A DNA stretch of 64,000 nucleotides from Aphrocallistes beatrix (taxonomy: Eukaryota > Porifera > Hexactinellida > Sceptrulophora > Aphrocallistidae). The position numbers were made by a program, and so were the translations under genes. The notes beneath the pieces were generated by a model that did not search any database, was not told the origin of the DNA, and worked only from the letters and a program-made list of their open reading frames with translations. Where the stretch lies: the NCBI GenBank assembly GCA_963281255.1, contig OY725500.1:930001-994000 (forward strand), given 5' to 3'. Each line of letters begins with the position of its first letter. Positions within the stretch are counted from its first letter, which is position 1. This document shows, piece by piece, positions 1 through 64,000 of the stretch.

Positions 1-2258
1 CGATCATACAGCAGTACACTGATGTTGACAGCTGTTTAAAAGATATCACGACAATCGAGACACAAGGAGAAGGTGCAGAAGGGGGAAAGCTGTACTACGA
101 GGCTATTCATGATTTAATTGAATGGGTCAAAAATGTGAAGTTTCCTGATTCCTTGCCAGAAGATAAAAAGAAAAAGGGCGGAGAGTTACGCACAGAACTG
201 TTGAAAATTGGACAGAGATTGTTGGGGGAAATTGATGAAACACTCCTGCTACTACAAGACGTAAACCGTGCAATTAAACTATTAGATGAATGGGAAGACT
301 TAGGTTTACCCTCCCCACCGATTACTAAGAATAAATTTTTGGATCTTTTAAAAATTGAACCATCACATTGGGGTAGATTCCTTGTAATGATCATCAATTA
401 CCTCACTCTAATGAAAAGTGAGAAGAAGAATGATGAGGACTTTAGTGCATTATTTTCCCGTCCATCAATGCCTGCTCCCAAAAAGGAATACACAGAAGCA
501 ACAGGAAAAGTTATTAAGATCGCAAACACATCCTTTCACCTCCTTCTCAAAATATTGGAAGGTTCAATGGTTGCCATTCCCGAAGAACTAAATGATAAAT
601 ACAAAATAACTCAACGGTACAACAACATCAGATTCTATCCTATCATGACAGTGCTTATTTATCCATTGGGAGAGATCCTCAGTTACTTCCAACTGAGTGA
701 GGATGAGAAGAAATGCACAGCTGGTTTCCCGTTTATGCCCAATGAAAACGATTCCACACTCGTCGATCCACTCGATAAGTTTCAAGATGTTGTACTGACA
801 CTGAAAATGCTCCATGATGATAGTCTCAAATACTTTACTCAAGATTTCTATGATAATCTGGACTCATCAGTTGGTATGTGGCTTACAGACAACAAAGCTG
901 TCGTTAAGCGAGTTGGTGTTCTACTGAAGAATGTTCAAAAAACTATCCGAGTTTTGTATTTGGGAATGACTAATGGTCTTTCTCCGAAGGCTCCACCCAG
1001 TGATAAAAAACCAACCGGTGATAAAATACCTTCCAAGGAAATATTCTACACAGACAAATATTACCTTAACATTGAGTTTAATGGACGTGCCATTTTCAAG
1101 CAACCTTCTGACCCAGATCCAACTTTTGACACTAGGGGATTCAGTGGGAATATGTTTATGTATGAATTTCCTGGCGATCCTGACAACGATAATTCTTTCT
1201 ACACTCAAAACAAAAATCTCTACCCTCATGACGAGACGAAACAATTTACAAGAGATTATGTTCCAGATGCATTTTACGAAGGTGTGAAAATAACAGCTGC
1301 AAAACTAGTCTATCCCTGTTATTATGAAGCAACTGAGGAAAAAAATAAAGAAATGAAGGAGATCGAACAACTCCTTGAGAATGAACTTGTGAACTCTGAT
1401 TTCTGTTTCTATCCATTGGAGAATAATGGCGTTACTTATAAGCCAACTATTCCTCAACTCAACTACGCGATCACAAGACATATAGCCGTAGATCCGATAT
1501 TCGTTGGTTTTCAATCAAACACTGGAAGCTTCAATGTTAGAAGAGCTAACCTGATAAGAAATCCTGAGACTAACAAACCCGATGCTTCAATTGACTTCAT
1601 CACTGCATGTTTAGAGCTAAGTGACAATTTCGCTGCATATCCAGAAATCATTGATGATCGTATACCGAAAAGCGGAGGCTATAATGCCTGGAAGGATCCT
1701 TTTAGTGGAAATTGCGGTGGTTTGCTAAATACCAACACTATCAATGCTAATAGTGGAGCAGGCCAGTTCAAATGGGATTTTTATACCCTTATATTGAAAC
1801 GACTTGACAATATTGAAAAGGATATCAAAGAGATTGTTGATAGATATCCCAGTGATCCGTTAGCTTCACTGATATTGGCTTTTATCCATTTTTACTCCTC
1901 AAAACTGATCGTTCTTGCCCTAATGACTGGGATGCAACCTGAAGATAGGAATAGACTGTCATACCTTTGCTCGAGATATCTCCAATTGACACAAATCAAA
2001 AAATCTATCATAGATAGAGGATCTTTTATTGCGATGGCTGCTCAATATTTCTATCAAGTTCCATTAAACGCACTTCCAGATGGAGAGTACTTAGTCGCTG
2101 AAAACAAAAGCGCTGATCCCAAGTTGAAGAATGTTCAGTTCATGACAGACCAAGAATGGGGGTTGGATTTCTGGCTGGGAGGAATGGATTATGACGCAAT
2201 GACATTCTTCATCTCTGGTAGCATGATGATACCAGTCACTATTCCAACAGACCAGTGA
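1..2258 (+). CDS. Ferritin-like-domain large protein, copy A (5' part outside window)
   Basis: An open frame runs from base 3 to a TGA at 2256-2258, about 751 codons. It matches residues ~244 to the end of the 994-residue copy B on the opposite strand, with about 20 amino-acid differences over the last 708 residues. The ferritin-like domain seen in copy B would lie left of the window. The visible part is a soluble-looking protein with no clear membrane segment and no domain I recognise: a Lys-rich stretch near base 165, a Pro/Lys-rich stretch near 990-1035, and a C-terminal half rich in aromatic and acidic residues. It is intact, with no stop or frameshift, so it may be functional. Function unknown. 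The alternative, an assembly-duplicated allele, is unlikely because the copies differ and have different stop codons (TGA here, TAA in copy B). Confidence 0.8.
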   Translation, partial: IIQQYTDVDSCLKDITTIETQGEGAEGGKLYYEAIHDLIEWVKNVKFPDSLPEDKKKKGGELRTELLKIGQRLLGEIDETLLLLQDVNRAIKLLDEWEDLGLPSPPITKNKFLDLLKIEPSHWGRFLVMIINYLTLMKSEKKNDEDFSALFSRPSMPAPKKEYTEATGKVIKIANTSFHLLLKILEGSMVAIPEELNDKYKITQRYNNIRFYPIMTVLIYPLGEILSYFQLSEDEKKCTAGFPFMPNENDSTLVDPLDKFQDVVLTLKMLHDDSLKYFTQDFYDNLDSSVGMWLTDNKAVVKRVGVLLKNVQKTIRVLYLGMTNGLSPKAPPSDKKPTGDKIPSKEIFYTDKYYLNIEFNGRAIFKQPSDPDPTFDTRGFSGNMFMYEFPGDPDNDNSFYTQNKNLYPHDETKQFTRDYVPDAFYEGVKITAAKLVYPCYYEATEEKNKEMKEIEQLLENELVNSDFCFYPLENNGVTYKPTIPQLNYAITRHIAVDPIFVGFQSNTGSFNVRRANLIRNPETNKPDASIDFITACLELSDNFAAYPEIIDDRIPKSGGYNAWKDPFSGNCGGLLNTNTINANSGAGQFKWDFYTLILKRLDNIEKDIKEIVDRYPSDPLASLILAFIHFYSSKLIVLALMTGMQPEDRNRLSYLCSRYLQLTQIKKSIIDRGSFIAMAAQYFYQVPLNALPDGEYLVAENKSADPKLKNVQFMTDQEWGLDFWLGGMDYDAMTFFISGSMMIPVTIPTDQ

Positions 2259-2282
2259 GCTCACTGTGTGTGGTCAATGACG

Positions 2283-2360
2283 GATAGTTAGTTTTAGTGT
2301 GTGGGTAGTTTCGATTAGAGTGTGGGTAGTTAGTTTTAGAGTGTGGGTAGTTAGGATCTA
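2283..2360 (+). repeat. Short tandem repeat in 3' flank of copy A
   Basis: Three imperfect units of about 25 bp with the core GTGTGGGTAGTT follow the stop codon. The matching place near 5700-5780 has related but rearranged units (TGTGGATAGTT and TGCGTGCGTAGTT on the minus strand). Confidence 0.7.
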
Positions 2361-2434
2361 GTTTTGGTAGTTTAGTTATTTAGATTTGCTCCAAGTATAT
2401 AGTGGAGGCTGCTAGACATTCCTGTGTGTTTACA

Positions 2435-2440
2435 AATAAA
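2435..2440 (+). terminator. Poly(A) signal AATAAA of copy A
   Basis: AATAAA lies about 177 bp after the stop codon and is conserved in the other arm (minus strand, 5622-5627). Confidence 0.6.
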
Positions 2441-3244
2441 CTCATTGTATCCCTATTATTGATTTTTTTATTTTATCGACGTGAAATCTTCCCTGTTAGT
2501 TGCTTTCCATTTATTCCGTTTCCCATCATGTAACCCGCAATTAATCCGTTGCCATATTTTAAACTCCTCGTGCTATAAATCCTTAGTTATTTTCTGTTAA
2601 CTATCATTCAGTTGGGATTTGTGGGATGAAGTCATGGGATAATAACTGATATACAATCACACGTCTAGAATTTATCATTAACTAAAACGTTCTTGAGTTT
2701 GAAAATAATATTCAATATAAAAGTGAAATAATAAGTAAGTTATCTATGGTTACAAAACCTTTTATAAAACCTGTCACGTTATAACTTGTTCAATAAATTC
2801 AAGATTAGTTATTGGAAGGGTGGACCAGTTAAAGTATGAGTCTATTATTTGGGAATGTATAAAAGCTAGATGTGAGAGAAAATTTGTTGATAAGATGCAA
2901 GCAATAATGTCTAGTTGAATTTGCGTAAAAACAACCCATTAAAGCAATGAACTATTTTCGAGAAATTCTTAACAATTGCAAGTTCGTAGGGCGCTTGTGC
3001 GAATATTTTGATGTCTCCAGATAAAAATTTGAACACTACTCTTGTACTTTATCAAAACTTACCGGGTCCATGATCTGTAGTTTGTTTTAAAATGTTGCAA
3101 ATCCGCGGGATTTGGAAAAATCTGAATACTACATACTCGACACGCGGGGAGTACTTAAAAATGTTTCGCGTTTTGTACACGAGTTGCTTAGTGCCCGGGT
3201 GCAAGTATAATAATCTATCTGCAATCCAATCTATATTGAGTTAC
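2441..3244. other. Non-coding 3' flank of copy A
   Basis: No gene seen. About 2470-3060 is AT-rich unique sequence absent from the other arm. From ~3064 sequence similar to the other arm resumes. Confidence 0.5.
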
Positions 3245-3632
3245 ATCTCAAAAATGGCTAGAAACTTGCTTCAAACGGTTGACATGGGGTTTTTAGGGGT
3301 GGAGATTTCGAATATCATATTTTCAGATCGATTTCATAAATTATTTGTTTACTTTTGTTTACATTAGATACATAAAGTAAACAAATCTCAAAAATATGCT
3401 AGAAACTTGCTTTAAACGGTTGACATGGGGTTTTTAGTGCTGTAGATTTCGAATATTATATTTTCGGATCCATATGAGAAATTATTCGTCGACCTTTGTT
3501 TACAATATTTATATAAAGGAAAAAAATCCAAAATATGTTAGATTGAGTAATTCCAGGCGCCCGTAGGGCGACTCTGCGGACACTGTGTGTCCGCATGCCG
3601 CGCAGCGCAAGCAAGCAAAGCGTGCTTGCATA
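3245..3632 (-). repeat. Satellite monomers plus GC-rich hairpin block (Helitron-like repeat, copy 1)
   Basis: About two monomers of a ~137-bp unit, recognisable by TAGAAACTTGCTT, then ACGGTTGACATGGGG, then GTAAACAAA palindromes, are followed by a GC-rich block at 3554-3630 with nested short palindromes and then a TA run. The same order occurs on the opposite strand at 13953-14480. Monomers plus hairpin plus microsatellite resembles non-autonomous Helitron-like elements (HINE/pearl type). This is an inference from architecture only. Confidence 0.55.
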
Positions 3633-3640
3633 TATATATA

Positions 3641-4703
3641 CTCTAATCGGACAGAAGTATTTGAAATCTTTACTATTTTACATCATAATTCGTTATAAAT
3701 TGAGTCTATTCATGAGTGAAATGTAATCAAACTGTTACAGATAGTATAATTTCGATTTCAAATTCATATTCTACACATTCGAATTACAGGTTAGATGCCT
3801 CCTATTGATTTATTCATTTTCAAGGTTAAGATCCATTAAACTGTGCCACTTTGTGCCACTCCTCGTCGTCATGTCTAACGGCAATAGGAGTGAAAATTGG
3901 CACAAAGTTACATTGATTGATAAAAATTCAACTTATGAATGAATATACAAGGCTGTAAAGTGTACACCTTCCGCCGGCAAGAGAATGGCCACAGTTTTCT
4001 GGGATAGAAAGGGAATACTCTCAATTAACTGGCTCCCTGAGAAGACTACCATCAACAGCGACTACTACGTGACCGAACTGGAAGAATTGCGAGAAGCTAT
4101 TAAGCGAGAGAGGCGAGGTAAATTGACTGGTGGAATTTACCTCCAACATGACAATGCAAGGCCTCATGTCAGTGGCAAGACAACTGATGCCATCCTGCGT
4201 TTGGGTTTCGAATGTCTCCCTCATCCACCCTATAGTCCAGGACCTGGCTCCGAGCGACTATTGGCTATTCGGTGAAATGAAAAAGCCACTACGTGGCAAA
4301 AGATATGGCGACTTAAAGGAGCTAAAGCGGGCCGTAAATCATTGGGTAGAAGTGACCCCCCCCCAGAATTCTATGCCAAGGGTATAGATAAGCTTCCAGT
4401 GAGATGGGAACGATGCATGAAGTTGGACGGGGATTATATCGAAAGATTTAACAGCGATTTAGATTAGTATATCTCATTGTATTACTTTTATTACAATTCG
4501 GTTAAGGACTTTTTGGACAGCCCTTGTACTTGTAGCAATATAAAGTTTCAAACCTGAGGAGTTCGAATGTGTAGAATATGAATTTGAAATCGAAATCAAT
4601 ATCTGTTACAGTTTGATTACATATCTCTCCATGAATAGACCCACTTTATAACTAGTTATGATGGAAAATAGTAAGGATTTCAAATACATTTATCCGGTTA
4701 GAG
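3641..4703. mobile_element. Long-terminal-inverted-repeat element enclosing mariner remnant
   Basis: Arms of ~142 bp at 3641-3783 and 4562-4703 are inverted copies of each other with scattered mismatches and small indels. Between them lies a broken mariner transposase. A mariner-type end (GGACAGCCCTTGTA) occurs at ~4518-4531, inside the right arm, so the mariner may have inserted into an older foldback element. No matching left mariner end was found. Confidence 0.65.
3953..4467 (+). pseudogene. Mariner transposase remnant
   Basis: The frame from 3953 reads as the central and C-terminal part of a mariner transposase, with the motif HDNARPH and, after a frame change near 4240, the motif LAPSDYWLF that carries the last catalytic Asp. 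A second frame change falls in the poly-C run at ~4357-4365, after which the normal C-terminal region continues to a TAG at 4465-4467. The N-terminal DNA-binding half is missing. The element is dead. Confidence 0.9.
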
Positions 4704-5449
4704 TATATTGATTGAAGAAACTACCAGGCACAGAAAGCTGATTTTTGGCTATGGCTCCACTATGTTCTGACTCTGAGTTCAGACGAAAATGTCGACTCTA
4801 ATGGAATTATGACGTCATTGTCACCTTTTTATATTAGAATTTCAGTTTTTCGACCATAACTCAGCCATTTTAAGTGATCGAAGGCTGAAATTTTAATAGA
4901 ATGTGTATATTAATATGCCTCACATATAATACTACTATCATCAAAAATAATAACTCATCACTCTGTTATTACGTCATCATTACGCATCAAAATTTTAAAA
5001 ATTGGCAAATTTGGTGATTTTTCGTGCGATATCGATTATGACAGTAGGACAGTCGTATTTAGGGATTTTATCCCCCTTATAATTAGTCAATGTGACCCCA
5101 GGCGCCTCCGGCGGACACAAAGTGTTCGCCAGCTCAAAAGGAATTTATTATACAAAAAAAGATCTCTCTGGTCAGAAAGACGCCTCGTCAAGCAATGAGA
5201 TGCGTAATGCATTATATGTAATCTCTATCATTTGTGAATGAGAAGAGATCATCGGTACAGAATAGTATATCATCTTAATCCAGTAATCATATACCACTGA
5301 ATGGTAGAATACTTTACATATGAAAAACAACTGAATGTACGAAAAATGCAATAAGATGGGTAGAAATGGATAATATGCAATATCTTGTATGTACGTACCT
5401 CTAATACTATTATATAACTTACAAGTATATCTATATATAAAGAATTGGG
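4704..5449. other. Spacer of inverted duplication, no gene seen
   Basis: AT-rich. A short GC-rich palindromic patch at ~5099-5136 (GGCGCC, GTTCGCC) resembles the GC block at 3554-3630. A motif near 4726-4748 (CAGGCACAGAAAGCTGATTTT) also occurs, with changes, at ~12325-12345, ~15449-15465 (reverse) and ~48925-48945. Confidence 0.5.
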
Positions 5450-8049
5450 GATCATATATTGGATTGAGATAGATTATCATACTTGAATACGTGTACAAAA
5501 CGAAAAACATTTCAAGCACTCCTCGCGATGGGAGAATGCAGTATACAGATTGTCCCAAATCCCGTGGACTTGCAAATCGTTAAAACAGACTACAGATAAT
5601 CAAAAATAGGAATATAGTTAGTTTATTTGTAAAACACACAGGGGATGTCTAACTGCCTCCATTTAGAGTCCAATATATACTTGGGGCAAATCTAAAAAAC
5701 TAAAAAACCAAAACTAGATCCTAACTACGCACGCACTAAAACTAACTATCCACACACTAAAACTATCCGTCATTGACCACACACAGTGAGCTTACTGGTC
5801 TGTTGGAATAGTGACTGGTATCATCATGCTACCAGAGATGAAGAATGTCATTGCGTCATAATCCATTCCTCCCAGCCAGAAATCCAACCCCCATTCTTGG
5901 TCTGTCATGAACTGGACATTCTTTAACTTGGGATCAGCGCTTTTGTTTTCAGCGACTAAGTACTCTCCATCTGGAAGTGCGTTTAATGGAACTTGATAGA
6001 AATATTGAGCAGCCATCGCAATAAAAGATCCTCTATCTATGATAGATTTTTTCATTTTTGTCAATTGGAGATATCTCGAGCAAAGGTATGACAGTTTATT
6101 CCTATCTTCAGGTTTAATCCCAGTCATTAGGGCAAGAACGATCAGTTTTGAGGAGTAAAAATGGATAAAAGCCAATATCAGTGAAGCTAACGGATCACTG
6201 GGATATCTATCAACAATCTCTTTGATATCCTTTTCAATATTGTCAAGTCGTTTCAATATAAGGGTATAAAAATCCCATTTGAACTGGCCTGCTCCACTAT
6301 TAGCATTGATAGTGTTGGTATTTAGCAAACTACCAATATTATAACTAAAAGGATCCTTCCAGGCATTATAGCCTCCGCTTTTCGGTATACGATCATCAAT
6401 GATTTCTGGATATGCAGCGAAATTGTCACTTAGCTCTAAACATGCAGTGATGAAGTCAATTGAAGCATCGGGTTTGTTAGTCTCAGGATTTCTTATCAGG
6501 TTAGCTCTTCTAACATTGAAGCTTCCAGTGTTTGATTGAAAACCAACGAATATTGGATCTACGGCTATATGTCTTGTGATCGCGTAGTTGAGCTGAGGAA
6601 TAGTTGGCTTATAAGTAACGCCATTATTCTCCAAAGGATAGAAACAGAAATCAGAGTTTACAAGTTCATTCTCAAGGTGTTGTTCGATCTCCTTCATTTC
6701 TTTATTTTTTTCCTCAGTTCCATCATAATAACAGGGATAGACTAGTTTTGCAGCTGTTATTTTCACACCTTCGTAAAATGCATCTGGAACATAATCTCTT
6801 GTAAATTTTTTCGTCTCATCATGTGGGTAGAGATTTTTGTTTTGAGTGTAGAAAGAATTATCGTTGTCAGGATCGCCAGGAAATTCATACATAAACATAC
6901 TCCCACTGAATCCCCTTGTGTCAAAAGTTGGATCCGGATCAGAAGGTTGCTTGAAAATGGCACGTCCATTAAACTCAATGTTAAGGTAATACTTGTCTGT
7001 GTAGAATATCTCCTTGGAAGGTATTTTATCACCGGTTGGTTTTTTATCACTGGGTGGAGCCTTCGGAGAAAGACCATTAGTCATTCCCAAATACAAAACT
7101 CGGATAGTTTTTTGAACATTCTTCAGTAGAACACCAACTCGCTTAACGACAGCTTTGTTGTCTGTAAGCCACATACCAACTGATGAGTCCAGTTTGTTGT
7201 AGAAATCTTGATCAAAGTATTTGAGACTATCATCATGGAGCATTTTCAGTGTCAGTACAACATCTTGAAACTTATCGAGTGGATCGACGAGTGTGGAATC
7301 GTTTTCATTGGGCATAAACGGGAAACCAGCTGTGCATTTCTTCTCATCCTCACTCAGTTGGAAGTAACTGAGGATCTCTCCCAATGGATAAATAAGCACT
7401 GTCATGATAGGATAGAATCTGATGTTGTTGTACCGTTGAGTTATTTTGTATTTATCATTTAGTTCTTCGGGAATGGCAACCATTGAACCTTCCAATATTT
7501 TGAGAAGGAGGTGAAAGGATGTGTTTGCGATCTTAATAACTTTTCCTGTTGCTTCTGTGTATTCTTTTTGGGGAGCAGGCATTGATGGACGGGAAAATAA
7601 TGCACTAAAGTCCTCATCACTCTTGTTCTCACTTTTCATTAGAGTGAGGTAATTGATGATCATTACAAGGAATCTCCCCCAATGCGATGGTTCAATTTTT
7701 AAAAGGTCCAAAAATTTATTCTTAGTAATCGGTGGGGAGGGTAAACCTAAGTCTTCCCATTCATCTAATAGTTTAATTGCACGGTTTACGTCTTGTAGTA
7801 GCAGGAGTGTTTCATCAATTTCCCCCAACAATCTCTGTCCAATTTTCAACAGTTCTGTGCGTAACTCTCCGCCCTTTTTCTTTTTATCTTCTGGCAAGGA
7901 ATTAGGAAACTTCACATTTTTTACCCATTCAATTAAATCATGAATAGCCTCGTAATACAGCTTTCCCCCTCCTGCACCTTCTCCTTGTGTCTCGATTGTC
8001 GTGATATCTTTTAAACAGCTGTCAACATCAGTGTACTGCTGTATGATCG
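5450..8049 (-). repeat. Right arm of large inverted duplication
   Basis: Reverse complement of 1 to ~3240, containing the 3' two thirds of copy B. The spacer between the two arms is about 2.2 kb. Confidence 0.85.
5622..5627 (-). terminator. Poly(A) signal AATAAA of copy B
   Basis: Minus-strand AATAAA, 165 bp after the TAA of copy B and in the same context as the signal of copy A. Confidence 0.6.
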
Positions 8050-8784
8050 GTTGCATGTTCGGTTTCATAGTAAACATCATGTCTCCAATTTGCCCATGGA
8101 TCGTTTTAAAACCATTGTAAATAGCTTCGTAAAGTTGTGCGATATTTAGATAGGCGAAATCATCCTCCTTCTTATCTTGTCCTTTATCCCAAAAATCTAT
8201 GAATCCTGGCTTTGGTTGAGGTTGTGATTGATCTTCAGGGTATGGTTCTTCATTTTTTGCGAAACGTAACAATGACACCAGGTTCAAACGAGTTAACTTT
8301 GTTGGTATATGACTTTCTCCATAACTGGAAGGAAATTTGACCTTCTCCAAGTTTGGAACTCCTTCGATTGAGATGAGCATGTCGCTGGCCATTCTGAAAT
8401 GTTGCATCTCTTGAATGCAGATGATGATGAATTGGTTTTTGTATTCTCTGCGAATTTCAGAACTATAAGCTGAATTTTCATCTTCTTTCTCAACTTCATC
8501 CGAGTTGTTGATAACACTGAAGCAAGCGAACAAATATTCAAACATGACAGTCAATTCTAACTCAACTGCGATCTGTAGAGCTTCTCTTAGCTGGTTGATG
8601 GTTTGGATTTCTGTTAGAGACTTGGCTTTATCAGCGTTCAGCTTTAATACGAATGGTTTCATGTTGTGAAGATGCTCACTGATAGCTGAAATCACTTCTG
8701 GATGCTTTCTATCATATTTGCTGACTAAATGTCCGATTATGTTCTCTGTTTTGGCTAGTTGTGAATCCAGGAGCAATCGTTGGC
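5792..8784 (-). CDS. Ferritin-like-domain large protein, copy B
   Basis: Uninterrupted frame of about 997 codons. Residues ~60-140 (counted from the TTG at 8776) look like a ferritin-like four-helix domain of the iminophenyl-pyruvate-dimer-synthase type (VioB/RebD relatives, Pfam family 'Ferritin-like'). Candidate di-iron ligands are E72/E74 and E80 in VELELTVMFEY and E123/H126 in IQEMQHF. The remaining ~750 residues match no domain I know. In VioB the ferritin-like part sits towards the C-terminus, so this is not a simple VioB orthologue. No in-frame ATG opens the frame: a splice acceptor (TTTAG) lies just before 8784, so an upstream exon to the right is likely, or translation starts at the Met near 8662. 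No signal peptide visible. Bacterial origin by horizontal transfer is possible but not shown. Substrate unknown. Confidence 0.7.
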
Positions 8785-10764
8785 CTAAACATAGTAAGAA
8801 TGTCAGTCTACAGACTGATAGTGCAGCTCAATTACGGAATAACTACTGCAGTAGTTACTCGAGTAATTCCTGGAGCAAATACTGGGGAAATAAATGTCCC
8901 TTCAAACTTTTTGAAATCCCAAATTTGAGTCATATAATTTTTAAAATTTTATGAGAAAAGTCTTCTGAGTAATGCTTGGAGCTAATTTCTATGGTAGAAA
9001 GGTACTACATTTCATTTATACAGACTAATTTGGAGGAAAACCAAGTTTATCTTAGTCAAATTGGAAAGTAAATTTGATTGCAGAACTTTTCAGTATCACC
9101 CTGTAGTACTAATCTGAGGAACTTGAGATGACATTTCCAATGTTCACATGGAGATTTTTAATAGGAAAATTGGTGGCAAGACTCTAGATATTAGACTGGA
9201 AAATATTAGTTCTCAATTGGTCAAAAAAAGTAATCAGGGTGGCCATGCCCCCTGTAGATCTGTTCTTAAGGACGTCACCATGATTTTCCCTCTAGAGGGA
9301 CAAATCACGAAACAGACTTTTTGAAGGGAGCACCACACCCATTTGGTGATCTTGGGACGTTGTAAGCCCCCAGTGGGTCCCAGGAGATTTGCCCCTAGAA
9401 GCGGACACTATTTTGTCTAATAAAATACCCAAATTCCACCAAATTGAACGAAATACAGTAAATGCAAAAGTTTCCAAAAATGTAGTTAATTAAATTCTAT
9501 TGGGAGTACGAAATATTAGAAACAAATATTTTTGCCAATGGGAGCATTATTCCCCTCGTCTCCTGCGATGTCCCTGGTCTAGGAGCATAGACCTCAGAGA
9601 TTTTTTTAAATTACTGTAACTCAAATTTGAAACTCTTTTGCAGTGACCTCTATTCACTAAATTAGAAACACGGTATGTTTCTCTATTTTATTTATTTGTG
9701 ATGGAAACATTTCGCTCTACCAGTTTGGGGATCCTAGGCCCCAGGACCCCCTCCCTACGTCACTGGTTCGTATTAATGAGGTTCTACTGTATGCACAACG
9801 CCAGGCTTTGTACGAATTAAAAATTCCGGCGCATAGCTTTGGAGTCATTGTATAAAATTCGTTATTCGAAATGCAATACCGTAGATATTGGATATAGTGA
9901 TAATGCCAAGGGTAGTGAATTTTAACCAAATTATTACTATAACCACTACAAATAGCCAAAAAATTTGTATGTAATATCATCGACGGGGGCATTTCAAACC
10001 AGACAAAGATATCACCATATCTAACATATCTCTATTCTTTAGATTCGTATAGCTTTAATCATCGATAATTATTCTTAAGTTTAGCAAAAATGTGCATAAG
10101 AGTAAATAATTGGGTCATCTTCCAATCTAGGGGGCTCGAGCCCTCCCTCCCCAACTCCCAGGATTCGGCGCCTATGGGCCTTATAGTAGTGTCGTACAAT
10201 TATTTCTATTGTGAGAGTGAACATTGTTCTCCATTTTTTGCAGGTGTGAAAATTTTGCTTAGATCTTCAAACTTAATCGTAGACTCATCATTTGACACCT
10301 ACATGCCAATTTTCATTCTCTACGACCTTCCAATTCTTCAATCAATTCGAACACACACACAAACAAGTCCTAGCATTTTAATATATAAGATTCTTTTTGT
10401 TTACGGAACAAAGTTCAATTAGTCATTATTCGGAAAGCTATATCTTACTGAGAATATTTACTAATAAAGTATCTATTCAATGGAGTTTGTATTTCTTAAT
10501 GATAAATGACTTGAAAGTAAAATGGGTATAGGAGTAGATTGAATAATTTAAACTAAACAAGAGTCATTTAAAGTTAAGAACTTACTTTTCAGTATAGATT
10601 CACCTTTTTCACTCTGCGTTGCCATCTCTTCACTTCTGTAACACTATAAATAAAAATTACGTTTAAGAATGATGTCTACACGTATTTAGATCAGTTGTAT
10701 GTAACACGTTTAATTAAGCCTTCAAAGAGAATGAAAACAGTATAAAGTATGTAGAGAGTATTTG
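8785..10764. other. Intergenic, repeat-rich, no gene seen
   Basis: Should contain the first exon(s) of copy B, which I could not identify. 9766-9792 is a half-copy of a transposon end (TACAGTAGAACCTC on the minus strand), related to 40908-40985. 10180-10270 and 14625-14745 share a dispersed repeat (GTCGTACAATTATTTC core). Confidence 0.5.
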
Positions 10765-11212
10765 TCGATCGTAAAAAAGAAGATCCCGATCTTTAGTTGA
10801 TATTATGATCAGCGATCCCGATCAAGATCAAAATTTCAAAAAAGGTTTCAGTCCCGATCTCGATCATTTTCCGATAGTTTTTGTTACTTGACACATAATA
10901 TTTATCGGGAATAAAATTCGAAATACTAATTAAACTTAATAATCAGAATGTATAATAGTTCTTCAGTGCTGGAAAAAGAATCAAATGGGAAACATAGAAA
11001 AATAGAAAAAGTTAATGATGGTCAGGGGAAGACAATATAAGGGTCAAAAAGATCGAAAAAATGATTGAAAAATGATCGGTCTATAAAAAGATCGCGATCT
11101 TCCAACCGATCATTCAGAAAAAAAGGATCGCCGATCCTCATTCAATCATCAAAATAGGATCGCGATCGTGATCAAATGATCAATGATCGTCCGATCCTCA
11201 TGCCCTACGTGT
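10765..11212. repeat. GATC-rich low-copy repeat
   Basis: About twenty GATC tetramers in 450 bp, clustered at both ends (10765-10870 and 11045-11205) in contexts such as CGATCCCGATC and GATCGCGATC. The two flanks are roughly inverted relative to each other, which suggests a degenerate inverted-repeat transposon. Family not recognised. Confidence 0.5.
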
Positions 11213-11310
11213 ATATATACAATTTTATATTTTGTAGACAACAATAATATTGTTTATACATAGTAGATTTCTAATTGTCCTCAAATACGTTAAGAAAAAA
11301 ACTAAACAAT

Positions 11311-11469
11311 AAACAGTTGAAGTCGGTATTTTCACTTCAACTTTTGTCTATTGCTTTTTTTGTGGCTAGGCCTCTGTAAACATAGTTTTAATAATAATAG
11401 TAGTAATTCCATTGCAAAAATAATCGGCTTTTTGACTTAGGCTATGAAAAAATCCCGATTTCGATTGTA
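11311..11469. mobile_element. MITE, family with CAGTTGAAGT termini
   Basis: Begins CAGTTGAAGTCGGT and ends ATTTCGATTGTA. It shares termini and internal text (AGGCCTCTGTAAACA, AATAATAGTAGTAATTCC) with 61948-62113 on the opposite strand. A half-copy lies at ~15350-15414. Confidence 0.7.
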
Positions 11470-11857
11470 CTTATACAGCATAAATAAGTGATGTAGGATG
11501 GTATACTGGCAAATTCTAAATTACAACTATTATATGTCTTAGAAAATAATTGGAATACAATACATTGGTTGACTTGTTAAACTTAACGTCTCCTTCATAG
11601 TAAAATATCAATTACTGCACTGTAAACAGATCATCTTTACACATTTTGGTTCTTAGAAGTTTAATGCTATTATCCATCATAACACACCAGGTGGATAGTT
11701 GGTAGGGTTTACTAGGTCAGTCAAATAGAAATTGTGTCTTCATGTGCTGTTAATGAAGGAGGTAAATCCTCTTGTGTTACTGTCCTTGTTGAGATATGAG
11801 ACGCTTACTTCATTCAACTTTACTTGATTTCACTAAATAAAAACAGGCAATTTAAAA

Positions 11858-11989
11858 CCCTTAAATTACCTGGGGTCATTTCTATTTATAGCTAAGACCC
11901 CACACCCACACTTCTAAGGTTTCCCCGCCCAAAATGACATAACTGGAAATGAGTTAGCAAAAATCTAGCACCATTTAAGAGTTAAGTTA
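11858..11989. mobile_element. MITE, family with CCTGGGGTC...CCCCGCCCAAAATG core
   Basis: One of five copies (others ~41003-41095 reverse, 41361-41475, 44071-44166 and 50300-50416). The termini here are weak inverted repeats built on CCCTTAAAT. The best-preserved member (41361-41475) is flanked by TTAA on both sides. Confidence 0.6.
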
Positions 11990-12364
11990 TTGATAAACAT
12001 GAAATGAAAAGAAAGGACGATAGAAAAATCATTAAATCCGTGAAATTTTCATTAAAAATATCAAATGTAGACATATCAATATATTCTAAAATTATTGGAA
12101 TGCAAATATGTATGTATGAAATGGTTTTGTTACTGATGGTCGATGTTTATGCTAAGCAAATGTTAAGCTTTTACTAAAAATTTTGTCCCATCCAAATACT
12201 TGATTCTGTCGCCTTTTCAATTGAGAAAAAAAGAAAATCAACATCCTTTCTATTAAATTCGATTAATGTTTATTTATTTATTTGTATATATATATATATC
12301 TGTAAAGAATTGATTTAAGAAATTGCCAGTCACAGAAAGCTGATTTTTGCATTTTGTCAATGGC

Positions 12365-12899
12365 AGAAAATTAAGTGCACGTAGTGAGTTGGAAACCAAG
12401 CAGTCACATGAAAGTTACAGCTCTCTATTTAATTTTGGAATAGAATATGCATGGGTACTCGCCAAGATCTCTATCGCAATCGTATACGGGAGTTTGTTCC
12501 CTCTCATCACAGTGAGTGGACTGCTCTACCTGATGATGAAGATGGCAGTCGATCAGTACAATCTTATTTACCAAGCGAGACGTCCCCGTGGATTCTCTGG
12601 TAGTACATCTGTGCATAGGTATGCATTTTCCTTTCTCTGTCTTTCTCTCCTTCTCTCAGAGATATACATACTCATACTATCCATCATGCAATTCAGCTAT
12701 AACTCGCGTTGCGGTTAATACATAATGGGCATATTCACGCTTATGTTTTTATCTCTTTAGGATAATTTTTATCATGTTATTCGTGATTTAGGCCTTGCGT
12801 TAGGGAAATTGAATGTGTTAGTAAACATTTCTATAACTATTTTAATCTTATCGAGGTGGATAAAGTATCAGAGAGTTTGCCTGATGAAACTGAAGTATA
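12365..12899 (+). pseudogene. TMEM63 C-terminal fragment (decayed duplicate)
   Basis: From 12365 the translation matches the C-terminal third of the TMEM63 protein at 19320-21764, starting at RKLSAR and covering two or three membrane segments (e.g. ISIAIVYG and LITVSGLLYL), about 80% identical at DNA level. The match breaks near 12718 and resumes at ~12790-12899 with a sequence corresponding to the last ~30 residues (motif YNYFNLIEVDK), after an internal deletion. The first two thirds of the gene are absent. A partial, same-strand duplicate 7 kb upstream of the intact gene. Confidence 0.85.
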
Positions 12900-12920
12900 A
12901 TGTAAACATTTAATGAGCTA

Positions 12921-13095
12921 CAGTCAACTCCGCTTAATCAGGACAACCGCTTAACTGGGACAAGTCTCCAGGAACGAAATGGTTCCCATACATAAAAGCT
13001 AAAACTAAATTTCATCGGTTAAGTTAATTGGGAACTCCGTTTAATCGGGACAAAATATCCGAGACCAAAGTGTCCCGATTAAGCGGAGTCACCTG
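12921..13095. mobile_element. MITE, family CAGTCAACTCCGCTTAATC
   Basis: Palindromic element with TA at both ends, starting CAGTCAACTCCGCTTAATC and ending GATTAAGCGGAGTCACCTG. Termini resemble pogo/Tigger-type elements. Other copies: 22049-22192, 58161-58288 (degenerate) and 63694-63848. Confidence 0.8.
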
Positions 13096-13320
13096 TACTT
13101 GAAAAGAAGTCTTTAAGAAGTAATTTGTTGCGGAAATTTTAAAACTAAGAAGTAAAAGGATTCTCATATTGCATTCTAAAATAAGCTGTATTTTTATATG
13201 CCATATTAATGTACTGTAAAAGTAAAAGATGTTTGCAAATTATTTTATGTCAATCAATCAACAATATGAATAATGATATACGTATTAAAATATTTTTACA
13301 ACTATAGACCAAATTAAATA

Positions 13321-13482
13321 CAGTGGAATTTGATTATTAACAACTCCGTTATTAGTAATAGATATGGTTCTATTAGCAACCAATCTTCAGATCTCAGGAG
13401 AAGATTTTGTGTTAATTATGTTCCCTTATTAGCAACCAATTTATGAGCAAAACTCGAGTTGCTAATAAGCGAATTCCACTGT
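13321..13482. mobile_element. MITE, family CAGTGGAATTCGCTTATTAGCAA
   Basis: Ends read as inverted repeats (ACAGTGGAATT and AATTCCACTGT) with GCTAATAAGC-type subterminal text. Related copies at 41930-42085 and 58939-59111. Confidence 0.8.
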
Positions 13483-13952
13483 GGGGGAAAATGCGATGGA
13501 AATGGGAAAAACATCGGTCGAAAGATCGATTGTTCCAAAGAATAGCTAGAAAATGTGTTAAAATAAACACATTTTTGTGCCAATACTGATTTAACTGTGA
13601 TTAAAAGGGTTCAAATCAAACATATGCTATGTCCTTCTTACAACTGGTTAATACAATTAATAAGCTTAAAGCGAATTACGAGTCTACATTAAAACCAGCA
13701 ACCATGATTATCAAACATTTGATATCGAAAATTTAGTCACGAAACTTGAATCGACCAGAGTAAATTATTTACAGTATGAGAGAAAAAATTATTTCGAAAC
13801 ATTTAAACAAATTGGTTCTACATCGCTGGAGTTAACAGTACTGGTACGAATAGCGTTAAAACGGCATAGAAGTAAACGCACGCTAGTTGGTACAATCCAC
13901 ACATTATATAATAATCGTATAATTATTATATAATTATTATAGTATAATTATT

Positions 13953-14480
13953 ACAAGCGCACTTCGCTTACTTGCGCTGCGCGGCTTGCGGACACTGCGT
14001 GTTTGCAGAGTCGCCCTGTGGGCGCCTGGAGTCAACAGTTGGAAGCTGGTCTCTAGCCTATTTTTGTAATCTGTTTACTTTATGTATCTATTGCAAACAA
14101 AAGTAAACAAATTAATTATCATATTTACTTTAAAATATGATATTCGAAATCTACACCCCTGAAATGTCAACCGTTGAAAGCAAGTTTCTAACATATTTTT
14201 GAGATGTGTTTACTTTATGTATCTATTGTAAACAAAAGTAAACAAATTGATCATCAAATTTACTCGAATATGTGATATTCGAAATCTACACCCCTGAAAA
14301 CCCCATGTCAACCGTTGAAAACAAGTTTCTAGCATATTTTTGAGATTTGTTTACTTTATGTATCCAATGTAAACAAAGGTAAACAAATAATTTATCACAT
14401 ATATCTGAAAATATGATATTCGAAATCTACACCCTTGAAAACCCCATGTTACCCGTTGGAAGCTAGTCTCTAGCATTATT
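13953..14480 (+). repeat. Satellite monomers plus GC-rich hairpin block (Helitron-like repeat, copy 2)
   Basis: GC-rich palindromic block at 13953-14030 followed by just over three monomers of ~137 bp (starts near 14055, 14192, 14329 and a partial at 14467). Each monomer contains GTTTACTTTATGTATC...GTAAACAAA and ends in CCCATGTCAACCGTTG. Inverted relative to 3245-3632, with the same order of blocks and an adjoining AT microsatellite. Confidence 0.65.
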
Positions 14481-14744
14481 TTCAAAATTCATCAAATGGT
14501 GTGAAAATATGTATATAAAGGTGTGAAAATATGCAGATAATCTTTTTATTGCCATACACTATAATACATTTAAGATATCAAACATAAGTTGTGGCTTTGA
14601 AGTATTAATAACAATGACGACCTATTGTAGTGCCGTACAATGATTTCTATTGTGATAGTGTAGTCATTTATTTTGTATAGAAAAGGTGTGAAACATTGTT
14701 TGCCATTTTTTTGCAGATGTTTGAAAATTTCGCTTAGTTCTTAT

Positions 14745-15347
14745 ATACAATTATTATATAATAATTATATAATAATTATATAATTATTATATAATTATTA
14801 TATAATTATTATATAATTATTATATAATATAATTATATAATAATTATATAATAATTATATAATTATTATATAATTATTATATAATAATTATAATTATTAT
14901 ATAATTATTATATAATTATTATATAATAATTATATAATTATTATATAATAATTATATAATTATTATATAATAATTATAATTATTATATAATAATTATATA
15001 ATTATTATATAATTATTATATAATTATTATATAATTATTATATAATATAATTATATAATAATTATATAATTATTATACAGTAGAACTCGGTTAGTACGTA
15101 CTCGGGATACAACGTACTTCGGCTTAGTACGTACTCATTTCTCTTTCCCAGAATTCATTTATTATATAGATTCCTATGTAATATCAACTCGGTTAGTACG
15201 TACTTACGGATAGTACGTACTTTTTTCCGCTTCCCGGAGGGGTACGTACTAACCGAGTTCTACTGTATAATTATTATATAATTATTATATAATTATTATA
15301 TAATTATTGTATAATTATTATATAATTATTATATAATTAATTTAATT
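14745..15347. repeat. AT-only palindromic microsatellite, interrupted by a MITE
   Basis: Runs of TATAATTAT/ATAATTATA repeated dozens of times at 14745-15075 and 15268-15347. Self-complementary at every scale. The break at 15076-15267 is a transposon insertion. Confidence 0.9.
15078..15265. mobile_element. MITE, family CAGTAGAACTCGGTTAGTACGTAC
   Basis: Near-perfect palindrome with termini CAGTAGAACTCGGTTAGTAC and GTACTAACCGAGTTCTACTG, flanked by TA, inserted in the AT microsatellite. A second, decayed copy is at 58331-58549. Confidence 0.85.
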
Positions 15348-16303
15348 TGACGACAAAATAACCCAATGGGACAAAAAAACCTCTGGTGTCAAAATAACCC
15401 GATTTCGACTGTATTATTATAATTATTATACAATTATTATATAAGCTTTCTGAGCCTGGCAGTTTCTTCAATCAATTCGTTGCAAATATTTATATTTAAA
15501 CAAACAAACATTAATCGAGTTTTAATAGTAAGGATTATGTTTGAATGATTCAAACAATTCCAGTCAGCAAACGTTATAATAGTACACTCAAATTATAGCT
15601 GTATTCAATCATTTAAATAAAATCAATTTTCATAGGTACTGTTCCAAAAGTAATAAAAGAATCCCTTCGATTGCATGCATTGTAAGAGTAAGTCACTATT
15701 GTTTAGATGCCAATTGTTTCGTGTTATAAAATAATCGAATTTCATTGGTCAGCACAATTTGTCACCTATCTCGGCGAGGTGTAAAGATCTCAGCTATAAT
15801 ATTAACCATTATAATTGTATAGTCAGCATAAGTTTAGTAAAAATTGGTCCAATAGTTTTCTCAATAAAGTCTGGACGGACAAACGGATGTTGTACACCGT
15901 CCATACCAATAGGACAGTTCCTATTACAGGGCTGCACTAGAAAGTTTACAGTTATCAAAGGCCACTCAACATGTAATTCAACCAAATCATGAGATATGGA
16001 AAATAGTATTACGAACAGTTACAGTTGAGACGCATGGTACTTGTATATTGAACAATTTAAACTAATATAGTTGTAGTACAATCTAAGCATTCACTACTGA
16101 AATCTCATTAAAACTCGATTCTATAGAATTCTAGGCTATAATATTAGCAGATAGGCTCTAAATCATTCACTAAATCTTATTAATGATGATACAGCTTACG
16201 TATAATCCTTACGAATGAGGATAGAATTAATATTAAACCGATTACTAAGCTTATCTACACAGTGTATGATCGTGTAAGTCACTGATTCAAGCACTATGGA
16301 ATC
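15348..16303. other. Intergenic upstream of prolyl 3-hydroxylase
   Basis: No gene seen. 15870-15955 contains a repeat (GGACGGACAAACGGATG, then CCAATAGGACAGTTCC) that is also recognisable at ~46500-46590. Confidence 0.5.
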
Positions 16304-16310
16304 TATAAAA
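16304..16310 (+). promoter_or_regulatory. TATA-like box before prolyl 3-hydroxylase
   Basis: TATAAAA 28 bp upstream of the ATG. If used, transcription would start almost at the start codon, so either the leader is extremely short or this is a chance match. Confidence 0.3.
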
Positions 16311-16331
16311 ACTGGAGTATAGGGTCATTGC

Positions 16332-18287
16332 ATGGTTTATATGATGCAGCTTGTAATAGTTCTAATTCTATCTATTCTGTCCATTCAACTAGTACGTGCT
16401 GAGTTCCCAATACACATTCCTTTCTACAGATTGTACGAGAGAGGTATCGACGCTTATGCTACTGAATCTTGGGAAGACGCGATTAATAATTTTGAATGGT
16501 CCCTGGCACAGAGAGAACACCATGCGAACTCAACCATACACTGTCTCAAGAAATGCAAGCATGCAGAACTAGCATGTTCTGTTGACATTTGTCAGTTTCC
16601 AGACCACAGACACAGCTATGAGCTGATACGGGAATTCCAATGCATGACCAATTGTAAAAGTAGGAAGCTACGGTCCATAGACTATCTGAAAGCGAAGGAC
16701 TACAACAAACTCCCAGACAAGAACAACCTACTCCCGTTTGTATCTGGTTCGATTTATGATTATTTACAGTACTGCTACTACAAAATGGGTAACAAGCAGA
16801 ATTCTACCGAGGCTCTTCGCACATTCCTAGTATTCGATCCTAACAACACGCGTGCTCTCGGCAACCTCAAGTTTATGAGAGCTCAATTCGAGGAAGGAGA
16901 AGTTGTTCCAGAGCCAAGACAGACACCTCGCTTTCTCTCTCTCTACGATAAAGGCATGACTGCTTACTCTAATGAGAAGTGGATTGAGTGTGTCGATCTG
17001 TTGGAAGAATCACTTCAAGTTTTGCTGGATCAGATTGAGGAGTGCAAGGAAATGTGTGAAGATGTAGCCTCCCCTAAACCCCCTCTTCTCATCTTCACTC
17101 AGCAGTATCTCACCGTTCAGGTCAAAGCTCATCTCCAATGCCAACACAACTGCTATCTCAACTCCACACACGTGGGAGGCTACCAGAACTTGCTATTCAC
17201 GACTTTTCTCTATCTCCAGTTCAGTTACTATCAACTGAAAGAGCTCCCACAGGCTGTAATCGCAGCAAAGACTGCCCAGCTCATCTACCCAACGAACAGT
17301 GCCATCATAGAGTATTTGGATTTCTACTCGAAAGAAATTGGAGATGAATTTAAACAGCTCAGTCCACGGCAAGAAGTGAACAAGTTGATGGATGAACTCG
17401 AAAAAGTAAGAGTTCTCACTCAAACAGTGACAGACACGATATCAACTTCATTTCCGCCCGATCCACCTGATTATTCGGAACAAGAACTGACACAGGACTC
17501 ACAGGATTTCATTGCAGGCTCGAGACTAGTCAGACCAGTGGTAGTATCTCCTCCCACCAACTTCACTGAGTCTCGCGTGCTCGTGGACGGGTTTATCTCA
17601 GAAGTGGAGTGTAAGCAGCTGGTCTTGCTAGCTGACCAGCTGTCCACACAAGGAGACGGCTATTCACACACCACATATGGTGCCAACTCCTCACCGCATA
17701 CACCATTCGAGAAGTTCTCAGGGGTGACACTCGATGCAGCAGTGAGTGCATGGGAGAGGGAAGCTGTAGCGAAGAAGCTGGTGCTCTTCTACTTTGAGGC
17801 AGCAGAAAGGAATCGAGTTTATTTGGAAGAGTTTTTCCAGCTCTCCACTCCTCTCTACTTCTCCTACACACATCTAGTATGTAGAACTGCAAAGGAGAAT
17901 GCGAATCAAGCGAACAGACGCGACTTATCGCACCCTGTGCACTCAGACAACTGTGTACTCCAATCGAATGGAAGCTGTTTGAAGATAGCGCCAGCTTACA
18001 CCTGGAGGGACTACAGCAGTCTCGTCTACCTCAACGACGAGTTCGAAGGAGGGGAATTCTTCTTCGCAGACAGACACACTCTCAAGCCTGCTGTCAGGGT
18101 AAATACAAACAAGTGCGGACGTATGGTCGGATTCTCTGCTGGGGAGGAGAATCTACACGGAGTGTTGCCGGTCACTGATGGCAAGAGATGTGCCCTAGCT
18201 CTCTGGTTCACTCAGGACGAATCGCATAGTGAGAATTGGGACTCTTTCCAGCAGAGGTTAGGTCAAGTCATCTACAATGCTATGTAA
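16332..18287 (+). CDS. P3H: Prolyl 3-hydroxylase (leprecan family)
   Basis: Single-exon gene, 651 aa. Residues 1-23 are a signal peptide (MVYMMQLVIVLILSILSIQL), so the protein enters the ER, where the family 3-hydroxylates proline in procollagen using Fe(II), 2-oxoglutarate and O2. Residues ~30-370 hold the tetratricopeptide-like helical repeats with paired cysteines of the CxxxC type (e.g. CLKKCKHAELAC, CKEMC, CQHNC). The C-terminal ~220 residues are a 2-oxoglutarate dioxygenase domain: the iron ligands appear as H537 and D539 (HSDNC) and H609 (LHGV), and the 2-oxoglutarate-binding Arg as R619. The C-terminus (...VIYNAM) has no KDEL-type ER-retention signal, unlike vertebrate P3H1 and P3H2. 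No introns, although vertebrate genes have many. Confidence 0.95.
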   Translation: MVYMMQLVIVLILSILSIQLVRAEFPIHIPFYRLYERGIDAYATESWEDAINNFEWSLAQREHHANSTIHCLKKCKHAELACSVDICQFPDHRHSYELIREFQCMTNCKSRKLRSIDYLKAKDYNKLPDKNNLLPFVSGSIYDYLQYCYYKMGNKQNSTEALRTFLVFDPNNTRALGNLKFMRAQFEEGEVVPEPRQTPRFLSLYDKGMTAYSNEKWIECVDLLEESLQVLLDQIEECKEMCEDVASPKPPLLIFTQQYLTVQVKAHLQCQHNCYLNSTHVGGYQNLLFTTFLYLQFSYYQLKELPQAVIAAKTAQLIYPTNSAIIEYLDFYSKEIGDEFKQLSPRQEVNKLMDELEKVRVLTQTVTDTISTSFPPDPPDYSEQELTQDSQDFIAGSRLVRPVVVSPPTNFTESRVLVDGFISEVECKQLVLLADQLSTQGDGYSHTTYGANSSPHTPFEKFSGVTLDAAVSAWEREAVAKKLVLFYFEAAERNRVYLEEFFQLSTPLYFSYTHLVCRTAKENANQANRRDLSHPVHSDNCVLQSNGSCLKIAPAYTWRDYSSLVYLNDEFEGGEFFFADRHTLKPAVRVNTNKCGRMVGFSAGEENLHGVLPVTDGKRCALALWFTQDESHSENWDSFQQRLGQVIYNAM

Positions 18288-18333
18288 TAACAATTACCAA
18301 CACTGCTTCTTTCCAATGTAAATAAGTTGTTTT

Positions 18334-18339
18334 AATAAA
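18334..18339 (+). terminator. Poly(A) signal of prolyl 3-hydroxylase
   Basis: AATAAA 47 bp after the stop codon. Confidence 0.65.
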
Positions 18340-18754
18340 GCTGTAAAATCTACCAGATTATCAGCTGCTTTTAGGGATTAAAATTTAAATTAATGAGTTA
18401 TTCCTGGTCATTAATTATAACTGTAATTGATCATAATATTGCTATGCTCGAGTATGCTCAACAATTCATGGTTGAGTCGACTTACAATCCATTATGAGGA
18501 TTCAAACTAGTAAATCCTTAAAAAAGTGAATTGATGGGGGGAGCATCACAAATTGGCGTTTATGAGTATATCTTGGCTTAGTTGAGGGGACCTCTTGCTC
18601 ATCCTCCCATATATTCAGGTGTATTAAAGCAGACTTATTTGACACTGTACTTTAAAAATGCTATACAAAGTTAATATATATAGTTTATCCCCTAACTACC
18701 CCCGTGACAGGGATGACCGTATCACTTTGGGAGGACGTGCTCCTGATTGAATAT

Positions 18755-18945
18755 AGGCAAGGGATTATCTAGGAGCGCGAGACGCTCCTTTAGGCGTATG
18801 ATTTTAAGCCTCAAAGTGTTTAAGAGCGTGAAAATCCAGAAAAATACCCAATTTACCCTAAATTATACGTTATTTATCGATTTAGACGTATTATAATTTA
18901 GGGAATTGAGATAAGGAGCGTATCTCTGGAGGGCTGTATAATACC
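18755..18945 (+). repeat. Left inverted-repeat arm flanking TMEM63
   Basis: About 190 bp recur in reverse complement at 22240-22430 (shared blocks GAGACGCTCCTTTAGGCGTA, TTTACCCTAAATTATA and TCTGGAGGGCTGTATAATACC). The two arms enclose the complete TMEM63 gene. Confidence 0.8.
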
Positions 18946-19137
18946 CTGAATATAGTATACGCAGGGCTGTATAATACCCTGAATATAGTATACGCAGGGC
19001 TGTATAATACCCTGAATATAGTATACGCAGGGCTGTATAATACCCTGAATAAGGTATACGCAGGGCTGTATAATACCCTGAATATAGGTATACGCAGGGC
19101 TGTATAATACCCTGAATATAGTATACGCAGGGCTGTA
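18931..19137 (+). repeat. 33-bp tandem repeat, six units plus partial
   Basis: Unit begins GGGCTGTATAATACCCTGAA and ends GTATACGCA. Units are nearly identical; the fourth has one change and the fifth one extra base. The array starts inside the inner end of the left inverted-repeat arm; the right arm has one unit only. No spacer-repeat alternation, so not CRISPR. Confidence 0.95.
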
Positions 19138-19319
19138 GACAACTTTTTGAAAGTGGGTGGGGGCTTTAAGAAGCGTGTGGAAGTTATATTTATATTTGCC
19201 ACTATATTTATTAAAATATTTTAATGGTTGATTGGGGCGGCTTAGCCCCCCGGGGGGGACGATTATTTAATTAACTAAGGACCTGCTACTATTTTGAGCA
19301 CCACGGTAGGTATGTATGT

Positions 19320-21764
19320 ATGTCTAACTACTATTGTGTTACTACTAGCATGGCTGATACGTGCATCACACTCACTACCACGTACAAGGACCAACAGGTA
19401 TACGTCGTCTTCCTATCGTCCCTGGTGTTCGGGATACTCCTATTCATCCTCTTTCTCGTGCTACGGTTCTTGCTATGGGAGTTTGGTAAACAGAATATCT
19501 ACCATTGGGGGAAGGATATTGCGGTTAGTGATAACTCAGACGCCTCTCCTCTGTCTGAGAATAATGAGGTGGAGTTTGAAGTTGCTAGAGAACACTCACT
19601 CTTCAACTGGATCAGAAACTATATCATGTTCGGGCTGAACAATTTCCGTAAGCGAGTAGGAGTAGACGCTTATCTCTATCAACTGTTCCAGCTGCACCTT
19701 CTTGTCCTGATGACTTGCTATGTCTTGATCTGTGTCGTCATTATTCTCTCTGTCAACGTCGCTGTTTGCAGTCAATACACGCACACACTCAGTCGTATTG
19801 GCGCTACTTCGATTACAGCCTGTCTTTCTTGTGGTCAAAACGGCGAAACGAACTTTGATACAATTTGGCTGCACTCCATAATGACGCATGTTCTCGTCGT
19901 TATAGGTCTCTTGGTCGGACTGAACTACAGACGCATTCTCTACCGCTACGAGTACAAGGGGACTTTCCAGTTCAACGCTATACAGATACGTCACTTACCG
20001 TCTCCACAGGATGAAGAGGAAGCGGAGAAACTGAAGAGATCTATAAGCAAGCACTTCGTTCAGACTGCGAGAGAGGAAGAAGCGCCTACCACGATAGATT
20101 TCGTCTACGATGTAGCCAAGTATGATTCCCTCCACAACAAAGTCATCGAAGCAGAGAAGTCCTTGGAGACCTACCGAAGTCTAGAAGAGACATACGGTGT
20201 GAGGCAGTACATATACACTGGTGTCGGTAGGTTTGTGTGTTGGATGAAGCCTGTCAGGGCTATCGACCATTTCCGTCATCTAATCACGGAACTCACGGAT
20301 GAAAAGGAACGAGAGAAGGAAAAGGCCATTTCCACTCCACAGGGGATGGTATTCGTCGGTTTTCGCGAGGGGTGCGATCTATTCTCGCTCTACAAGCAGT
20401 ACCTATTATTCTGTGGGCGTCCGAAATCCTCTGAGTCCACTAATTTGAAACAAAACCAATGGGAAGTGAGTCGTGCCCCCGCTCCATCCGATGTGAACTG
20501 GCACAACATTCGCACTTCGAAACCGGCCATCATCCTCTGGTACCTCCGATGGTGTGCCGTCAACTTCTGTATTCTCGTTCTACTGATATTCTTCACTACC
20601 CCCACTGCTATATTAACCATTCTCAACCAGGTACTCGGTTCAACTTTAGTAACCAATAACGCGACTGCTATGGGATCTACTTCTAGCGGTGAAAATAACG
20701 AACTTAACACGTTAATCGAGATCCTTCTAGGTCGCTTTAGTGTTGCGGATAACGCTGCTTTCAATGCTGTTAGGGCTTTGACACTAGCTTACGCCGGGCC
20801 TCTGCTACAGATATTGTTAGCTTCTGTGATTCCACTAATTGTCTCATACGCTGCTTATCTCGAATTCCATTGGTCTAAAACGGATACTATGAAAGCGACT
20901 ATATTGAAAACTTATTCTTTTCTTTTGATAATGTTACTCATATTTCCTTCCTTTTCTTTTACCAGTTTCAACATTCTGTTTGAAGGCATTATCAAGAACC
21001 ACGCGAATGATAATCAATCGATAGATGGATTCAGAGATATAACTACAGTTGCATTCTCCCCAGATGTCGGTATATTTTTCATGAATTATTTGAACATTTC
21101 AACTTTCTTTGTCCTGATTCAAATATACAGAATTCCAGCGCTGTTCCTTTACCTCTACAGAAAGTTAAGCGCACGAAATGAGATAGAGACACAGCGTACT
21201 CATGACGGATACATTTATATATTTAAGTTTGGGATAGAGTATGCATGGGTGCTTGTTAAAATCTCAATCGCAATCGTATACGGGACTCTGTTTCCTCTCA
21301 TCACAGTGAGCGGACTGCTCTACCTGGTGATGAAGATGGCAGTAGATCGCTACAACCTTATTTACCAAGCAAGACGTCCTCGCGAGTTCTCTGGTAGTAT
21401 ATCCGTACATTTGCGTGCGCTCCGTTTCTTACACGTATCCCTCCTCCTCTCCCAGTTTTACATACTCATACTCTCCATCATACTCTTCAGCTACCGAGCA
21501 GCTAGCTTGAGTCTCCTCGCGTTCAACAGTTCTATGATCATTATTACAACGATTGTTCTAACTTTGCTATTAAGTTTCAGATGGTTCCAAAAGTATATTT
21601 ATGACCTACGATTCAGTCTTAAGAATCTCATGACGAGGTCGCAGGAAATGCATCTTATAGAAGCAGCTCGCTATATTGAACATGAAAAGCATATCTATAA
21701 TTATTTTGATTTTATAGAAATGGACAAGACAGATGTCTTATCTGATGAAGCTAGAGTTGTGTGA
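19320..21764 (+). CDS. TMEM63: TMEM63/OSCA-family mechanosensitive cation channel
   Basis: Single-exon gene, 814 aa. The family forms stretch-gated cation channels in plasma or endolysosomal membranes. Seen here: an N-terminal membrane segment (~28-52); an N-terminal motif DAYLYQLFQLHLL followed by two membrane segments (~125-150 and ~180-205); a large cytosolic region with an RNA-recognition-like fold expected (~215-360); then a C-terminal block of about eight hydrophobic segments from WYLRWCAVNFCILVLLIFFTTPTA onward, including the pore-region sequence AWVLVKISIAIVYGTLFPL. The acidic C-tail is cytosolic. Start could be 19320 or the Met at 19350. Flanked by inverted repeats (18755-18945, 22240-22430), with a truncated duplicate at 12365-12899. 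Lack of introns suggests a retroposed or intron-stripped copy, but neighbouring genes are intronless too. Confidence 0.93.
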   Translation: MSNYYCVTTSMADTCITLTTTYKDQQVYVVFLSSLVFGILLFILFLVLRFLLWEFGKQNIYHWGKDIAVSDNSDASPLSENNEVEFEVAREHSLFNWIRNYIMFGLNNFRKRVGVDAYLYQLFQLHLLVLMTCYVLICVVIILSVNVAVCSQYTHTLSRIGATSITACLSCGQNGETNFDTIWLHSIMTHVLVVIGLLVGLNYRRILYRYEYKGTFQFNAIQIRHLPSPQDEEEAEKLKRSISKHFVQTAREEEAPTTIDFVYDVAKYDSLHNKVIEAEKSLETYRSLEETYGVRQYIYTGVGRFVCWMKPVRAIDHFRHLITELTDEKEREKEKAISTPQGMVFVGFREGCDLFSLYKQYLLFCGRPKSSESTNLKQNQWEVSRAPAPSDVNWHNIRTSKPAIILWYLRWCAVNFCILVLLIFFTTPTAILTILNQVLGSTLVTNNATAMGSTSSGENNELNTLIEILLGRFSVADNAAFNAVRALTLAYAGPLLQILLASVIPLIVSYAAYLEFHWSKTDTMKATILKTYSFLLIMLLIFPSFSFTSFNILFEGIIKNHANDNQSIDGFRDITTVAFSPDVGIFFMNYLNISTFFVLIQIYRIPALFLYLYRKLSARNEIETQRTHDGYIYIFKFGIEYAWVLVKISIAIVYGTLFPLITVSGLLYLVMKMAVDRYNLIYQARRPREFSGSISVHLRALRFLHVSLLLSQFYILILSIILFSYRAASLSLLAFNSSMIIITTIVLTLLLSFRWFQKYIYDLRFSLKNLMTRSQEMHLIEAARYIEHEKHIYNYFDFIEMDKTDVLSDEARVV

Positions 21765-22048
21765 TGCTAGAGGAGTGAGGAAGTACTGCTAGGTTTCTAT
21801 AAGCTATGACTTGAGTTTAACAGGAATGATTTGTTTAATGTCCCAATTATGTGATTTATTAGGAGAGTTACTTTTCTAGGAATAAGTTTATTGTATTTCC
21901 CTGAAAATATGGTAAGTTGTTATAACTAAAAAGTCGATCGTCTGTGAATTTTATATTTTTGTTTAGCAGGATGAGGGTGACTCACTAAATCAGGGTGGGC
22001 ATGTTCCCCTCTGAATTGGCCCAGTTCTACCTATATATATAACATATA

Positions 22049-22192
22049 CAGGTGACTCCGCTTAATCGAGACTTTGGTCCTGGGTATTTTGTCCTGATTG
22101 AGCGGAGTTCTCAATTAACCGATGAAATTTAGTATTAGCTTCTATGTAAGGGACCATTCCGTTCCAGGAGACTTGTCCCAATTAATTGACTG
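22049..22192. mobile_element. MITE, family CAGTCAACTCCGCTTAATC (reverse)
   Basis: Starts CAGGTGACTCCGCTTAATC and ends TTAATTGACTG with TA flanks. Lies between the TMEM63 stop codon and the right inverted-repeat arm. Confidence 0.75.
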
Positions 22193-22239
22193 TATATCTG
22201 ACTATGGCAATATCTGTTTACTGTTATCCTCCTTAGTCA

Positions 22240-22430
22240 GGTATTATACAGCCCTCCAGAGATACGTTCCTAATCTCAAACCCCTAAATTTTCGCCTAAA
22301 TCGATAGATAACATTATAATTTAGGGTAAATTGGGTAATATTCTGGATGTTCACCTTCCTAAACACTTAGAGGCTTAAAATCATACGCCTAAAGGAGCGT
22401 CTCGCACTCCAAGTGAATCCCTTGTCCCTA
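22240..22430 (-). repeat. Right inverted-repeat arm flanking TMEM63
   Basis: Reverse complement of 18755-18945 with substitutions and small indels; contains a single copy of the 33-bp unit's start. Confidence 0.8.
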
Positions 22431-22856
22431 GTCCCTACTACTACTATTCAATTTCTCTTTAGTTATTTTTCCTAATAATTGTGTCATATTCCCTGGTCCA
22501 ATCCACCCGATAATCGGTGCCAACTCTTTTCATTACTTTTCACAAAGCTCTGTAGTTGCAGGAATTATTGCCCAAATTCCGACTCAATTAGTCTAATAAC
22601 GAGGTTCATGTGAACGTGAACTTAACTATATTATCACTCATGTAAGGCAAACCTCGAAGGAGCGAAACCAATTTACACTTGTTCTTTTGGTTACCTCTTA
22701 TCCTACAAATCGTTTGTATTATTTATCTAATTATGTTCCAGTTTTGAACTCAAACTAAGATTATCTTTTAGTCACTACTTAAAATTGGCGAAACCACACA
22801 TTGCATTGAGAACCGTTTTATCAGTCAACATGGTTTCAATACAGCTTGTGGATATG

Positions 22857-23197
22857 CAGTCAGGGTCGCTTATTGTGAACCACCAGGGGACCAAAATCTG
22901 TTCATAATAGAGATACAGTCGACTCCGCTTAATAGGGTCACATCGGTCAGAGGACATTTTGCCCCGATTAAGTGGAGAGCCCTATTAACCGAAAATATTT
23001 TGTATTGGCTTTCATCTATGAGAGCTATTCAGGTCCTACCAAAAGTGGCTCGATTAAACAGTGGCCCTATTAAGCGGAGTCGACTGTACTTCATATTAAA
23101 CGAACTTGATTCAATACAAATCCTATCTAAAAAATGAAATTGGGACCAGGAGGTTAGTTCATAATAAACGAATGTTCATATTAAGCGACCCTGACTG
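22857..23197. mobile_element. MITE, family CAGTCAGGGTCGCTTA, carrying a nested MITE
   Basis: Inverted termini CAGTCAGGGTCGCTTA and TAAGCGACCCTGACTG with TA flanks. The interior is split by a second element at 22916-23086. A partial relative (right half only) is at ~28768-28853. Confidence 0.85.
22916..23086. mobile_element. MITE, family CAGTCGACTCCGCTTAATAGGG, nested
   Basis: Complete palindromic element with TA on both sides (ATA|CAGTCGACTCC...AGTCGACTG|TA), inserted in the element above. Sister copies: 30235-30424, 44293-44485 and 63511-63663. Confidence 0.88.
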
Positions 23198-23199
23198 TA

Positions 23200-24421
23200 T
23201 CTGCATTCTACTAAGACAGGTCTCAACATATTTATTCGATTAGAGCGAAAACCATTTTGATTACTAGAATTACTATGCAGTTATTTAGAATGTCGCGTCA
23301 CTTTGTGGTGTAGATATTTATAGCAATAAATTTTCATGTCTTATGGAATGATATTATTGCATTTTGTATGATCCAATCGGAATTTTATCTTCATCTACTG
23401 ATCATTGAAACATTGGCTGAGATATTACATTCATTTGGTTTTAAAATTCATTCATTGATCAGAAGAATCTATTCTTAGAATAATTCAGAATATGAGCTAA
23501 CGTGTACTTTTATTGTATATTCATACCATCAATGCATTTTGCACTATCGCTATATATATATATATGTGTGTAGATATGAATCTCAGAGATTAAATTATCC
23601 TCTATTCTTTAAAAGTAGCTTGAGTCATTAGGCCTTACGATCTAGAATTGTAAAGAAAGAATTCTATTAACATATTTCATATTACCAGTGTCTACTCAAG
23701 GGTTCCCCCAGGCAATATTTATAGAATATTAACCCTAACTAGTCAAATGGACTATATTGTAAGGATTTTATATATATATATAGTATATATGTATATATAT
23801 ATTTATATTTATGATTGCGCAAACACATTTATTTAATTAATTAGCATATACATATACTAGTACACTCAAATTTTGATAATGATAGTGTTGATAGCTATCT
23901 ACGTAGTATGTAGTTTAGTATTAATTTAAGACTCATTATGTATAATGTTTTTACTTGGCTGGTTTGTGAAGAGCACTTGGAACACTGAAGTTCTAGATAG
24001 AGTAGTTCTTCTCTTTTTAAGAGATTTGATAAGAAGACTCAACTCTTAACCGCTTAAACGATTCTCTTGGTTGCCTAGCTTTGTTTGAAGTCCATTGCCT
24101 AACGCTCTATGATTTCATACCCAATCCAAAGTCCTCCGAATTTGCGATAGAAACCGTACCTACGTGACATTAGTGTAGAGCTACGTTGTCAATCTTCCTG
24201 ATTTATAATTAGAGTAATGGATGCAGTATACCTTACATTGTATAGTCGAACTTTCTAAGCAATTACAAATTAAACATATTAAAACTAAAATTACGTATTT
24301 CAGTAGGTATAAGATGGTATTTATAACCAGGATTATATAGTCAATGTATATCAGTGATATTTGTCTATTCTGAATCCTTTGAATCTTACCTTACTTTTCA
24401 GCAACTTTAACGATATACAAA
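23200..24421. other. Intergenic and 5' leader of the PP2C gene
   Basis: No coding exon seen. TA microsatellites near 23550 and 23770-23800. A strong splice-acceptor-like site (ACTTTTCAG) ends at 24402, 19 bp before the PP2C ATG, implying a leader intron or a trans-splice site. Confidence 0.5.
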
Positions 24422-25555
24422 ATGGGCCTTAGTCTCTCAGAACCGATCACTACGAAGACGACAGACACCAAGGAGAATGGACAGTACAAAGTCGGCGTCT
24501 CGTGCATGCAGGGCTGGAGAATTGACATGGAAGACGACCACACGATTGAAATCGACTACCTTGACGATCCTAAGTCATGCTTCCTCGCGGTTTTTGACGG
24601 TCATGGAGGGTCGAATGTTGCGAAATTTTCAGCCGCAAACCTGTTCCGAATTTTCCCCGATGAGGCGACATTTCAAACAGGAGACTTCACAAGTGCGTTA
24701 AAGAAGAGTTTCCTTGACACAGATGTCAAAATGCTGACTGACGATAATATGCATGACGACCCATCAGGCGCCACATCTGTGGTCGTCTTTGTGAAGGGGA
24801 ACAAGGTGTACTGTGCCAATGCTGGTGACAGCCGGGCTATCATGTCCGAAAACGGGAACGTGTTCGAGCTCTCGTACGACCACAAGCCCAACAACCCAAT
24901 CGAGCACCAGCGAATCAACAAAGCCGGCGGATATGTTGAGTTCAACCGTGTGAACGGAAATCTCGCGCTTTCTCGTGCCTTAGGTGACTTTACTTACAAA
25001 TCGAACGATACCCTCGTCCCTGAGGAACAGATAGTCACTGCGGACCCTGATATCATTGAGAAGGAGATTGGAGAAGATACCGAGTTCATCGTGCTCGCTT
25101 GTGACGGGATATGGGACTGCATGACGAATGAAGAGGTGTTAGAATACGTGCGTGTACGCCTGGCTAAAGGAATGGCTCCACACATCATTTGTGAAGACAT
25201 AATGGACTATTGTCTTGCTGGGGAGGTGAAACCAGGTGGGGTAGGATGTGATAACATGTCCGTTGTTATTACATGCCTCTTGAAGGGTAAAACTTTCCAG
25301 GAATTCTGCGCTAAAATAAACAAATCAATGTCGAAAGAAGTGGATATCCCCATGCCCGAGGTGAATGATGAAACGATGGAAAGCGAAACTAAAGTTCAAC
25401 CCAACACACCACTCACGGTGGTCGGCGAGCAGTTAAACGGACTTGTCCTGAAAGAGAAGAAAGAGGCGATCGACGAGATGGATGAAGAGATACCTTCCCC
25501 CATCTCTGTAGGAAAAGAAGCGGAGATTAATAGCCTACTGAACGGGATCAAATAA
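24422..25555 (+). CDS. PP2C-type Ser/Thr phosphatase (PPM1A/B, Ptc2/3-like)
   Basis: Single-exon gene, 377 aa. A metal-dependent phosphatase that dephosphorylates Ser/Thr in stress and cell-cycle signalling. Catalytic landmarks: R33 for phosphate contact in GWRIDMEDDH, metal ligands in that acidic motif, D59 with G60 in FDGHGG, the DGIWD motif near 230, and GCDNMSVVI near residue 280, which contains the last metal-binding Asp. The N-terminus MGLSLSEP has a Gly2 context suited to N-myristoylation, as in PPM1A/B. The ~90-residue tail is acidic and Lys-rich and is not part of the catalytic fold. Start chosen at the ATG with a good context (AAAATGG) just after the acceptor-like site. Confidence 0.93.
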   Translation: MGLSLSEPITTKTTDTKENGQYKVGVSCMQGWRIDMEDDHTIEIDYLDDPKSCFLAVFDGHGGSNVAKFSAANLFRIFPDEATFQTGDFTSALKKSFLDTDVKMLTDDNMHDDPSGATSVVVFVKGNKVYCANAGDSRAIMSENGNVFELSYDHKPNNPIEHQRINKAGGYVEFNRVNGNLALSRALGDFTYKSNDTLVPEEQIVTADPDIIEKEIGEDTEFIVLACDGIWDCMTNEEVLEYVRVRLAKGMAPHIICEDIMDYCLAGEVKPGGVGCDNMSVVITCLLKGKTFQEFCAKINKSMSKEVDIPMPEVNDETMESETKVQPNTPLTVVGEQLNGLVLKEKKEAIDEMDEEIPSPISVGKEAEINSLLNGIK

Positions 25556-27132
25556 CTCCTCTCCCCCCTCTATCACCCAAGAAACTATGTACATTAGTAG
25601 TAGTCGCTTTGTGTCATGAAGTGTACATTATATGTCGCACCCTTTCCTCCTTTCTCTCTCTCTCTAACTCTTAATTGTATGGGATAATTACTAATCAGTA
25701 TTAAATATACGTTTACATCTCTATCCTACTTTGTATATGTAGATTCATCTAGTTGTGTTGTGTGTGTGCTGTGGACTTGACTTAGTTTAACCTTTACGTC
25801 CATTTTATTCAACGAATAATCTCACTAGTACTGCTACTGACGATACTGTTGTTGTTACGAATAATTTGTAATTCTTTTGTTTTGAAAATGATAATTCTCA
25901 CATTTGTCTTTACGCGTCGTATTCGTTGAGTTTCATCGCCGTTTTTCTTAAGACTAATTAAATACTAATTATTGCAATCCAAAACATTGAAAACTCTCGA
26001 ATTACAATAATAAGAATAAAATTTAATTGCTATCATTGCTAGGAAATTAGGATTGAAGCCCTTGTTCTATAATATTTTTTGATACATCGTATATCCTGAA
26101 TTTTGAGTCCTAGCCTCCTGAAAAATGGAAATTTCAGATATTAGAGACTTGATTCGATAAATGAAAAGAGATATGATTGCAATACAACTTTTTTCTAAGG
26201 GTAAACAACAACATTTTACAATCTTCAGGGGTGTGATTATTCGAGTATATACGGAGGAACCAGTCAACCAACTACCAAAATGAAATGTACGATTTTTGTA
26301 GTATTTTAGATGAGATATCTGTAAAAACACAGCGAAAAGCAGGATTTTCTGTTGACTTGATACGGTTGACTGGCATTCATATGCGATATTTCAATACTAT
26401 TGCATAGTCTTGAATCTTAATATCAAATTGTGTCCAGTGCTTTCGACAAATACTCTCATACAACTCATTCAATTTCTATTCAGTCTTTCAGTAATAGCGT
26501 TGCGTGCTAATGGTGAACATATCTTAGCTCATTACCAGATAGACAATAACTTTGAACCTTAACTCCCTAAACATAAATCTTATTTGTTGTGTGCAGTCTA
26601 GGGGAGGAGTTACGTGTTAGCTCAGTCTGCTGATAAACTGAAATTCTGTAGAGTAGATGTTTTTAATTTCTATTTTTGGTCTTGAGGTTGAATCATTGAT
26701 TATGGTAGATTGCTTTGGTTAGCATGGTATTAATTTAATGCTGTTTCTCCCATCTGGTGAATAATTTAATTAAATATACAAATTGTATGATTGAAAGATT
26801 GACAAATAATAGGTTGTAACGTAAAAAAAGCTATAATAAAAAATGATCAACTAAGCTAATCAGAACTTATCTCACTCCTCAGTGCAGTGGAACCATTTCG
26901 TTCTCTTAATCAGATTATATCAGGTAAACTACCATTTCAACATTAATCATATTATTAATACGTAAGTGTTAATCGAAGACTATTTTTTAGACGAAATTAA
27001 GCTTATTTTCTCTATAATTAAGCCATATTTTGGCCTAACAAAAGTGATCAATTGTGACATTAAATTTAGATTATTAGCGTTTTAGTCTTGCTCATTACAC
27101 CTGTTTCCTTATTCGAGTTTATATAATTCGTT
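25556..27132. other. Intergenic, no gene seen
   Basis: AT-rich sequence with a CT-rich stretch after the PP2C stop codon (25560-25675). No repeats recognised. Confidence 0.5.
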
Positions 27133-28026
27133 ATGCTTAGATCTCTGAGATTCCATTCCAATACAAGACCTCGTTTTCAAGAGAATATCAGAAGGATGGC
27201 CAAATCTCGGTTCGAGTATGTGAGGAAGTTCGAACAAGAAGACAGGTGTCTGCTAGGCTGCTGGATTGTTGTCAGGATCGACGGACGTTCTTTCCATAGA
27301 TTCGCACACGAACACTCGTTCATTAAGCCTAATGACACCCGTGCTTTGGGGCTCATGGATGCTTGTGCGAAATTTGTCATGGAGGAATTTCGCGATATCG
27401 TTTTCGCGTACGGCCAAAGCGATGAATACAGTTTTATTTTTGACAAAAAAATGTCACTTTTCAATCGGAGAAGTAGCAAAATAACGACAAACCTCGTTTC
27501 ACTGTTCACTTCAAGTTACGTCTTCAATTGGTCCCGATTCTTCCCAGCGATGAAGATGAAATATCCACCTGCGTTTGATGGCCGAGTTGTCTTGTACCCG
27601 AATTCGTTAGTGCTGAGGGACTACCTGAGTTGGAGACAGGCAGACTGTCACATCAACAATCTTTATAACACAACCTTCTGGGCGGTCGTAGACTCAGGCA
27701 AAACCAATGCAGAAGCACAGGAGAGATTGAAGGATACATTTTCATCTGACAAAAATGAGATTTTATTCTCAGAGTTTGGGATTAACTATAACAATTTAGA
27801 ATCTCAGTTCAGAAAAGGGACTTCTCTGTTTTGGATGGAGAGTGTGACTCCTGTGAGAGAGACAGTTGCGGATGAAGTTAAGAGCAAAGGGGAAGAGTTA
27901 CCTCAGGAGGGAGGTGCGTGTAAAAAACCGCGAATGAAAAGGGAGATCATGTTATCCCATGAGGATCTGATAGCAGACACATTCTGGAATGAGCACCCAG
28001 GGATACTCGGGAAAGATCAAACATAA
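27133..28026 (+). CDS. THG1L: tRNA-His guanylyltransferase (Thg1)
   Basis: Single-exon gene, 297 aa. The enzyme adds the essential G at position -1 of tRNA-His by 3'-5' polymerisation. Catalytic metal ligands are D50 in RIDGRSFHRF and D97/E98 in YGQSDEYSF; further family motifs are KPNDTRAL, SSYVFNWSRFFP and CHINNLYNT. The core enzyme normally starts at the Met equivalent to residue 22 (MAKSRFEYV). The extra 21 residues (Arg-rich, no acid before Glu17) look like a mitochondrial presequence, so two start sites could give mitochondrial and cytosolic/nuclear forms. Confidence 0.95.
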   Translation: MLRSLRFHSNTRPRFQENIRRMAKSRFEYVRKFEQEDRCLLGCWIVVRIDGRSFHRFAHEHSFIKPNDTRALGLMDACAKFVMEEFRDIVFAYGQSDEYSFIFDKKMSLFNRRSSKITTNLVSLFTSSYVFNWSRFFPAMKMKYPPAFDGRVVLYPNSLVLRDYLSWRQADCHINNLYNTTFWAVVDSGKTNAEAQERLKDTFSSDKNEILFSEFGINYNNLESQFRKGTSLFWMESVTPVRETVADEVKSKGEELPQEGGACKKPRMKREIMLSHEDLIADTFWNEHPGILGKDQT

Positions 28027-28130
28027 GTTCAAATTATTTTGCTCTTTAAATATGTGTTATTTTATTTCTTGCATAGTACAAATATTTCACAAATTATAAC
28101 ACTCCCTACTCATTACTGTTAGCTGATTGG

Positions 28131-28616
28131 ATGGATGTAGTTAAAAGCAATCAGAACTCTGTTCAGGATTTCGCGGAATCTAACGCCTCCAGCGAGAAGG
28201 TATTTCGCACGAAAAGAGAACGTTTCTCAGAGCAAGCAATCAACCAGAATGAGTGGATCTCCAACACCACACAAACCACATACTCAACCAACACTCTCAT
28301 CGGGAATTGGTACGAAGACGCATTCGATATTAAAAACCTCGCAAAATCTAAATGCATTCCCTCTCAATACGACCACTATTTCGAGACCACCTACAGTAAG
28401 GACATATCCAAGGGCTGTGCGCCAGTTCCGAAGGCGCTAGCTCAATATCGCGAGCCTGAGCAGGGCGCCTACCCCGCCCATCAACCGATTCTTGACACCT
28501 CGCGCGCCAAATCGGAGTACAATTCGTGTGTGTCTACTTACACTGCCGCATTCAGTCCCACGCACACAGGGGAGACCATGGAGACTCAAGCCAAGCAAGA
28601 GGAGCCTACGCAGTAA
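28131..28616 (+). CDS. Probable ciliary microtubule inner protein (CFAP107-like)
   Basis: Single-exon gene, 161 aa, only 104 bp after the THG1 stop codon. Residues 51-62 read YSTNTLIGNWYE, resembling a motif I recall from CFAP107 (C1orf158), a protein of the inner wall of axonemal doublets. The pattern T/S-T-Y-S/T recurs three times (near residues 50, 88 and 135), as is common in small microtubule inner proteins. No signal peptide, membrane segment or enzyme motif. The C-tail is Glu/Gln-rich. Assignment rests on short motifs recalled from the family, so it is tentative. Confidence 0.5.
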   Translation: MDVVKSNQNSVQDFAESNASSEKVFRTKRERFSEQAINQNEWISNTTQTTYSTNTLIGNWYEDAFDIKNLAKSKCIPSQYDHYFETTYSKDISKGCAPVPKALAQYREPEQGAYPAHQPILDTSRAKSEYNSCVSTYTAAFSPTHTGETMETQAKQEEPTQ

Positions 28617-29173
28617 TGCTGAGTGATTGTACGCTCCATTACCAATCCGTATCACTACTCTATTCAAATCTCTGTATCGTACTCGTTATAATGAATACTG
28701 TATTTATATCTGATTCTATGGGAGAGGATTCTGTTTGATACATATAATATTGAGAGATTTCACAATTAGCGAACTCGACTCAATACAAATCCTACTACGT
28801 AAGCAATGAAATTGGGACCAGAAGGTTGAGTTTCAAGCAACCCTGACTCTAATTCAAATTTCGACTCCCTCCTTGCTATTATTACCCACAAGGGTAATCG
28901 CAGCATCAGTCAGATTCCATAAATATTTTCTTACTTTTTTTAGCATTGGACAACATACATCAATGAATTTGTAGAATTCTTAGTGGATTGATGTCAAAAA
29001 TCTAATTCTTGATTATTAATGAATTAAATTTTTCGTGGTTACAAACACAATTTTAATAATTTAACATGGCTGATATTGGCAATAACAGTGAATTATACAT
29101 TTAATTAATAAGCCAGTTATTTGCTGATTAACCACTTGAATGATCAATCACATTCCAAATATATCGGTACCAT
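28617..29173. other. Convergent intergenic region
   Basis: 3' flanks of the + gene at 28131 and the - gene at 29174. Contains half a MITE (28768-28853) of the CAGTCAGGGTCGCTTA family. Confidence 0.55.
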
Positions 29174-30094
29174 TCACTTCCACTTGTCCATGAGTGTCTC
29201 AAACTGAGGATCACTCTCAGTCAGTCGCATCACATTATCTGCCACATCGCTCGTTCTAATACTATCGATCAAGTTCTGATCTTCAGCACTCGCATCGCTA
29301 TCAGTGGGTTGGTCTAGAGACTGGTTGATGTAGTTGACTAGCTTGTCCAAGAGAGATTGATCATTCAGTATCGTATCGATTAGTTGTGTCATGTGTTCGT
29401 CTCGATCTGCTTCTGTATTTTCACCCACACCTGTGGTTACACTGCGCTTTTTCGTACTGTGTATTTGTGGTGTTTCGTTTTTCCGTTTTCGAGTAGGACT
29501 TTCCCTTATCTGGTCAACATGGTCTTTCTGTCCGCCTAAAGAGTTAAGAACTAAAGTTTGGAGTGTTTTCTGTTGCATATTGGCACATTGGACCAGGTTT
29601 TTAATCGTCTTTTCGTGTCTCTCTATCTGAGTGCATAAACTCTCCAGATTAGCTTTCATCCCTGGTCCATTACTACTACAGCCCTTTTCCTCGTCAACTC
29701 CATTACTCGTGTAATGCAGTGGAATACAGGCCAGCTGGTCTACTCGTGTGTTCCTCTTTCTTCTATTGGTGGAGGCTCGTACTATCTGTATCGAGGTCTT
29801 GCACTGCGGTACAGAAGGTGCCTGAATTTCTGATCCATGGTTAACGATGGCCTGAAGTCGGTAGTAATCTTTTAAGAGATCCAGTAGGGAGCATGGTGAT
29901 GTGCACTGGGCACAGGAATGTGTGAAAAGCGATTTTATTGGGCTCTCGAGGTGAAAGTGTTGTTGTGCCTTTTTGCACCCTTCCGTCTGGAGATAGTCGC
30001 TCACTAGCCTGGCAGCTAGCTGGTTAACGGCGGTGTCGGTAGTCGCAACAGGTGCTGGGCAATGGCTACAACTTGCTTCCATTCTAACATGCAC
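29174..30094 (-). CDS. LisH-domain protein, possibly NPAT-related
   Basis: Single-exon frame, 306 aa. Residues ~22-52 (AARLVSDYLQTEGCKKAQQHF) match a LisH dimerisation motif, followed by a leucine-rich segment (LLDLLKDYYRLQAIVNHG) in the place where NPAT, the histone-locus-body coactivator, has its second conserved stretch. The middle has a basic patch (NRRKRN) and a second basic stretch (RKRKNETP), both possible nuclear localisation signals. The rest is low complexity and acidic with a short conserved-looking end (DPQFETLMDKWK). The length is far below vertebrate NPAT, so it may be only a LisH nuclear protein. Start: the Met at 30094 or the fifth residue. Confidence 0.45.
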   Translation of the reverse strand: MHVRMEASCSHCPAPVATTDTAVNQLAARLVSDYLQTEGCKKAQQHFHLESPIKSLFTHSCAQCTSPCSLLDLLKDYYRLQAIVNHGSEIQAPSVPQCKTSIQIVRASTNRRKRNTRVDQLACIPLHYTSNGVDEEKGCSSNGPGMKANLESLCTQIERHEKTIKNLVQCANMQQKTLQTLVLNSLGGQKDHVDQIRESPTRKRKNETPQIHSTKKRSVTTGVGENTEADRDEHMTQLIDTILNDQSLLDKLVNYINQSLDQPTDSDASAEDQNLIDSIRTSDVADNVMRLTESDPQFETLMDKWK

Positions 30095-30234
30095 ATTAAT
30101 ACCACAAATTCATTTTATATTCAAACTTGTATGCCTATATTACTCCAATTATCGAGGTAGCACTTAGTTTGGTCGGTTACGCACAGGATTATTAAGGATT
30201 TTCTCATTGATGATATTACGTATGCAGTCATATA

Positions 30235-30424
30235 CAGTCGACTCCGCTTAATAGGGTCACATCGGTCAGAGGACATTTTGTCCCGATTAAGCGGAGGACC
30301 CTATTAACCGAAAATATTTTGTATTGGCTTCTATGTGTGAGAGCTATTCCGGTCCTGCCAAAAGTGGCCTGATTAAGCAGTTGACCCAATTAAACAGTTA
30401 CCATATTTTAAGCGGAGTCGACTG
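30235..30424. mobile_element. MITE, family CAGTCGACTCCGCTTAATAGGG
   Basis: Full palindromic copy, TA|CAGTCGACTCC to GGAGTCGACTG|TA, between the LisH and RIPOR genes. Confidence 0.88.
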
Positions 30425-30706
30425 TAATTGAATTAGCTGCATAATATTGTAAATTGGCTTATAATTTCCTATATTTGGCGGTTCTTAACCTAAGGGACTG
30501 GGGTAACAATTCATTTAACAGATTTCATTCAAATGTGTACATATATAATCAAGCACTAAAATGATAATGTCACAATAACAAATCTTAACAACTCTCCGTA
30601 TATCCTGATATACAGAACAGTACAGTAAATATATACAAATGAAAGCTAGGATATTCAATTCTCCACTCAAACTTAAAGTAAAATCATAGCATTGGAATGG
30701 AGGAGG

Positions 30707-33700
30707 TTATTCTGGACAGATTATATGAATGGCTTGCTTCGCTTCTAGCCTCACAGCTGGGAGGTCCATATCTCGAACAAAAGTCAGTTGATTCGTTGCT
30801 TGTGTGTACTAGAAAGTGGATGTAATTGACAATATGGAATTAGACATGCTACGATACGATATGTTAGAATAATGTAGTCTAGTAGATGTAATGTTAAGTT
30901 TGTAAACTGACCTTTATCTTAGCTAGAGCCCTGCAAGCTCCTTGTCTCCTAGCCTGGTCACTGTGTTCCAGGACAGATATAAAGTAGCTCCCCACCTAAT
31001 ATGGAGATGGATTGTTAATACTATGGGAGAGTACAGACAATTGTATTGTATAGTACAGCCATTTCTAAGTATTTTCAAATAAAAAAATTAAAAACGCGAA
31101 AAAGTGTGTTCATGCCAACTATCCCCTTTACATGAAATTTCTCCATTATGTCCCGATTTTTTTAAATTCTATGTATAATACTTTTTTATTGAGTCCCGCC
31201 ATGTCCTGCGAAATTCAACGCTGCGTCCGGCTTTTATCATGGCTCAAGTTGGCATGTATAAAAGTGACCCATGTGAATTTATTTGTAACACAACAATGTC
31301 TTAATATATTATCTACAATTCTAATCATGAACACACCTCTTCCAGCATCTTGGAATCCCTGGTGATATTCTTGAGGTAGTTTTCTAAGAGAGTATACATT
31401 ATAAGCTTATTACTTATTAGCTTTTGATGGCCGCACGTACTGAACTGCCGTGTAGAAACCTATCCGGATTTAAAGAGGCATTGCTAGCATGGCGTAAGCT
31501 TGATGACGTCATAATCTACCGGCTGAACACGTCACTGCCCGTGAGAGCTCTCAAAGAGAACGAACTCGATCGGACGAGTCAGTGTAAAGGATTACTGAAC
31601 GAATTCGAAGCTATGCATGTAGCAAGAAAAACCGCGATATCTTCCTGCTTAAAGGAGAACGAGAAAATTGTACAAGAATTGGCTCAGCAGAAGTCAGCTG
31701 GGAACGTTAAAGCGGATTTAGAGTTAAAGAAAGAAATGGTTAAGTTAAGATTGATTCAAGCTGAGTTGGGTGTGGAAGATGTAATCAAAAACAGAACGAT
31801 GAAAGTTTACCATGAAAGATGCTGGACCTACTACCAGCCAGCTTCTACATAGCCACTGTTCCGGGATAGAAGATGTAAGGTTACATTAGCAGTCGATTTA
31901 ATAATTATTGATTATTATGTATACGATATTTATACGATGAAATGAAATTTAGAATTTTATACGGAGGTCTGTTCTAACCTGCTATCTGGCATGACTCGTT
32001 GGGTTTGAGTAGCATCTCTGGGACAGCTCTGAGTATCCCTGTGTTGAATCCCATCCCAGCCATGCGTTTGAGCTAGAGTGGATAATGTTGAGATTCAAAA
32101 CTGTATTTTGATCAGAAAATATATAGAATTTTGCTCTGAATTCTGGAATTTGTATTAATTATTATTGAAATTCCACATTCTGATCAAAATATACATTCTC
32201 GATTCAAGCACTACACTACCATGGGCATTAAGTAAACTGAATCCATGCGATAGAGAAGTATTATTATTAAGGAAACCAGCTCTCTCTAAAAAAGTCACAA
32301 ACTTTAAGGAGATTTTGTGCTAGCTCCTTTCCCCCCTCAGAGTATTTATTGACACCTTTGTTAAAAGAGAAAAAATATCTTAATACCGACGAAACGTGCA
32401 TTCCTGAGGTTATTACTTACCGTTACGTTGACGACGTATCTCTCTTCTGAAGTCAGTCCGCCGTATAAGCTCACTAAGCAATGCATTCTGTCAACAAAAT
32501 GCCACTAAGGCTGTTATCTTATATTATAAGACAGCAGTGAGTTATGTAGAGTATTGATGTTATATTGCAATCGTACTCGAGAGTCTGAATAAACAGGGGG
32601 GTAGAACGGAGGTGAAAGAAAACCCAAAGATTAATAAGAAGGAGGTCCGTTTATTCGTCCCCAGAGTATGTATATACGTATAGTCAACCTTTTTTCTTAC
32701 TATTTCTTTACAGGTTCAAACAGTAAGAAAAACCCCGATAAGTACTATTGTTAATAAATTAAGTAGTAAAGTATTATATTCAGCTCACAATCCTCTGCCA
32801 CTTCTGAAACGTATTCTTCTAGCCCCGAACTGTAAGAAAATACATAAATCAATTCCTCAAGTATATTCCCTAATAATTCAAATTACATGATCTTCGTCTT
32901 GAAGTGGTCGTAGAACTGGAAGATAGTCAGGTACTGTGCCGCCGGCTGTTCTCCATCATCGAACGTTGTAGTGATTATCTCATTCGAGATGGTAGGAAAC
33001 ACTAGAGCGGAAAGCTTGTGCATAAAACAATATCTTAAGAAATGTATAAGATACATTTTGGTGGGGACATCCCGATTTTTTTTCACGGATGTCCCGTTTT
33101 TAAATGAAATTTCTCCATTCTGTCGCGCTTTATTTCATGATACGTAGTATTTTTCTATTGCGTTTCGCCATGTCCCGCGCAATTCCACGCTGCATCCCGC
33201 TTTTATCATGGCTCAAGTTTGCATGTATGCAATCTCCCATTGAAATAAAATGCTACACAATACTAATGTGCGTATTGAATATGGCGGTAGATGGATTATA
33301 ACAGACAGCTGAAAGAAGCGGACAGAATTCTCCACCAAATTAACAGTACACACCATAACATCCTCTCCATCGGCGGAGACGTGCTGGGTAGGTATGAGCA
33401 GCTGTGTGAGGAGAGGGTGCAGCGAGCAGTGAGAGAAGTCACAGACACCCTGGCGAGAGAACAATCTGAGTTGAGGGAGAGAGTTGTGCAAGAGACCGTG
33501 GAGGAAGGAATTAGACAGAAAGAGGAAGCGATCAGGGAGGCGTGGAGAGAAAGGGGGCTAGCTCTTGAGGCTAGCGAGAGGGAAGTAAGGGACGAGATGG
33601 AGGAAAAGGCGGACAGGATGGTTAGTGAGGAGAGAGAGAAAGGAGAACAGAGGTTCGGTTCTTACCAAATAATATATTTCATTACTAATCCGAATAAGTA

Positions 33701-36700
33701 TTATTTTCTCCATTTTAACGGGTGTAATTTAGAATGCAAGAAGCATTGGAGAGATCTAAAGAGATATGGAGAGAGGAATTGCTGGTGAGAGTGGAGGAGG
33801 TTAGACTGGAAGAGAAAACTATTGCGAATGAGAGGCTAGTTAGACTGAGAGAGGAAATGGAAGATGAAATGGATAGTAGGATATCAGAAATACAGAAAGA
33901 AGATGAAAATATTCTCAACACCAGTCTACAGGATTTAGAAGATGGTCATAAAATCAGATTGGGACAGGTACATAGAGAGGATAAAGAACAAGGGGATATG
34001 GAGATCAATGAAATCATCCGAGAACACAACTCCAAACTCAGTCAGAAGGAAATCGAGTTGAAGTTAACATTCGCCAATATTCGCACGCTAGAGGAACAGT
34101 TGAAGGAAAGAGATGGGAAGATTAACGAATTGGAAGCCAAGTACGCCGATTCTAGGATTGAATTCAGTCATTTCGTAGACACGATCAGCGGTCTAGGAGG
34201 AGGCTACACCGTCACCAAAGACATTTTATAGATAGGAACGATCTGATACTAATTCTGACACAAATCACTTCCATTCACTACTGTAATTTTCAAATAAATC
34301 ATTCGATTCGATTATACAATATGTACGTAGTTACTGATATGATATAGAAGCTGTAATTTGTTGTTGTGTACTCACGAAATGGATGTATTCGAATTCTCAC
34401 AATATTGTGAAGCAAACAAGGCAGATTTTAAAGGTTTTACACCTGTGTGAAGTGCTCTCTTCACTGACGTAGAGGTCTTAAATAGTCAAAGATTTAAAAT
34501 TATGTGAGTAGAGTAGCAACCTGAGTTGATACGATACGTAGGTATTTCAAATATTCGGAATCGTCACAATATTAATGAATAGAGATAAACTGTTTTTGGT
34601 TAAACTGCTCTGAGACAAAAGAATAATTGGATTGAGGAGCCTATCAGCGGAAAGTGAATGGATTAGGACTATTTATCTGATATACGGTGGCAGTTCGCCC
34701 GATACTAAAAGACATTTGCTCGAAAATTGCTTTTCAGTGGTCGACGAAGTTATCATTATAAGCTTGAGTGGGAATGGTACTTTTCTAGTAGTAATTCGGT
34801 AATAGGCGAAACTTTTTTTGTGTACAAACTACGTATACTCTATAACGCTAAATATTAACACTAGCCATCACACCAGCTGAGATCAAATGGCAGAGAGTAA
34901 CGGGAATGCGAAGGACGATGACGTCATAAAACTGTTTGTTGGACAGATCCCGAGACATTACGAGAAGGAGGATATCGAGGACATTATGTCTGAGTTCGGA
35001 GAGATCTACGAGATCAGTGTGATCCGTGACAAGATAACGAACGAGAACAAAGGCTGTGCATTCGTGACCTACTGCTCTCGGACTGGATCCAACACGGCAC
35101 AGGGGGAACTGCATGAGAAGAGGACACTCCCTGGAATGTCACACCCCATGCAGGTAGGTGTAGATAGGTAGATCGGATCTAGGAGGTTCGTAATGCGGTA
35201 TTTACATAGTGGGAATGTCATTGGGAGCAGGGGTGTCGGAAACAAACTCTTAGGGGGGGGGGCAACATTCAAACTTATTAATATAAGGATTATATCAAAA
35301 TTGCTGCCTATACTACACTCCAACTACATTGATCTGCGAACAAGATTGACAAAGTCATAACTAAACATAATTTCGTTTTTGGTACTGCAACAAAATAAAT
35401 GTAAGATCACATATTCCAGAAAAACTGGGGGGGGGCAAGTCCCCCCAGACCCCCCAATTCCTACGCCCCTGATGGGGAGAATGGGTTCGTGCGGTATTAG
35501 AGGTTTACCTGTATGCCGAAGGAAACAGCTATGTCATTGTGCTGCATTTTTCCGTCTTAAATTCACAATGGACAGCAGTTGTTTCGGTTATCTGACCTAA
35601 CGAAAGTGGTTTCATAGTAAGTGGTGACATTGAATGGAACATCTTACTGACTGATTGTTTACAGGTGAAACCAGCTAACAGTGAGGGCACACCTGAGGAA
35701 TGTAAGCTGTTCATCGGTATGATCAGCAAGCTAACGACAGAAGAGGACCTAAAGAATTTGTTCTCTCCTTTCGGGATTATCGAGAACATCACGGTGCTCA
35801 GGTATCAAGATGGTCAGAGCAAAGGCTGTGCTTTCTTAAAGTTCAGGAATAAATCAATGGCTCAGAAATCCATTAAAAGCCTCCACCACTCCCAGACCAT
35901 GCCGGGATGTACACAGCCTATCGTGGTGAAGGTAGCAGACACGGAGAGAGATAAAGCTGTGAAGAAGATGCAGCACCAGTTTAATCAGGCGCTACACGTC
36001 CTGGGGTCTATGGGTCCTACGCACGGCACCATCAGCCATATGCCCCCTGCACTCACCTCCATGTCCAACCCGCTAGGACAGCTCAATATGCTAGGAAATG
36101 GTGAGTCGATAGGATAGATACGGAATAGGACTCATTGAGGGATGATATGCCTATACATGTAGTATATTCCTTTTTATAAGTATAGCATATGATCAGTACA
36201 AATGTCCCCTGTATCCAACAAGTGTCACTATTTTATTGATACTTTTCGTCAATAATATACGGCCACTCTGTCACCTGTACACAGGGGGGTCACAGGAATT
36301 TTCCAAACTGGCGCGAAGCGGGGCCAAAGAAAAAAATCCGGGAGCCTTACTATTATTTTGGCTTAGGTAGTCGGATGAAATCCGGGACCGCAGAATCAAA
36401 CTCGGGGTAAATGCCCCGGATGCCCTCCCCCCTGGGACCACCCTGCCTGTACATAACGGCCACTTAAAAACAGTCCCGTCATCAACTTTCCATTACAATT
36501 AACCTCTACATATCGCCACCTGTACATAAGGCCATTCTCCCTGAGGTAGCCGTTATATACAGGTTCCACCGTAGCGTAATTATGCCGGTTGGATTATCTC
36601 CGCTCCGTGTAGAGTACCGGCTGGGCGCGCTGGTGTACCACCAGCTGCTCCAGCAGCAGATCCAGAACTTCCAGGGGATCGGGAGTCTCATCGCCAACCA

Positions 36701-39700
36701 GCACAGTCCACACGGCGGCGCCGCTCCAGCACACCACGCACACTCCCACTCGCACCACCAGCACTCGTCCCCCCTGGGGGCAGGCCCCCACAGCCTGCTA
36801 CCGGCGCACCAGGGCGAGGCGTCCCCCGCGGCCATCTCTCCCAGACAGTCGTACCCGCTCTCGCTTCACGACGGGATTCACGGGGCGATGGGACAGCAGG
36901 ATAAAATCCCCATCTACGGTGCTGCGCCGCAGTCCGGGATGAACTTACTCGTGACACCGCCCAACCCCTCCCCCCAGCGGTCAGGTCCGGAGGGGGCGAA
37001 CCTCTTCATCTACCACCTACCCCCCGAGTTCTCAGACTCAGATCTCTTCTCCACGTTTATTCCTTTTGGAAATATCATTTCCGCCAAAGTTTTCATCGAT
37101 AAACAAACAAGTCTATCTAAGTGTTTCGGTTAGTTCATAGTTGTATTATTTCTATACTAACCTAGAGGTAGCACGAATTGCACAAATTCACATCACTTTT
37201 AGTCCCACACTGTGCCCGATGGCACCGTATGTTCACCATTTAAAGCGCCATGTGTCTGACTCGCTATCAATTCCTGTTATAATCAGTGGCGTTCCTCCCT
37301 TGTTACGCCAATGGTTCTAATAAGGTTGGATATGAACTCTAATTCTAACATTTCTCAGGTTTTGTGAGCTACGATAATCCGATGTCTGCCGGGTCTGCTA
37401 TTCAAGCGATGAATGGATTTCAGATTGGCAATAAAAGATTAAAAGTACAATTGAAAAAAGCGAAAGCTTCTTCCAAGCCTTATTGACAGCCTTTCAGCCA
37501 GACAGATCGTTTATATTTTCAAAATCCAGATCTATTTTCAAGTGTCTTCTTGTTCTAGCTGTTAGGTATTGTGCGAGTAACAGTATTGTGCGTGTAGGTA
37601 CAGTTAGTCTGTCAGTCGTGTGTTAATGGTAGTTTAGTAGTCAAGTTTAGTAAAAAGTATTCCCTTGTAGTGAGTGCGGTGTAACCCTGTATCCACTGTA
37701 GTCTCAGTTCAGTTCAGTGATATATGGAGTGGTAGTCTCGTGCTGTATTACTCATTATTTATAAGATGTATTATTTATCTCGAGTGGCAACTTTAAAGGG
37801 TTCAATTGCGTTTATTATTAATATTACCGGGGCTCTAATGGGACTTAGCATTTCTAACTTTTTTCTGGCGACTAATGTTTATCCATTTGCATACATACAA
37901 CTTGAGCCATAATGATAAAGCGGGACGCGATATGAAATTTCGCGGGACATGTCGGGACGCAATAGAAAAGTGTTATACGTACATGTTATCCAAAAAAGCG
38001 GGACATAATGGAGAAATTTCATTTAAAACTCTCTGTTAGCATGTATGCATGGTTGTAGTGCGTGGTAAAATTGTTTAACTGGACCAGGGATTCATTCATT
38101 TTACTGTAAAACTATTTAGCCATCTATTCATTAATAATTTAATAATTTAACTCACAGAGGTGTGCCACGTCCGGGTAGTTCTTCCACACATCTCCGAACA
38201 TCCGGTCTAGCGCAAGGGAGAAGTTGTCTAGCGGCGCCACGAAATCCTACATTAAATGAAATTATTAAATAAGAATGTAGTTTATATTCTATTTTGTTTG
38301 TGTAAATAATATAAGTTATGGAAGAAGAGAAATTGAATCAATTCGACAGACTGGATCTGAGTCATAACGCTGGGTATTTTGAGACGAATGACAGTGACAT
38401 AGAGCTGTCAGACGAGGGGGAGATGGGGAGTGAGTTAGGGGAGGAAGGGAGTGCACTGAGGGAAGCGGCTAAAGAGTTGAAAGGTAAATCAGACCAATTT
38501 GAACTAGACATGGACAAGGAATTGGATGGTATGATCGGAGATATGGGCTACCCCGTGTCTCTACTGAAGCATTTGCAAGGTGTCGAGACAGATGGGAGCG
38601 AATCGGGAGCTGGTAAGTTTAAGAAGGATTCACACCTTGGTTTCTATGACAACGTCTACTTCGACTCAGATGAAGATGACACGACAGAGGAAGGTGAGAA
38701 AAAACGCGTTTTGAGTAACGATGAACTGTTATACGATCCTATGGCTGATGAACAAGACGAACAATGGGTCAACTCGCAAAGATTGGCTTACAGGAATCTA
38801 AAAAGTTCTGACACAAATGATGAGAATAATCCGAGTAAAAAGGAGGAGATGCCTCAATCTGACGCAATCCTGAGTTGTCCTAGTTGCATGGTATCCTTGT
38901 GCATTGACTGTCAGCAGCATGAGAGCTATAAGAACCAATTCCGTGCCATGTTCGTTATGAACTGCCGAGTAGAGACAAGTGAGACTCTGAAATATAAGAA
39001 GAAGAAGAAGAAGAGAGACAGGAAGGGAGTGCCGGATAAGACTATGGTGGAATATGACGTGTACAATCCTGTGAAGTGTGCCGGCTGTGATACAGAAGTT
39101 GGGGTATACGATTCGGATGAAGTTTTCCACTTTTACAATGTACTACCTAGCGAGCCTTGAAAACCAACATTGATTTGTCTCTAATATATTATTATATGGT
39201 GTTTGTCTGTCAGATTCTATGTTAATTGTGCTTGGACAGGAATGCGAATGCCCCCCTCTTCTTCCTCCATTTTCATATACTCCTTCGAGATTTTAATATT
39301 TAATTATTTCAAGGCTAAATTACGGCGTAGAAGTATACATTGAAAAATTGCAAAAAAAATCCGACTTTCGAACGGGAATGAAGTATAAATTTGTAGTTTA
39401 CCACCAAAACCTCACCCAGCACCCTTTGGGAGCTGACCTAAAAAGACCTAAAATTCCCGCTTAGCACAATAACTTTGAATTTAAATTCTTTTTCAACCTC
39501 GAATCCTTGGTGGCAGCATAACCCAAAAGGTATTCATTATCAACAAATGCCCTCTGCTCCAAAGACCGTCGTCTCTTCCATAAAATGACTGGTTTCATTG
39601 TTGAAAATGCCTTTTAAGGTAGCTATGAAAGCCTTTACTGTTGAGTTTTCACACTTTTTTGCTACTAACATCAAGTTTTGACTCTTGCAACAAACTTAGA

Positions 39701-42700
39701 ACACTATAATATTTAATACTAAATATTAAAACTCACGTTTTCTCCACAACAAGCTTGCCATAGAGCCCACAGCTCCCTACTGTTTCCTAGCTGAGGCACA
39801 ACTAAAGTGTAAAAATACGCGATAAATGTACATGTTTATAACTCTACTTCGTCCCACTCTAACTCACGCTGTAATGACTGGATCTGCTCATTGTCTGCGT
39901 GCATTAAAATAATGTCAATGATCTCAATTTGCCTCTCCAACAAGTTTAGACTCTTCTTCGTCTAAAAACGATAAGAGCGGTTATTTCATAAGAATATCAG
40001 ATACTTTGTGCAAATGGAAATTAGGGTACCGTACCTTCCATTGTAGAGGACCTGGTGGCTTTAGGTTCTAGAGAAATGGAACGGCGATTTATGAATTTAT
40101 TTGTATTGAGTTATTCATTCGTGATTGGTACAGTTTATTGCCTCACCTGGAGTAGATTTTCACAGTAGATGAGGAGTGTAGTTAGTAACTAAACAAATGC
40201 AATCGAGTTAATTTGTGCAGAAAGAAAGGTACAATGTTTGCATAGTTTGAACTGAACACAGCTGTGTTACAAATACAATCGTAAATCGATAAGAGTCATT
40301 TTCTGGTACGAATTACTGCTCGGTTCTATTAAACCGCTTAATTACTGAAAATATTTTCCCTAAAATAGCCAGCAGTATTTGCTAAAATGAGAATGTTCAA
40401 AAGCGCCAAGAGATTTCAAATCTCAAAACCCCAAAGTTGAAGATGTTAATTTCATATAGCTCAGCGCTGTCCAACAGGCGGCCCGCGGCCTTGCTTTGTG
40501 CGGCCCACGTTGCGTCCAAAATGCCTCTATCCATACCCATCCCGAGTGCACGCCCCTGTATTGCGGCCCGCCACTAAATGGTATGAAGCAGTTGCGGCCC
40601 GAAGTAAATATAGTTGGACAGCCCTGATATAGCTTATACAGCCATACCTCAGTGGCATAAGAAGAAGAATGGATGGGAATTGCAGATAATTAAATCTATC
40701 CTAACTCCCAACTTACGAAATCTATGTTATTTTTTCCTGTCGTTAGTATCGCTCCCTCTTCAATGCTCGTATCATCCGCAGGCAGACTGTCTCCCTTAGA
40801 GGATCGGGACGGGACGCGTTCTGTCTGTAACAGCTTATTAGTCTGGCTAGCAGTGACGTCATCAACTACAGTTTTATATCTTAAATCCATTGCTTGTTGT
40901 TGCTATGTACAGTGGAACCTCGTTAATACGAACTCCAGGAACGGTCAAATTTGTCCGTATTATCCAGAATTCGTATTAATAATCCTCCGTTGCCCCTGGA
41001 ATGTGTCGCGTCATTTCCGGTTTAAGCCATTTTGGGCGGGGAAGCCATACAAATTCGGGCTATTTACTATAAATAGATAAAACCCCAAGCCATCCGATAT
41101 AATTATTAACCAGAGTGATTCACATGTATTTTCTTCCGTAGAGGATAAAATATCTGTTCGTTTTAATGGAATATAAATTTGTCGGGTAACGAAATTGAAT
41201 TTTATACACACATGCTAAAAAAGTGCGCAAGAGTTTAGCCACTAAAGTAGAGTCTAGCTAGCGAATCAAAAAGACTCGAGTCAGAAATATAGCTAACGTA
41301 GAGTTCAAGTGCAAATAGTAGAGTTGGGCAATTTTATGAATAATACTTGTATTTAATTAACGGGAACAACTTGGGGGTCAGTTCTATTTATAGTAATGAC
41401 CCCACATTTATATGGCTTCCCCGCCCAAAACAGCTTAAACCGGAAATGAGTAAGCATAATAAAGTTTTTCCCGGGTTAAGTCAATCTGCTATGCCATCAC
41501 TATTGTCTGGGCTAATTTTATTGGATATAATTGATTGCATAACTCACCAGTCTCGAGGGCTAGTGCAGACATGTCCACCATTTCCTGCAGCATGAAATTA
41601 AGCTCCTCCTCATCCGACGAGTAATCCTCGGGCTGGAGAGATCCCTCACCGGATGTAGGGTCTACCATACAATCCCTTAATCCCGTCAGGTTTATCCCAC
41701 TATCTGAAGACCGCCTTAACTCCAGTTTTTCTGAAGTGTTAATTTCGTTTTGTATTTGTGGTTCTGATTCGTCGTTTAGAAAGTCGAATGCGTCCATCGC
41801 ATCAACTTCTGAGTCTGTGAGTGAGACCTTCCTTTCCTGCTTTGCGCTTTTGTTCTTAAGAAGAAGAATTTTTCATTAATTAACGTGAATTGATTGTTAC
41901 TTTTAAAATCTAAAATATATACATACGTACAGTGGAATTCGCTTACAACTCGAGTTTTGCTCATAAAATGGTTGCTAATACGCGAAATTGCTATAATAAG
42001 GGAACATAATTAACACAAAATCTTCACTTGGGACCTGAAGACTGGTTGCTAATAGAGCAATATTGCTAATAAGCAAATCCCACTGTATTGCATTTTCGAT
42101 TCATCTACATTAGTTAACAATCTGAAAACTCCGGGTTTTTTAAGACAAATATTTTATTTGAGTTCAGGTGTAAACAAATGCGTATTTTCTCAGAATTTCG
42201 CAATAATTTGGCTGGAAAAAGTGGTCAATGGTGTTTTGTAATCATCGTAACACTTTGACATTCTCCAGGCATTAAATGTGCTATATCTAAGTCTATTAGA
42301 GAAAGTTCAGTCATTTCCTACTCTCGCTTGTATAACATGAGTGGACAGACATGACGTATTGTTTTATAGTATCCATGATAGAATAACTTACTCGTGTTAG
42401 CATTGAGATCTTGTTCAGTCGCCCTTCCAACTCACTCAATACTTTCGCATTGTAGAATTCTGTTGAACAAACAACTCAATAACATTATGACTTTATGAGA
42501 AATTATAAACGATTTTTAATAGATCCAACTAAAAGGAATTAAATTGGGAATATCCATGTAGACATAGGAATGCTAAAGTTCACATTCTTTTTTAAGTAAT
42601 ATTACTTGGCTGGATACAAATTAATGAAATCTCACCTTTTTTCTGCTCAATACAGGACCAGAGGTTATCGTATGCCTCCAGCAAGTGACAGACTGAGTCC

Positions 42701-45700
42701 AGAGAGTCGCTGTCTCTGTGATAGTCCCTGTCGAGCTGTAGGTTATTCATCAGCTCCTTACGAGCTGACTCTGACTCCACCAGGATGGGTTTGTACCCCA
42801 CTCGCCCTTGATAAACATATCATAACGTATAACGTATAACGCAGTGGTTCCAAATCTGGGGTCCATTGACCCCTTAGTAGTCCACAGAAGATATAGGGGG
42901 TCCACAGGATTCAGAATATTACTGTTAATAGGAGGGGTCAACAGCCAAAAAAGGTTTAAAACCACTGGTATAACGCATAACGTATTGCTATCTTAAAATA
43001 CTTGTAAGAACGAAATGTGTATTTGAATACAATAGTCTCTTCAAGGTCCAATCAGTATTATCCAAACTATTACTATCTATCTAGTTCGTGCCTCCCATTA
43101 GCCTGATACAATACTTGTACTTCCTGTGTGCCCACTGATGCAGGTTATTGGCTCCAGATAACAATGTTCTAAATAATCACTAGATATGTATAATGTTCAA
43201 TACTCAATTTTCAGAATAATTCATATCGAATGCAGATCGCTTTAGTTCACATATGCGCTTTTTTCTTGGAGATTTGCTGGAAAAAACTTTTCTATGAAAA
43301 AAAACTGTCAAATCCGAATTACCAGGTTTGTACTGAGAGGGAGATCTGTGCAGCACTGAACAGACATTCCTAAGAGGACTGAATGAGCTGAAACTGTCCG
43401 AGTTAGGCATGGCTCCGATGTCACTACTGCTGCTGCTACTGCTCTTCAAGTCCTCTCGACTCCTAGTTTGGGAGTCCGGCATGGAGAATTTCCCTTCTGA
43501 CATCATCAGATAGTCCGAATCAGTGATTTGTTCGCTTAGTGTAGACTGAGGTCGAGCTCTACTCTGAACTGACTATAGAGTATAGCGTCTATTAATACCG
43601 CCGTAGCTGTACTTACCATCAAGCCATCTTAATCCTCCGAGCAGACTTAGAAGTTCTTTAGATTGTGGTTAGGATATTATCAGAAGAGTAATAATCTATG
43701 ATTACTCTCTGAAACGGTAGTAAATAGACAAATTCTTCTTAATTCTAGGCTGGATATGAGCTACTGAGTACCACTGACATATGTTGCAGTGTATTATAAA
43801 CAATAGATGCATTATTTTGATATTTGAAATCCATTAAATACGTATTTATCTACGATTTTGTGTTAATAACCATCGATATTTGTATAAAACACCTCAACAC
43901 AACCCAGACACTCCATTCTTAGAATTCGAACACAAAAAATGCAACCTTATTCGCCTCTAAGTCTTGAATCGACGTTTACAATCTTCTATCTTTCAATAAG
44001 ATTGAGAAACCTCGTTAAAAGCAATCGTATCGAAATAATATATTCTAGCATTACAAATTTATTATCGTTACCGGGGACAACTTGGGTCAATTTATATTTA
44101 TAGTACTGAACCCAAAGTAATTTATATGGCTTAAACCAGAAATTAGTAAGCAGAAGTTTTTCCCGGTTAATTTCACATTAAAATGGTGATATATTTCCGA
44201 TCATTGGTGCAGAGCTGTTCGGTTTAGCGAGGATGTAATGTATCAACAAATCAAACATGTTTAGGTGTGAATTTATATATACATAGTATATACAGTCGAC
44301 TCTGCTTAATAGGGTCACATCGGTCAGAGGACATCTTGCCCCGATTTTGATGAAGCGGAGAACCCTATTAACCGAAAATATTTTGTATTAGCTTCTATGT
44401 GTGAGAGCTATTCCGGTACTGCCAAAAGTGACCCGATTAAGCGGTTGACCGATTAAACAGTGAACCTATTAAGCGGAGTCGACTGTATTATAAACAATGC
44501 GTAATGATTTAGTATAATCTCACAATATCGGTTGGGATGACGACAGCTGGGGCACGACGTGCCCGCTGAATGCTGTGTTGCCTGCAGAGTGAGTGATAAA
44601 CTCAGACATTCTAATACTCTCCTGCCATTCACGTAGTTAGCCTACCTTGCTCGTTTTTTCTTATTCTCAAGTTTACTTGATCCAATGATGACGTCATGCA
44701 TTTCAAAATCCAAGATTTCCCCGTAATCAGGGTCAGTATAATGAAAACTAGGATTGCACTTGTCAATACACAATACAATACATTTAATCTAAATCTAATA
44801 CTCGAATAGTAACCAGCCCCCGAATACTCGTCCCCCCCAAAGAGGGTTCTAAAAGTATTTTGCTCCTTATTAGAAGATAATTTTACAGCAAATTCTTCCC
44901 TCTTAGGCTCCTGCCATTTATCTATATACCGTATATACTCGAATAGTTGCCGGCCCTCGGAATTCGCCTCCTCTGAGAAATCAGCCCCCCCCCCAAAGAG
45001 GGTGTAAATTCTTTTTCACCCCTTAGAATAAAGTTTTGTTACAAATTCTTCCCTCCTATCATTTATGCATTCATTCGTGCGGTTATATTAATCGAAAAGT
45101 CCCATATCCGAAATAAAAAATATTTTTTCAAAGCAAAAAATTAATATCCACCCGGATACTATTCGAGGATATACGGTATATTAATGTACTCACCGCCATC
45201 TCGCTTCAAAGTTAACGCTACACACATCATTAGATGCGCTTTTTAACACCAGCACGACATTCTGTGGATGAAGCGAGATCAAATCGTATGCGCTGAATTT
45301 CGCAGATCCCAGCAATAGGTTTCCTAAGAATCTTCGTATGTGCACCGCCTAGAATATAATGACGTCATAACGAGTAATTCTGAGTAAGATCAGTGATTGG
45401 GAATCATTGAGTCGGCAAAATTGAAAATTGCATTCAAAAGCATTTTAAAATTTCTAGTTAATGATACATTTTTAATTTAATAACAATCTTAATAATCTTT
45501 TTCATTAATATGATTACCATATATGTTCTATGCAATCTTCTTCTATGTTACGCATTTAATCATTCAATGAATTAAGATTGTGTGTGGGTTAGTTTACTGT
45601 TTTCTATCTACTAATCTTAATTTATAGATTATTGTCTATATATTCGTACTTATCATACAAACCCGAAAATCAGATTAATGTGAATAGAGAAGTGCTACTT

Positions 45701-48700
45701 TTCGCAGTAATCCAGTTATAATTGTGTTACATCCTTATACAAAAATCAAATGGGAATGAATTGCTTAAAACCCATTGCAGATTTTCAAAAATTAATGAGG
45801 CAAATGTATCTGAATCGCGTTCCAAGCCAACCTGTATATCCATCAGTGTGTTGTCCCCCAATATTGTCATCATCACCTAGCACAAAACTCTAAGTACTTG
45901 TACTCTAAGAAAAAAATACGATTCTTCGGAGAAATTATTCTCAGACATACGTGCGAATCTCTCCACTTTTGTTGTTTGTTTTTAATCGTTCCTTTTGTTT
46001 TCCATTTCTGTTCTGAGATATCAAAAGATACCTAAAAATGTTTAAACATGTTTTATATTTGTTTAATTCGCGGTTAAACTAATGTTAAACAAATATTATG
46101 TTTTACCTCATAAGTGTCATTATTCATTAACCGCGGAATATCCAGGAGTCCTAAAAATGATTTTAAAATACTATCCAATCTAAAATTAGAATATCTACAG
46201 ATAATGCACCTGCAAGATGTGTAAGAACACTCACTCAACTTTCAACTCGATTACTCATCCCTAGCCAAAGCTTCAACTTGTGCCACCTTGTGCCAGATGC
46301 CACTAGTCATCATCACTAAACAGTATAGTGTTAGTGGCACAAGATGGCATTCAAATCCTGAGTAATCGATTTGAAACTATCTACGAGTAATTCGAATGCG
46401 TAGAAACGAATTTAAAGCAAAATTTAGCAGTCTAGGAGCACCTTATTGGGAACAAGGTATTCAGTTAATTGATTCCTTGAATCCATTTTAGGTTTTCATG
46501 GCGGACGGAAGAGTGGGCATCCAAATAGGACATCTCCTATAACAGGAGCTGTACTAAATTTCCCATCTGTCTAACCCTACCTTTAAAAGTTATCTGTAGA
46601 TATCCCATAGAGTCGAACATTTCATCTTCGATGTCCAATAATTTCTAAAATAAGTCATACGGAGTGATAAAATTTATTACTCAAATGAAAAAGTACACAA
46701 ATATTCACCTCATTAATCTTCCTTAAATTATTTTTTAACACAGCTTTCGACTTCTTTTTCGCTTTCGTGTGAGGTTGTTCGCCGTAAGCACTATCTAGGT
46801 TGGAAGCTCCTAGATGTGGACATAATGTAAACGTAATTTGCTTGCAATTCAGAAATAAAAGAAAATTGAACTTTTTAACAAGAAATATTTCTAACAATCG
46901 AAGTTGTTTCAGTTAACATTTATCTTTTGCCCCACAACAAAAAATATTTTGCTCTTGTAATCAGCCAATAATTATCGAATATTTGTCCCAATATGGATTT
47001 AATTAGTTCTGGTAGACATATAACTAGGCTTGGTTGTAGGCAAGGATTCACAATAAGAAATGTTTCGTATTTGTCTTTGTGTCTCTTAACTCGACTGGCT
47101 TCTCCTATCAACTCATTTAGACAATCTTCAGTTATATAAATGTACTAATAGCGATTTGCATTTGTAGAATTGGAAATTCCAGTAATGATCAGAGCCATCA
47201 TGCTGCTGCTAGAACAGAGCTGAAATTCTACGAGTACATAGAACTACACTCTGACAGAACCAGTAATAATAATTAATTAATTTCAATAATCTAGGATTAT
47301 CAGAATCTTTGGGATAATAATTTCCGATGAAAGCAATGTCTAGAAAAACTTGACACATACCTGCATAGATTTTCAGCTGGCGTAGATAATCAATCCGTAG
47401 CATTTGAATCTAAAACAAGATTAAGTTCGTAAAACTGGGAAATGGGAGAGATAGGAATGGCTTGAAGCTAACCTGTTCTAGGTGTTGCTGTAGAAGACTG
47501 TGGAGACATTGGCAAATTATAAATATCCAATAGCAATTTGGTTATAAACAATATTTTATCTCATATAAAGTCTACTCACCACTTAAATGACATTATACAG
47601 AAACAGTATTCGATTTCTATCCAAAAACATTTCTATCCAAAAACAAGAGTTTCCAACCGCTTCGTATAAACAATGTTAATCACCAAAGTAATACATTTTG
47701 CATGTGCGCAATACTTAATGCAGAAACTAGCTCGAGACAGTACTTAATATGATTTACTTGAAGTCTCTGTCTAGGTTTATGCTTACTCTATAGAATCTCT
47801 TAATCCACTGCTATAGTGCTATCCTACTTGTTGTTCATTCAACGATCTAAGTGCAAAATAGCACGCATCACGATTGCACAAAGTTTTATCCACATCCTAA
47901 GTTACTGTGCAAGGTGTAACGAGTACAAAGATCTCTACCAAACTGAAAATGGGCGGGACCAGGTGTGAAGACAGTAAACTAATTAAATCAAAACATCTTC
48001 ATTAAGCAAGCACTCACCTCATACACACTCTGATCTAGAGGAGACAGTATACATGATCAAAGCAGTTCTGTGTTTTTAAACTCTTAACCTAACAAGGGAG
48101 TGGTAGCCTTTAGTAAGGTTTAATCTTGTTTAATGTAAGCATACTAAGTTTGAGTTAATTTTAATTCAATTTCCTTGTCCAATATACACACATAAGTCTG
48201 GATATACTGTATTTGAAAGAAAAAATACAATTAACGTTAAGAATAACCTCATTATTATCTTCTTCATTCAAAATTAGCTTCTCTTCTCCTAACTGCAATC
48301 CTTCTCTGAGGGAATAACAACTCATTACAAAAGATACTTCAAAGATATATAGGGTGAGTTCCATTCGAACAGGTGTTAAATTTATATTATTTATGTGTTA
48401 AATTTGTTCAAATTATCTAGAAAATGCAGATCTAAATATTTGGATTCTGTTGATATCTCTAAACACCTCATCCAGCATGATAGTGTTAATAACTAAAATG
48501 CTACAATTGAACCAAACTAAAAACCATTTATATTAACTAACAACAAAACATAACATATAATCATACTGCAATACGTTAGTCAATTCCAATGATTGAGTGT
48601 CCTAATACAATACTTACTTCAGTGCGTTTTCTACGATATCCACGTAGTGCCAAAATTTGACCTGGTTGGGCTGCTCCCTCTTAATCCTACTCGCTCTTAT

Positions 48701-49666
48701 TTGCTAAAAAATACAAACACACTGATACAATGGTGTAGTACGTGCATGCTGTGAGGTAGGATGGACTTACTTTGGGGTTTGAAATGGAAGATATTCTTCG
48801 CAATCTTGTGCTTTTCGGATTTCCTACACCTCCGGAATTTTGTCTATTTACCTAAAAAACATAAACAAGGAATAATTACATCTTATATGTATACATGTAT
48901 CTGTAATGAATTCATTGAGATTGCCAGACGCAGAAAACTGATTTTGAGACATCCCAGTTATTTATACGATAGAAGTGTGGAATTTCAATCGCTGGAGTAC
49001 ACGAATATTAACTTCATATGTTGGAACCATCACATTCAAAAAAGCGTACTCATCTTTAAATTATTGCCTCATACCTCATCATCTATCAATGATGGAAAAG
49101 ACTTGTTTGCAAAAGTTGTAAAAATATAAATTATATTATGAATATGAATCTTAAACTCGCCTCATTCAAATATTCTCTACATTATTATTCCATACAAAAT
49201 CGAACCCTACTCATTATTGAGAATAATGATATTGTCACATGTCAATTATAGTTTCGTATATGTATCCATGGTTCACTTAATATTATCAATAAAATACGCC
49301 TATTATTACTTTTATTATACTTGGTGGATTCGTCGCCCACAGGACGCCTGACTTGGGCATGGCGTTTTGCTGTATAGTGAAGCAAGTGAAGCGTCTTGTA
49401 TACAATAAATTAGTAGGTTTTTGTATTTCCATTTCAAGTTGTCAAGTATTTCTTGTCGTTTCATTTTCATGACGAACGAATAATTTTTAATTTTGTATGC
49501 ATAACGAACGTGTATGCATTTGATAGAGAATTCCTTCAGCAGGAATTCGTACAATAATCCATCTTGTTTATTCTCTATATTCAAATAAAATCTAAATTTA
49601 GTTGCATCAACTCACCGGGAGAACTTGGGATTTCCTTGAAGCAATTGGCGAACTTAAATTCTTCAT
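30707..49666 (-). CDS. RIPOR: RIPOR-family Rho-interacting protein, 30 coding exons
   Basis: Assembled by eye with GT..AG borders; all 30 exons join in one frame (2,700 bp, 899 aa). RIPOR proteins bind Rho GTPases and regulate polarity and adhesion. Exons 5'->3': 49666-49616, 48851-48771, 48703-48618, 48305-48248, 48034-48018, 47497-47473, 47409-47361, 46809-46709, 46644-46581, 46150-46107, 46031-45951, 45876-45832, 45348-45194, 44747-44646, 43645-43617, 43568-43323, 42806-42636, 42459-42392, 41854-41548, 40865-40717, 39961-39868, 39786-39737, 38246-38156, 33001-32887, 32829-32789, 32473-32421, 32072-31979, 31383-31337, 30995-30912, 30808-30707. Helical N-terminal region ~60-125; RIPOR core ~158-290 (signature QKWKTKGTI); Ser-rich linker ~320-645; C-terminal HEAT-like region ~690-899 ([11 protein letters not shown]). 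The ATG of exon 1 has an in-frame stop two codons upstream. Weakest junction: the acceptor at 32474. Confidence 0.88.
31108..31262 (+). repeat. Dispersed ~150-bp repeat, RIPOR intron copy 1
   Basis: Contains GAAATTTCTCCATTATGTCCCG, TCCCGCCATGTCC and TTTTATCATGGCTCAAGTT. Copies at 33098-33237 (same strand) and 37885-38030 (opposite strand). Confidence 0.75.
31424..31852 (+). CDS. MIX23: MIX23 (CCDC58), mitochondrial intermembrane-space protein
   Basis: Single-exon gene, 142 aa, close to the usual ~140 aa. MIX23 is a small intermembrane-space protein linked to mitochondrial protein import. Seen: a family-typical N-terminus ([11 protein letters not shown] in place of the human IDDRIVHELNT), the four conserved cysteines (near residues 10, 51, 69 and 133), the segment [15 protein letters not shown] and the end KVYHERCW. 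Nested on the opposite strand in intron 27 of RIPOR, with its ATG only 40 bp from RIPOR exon 28. Translation may begin at the second Met (31427), which has the better context. Confidence 0.93.
   Translation: MMAARTELPCRNLSGFKEALLAWRKLDDVIIYRLNTSLPVRALKENELDRTSQCKGLLNEFEAMHVARKTAISSCLKENEKIVQELAQQKSAGNVKADLELKKEMVKLRLIQAELGVEDVIKNRTMKVYHERCWTYYQPAST
33098..33237 (+). repeat. Dispersed ~150-bp repeat, RIPOR intron copy 2
   Basis: Same text as 31108-31262 with substitutions, ending at GGCTCAAGTTTGCATG, just upstream of the coiled-coil gene. Confidence 0.75.
33291..34231 (+). CDS. Long coiled-coil protein, possibly C6orf163-like
   Basis: Two exons, 33291-33652 and 33733-34231, joined in frame across a short intron (AG|GTTCGG donor, TTTAG acceptor), giving 286 aa. 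Almost the entire protein after residue 40 is charged heptad-type coiled coil rich in Glu and Arg. The N-terminal sequence [13 protein letters not shown] resembles the segment before the coiled coil of human C6orf163 as I recall it. The C-terminus is a short non-coiled tail with a Gly-rich turn (GLGGG). Nested on the opposite strand in intron 23 of RIPOR, in tandem with the CELF gene. Confidence 0.75.
34293..34298 (+). terminator. Poly(A) signal of the coiled-coil gene
   Basis: AATAAA 62 bp after the stop codon. Confidence 0.6.
34887..37486 (+). CDS. CELF: CELF/Bruno-like RNA-binding protein
   Basis: Four exons: 34887-35153, 35665-36100, 36613-37128 and 37359-37486, phases consistent, 448 aa. 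The family binds GU-rich RNA and controls splicing, translation and mRNA decay. RRM1 (~residues 14-95: [18 protein letters not shown]), RRM2 (~100-180: [17 protein letters not shown]), a divergent linker rich in Gln, His, Pro and Ser (~235-345), then RRM3 (~350-448: [11 protein letters not shown] split by intron 3, GFVSYDNP) and the family-typical end SKPY. Two RRMs, linker, third RRM is exactly CELF order. Exon 3 is strikingly GC-rich compared with its surroundings. Nested on the opposite strand in RIPOR intron 23. Confidence 0.95.
35228..35471. mobile_element. hAT-like MITE in CELF intron 1
   Basis: Ends CAGGGGTGT and ACGCCCCTG are inverted repeats. Flanks ATTGGGAG and ATGGGGAG look like an 8-bp target duplication with one mismatch. 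Two poly-G runs inside. Confidence 0.65.
37885..38030 (-). repeat. Dispersed ~150-bp repeat, RIPOR intron copy 3
   Basis: Reverse-strand copy of 31108-31262 (AACTTGAGCCATAATGATAAA at one end, GGAGAAATTTCAT at the other). Confidence 0.75.
38318..39160 (+). CDS. EAPP: EAPP, E2F-associated phosphoprotein
   Basis: Single-exon gene, 280 aa, close to the human length. EAPP is a nuclear phosphoprotein that modulates E2F-dependent transcription. Seen: an acidic N-terminal half ([15 protein letters not shown]), the [13 protein letters not shown] motif, and a C-terminal zinc-binding-like region with [29 protein letters not shown] and [19 protein letters not shown], the family signature. Cys pairs CxxC are all present. 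Nested on the opposite strand in intron 22 of RIPOR, 71 bp beyond RIPOR exon 23. Confidence 0.95.
   Translation: MEEEKLNQFDRLDLSHNAGYFETNDSDIELSDEGEMGSELGEEGSALREAAKELKGKSDQFELDMDKELDGMIGDMGYPVSLLKHLQGVETDGSESGAGKFKKDSHLGFYDNVYFDSDEDDTTEEGEKKRVLSNDELLYDPMADEQDEQWVNSQRLAYRNLKSSDTNDENNPSKKEEMPQSDAILSCPSCMVSLCIDCQQHESYKNQFRAMFVMNCRVETSETLKYKKKKKKRDRKGVPDKTMVEYDVYNPVKCAGCDTEVGVYDSDEVFHFYNVLPSEP
40462..40626. mobile_element. hAT MITE with perfect 8-bp target duplication
   Basis: 165 bp starting CAGCGCTGTCCAAC and ending GTTGGACAGCCCTG; ATATAGCT flanks it exactly on both sides. GC-rich interior with repeated GGCCCG. Lies in a RIPOR intron. Confidence 0.88.
41361..41475. mobile_element. TTAA-flanked MITE (CGGGAACAACTTGGGG family)
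   Basis: Ends CGGGAACAACTT and AAGTTTTTCCCGGG are imperfect inverted repeats with TTAA on both sides, the target used by piggyBac-type elements. Core GGCTTCCCCGCCCAAAA is shared with four other copies. Confidence 0.7.
41930..42085. mobile_element. MITE, family CAGTGGAATTCGCTTATTAGCAA
   Basis: TA|CAGTGGAATTCGCTTA to AATCCCACTG|TA; reverse-oriented sister of 13321-13482 and 58939-59111. In a RIPOR intron. Confidence 0.82.
42842..42967. mobile_element. hAT MITE with perfect 8-bp target duplication
   Basis: 126 bp, CAGTGGTTCCAAATCTGGGG to TTTAAAACCACTG, flanked on both sides by GTATAACG. A longer, older relative is at 50771-50922. Confidence 0.9.
44071..44166. mobile_element. MITE of the CGGGAACAACTTGGGG family
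   Basis: Starts CCGGGGACAACTTGGG and ends AAGTTTTTCCCGG before TTAA; shortened interior compared with 41361-41475. Confidence 0.6.
44293..44485. mobile_element. MITE, family CAGTCGACTCCGCTTAATAGGG
   Basis: Full-length palindromic copy with TA flanks in a RIPOR intron. Confidence 0.85.
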
Positions 49667-51266
49667 ATCAATTCAACTACCAAACTGTGACAATATCTCA
49701 CAAAACACAATAAAACATGCAACAAACCTCCCAATCTATAGACTCAATATTATATTATTATATAGTCTAGGAAAGCTAGTCGTTTGTACGCACATACACT
49801 CTGACCAGACAATGGATCTCAGATATCACGGAGTGACGTGCTATATGCACTATACAATTGGTGGTCATGGAGTAATCGTATTTCGTTGCCATAGAAGAAG
49901 GATAGCTGTTACATTTACGGATTTGTGGTCAGGTTCACCAATTAGATTATTAGAAAAATAAAGAAATCTAAATGACTTTAATCTGAACAAATTACTATAT
50001 GCAAAATATGTTTGAATTATCTGGTGATAAATAGTTAATTGAATCTTTCATTACAAATATTAGAATTGTCATTCAGTGAACTGCATGAACTATACAACTA
50101 TCAAAATTGATTAATATTCATAGAATTTCCTTTCTTCTTGTGGTTGTTGATTTCAGGAATTTAGGTAGCTGATTGTTCTGTGTTAGGAGAATGTGTTCTT
50201 TCATCATCTTGCTTCTTCAGTTCTGTTCAGTAGCTCCACGAAGGGGATCAGTTCATGCCTCTTTGGTCTTGAGTTTGTGGTTAGTAGCACAGTCCCTTAC
50301 CCTTCAATGACCTGGGGTCCATTCTATTTATAGCTTGGACCCCACATTTCTATGGCTTCCCCGCCCAAAATGACTTAACCAGAAATGAGTTAGCAAAATT
50401 TATTGTCATTGAAGGGTATAATTATTAAAAAGGCGAAAAATGAAATTGGAATTAATAATCTACTTCCAGTTTGGTAGTAATTTTTATGAGAATTAAAAAA
50501 GATTTATGTAAATTGAGCATAATATTATGCAAGAGTTCTCTGTTTTATCCATGTTCCCCGATACGATTGAGTTATAACTTCTTTACTTATCCATAGTCCC
50601 TGCAGTTCTGTCTGTGAATTATATTCGGAAAATGAAGAGGTTCGAGCTTGACAACATCCCCCTCCTTGATAGCATAGAGGATAATCAGGAAGGAGAGATC
50701 GCGAAACATCCACGTTCCAAATTAGGTGCATTATATATTTATTTGAGTCATTAATAATTAAAGATTAGAACAGTGGTTCCCAACCTGGGGTCCATGGACC
50801 CCTTAGTGGTCCACAGGATTCAAAATTTTGTGTTATGGTTAATAGGAGGGGGTCCACAGAATATAAGAAAATTTTTATAAGGAGTCCACAGCCCAAAAAG
50901 GTTGAAAATTGCTGCATTAATATTTTAAAGATTAGAATCACCTGCAATTTTCTAGATACTCCCATGCCTGGAAGGTGAGATAGGAATTGGCCATTGATAA
51001 TACACATTTAGTGTCACATAGTCACCCATGCAATATTCTTTCATATATTAACGTAAACCATCACTTCCTCTTCACAATGTACATACTGCATTCAGATATT
51101 AAGAGATCTTATAATGTGAAGACTATCATGAATTAAGAATGACAAGAATTCCCTGTGAATACAAACTATTTCTAGGCACAAAAAACTCAATCAAAATCAA
51201 TCAATCAATCATAAAAAACTTTCAACTCATGATCGCAGGATATATGTGTGTGTATCTGTACATAAA
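49667..51266. other. Region between RIPOR exon 1 and SPT2
   Basis: Should include the RIPOR promoter or leader. Holds a MITE at 50300-50416 (inverted ends CCCTTCAATGAC/GTCATTGAAGGG with TA flanks, core CCCCGCCCAAAATGAC) and a hAT-like MITE at 50771-50922 (CAGTGGTTCCCAACCTGGGG start). No other coding sequence recognised. Confidence 0.6.
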
Positions 51267-52445
51267 TCAAACCTGAAGCCGTTTCAACTTTTTGTCCTTC
51301 TTCTTTTTAATTAACATTTTCCTCCTTAGTTCTTCTTCTTCACGCTTAACATCTTCCAAATCCTCCAGCATTCCAATCCTGGCAGATCGTTTCTCTTCAA
51401 ACTGCTGCTGAGAGAAGCTAGAAACCATGGCTTCGTCTGCCCCCCCTCCATCTTCATCCACGTACTTGCTCTTGTTATACCCGAACATTTTCTGTATAAT
51501 AGCGCTCACGTTATAGTTAGAACTTTCGTCATCATCCGATACGATGAATCCGTCCCCATCTGAAGACGATTCGTCCTGACGTGAGCTAGAGGGCGCACTG
51601 GGTCCGTATCTTGATGTCTGGTACGGCGGTTTCTTACTGCTGTTCGGCGTATCGAATGTTTTACGGAAGAATTCGGATTGTTGGATTTGTGGACGTGGTT
51701 TAGGCGGCTCTTGCGGAGGAGGCTGACTCTTTTTCTTGTTCAGTTTTAACTTTTTTGAGGAGTCTGTTGGTTTGTTGGACTCTTCAATGCTTCTCTTTTT
51801 ATCAGCTCCTTTACTTCGCTCTGATTCCGATTCCTGTTTTCCTCCCTTCGAGGGCTTGTGAGATGTGGGAAGAGGAGGGACAGATGGGACTACTGCTTTC
51901 TCTTCAGGTTTAACATTATTCTTTCCTACATTTTTTTTCGCTAATTCCATTAATTGATTGAAGTTGAGTGCTGCTTTCTTCTCAGTCGATAAAGAAGACG
52001 GTTTAGAATTTAATTCTCTTCCCTCGACTTTGTGAATTTGTATAGGTTTATTCAAGGTGTTATTTCCCTCTGTCTTGATCTTAGGTTTTGGAATTGAGTT
52101 GTGTTTCTCTTGTTTTCGTTTTAGAATTTGTATATTTGGTTGTTGATGTTTCTGTTGTTCTTCTCTATGAGTTTTATGTTTGGCTATTTTAGTATTAGTT
52201 TCGATCGGGTTTTTCTTGTATCTCACTTGTTGTAACTCGCTCTGTTTCTTTCCATCCTTCAAGGTGTGATTCGATGTGTGTTTTATTCTGTTTATTTTCC
52301 TGACTTGTGCTTGTGCTTGTTTTTCTCTCTCTTTTCGTTGTTTTTCAACTTCGTTTTGTTTTTGGCTCTCCTTCATCCTCGCTAATATCTTTGTTTTCCT
52401 TTCTTGGTTTGCTCTCGCTTCTTCCATTAGGCTGTTGAAGTCCAT
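51267..52445 (-). CDS. SPTY2D1: SPT2 histone chaperone (SPTY2D1)
   Basis: Single-exon gene, 392 aa, shorter than the vertebrate protein (~680 aa). SPT2 binds histones H3-H4 and acts in transcription elongation and rDNA chromatin. The N-terminus MDFNSLMEEARANQ and the following basic coiled segment match the family. The middle is low complexity (Lys, Ser, Pro, Gln). The C-terminal ~100 residues are the SPT2 domain: an acidic DFIVSDDDESSNYN patch, then SAIIQKMFGYNKSKY (family: S-IR-IF-Y-R--Y), then EEKRSARIGMLEDLEDVKREEEE. Transcribed toward RIPOR on the same strand. Confidence 0.93.
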   Translation of the reverse strand: MDFNSLMEEARANQERKTKILARMKESQKQNEVEKQRKEREKQAQAQVRKINRIKHTSNHTLKDGKKQSELQQVRYKKNPIETNTKIAKHKTHREEQQKHQQPNIQILKRKQEKHNSIPKPKIKTEGNNTLNKPIQIHKVEGRELNSKPSSLSTEKKAALNFNQLMELAKKNVGKNNVKPEEKAVVPSVPPLPTSHKPSKGGKQESESERSKGADKKRSIEESNKPTDSSKKLKLNKKKSQPPPQEPPKPRPQIQQSEFFRKTFDTPNSSKKPPYQTSRYGPSAPSSSRQDESSSDGDGFIVSDDDESSNYNVSAIIQKMFGYNKSKYVDEDGGGADEAMVSSFSQQQFEEKRSARIGMLEDLEDVKREEEELRRKMLIKKKKDKKLKRLQV

Positions 52446-53174
52446 TTCAAAAGATTCTATAGTTTATTTAGTACAAATATTGTTAAGAGAATCCGCTATA
52501 ACTATTCGTAACAAATAAATAATCAATTTATCTAATATTTTCCTTATATAAACAATTAACTTGCATGTCGAATTTCACGTTTATAACATTTCTCAGTTCT
52601 TAAATCAATTCGCACAAACGAATTTCAAAAAGATCATTGAGTTTGAAGCTAAAACGGGAGTTCCAACCTGGAGTCTCGGCCGAAAACTATATCAGATTAG
52701 GGTTCACAGAATGTAGAATTATGAGGGTCCAGGGCCAACAAACTTTCTTGACTTGAAAAATAAATTCTAATAAATTCTTACTAAGCAAATTCCACTTTCT
52801 AGAAATCCTATACGGCTATACGTAATGTTAACTGTGGAGCCAAGAGTTTGTACATAATTAATGGTTTTATTGAAAAGTCCTTAGTGTGTGAAAGATTTGA
52901 TTAGATTTTGAAAACTATTCGAGTGAAAATGTATTGGAATGATGCTGAACTCACTCATCTATAGTTCTGCCTATTAAAAAAAAAACGAACTTCAATAATT
53001 CATGGTACTACAGCTAGTAAACAGTTTATCTAAACTCTGCAAATAATGTCTCGAAAATTCTGAAAAATAAATTAAGAATCTTTATTTTCCTGTTTAGTTG
53101 TTCTGAGTATGGCTAATAGGGTTATTCAGAGAATACGTGTTTATAATTAAGATCAGTATGTGTCTGAAGTATAT

Positions 53175-53939
53175 ACAGGGTGGCTCATAAGTTCTGATAC
53201 AAGCTTAATTATGTATAAAATGATTAAAACTCAAACAATCTTGGCTATTATGATCTTTAGAGATTGTAATTCGAATATTCTCAATGATTTAATAGATTTA
53301 TCGAGTCTAAGACCTGGAACTGTGTTTTGTATGGGCTTGGTGAGTTTTATGGGGGGAAATGTGTCCTGGCACGCAGCGAAAATCGAGAATCAAGGTCGCT
53401 ACTTCTGTAAAAAATGTCTTTATAATCGATGTCCTATGACGATTTAGCACCAGATACCTTTCATTCACCATGGAAATATTTCATAAATCCATTGAATTCA
53501 TTATCAGAAACGAGAGAAAGTTATTATTTCACGAGATCAAATTAGGTACATTTTGCAAAATCACCCAAAATTGCACTTTTTTTTCACATCACCAAAAATC
53601 TGATCCAAATGGTTCTCAATATGTACTGATATAAACATCCTATATTTCTATAAATTTAGAATGTTCGAGCCTATTTTTCGTAGAATTTGAAGACTCTAGA
53701 AATATCATTTGGAAAGGAGTGGGTCCTGATACTCGATTTTCGCTGCGTGCCAGGACACAATTTTTCCCCATAAAAATCACCATACAAAACACAGTTCCAG
53801 GTCTTAGACTGGAAAAGTCTTCTAAAATCATTGAGAATATTCGATTTAGAATCTCTAAAGACCATAATAGCTAAGATTGTTTGAGTATAAGAAATTTTAT
53901 ACCTAATGAAGCTTGTCACAGAACTTATGAGCCACCCTG
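53175..53939. mobile_element. Foldback element with mariner-like ends
   Basis: Termini CAGGGTGGCTCATAAGTTCTG and the inverse GAACTTATGAGCCACCCTG, with TA on both sides. The outer ~240 bp on each side are inverted copies of each other (shared ACCTGGAACTGTGTTTTGTATG, TCGATTTTCGCTGCGTGCCAG on opposite strands). The middle (~53420-53700) is unique AT-rich DNA with no transposase. Confidence 0.85.
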
Positions 53940-55451
53940 TACAAAGTTTTCAGTGATCACCATTGATACAATGATGTTCCAGAATTTAGTTCTATTTCAA
54001 TACAACATGTTACTATTAGCACTTAATGTAGAGTTCAGTTTTGCAACAGTTCGACAAAGTAGAACTTGAAGAGAAGCTTGGGAATTTCACTATAGACTAA
54101 CATTATTATGTATAAAATGATATTGCATTTTCTGAGATAAAATCAGTAATTCTTAAGTGATTAAGGGGAACATTTAAATAAATTTGCATCCTTATATGAC
54201 CCGTTACTAATAATCCAAAAGTTCAATGGAATAATTTAAAATCTTGTATGTTATTCAATTCCTAACCATGTTAAGTTGGTAACATTATACGATGGTTAAG
54301 ACTGACATCTTCACTAATCAGAACAGTGAGCTGGTTAGATAGACAAGGCCTAGCGATGCCGTAGAGCAATATCCAAACATTGTTGTGAACCGTGGTTTAT
54401 TCACACAATTTGACTTAATACTACTATCAGGATCTGGTGTGATCTTTTTATCTCTGATAAAATAACATAATTAACCAAAATATATTTCCTACTACATATC
54501 GACTGCAAAGTTTATATACGTCCGTTGTATAAAACTGTACTTCGAACAGTGTTGACTCATTAATTATAAAATGAAGTCGTCCTTTATCCGCGCGACAGCT
54601 AAACTAGAACTTTGAAACTAATGTACTGGATTGGAATTTCCGGTTAGGATAGAATTCTCCATACATAGACTGGAAATTTGATAATAATAAAAAATTTTAT
54701 TGACAATGTTTTCCAGTACTATTAATAATTACTTTCAGAATTACTGGAAATTTAGGGACATTTTAAAAAGATTTTCTGATCTCAAGTTTATTGTGGTTGT
54801 CTCTCCATCACTCTCGTTCTGTGCTGCTCAACTCAGGTGAAATTTCAAAATGATCATTCGGCAGAATATTGTGAAGCATATAAATACTTTTTGGCCCAAA
54901 TAATATTATTCAGCAAATTAGTTTACGATAGCTCATAGCCAATTACGTATATTATGTTATACATTCATTTTTAGGAAAATTGTGGACTAAATGAATAAGA
55001 GTAAAATCTCCCAGGATTGGAATGTGGGTTTATACACAGCTACACATGACATATAGAGCAGTTCTATTATCAAAAAGTCTGCAGTACAAGTTAGTGATGT
55101 TTTGTGTCCTTATCAGATCGATGTAAACTATTCTAATCGAATCATTTGAAAGATATTTACTTTTAATTAGTATAAATTCAATTCCTCACTTCGAGTTACA
55201 ACTCATCCATATTGCAATATATCCAATTCAAATATGTTTCCCTGAAATGATTCCCTTTGAGTTTATTAATAAGTCATATAAGGTTAGTTCCACTTACGCG
55301 AAGTTCTGTATAGTAACCAGAATGTAGCCAAAATTAGAATAAAATCCGTGTTCATTTGTCGGAATTGCATAAGGGAAATTTTAACAAGTCATTGCTAAAC
55401 CTGAATAATTTTAGATCGCAGTTATATTTCAATAAACCCCATAATTGAATG

Positions 55452-55750
55452 ACGGAAGTTTCGTCGCTGATATTTCTTTGAATTAAATTATTGAATCCCC
55501 ACTTTCATTCTACTAAATAATAAATGACAATCACCCACCCCCTCACGAAATTAAAATACCACTCTCGCGTGCCATTTTATATTATTTCAAACTCAAAATG
55601 CCCACTTTCTCTTTGCTCTTATGCATAATACTCTCCAAAATGCTCACTCTCACTCTCCTATCAATTCTATTCAGCTTTAGAACTAATTCATGTTTCCTAA
55701 CAGTTTTTAATTCCTTATTATTATTAAAATATTAGCGACGAAACTTCCGT
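55452..55750. mobile_element. 299-bp MITE with perfect 17-bp inverted termini
   Basis: ACGGAAGTTTCGTCGCT at 55452-55468 and its exact reverse complement at 55734-55750. The interior is C-rich on the + strand. No clear target duplication; the family is not one I know. Confidence 0.75.
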
Positions 55751-56079
55751 TTACCCCCATAATTATTTGAATTAATAATGCTACAACTGGACAATTTGAT
55801 ATCGTCAGAGTTGACTTTAATATCACATAAGTATTATTTTTAGGTCTGAAACTTGATATAATTTGATGTACTATTATGTATTACTGTTTATTCAACTCAG
55901 CTATTGAACAATATTATTTCCCATTCGACTCAGCTATTAAATAGTATATACCATTCGGATACTGTGAAATGTGTACCTAACTTTCCCGCCTAAAAATAAC
56001 CGTTGACGATTCTTTACTTTCCAATGATTCAATTAATTCACTGAAGATTTACAACCAAAAAAGGTTAATTAACAAAATA

Positions 56080-62491
<6,412 letters not shown>

Positions 62492-64000
62492 CTACAGGGG
62501 AGAACGTTTGTAAGTTTGCTCATTTTAAGGCTTTTAACCGTAGAATGCCCAGTGGGGACACAGTGTCCCCGATATCGCGGATGTCTCCCAGCCATTTTCT
62601 ATGCAACTGAAGCCATATAAATGCTGGGCATTCTACTGTTGAAAGCAGGGCTATTCTTAGACTTAATTGTGCTAATTAGCTAATGGAGCTACAGATACGC
62701 TGATTGGATCATACGACCCAGTTTTATTTTTCACTCGAGACCACATAATATTCCTGGGAATACAGTCCAGGAATAAAACTTTTGGAATGTGTAGGGAGAG
62801 ATAATATGGACTACGTGTCTTGTGATCTTCTAAGTGTATCTTTGAATTAATAAAAAAATTATAGAAATTATAAATTGGAATTAAAAGAAAGATGTTAAGC
62901 AAACTCTGCGAGTCCTTGGAATCTTGAATATATTGCGCAATGCGTTTCTAATATCTAGCAGGTAGTTTCCAGGAGGTATTTGTGGTATATGCACGTACAC
63001 CCGTTTGAATTAATCAATAAATATTATAGAAATTACACAATTGAAATACCGCAGTAATGGATATAGTGATGATGCTAGGGGCAAGGAATTTTGAGCCAAA
63101 TTATCACTACAGTAGAAGCCGTGTACAGGGAACCACTGCCTAACAGCGACACGCCCTGACAGGTGGGAGTCTAGATGAACTCTTTTATTGGGGAAAAGAA
63201 TCCAGTTTGAATCAAACCCGTATGGTAGGCTATGGATAGAGGTAATACTAGAAGATGTTATTAGGCACATTACCGGTACCCTGCAATACAATTAAGAACT
63301 ACACCCTTAGCACTACATACAGCAGTGCACTACGTTACGATACTGAGAGTCAATAATCCATCGTTACTGGTACAAACTCTGTTGTAGTTTGAACTCGTTC
63401 ACGCCCTAAACTTAAATTCCCGACTTAGCTCATGGATTGAAAAACTAAACTTATTATCTTGATGAGAATCCTATTTAATACACATTGAAAATTGTGAACT
63501 AAAACAATTACAGTTGACTCCGCTTAATAGGGTTACATCAGTCAGGGGACATTTTGCCTCGATTAAGCGGAGAACCCTATTAACCGAAAATATTTTGTAT
63601 TAGCTTCTATGTGTGAAAACTATTCCGGTCCTGCAAAAAGTGGTCGGATTAAGCGGAGTCGAAAATACGCAAGTAATTTTATTTTGTCATATACAGTCAA
63701 CTCCGCTTAATTGGGACAAGTCTCCAGGAACGGAATGTGGTTTCCCAGCATAGAAGCTAATACTAAATGTCATCGGTTAATTAGGAACTCTGCTTAATCG
63801 GGGTAAAATATCCGGGACCAAAGTGTCCCGATTAAGCGGAGTCACCTGTATGTAGGTGAAAAAATAATTTGAGTTTTCTAGAACTCCATAAATAATTTTG
63901 ATTTTTATGTTATAATACTTGTATGTAGTTAATATTTGCTTTTAATAAGTTAAAAATTTAATGAAACTTTTAACAGTTTCCAGGACAGTTCTACCATTTT
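62492..64000. other. DHX16 upstream intron, no exon recognised
   Basis: Palindromic MITE at ~62525-62641 (GTAGAATGCCCAG ... CTGGGCATTCTAC, with an inner GGGGACACAGTGTCCCC). Two further MITEs sit 30 bp apart: 63511-63663 (CAGTTGACTCCGCTTAATAGGG family, right end truncated) and 63694-63848 (CAGTCAACTCCGCTTAATTGGG, complete). The exon preceding 62491 must lie further right. Confidence 0.65.

Follow-up and report, generated by a model that had tools for sequence, protein, structure and literature searches.

A RIPOR/FAM65-like host gene with four antisense genes within its introns in a compact animal genome

Results

Gene content of the locus

The window, a 64-kb stretch of DNA (C14:930001-994000), lies on a 4.3-Mb contig of a 100.5-Mb assembly in 28 contigs, and its central portion is occupied by a minus-strand gene for a predicted cell-shape regulator, assigned to the RIPOR/FAM65 family (30707–49666; Table 1). 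Hand-built from the minus strand, this host gene consists of 30 exons that join in a single open frame of 868 aa, with a coding span of 19 kb. All of its introns are GT-AG (29/29), the phases are consistent across all junctions, and the shortest intron has 57 bp, the longest 5154 bp (median, 341 bp). Introns with no nested gene can be long as well, intron 19 reaching 1496 bp. The initial annotation had likewise joined thirty minus-strand exons in one frame, and its exon number and its numbering of introns 22, 23 and 27 agree with the rebuilt model, though its product of 899 aa was 31 aa longer, a gap indicating that some exon edges differ.

Exon placement by hand relied on splice signals, reading phase and an uninterrupted frame, and partly on a provisional human RIPOR1 sequence, and the model was tested afterwards; the edges of the small exons 5, 6 and 20 and of exons 14–15 were placed by splice signals, phase and partly this provisional human sequence. 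Two further candidates were excluded from the model, an extra exon near 43.66 kb (out of phase) and an ORF near 40.8 kb (no equivalent in the provisional RIPOR1 sequence).

Four + strand genes have their coding regions within host introns (4/4; introns 22, 23, 23 and 27), together spanning 7.7 kb, which, at the level of coding sequence, bears out the earlier claim of four complete genes, all antisense to the host, within 8 kb. In PMC8527503 a nested intronic gene is defined by a coding region, and a whole transcript, that fall within one intron of another gene. The identities proposed for the four genes were supported. MIX23 matched PF09774 over positions 1–153 of the 156 in the profile (E = 9.1e-13, 49.3 bits against a cut-off of 25), and EAPP matched its C-terminal domain, PF10238, over the full profile (1–134 of 134; E = 2.7e-43, 147.8 bits against a cut-off of 25). 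The CELF gene encodes two N-terminal RNA-recognition motifs (RRMs), a linker and a C-terminal RRM, the architecture of the CELF/Bruno proteins, with three RRM_1 stretches and CELF2 as the best PDB match (E = 2e-54); by region, RRM1-2 were closest to CELF2 and CELF1 and RRM3 to CELF2. No Pfam family matched the fourth, coiled-coil protein, and the donor of its gene is weak (GTTCGG). Across the whole window, no Rfam family and no tRNA were found.

Table 1. Coordinates, strands and properties of the host gene, the nested genes, the ~145-bp repeat copies and the second nest, numbered from the first letter of the window.
Feature	Position	Strand	Remarks
Host exon 1	49616–49666	-	start codon; weakly supported; exons 1–4 not covered by the PL48 match
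Host exon 2	48771–48851	-	
Host exon 3	48618–48703	-	
Host exon 4	48248–48305	-	
Host exon 5	48018–48034	-	17 nt
Host exon 6	47473–47497	-	25 nt
Host exon 7	47361–47409	-	
Host exon 8	46709–46809	-	
Host exon 9	46581–46644	-	
Host exon 10	46107–46150	-	
Host exon 11	45951–46031	-	
Host exon 12	45832–45876	-	
Host exon 13	45194–45348	-	
Host exon 14	44646–44747	-	less certain
Host exon 15	44524–44581	-	less certain
Host exon 16	43323–43563	-	
Host exon 17	42636–42806	-	
Host exon 18	42392–42459	-	
Host exon 19	41548–41854	-	
Host exon 20	40035–40051	-	17-nt microexon
Host exon 21	39868–39961	-	
Host exon 22	39737–39801	-	
Host intron 22	38247–39736	-	1490 bp; holds EAPP
Host exon 23	38156–38246	-	91 nt; island separating CELF from EAPP
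Host intron 23	33002–38155	-	5154 bp; holds coiled-coil gene and CELF
Host exon 24	32887–33001	-	
Host exon 25	32789–32829	-	
Host exon 26	32421–32473	-	
Host exon 27	31979–32072	-	
Host intron 27	31384–31978	-	595 bp; 72% is antisense MIX23 coding sequence
Host exon 28	31337–31383	-	
Host exon 29	30912–30995	-	
Host exon 30	30707–30808	-	includes stop codon
MIX23	31427–31852	+	one uninterrupted ORF, 141 aa; host intron 27
Coiled-coil gene	33291–34231	+	exons 33291–33652, 33733–34231; 286 aa; host intron 23
CELF/Bruno RNA-binding protein	34887–37486	+	four exons, 448 aa, three RRMs; host intron 23
CELF exons	34887–35153, 35665–36100, 36613–37128, 37359–37486	+	
EAPP	38318–39160	+	one uninterrupted ORF, 280 aa; host intron 22
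~145-bp repeat copy A	31128–31260	+	host intron 28; edges approximate
~145-bp repeat copy B	33084–33232	+	left edge of coiled-coil/CELF block
~145-bp repeat copy C	37886–38028	-	right edge of CELF block; inverted relative to B; edges approximate
Second host, DHX16/PRP2-type helicase	56080–62491	-	last three exons 62126–62491, 57412–57822, 56080–56457
Tetraspanin	59248–60117	+	one uninterrupted ORF, 289 aa; PF00335, E = 1.1e-25

Identity of the host gene

The joined protein matches the Pfam family PL48/FAM65 (Filopodia upregulated, PF15903) at aa 96–268 (E = 4.1e-23; score 82.3 bits, cut-off 31.4), supporting the RIPOR-like character first proposed for it. A HEAT_2 match at aa 811–862 (E = 0.0046, 17.6 bits) fell below its cut-off of 27.7, no Pfam family passed its cut-off in the C-terminal half, and a PDB sequence search with the host protein returned no relative, only two matches at chance level (E = 0.61 and 1.1). 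Because the C-terminal half had no passing family and the PDB gave no relative, a provisional sequence of human RIPOR1 served as a lead; this sequence leaves out the long middle part and is not a database record, and it also guided some of the acceptor choices, so that the alignment shuffle tests that follow are partly circular.

The host protein aligns in order to the provisional RIPOR1 from aa 29 to 862. Exons 1–22 scored 173 (shuffle maximum, 66; 0/300 shuffles reaching the score) and exons 24–30 scored 145 (shuffle maximum, 57; 0/300), and these two portions flank the three nested genes EAPP, CELF and the coiled-coil gene. For the exon groups that flank MIX23, exons 24–27 scored 89 (shuffle maximum, 49) and exons 28–30 scored 68 (shuffle maximum, 45). 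Taken alone, exons 21–22 and exon 23 did not stand out from shuffled sequence, their scores being reached in 100/300 and 148/300 shuffles. When single exons were shuffled in context, the intact score was equalled or exceeded in 9, 1, 13, 2, 0 and 0 of 300 shuffles for exons 20–25 and in 0, 10, 42, 0 and 0 of 300 for exons 26–30, exon 28 being weak. The putative RIPOR identity of the C-terminal half rests on this provisional human sequence. An error in exon 23 would leave EAPP, CELF and the coiled-coil gene enclosed by exons 22 and 24 all the same.

The RHO-binding motif of RIPOR is described as having an invariant Gly-Ala, Gly155 and Ala156 in RIPOR2, and C-terminal HEAT repeats are stated for RIPOR1 (both in the accessible text of PMC8741841). 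In the alignment with the provisional sequence the host reads ...KIYAGASN... against ...RLRDGAYN... in RIPOR1, with the Gly-Ala apparently kept and the Arg-Leu of the motif apparently replaced by Lys-Ile. The host resembles RIPOR1/FAM65A in its PL48 region, in the order of its parts and perhaps in a HEAT-like C-terminus (suggested by the sub-threshold match and the provisional alignment), but is shorter and without the long low-complexity middle of the human protein.

All matches of the host protein in its own genome fall in this locus (19/19), and the gene was therefore taken as single-copy. A PL48 search of the same genome returned nothing, with control genomes equally blank, a result which can occur when a gene is split into small exons and which is no proof of absence. 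Searches of the genome for innexin and Wnt also gave no match, as did the control genomes, and the same type of search missed the RIPOR gene, which is present; a sponge origin is on these grounds no more than a guess.

Coding signal on the host strand

To gauge the coding signal, exons were chained automatically along the host strand, with the four nested ORFs shuffled beforehand. The codon statistics were drawn from ten ORF segments in the window; the nested genes supplied seven of these and the host supplied none. At intron penalties of 5, 6 and 7 the chains scored 105.7, 79.6 and 61.3, compared to maxima of 13.7, 5.6 and 2.8 among dinucleotide shuffles (20 per setting). The chain at penalty 5 contained 28 exons. 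Exons of the hand-built model were recovered exactly in 16/30, 15/30 and 7/30 cases at the three penalties and with at least one edge in 21/30, 20/30 and 10/30, leaving 14/30 without exact recovery at the best setting. The host strand is coding far beyond chance, though the chaining program does not confirm each exon. The first automatic chain was rejected as a final model, having strayed into nested-gene and repeat sequence.

Spacing of the genes and possible transcript overlap

The start codon of MIX23 lies 43 bp from host exon 28 and that of EAPP 71 bp from host exon 23. Given this spacing, the promoters of MIX23 and EAPP probably overlap these host exons in antisense, and their 5′ UTRs perhaps do so too; only transcription starts within the 43 or 71 bp would keep the UTRs clear of these exons. 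From the MIX23 stop codon to 32600 the only AATAAA/ATTAAA signal is at 32588, past host exons 27 and 26, with weaker poly(A) variants also present, the first at 31941. Start spacing and poly(A) position together suggest that the transcripts may extend beyond the host introns. An interlocked unit, in which host and nested mRNAs overlap and regulate one another by polymerase collision or double-stranded RNA, is conceivable on these grounds, though we regard it as a doubtful extension of the model.

Alternative readings of the nest

Among the alternatives, an unlikely one that nonetheless fares best concerns the origin of the largest intron's contents: that the coiled-coil gene and CELF entered intron 23 as a unit through inverted ~145-bp repeats. 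Copies B and C of this repeat separate the block from host exons 24 and 23, three of the ten local copies fall within 7.2 kb (chance of 0.002 if the region had been fixed beforehand), and in the ctenophore Hormiphora californensis 176 nested genes are reported as flanked by transposable elements on both sides (PMC8527503, accessible text). The repeat occurs at 10 places in 264 kb, however, and the chance of three of ten copies falling within 6.8 kb anywhere in that region is 0.18; 1087 first-look candidates were considered genome-wide, of which 40 were scored, and the mean column identity of 71% among the three copies (in an alignment that includes flanks) makes them look old, such that they need not mark one event. 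With a chance of 0.18 for any such cluster, we do not claim that the block arrived by way of the repeats.

The host might instead be two minus-strand genes, a short one made up of exons 24–30 and starting at the ATG at 33023, and a long N-terminal one that ends before 38.1 kb is reached from the right, leaving MIX23 as the only nested gene. An in-frame ATG is present at 33021–33023, 20–22 bp above the exon 24 acceptor, and would allow a separate short gene or an isoform, and intron 23 far exceeds every other intron in length (5154 bp compared to the median of 341 bp). Yet exons 20–23 and 24–30 follow in order along one protein, the provisional RIPOR1. Exon 22 ends in a phase-0 donor and exon 24 begins at a phase-1 acceptor, such that splicing the two in frame calls for exon 23 or a similar exon; the phases agree through exon 23, its donor is GTGAGT and the exon 24 acceptor is pyrimidine-rich. 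Two separate genes are, on this evidence, very improbable.

As for copy number, MIX23, EAPP and the coiled-coil protein match only their own locus in the 100.5-Mb genome, and CELF has four matches at the locus (384.7 bits) and 22 elsewhere, none above 61.4 bits, a level that other RRM proteins would be expected to give. As no equal copies of the four were found elsewhere, the nested genes are, judged from sequence, most likely working copies. That the true genes lie elsewhere and those in the nest are pseudogenes or processed retrocopies is the least credible alternative, hardly to be entertained given these matches, the open frames of all four and the introns within CELF and the coiled-coil gene, while the intron-free state of MIX23 and EAPP is shared by ORFs of the window outside the nest (a 371-aa PP2C and a 613-aa leprecan-like ORF). 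With such ORFs present beyond the nest as well, a retro-insertion origin of the intronless MIX23 and EAPP was dropped.

A second nest and other features of the window

About 10 kb from the RIPOR nest, a tetraspanin gene lies antisense within a 4.3-kb intron (57823–62125) of a second minus-strand host, whose best PDB match is the helicase DHX16 (E = 7.9e-174). In all, the 64-kb window contains two host genes with five genes nested antisense inside them.

Several features elsewhere in the window and its flanks were also observed. An inverted repeat (1–2311 and 5739–8049) has arms of 2311 nt that are 97% complementary and 3.4 kb apart, and both arms hold parts of long ORFs with similar starts (C14:929277-932255 and C14:935795-938773), with a third ORF with the same kind of start at C14:904795; the inverted repeat looks like a locally amplified gene. 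The stretch 6665–8770 matches the Ferritin-like family PF12902. In the left flank, a 1770-codon ORF (C14:908052-913361) opens as a monotonous MLKICSKYAQ-type repeat and is probably a translated tandem repeat, and four tandem ORFs with near-identical starts (VMASAESGSEE...; C14:879391-888322) are likely a recent local duplication. A ~160-bp repeat is present at 22913–23067, 30232–30386, 44288–44457 and 63508–63662, with one copy in host intron 15 and another just past the host stop codon; it looks MITE-like, since one end of the copy at about 30.3 kb reads as the inverse of the other (TCGACTCCGCTTAA...). A search for the Hormiphora spliced-leader core found one site with three mismatches in the genome, compared to two for the reversed control, and the short end motif occurred at chance level in the window.

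Discussion

The locus is very probably one minus-strand RIPOR/FAM65 gene of 30 exons with four independent antisense genes nested in its introns. The sequence shows the coding anatomy, identities, strand and copy number at the nest. Under this reading the host would be a single transcription unit from which 30 exons are spliced, and each + strand gene would be transcribed separately, with its own promoter and 3′ end. The splice and poly(A) signals of the nested genes would be present in the host pre-mRNA in complementary form only, such that the nested genes would be removed as ordinary intron, and their antisense position would spare the host from mis-splicing. As to how the nest arose, our guess is that genes or gene blocks were inserted into pre-existing introns, the usual route in the literature.

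The four-in-one arrangement had been considered unusual in the initial annotation, a view that does not hold given published nests and the second nest in this window. In humans, NF1 has four opposite-strand nested genes, three coding (OMG, EVI2A and EVI2B) and one a pseudogene (AK4P1), and MOB2 has thirteen (PMC4394429, accessible text). Like NF1, the host here is a large multi-exon gene with four intronic genes, all on the opposite strand, but NF1 extends over 283 kb (PMC4394429) compared to 19 kb for the whole host here, where all four nested genes are coding and span 7.7 kb. For Hormiphora californensis, 2357 nested genes in 1654 hosts are reported, with one host of four shown in Figure 4A (PMC8527503, accessible text). 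That genome is also small (110 Mb) and has four nested genes in one host; however, two of the four are doubly nested there and transcripts were read, whereas here none is doubly nested and all are antisense. The glass sponge Aphrocallistes vastus, with 80 Mb, 19578 genes, 12409 single-exon transcripts and 2432 nested genes (PMC10282587, accessible text), is similar in its compact genome and nested genes.

Across seven vertebrates, nested genes make up 4.3–8.7% of protein-coding genes, and the opposite-strand share of simple nested pairs is 74–78% in human and mouse (PMC8467205, accessible text), a share from which four of four antisense genes would be expected by chance at ~0.30–0.37. With two hosts in a single 64-kb window, nesting appears to be habitual in this compact genome and no special device of the RIPOR locus. 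The RIPOR nest is a further case of the well-described antisense nesting in animal genomes, and a search of open papers for RIPOR and nested genes gave no mention of this nest.

No vertebrate has a genome as small as 100.5 Mb, and public databases include entries from invertebrates under the names RIPOR or FAM65. In the accessible part of one review, RIPORs are called vertebrate-only. A RIPOR gene in a non-vertebrate genome of 100.5 Mb makes that statement wrong, provided that nothing is missing from the assembly and that the PL48 match can be trusted as it stands. The gene described here is a correction of the statement and no discovery. A literature search for FAM65/RIPOR in invertebrates gave nothing on point.

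That nesting misleads automatic annotation, as was also proposed at the outset, is correct and already in print, the Aphrocallistes vastus authors noting that annotation programs overlook nested genes (PMC10282587, accessible text). Gene finders that forbid overlap would lose MIX23, EAPP and CELF here, the only copies found, which makes the locus a good test case. The RIPOR locus illustrates gene nesting in a compact animal genome in a clean and dense form, and if host and nested transcripts do overlap, a RHO regulator would be tied to single-copy genes for which moving away is difficult.
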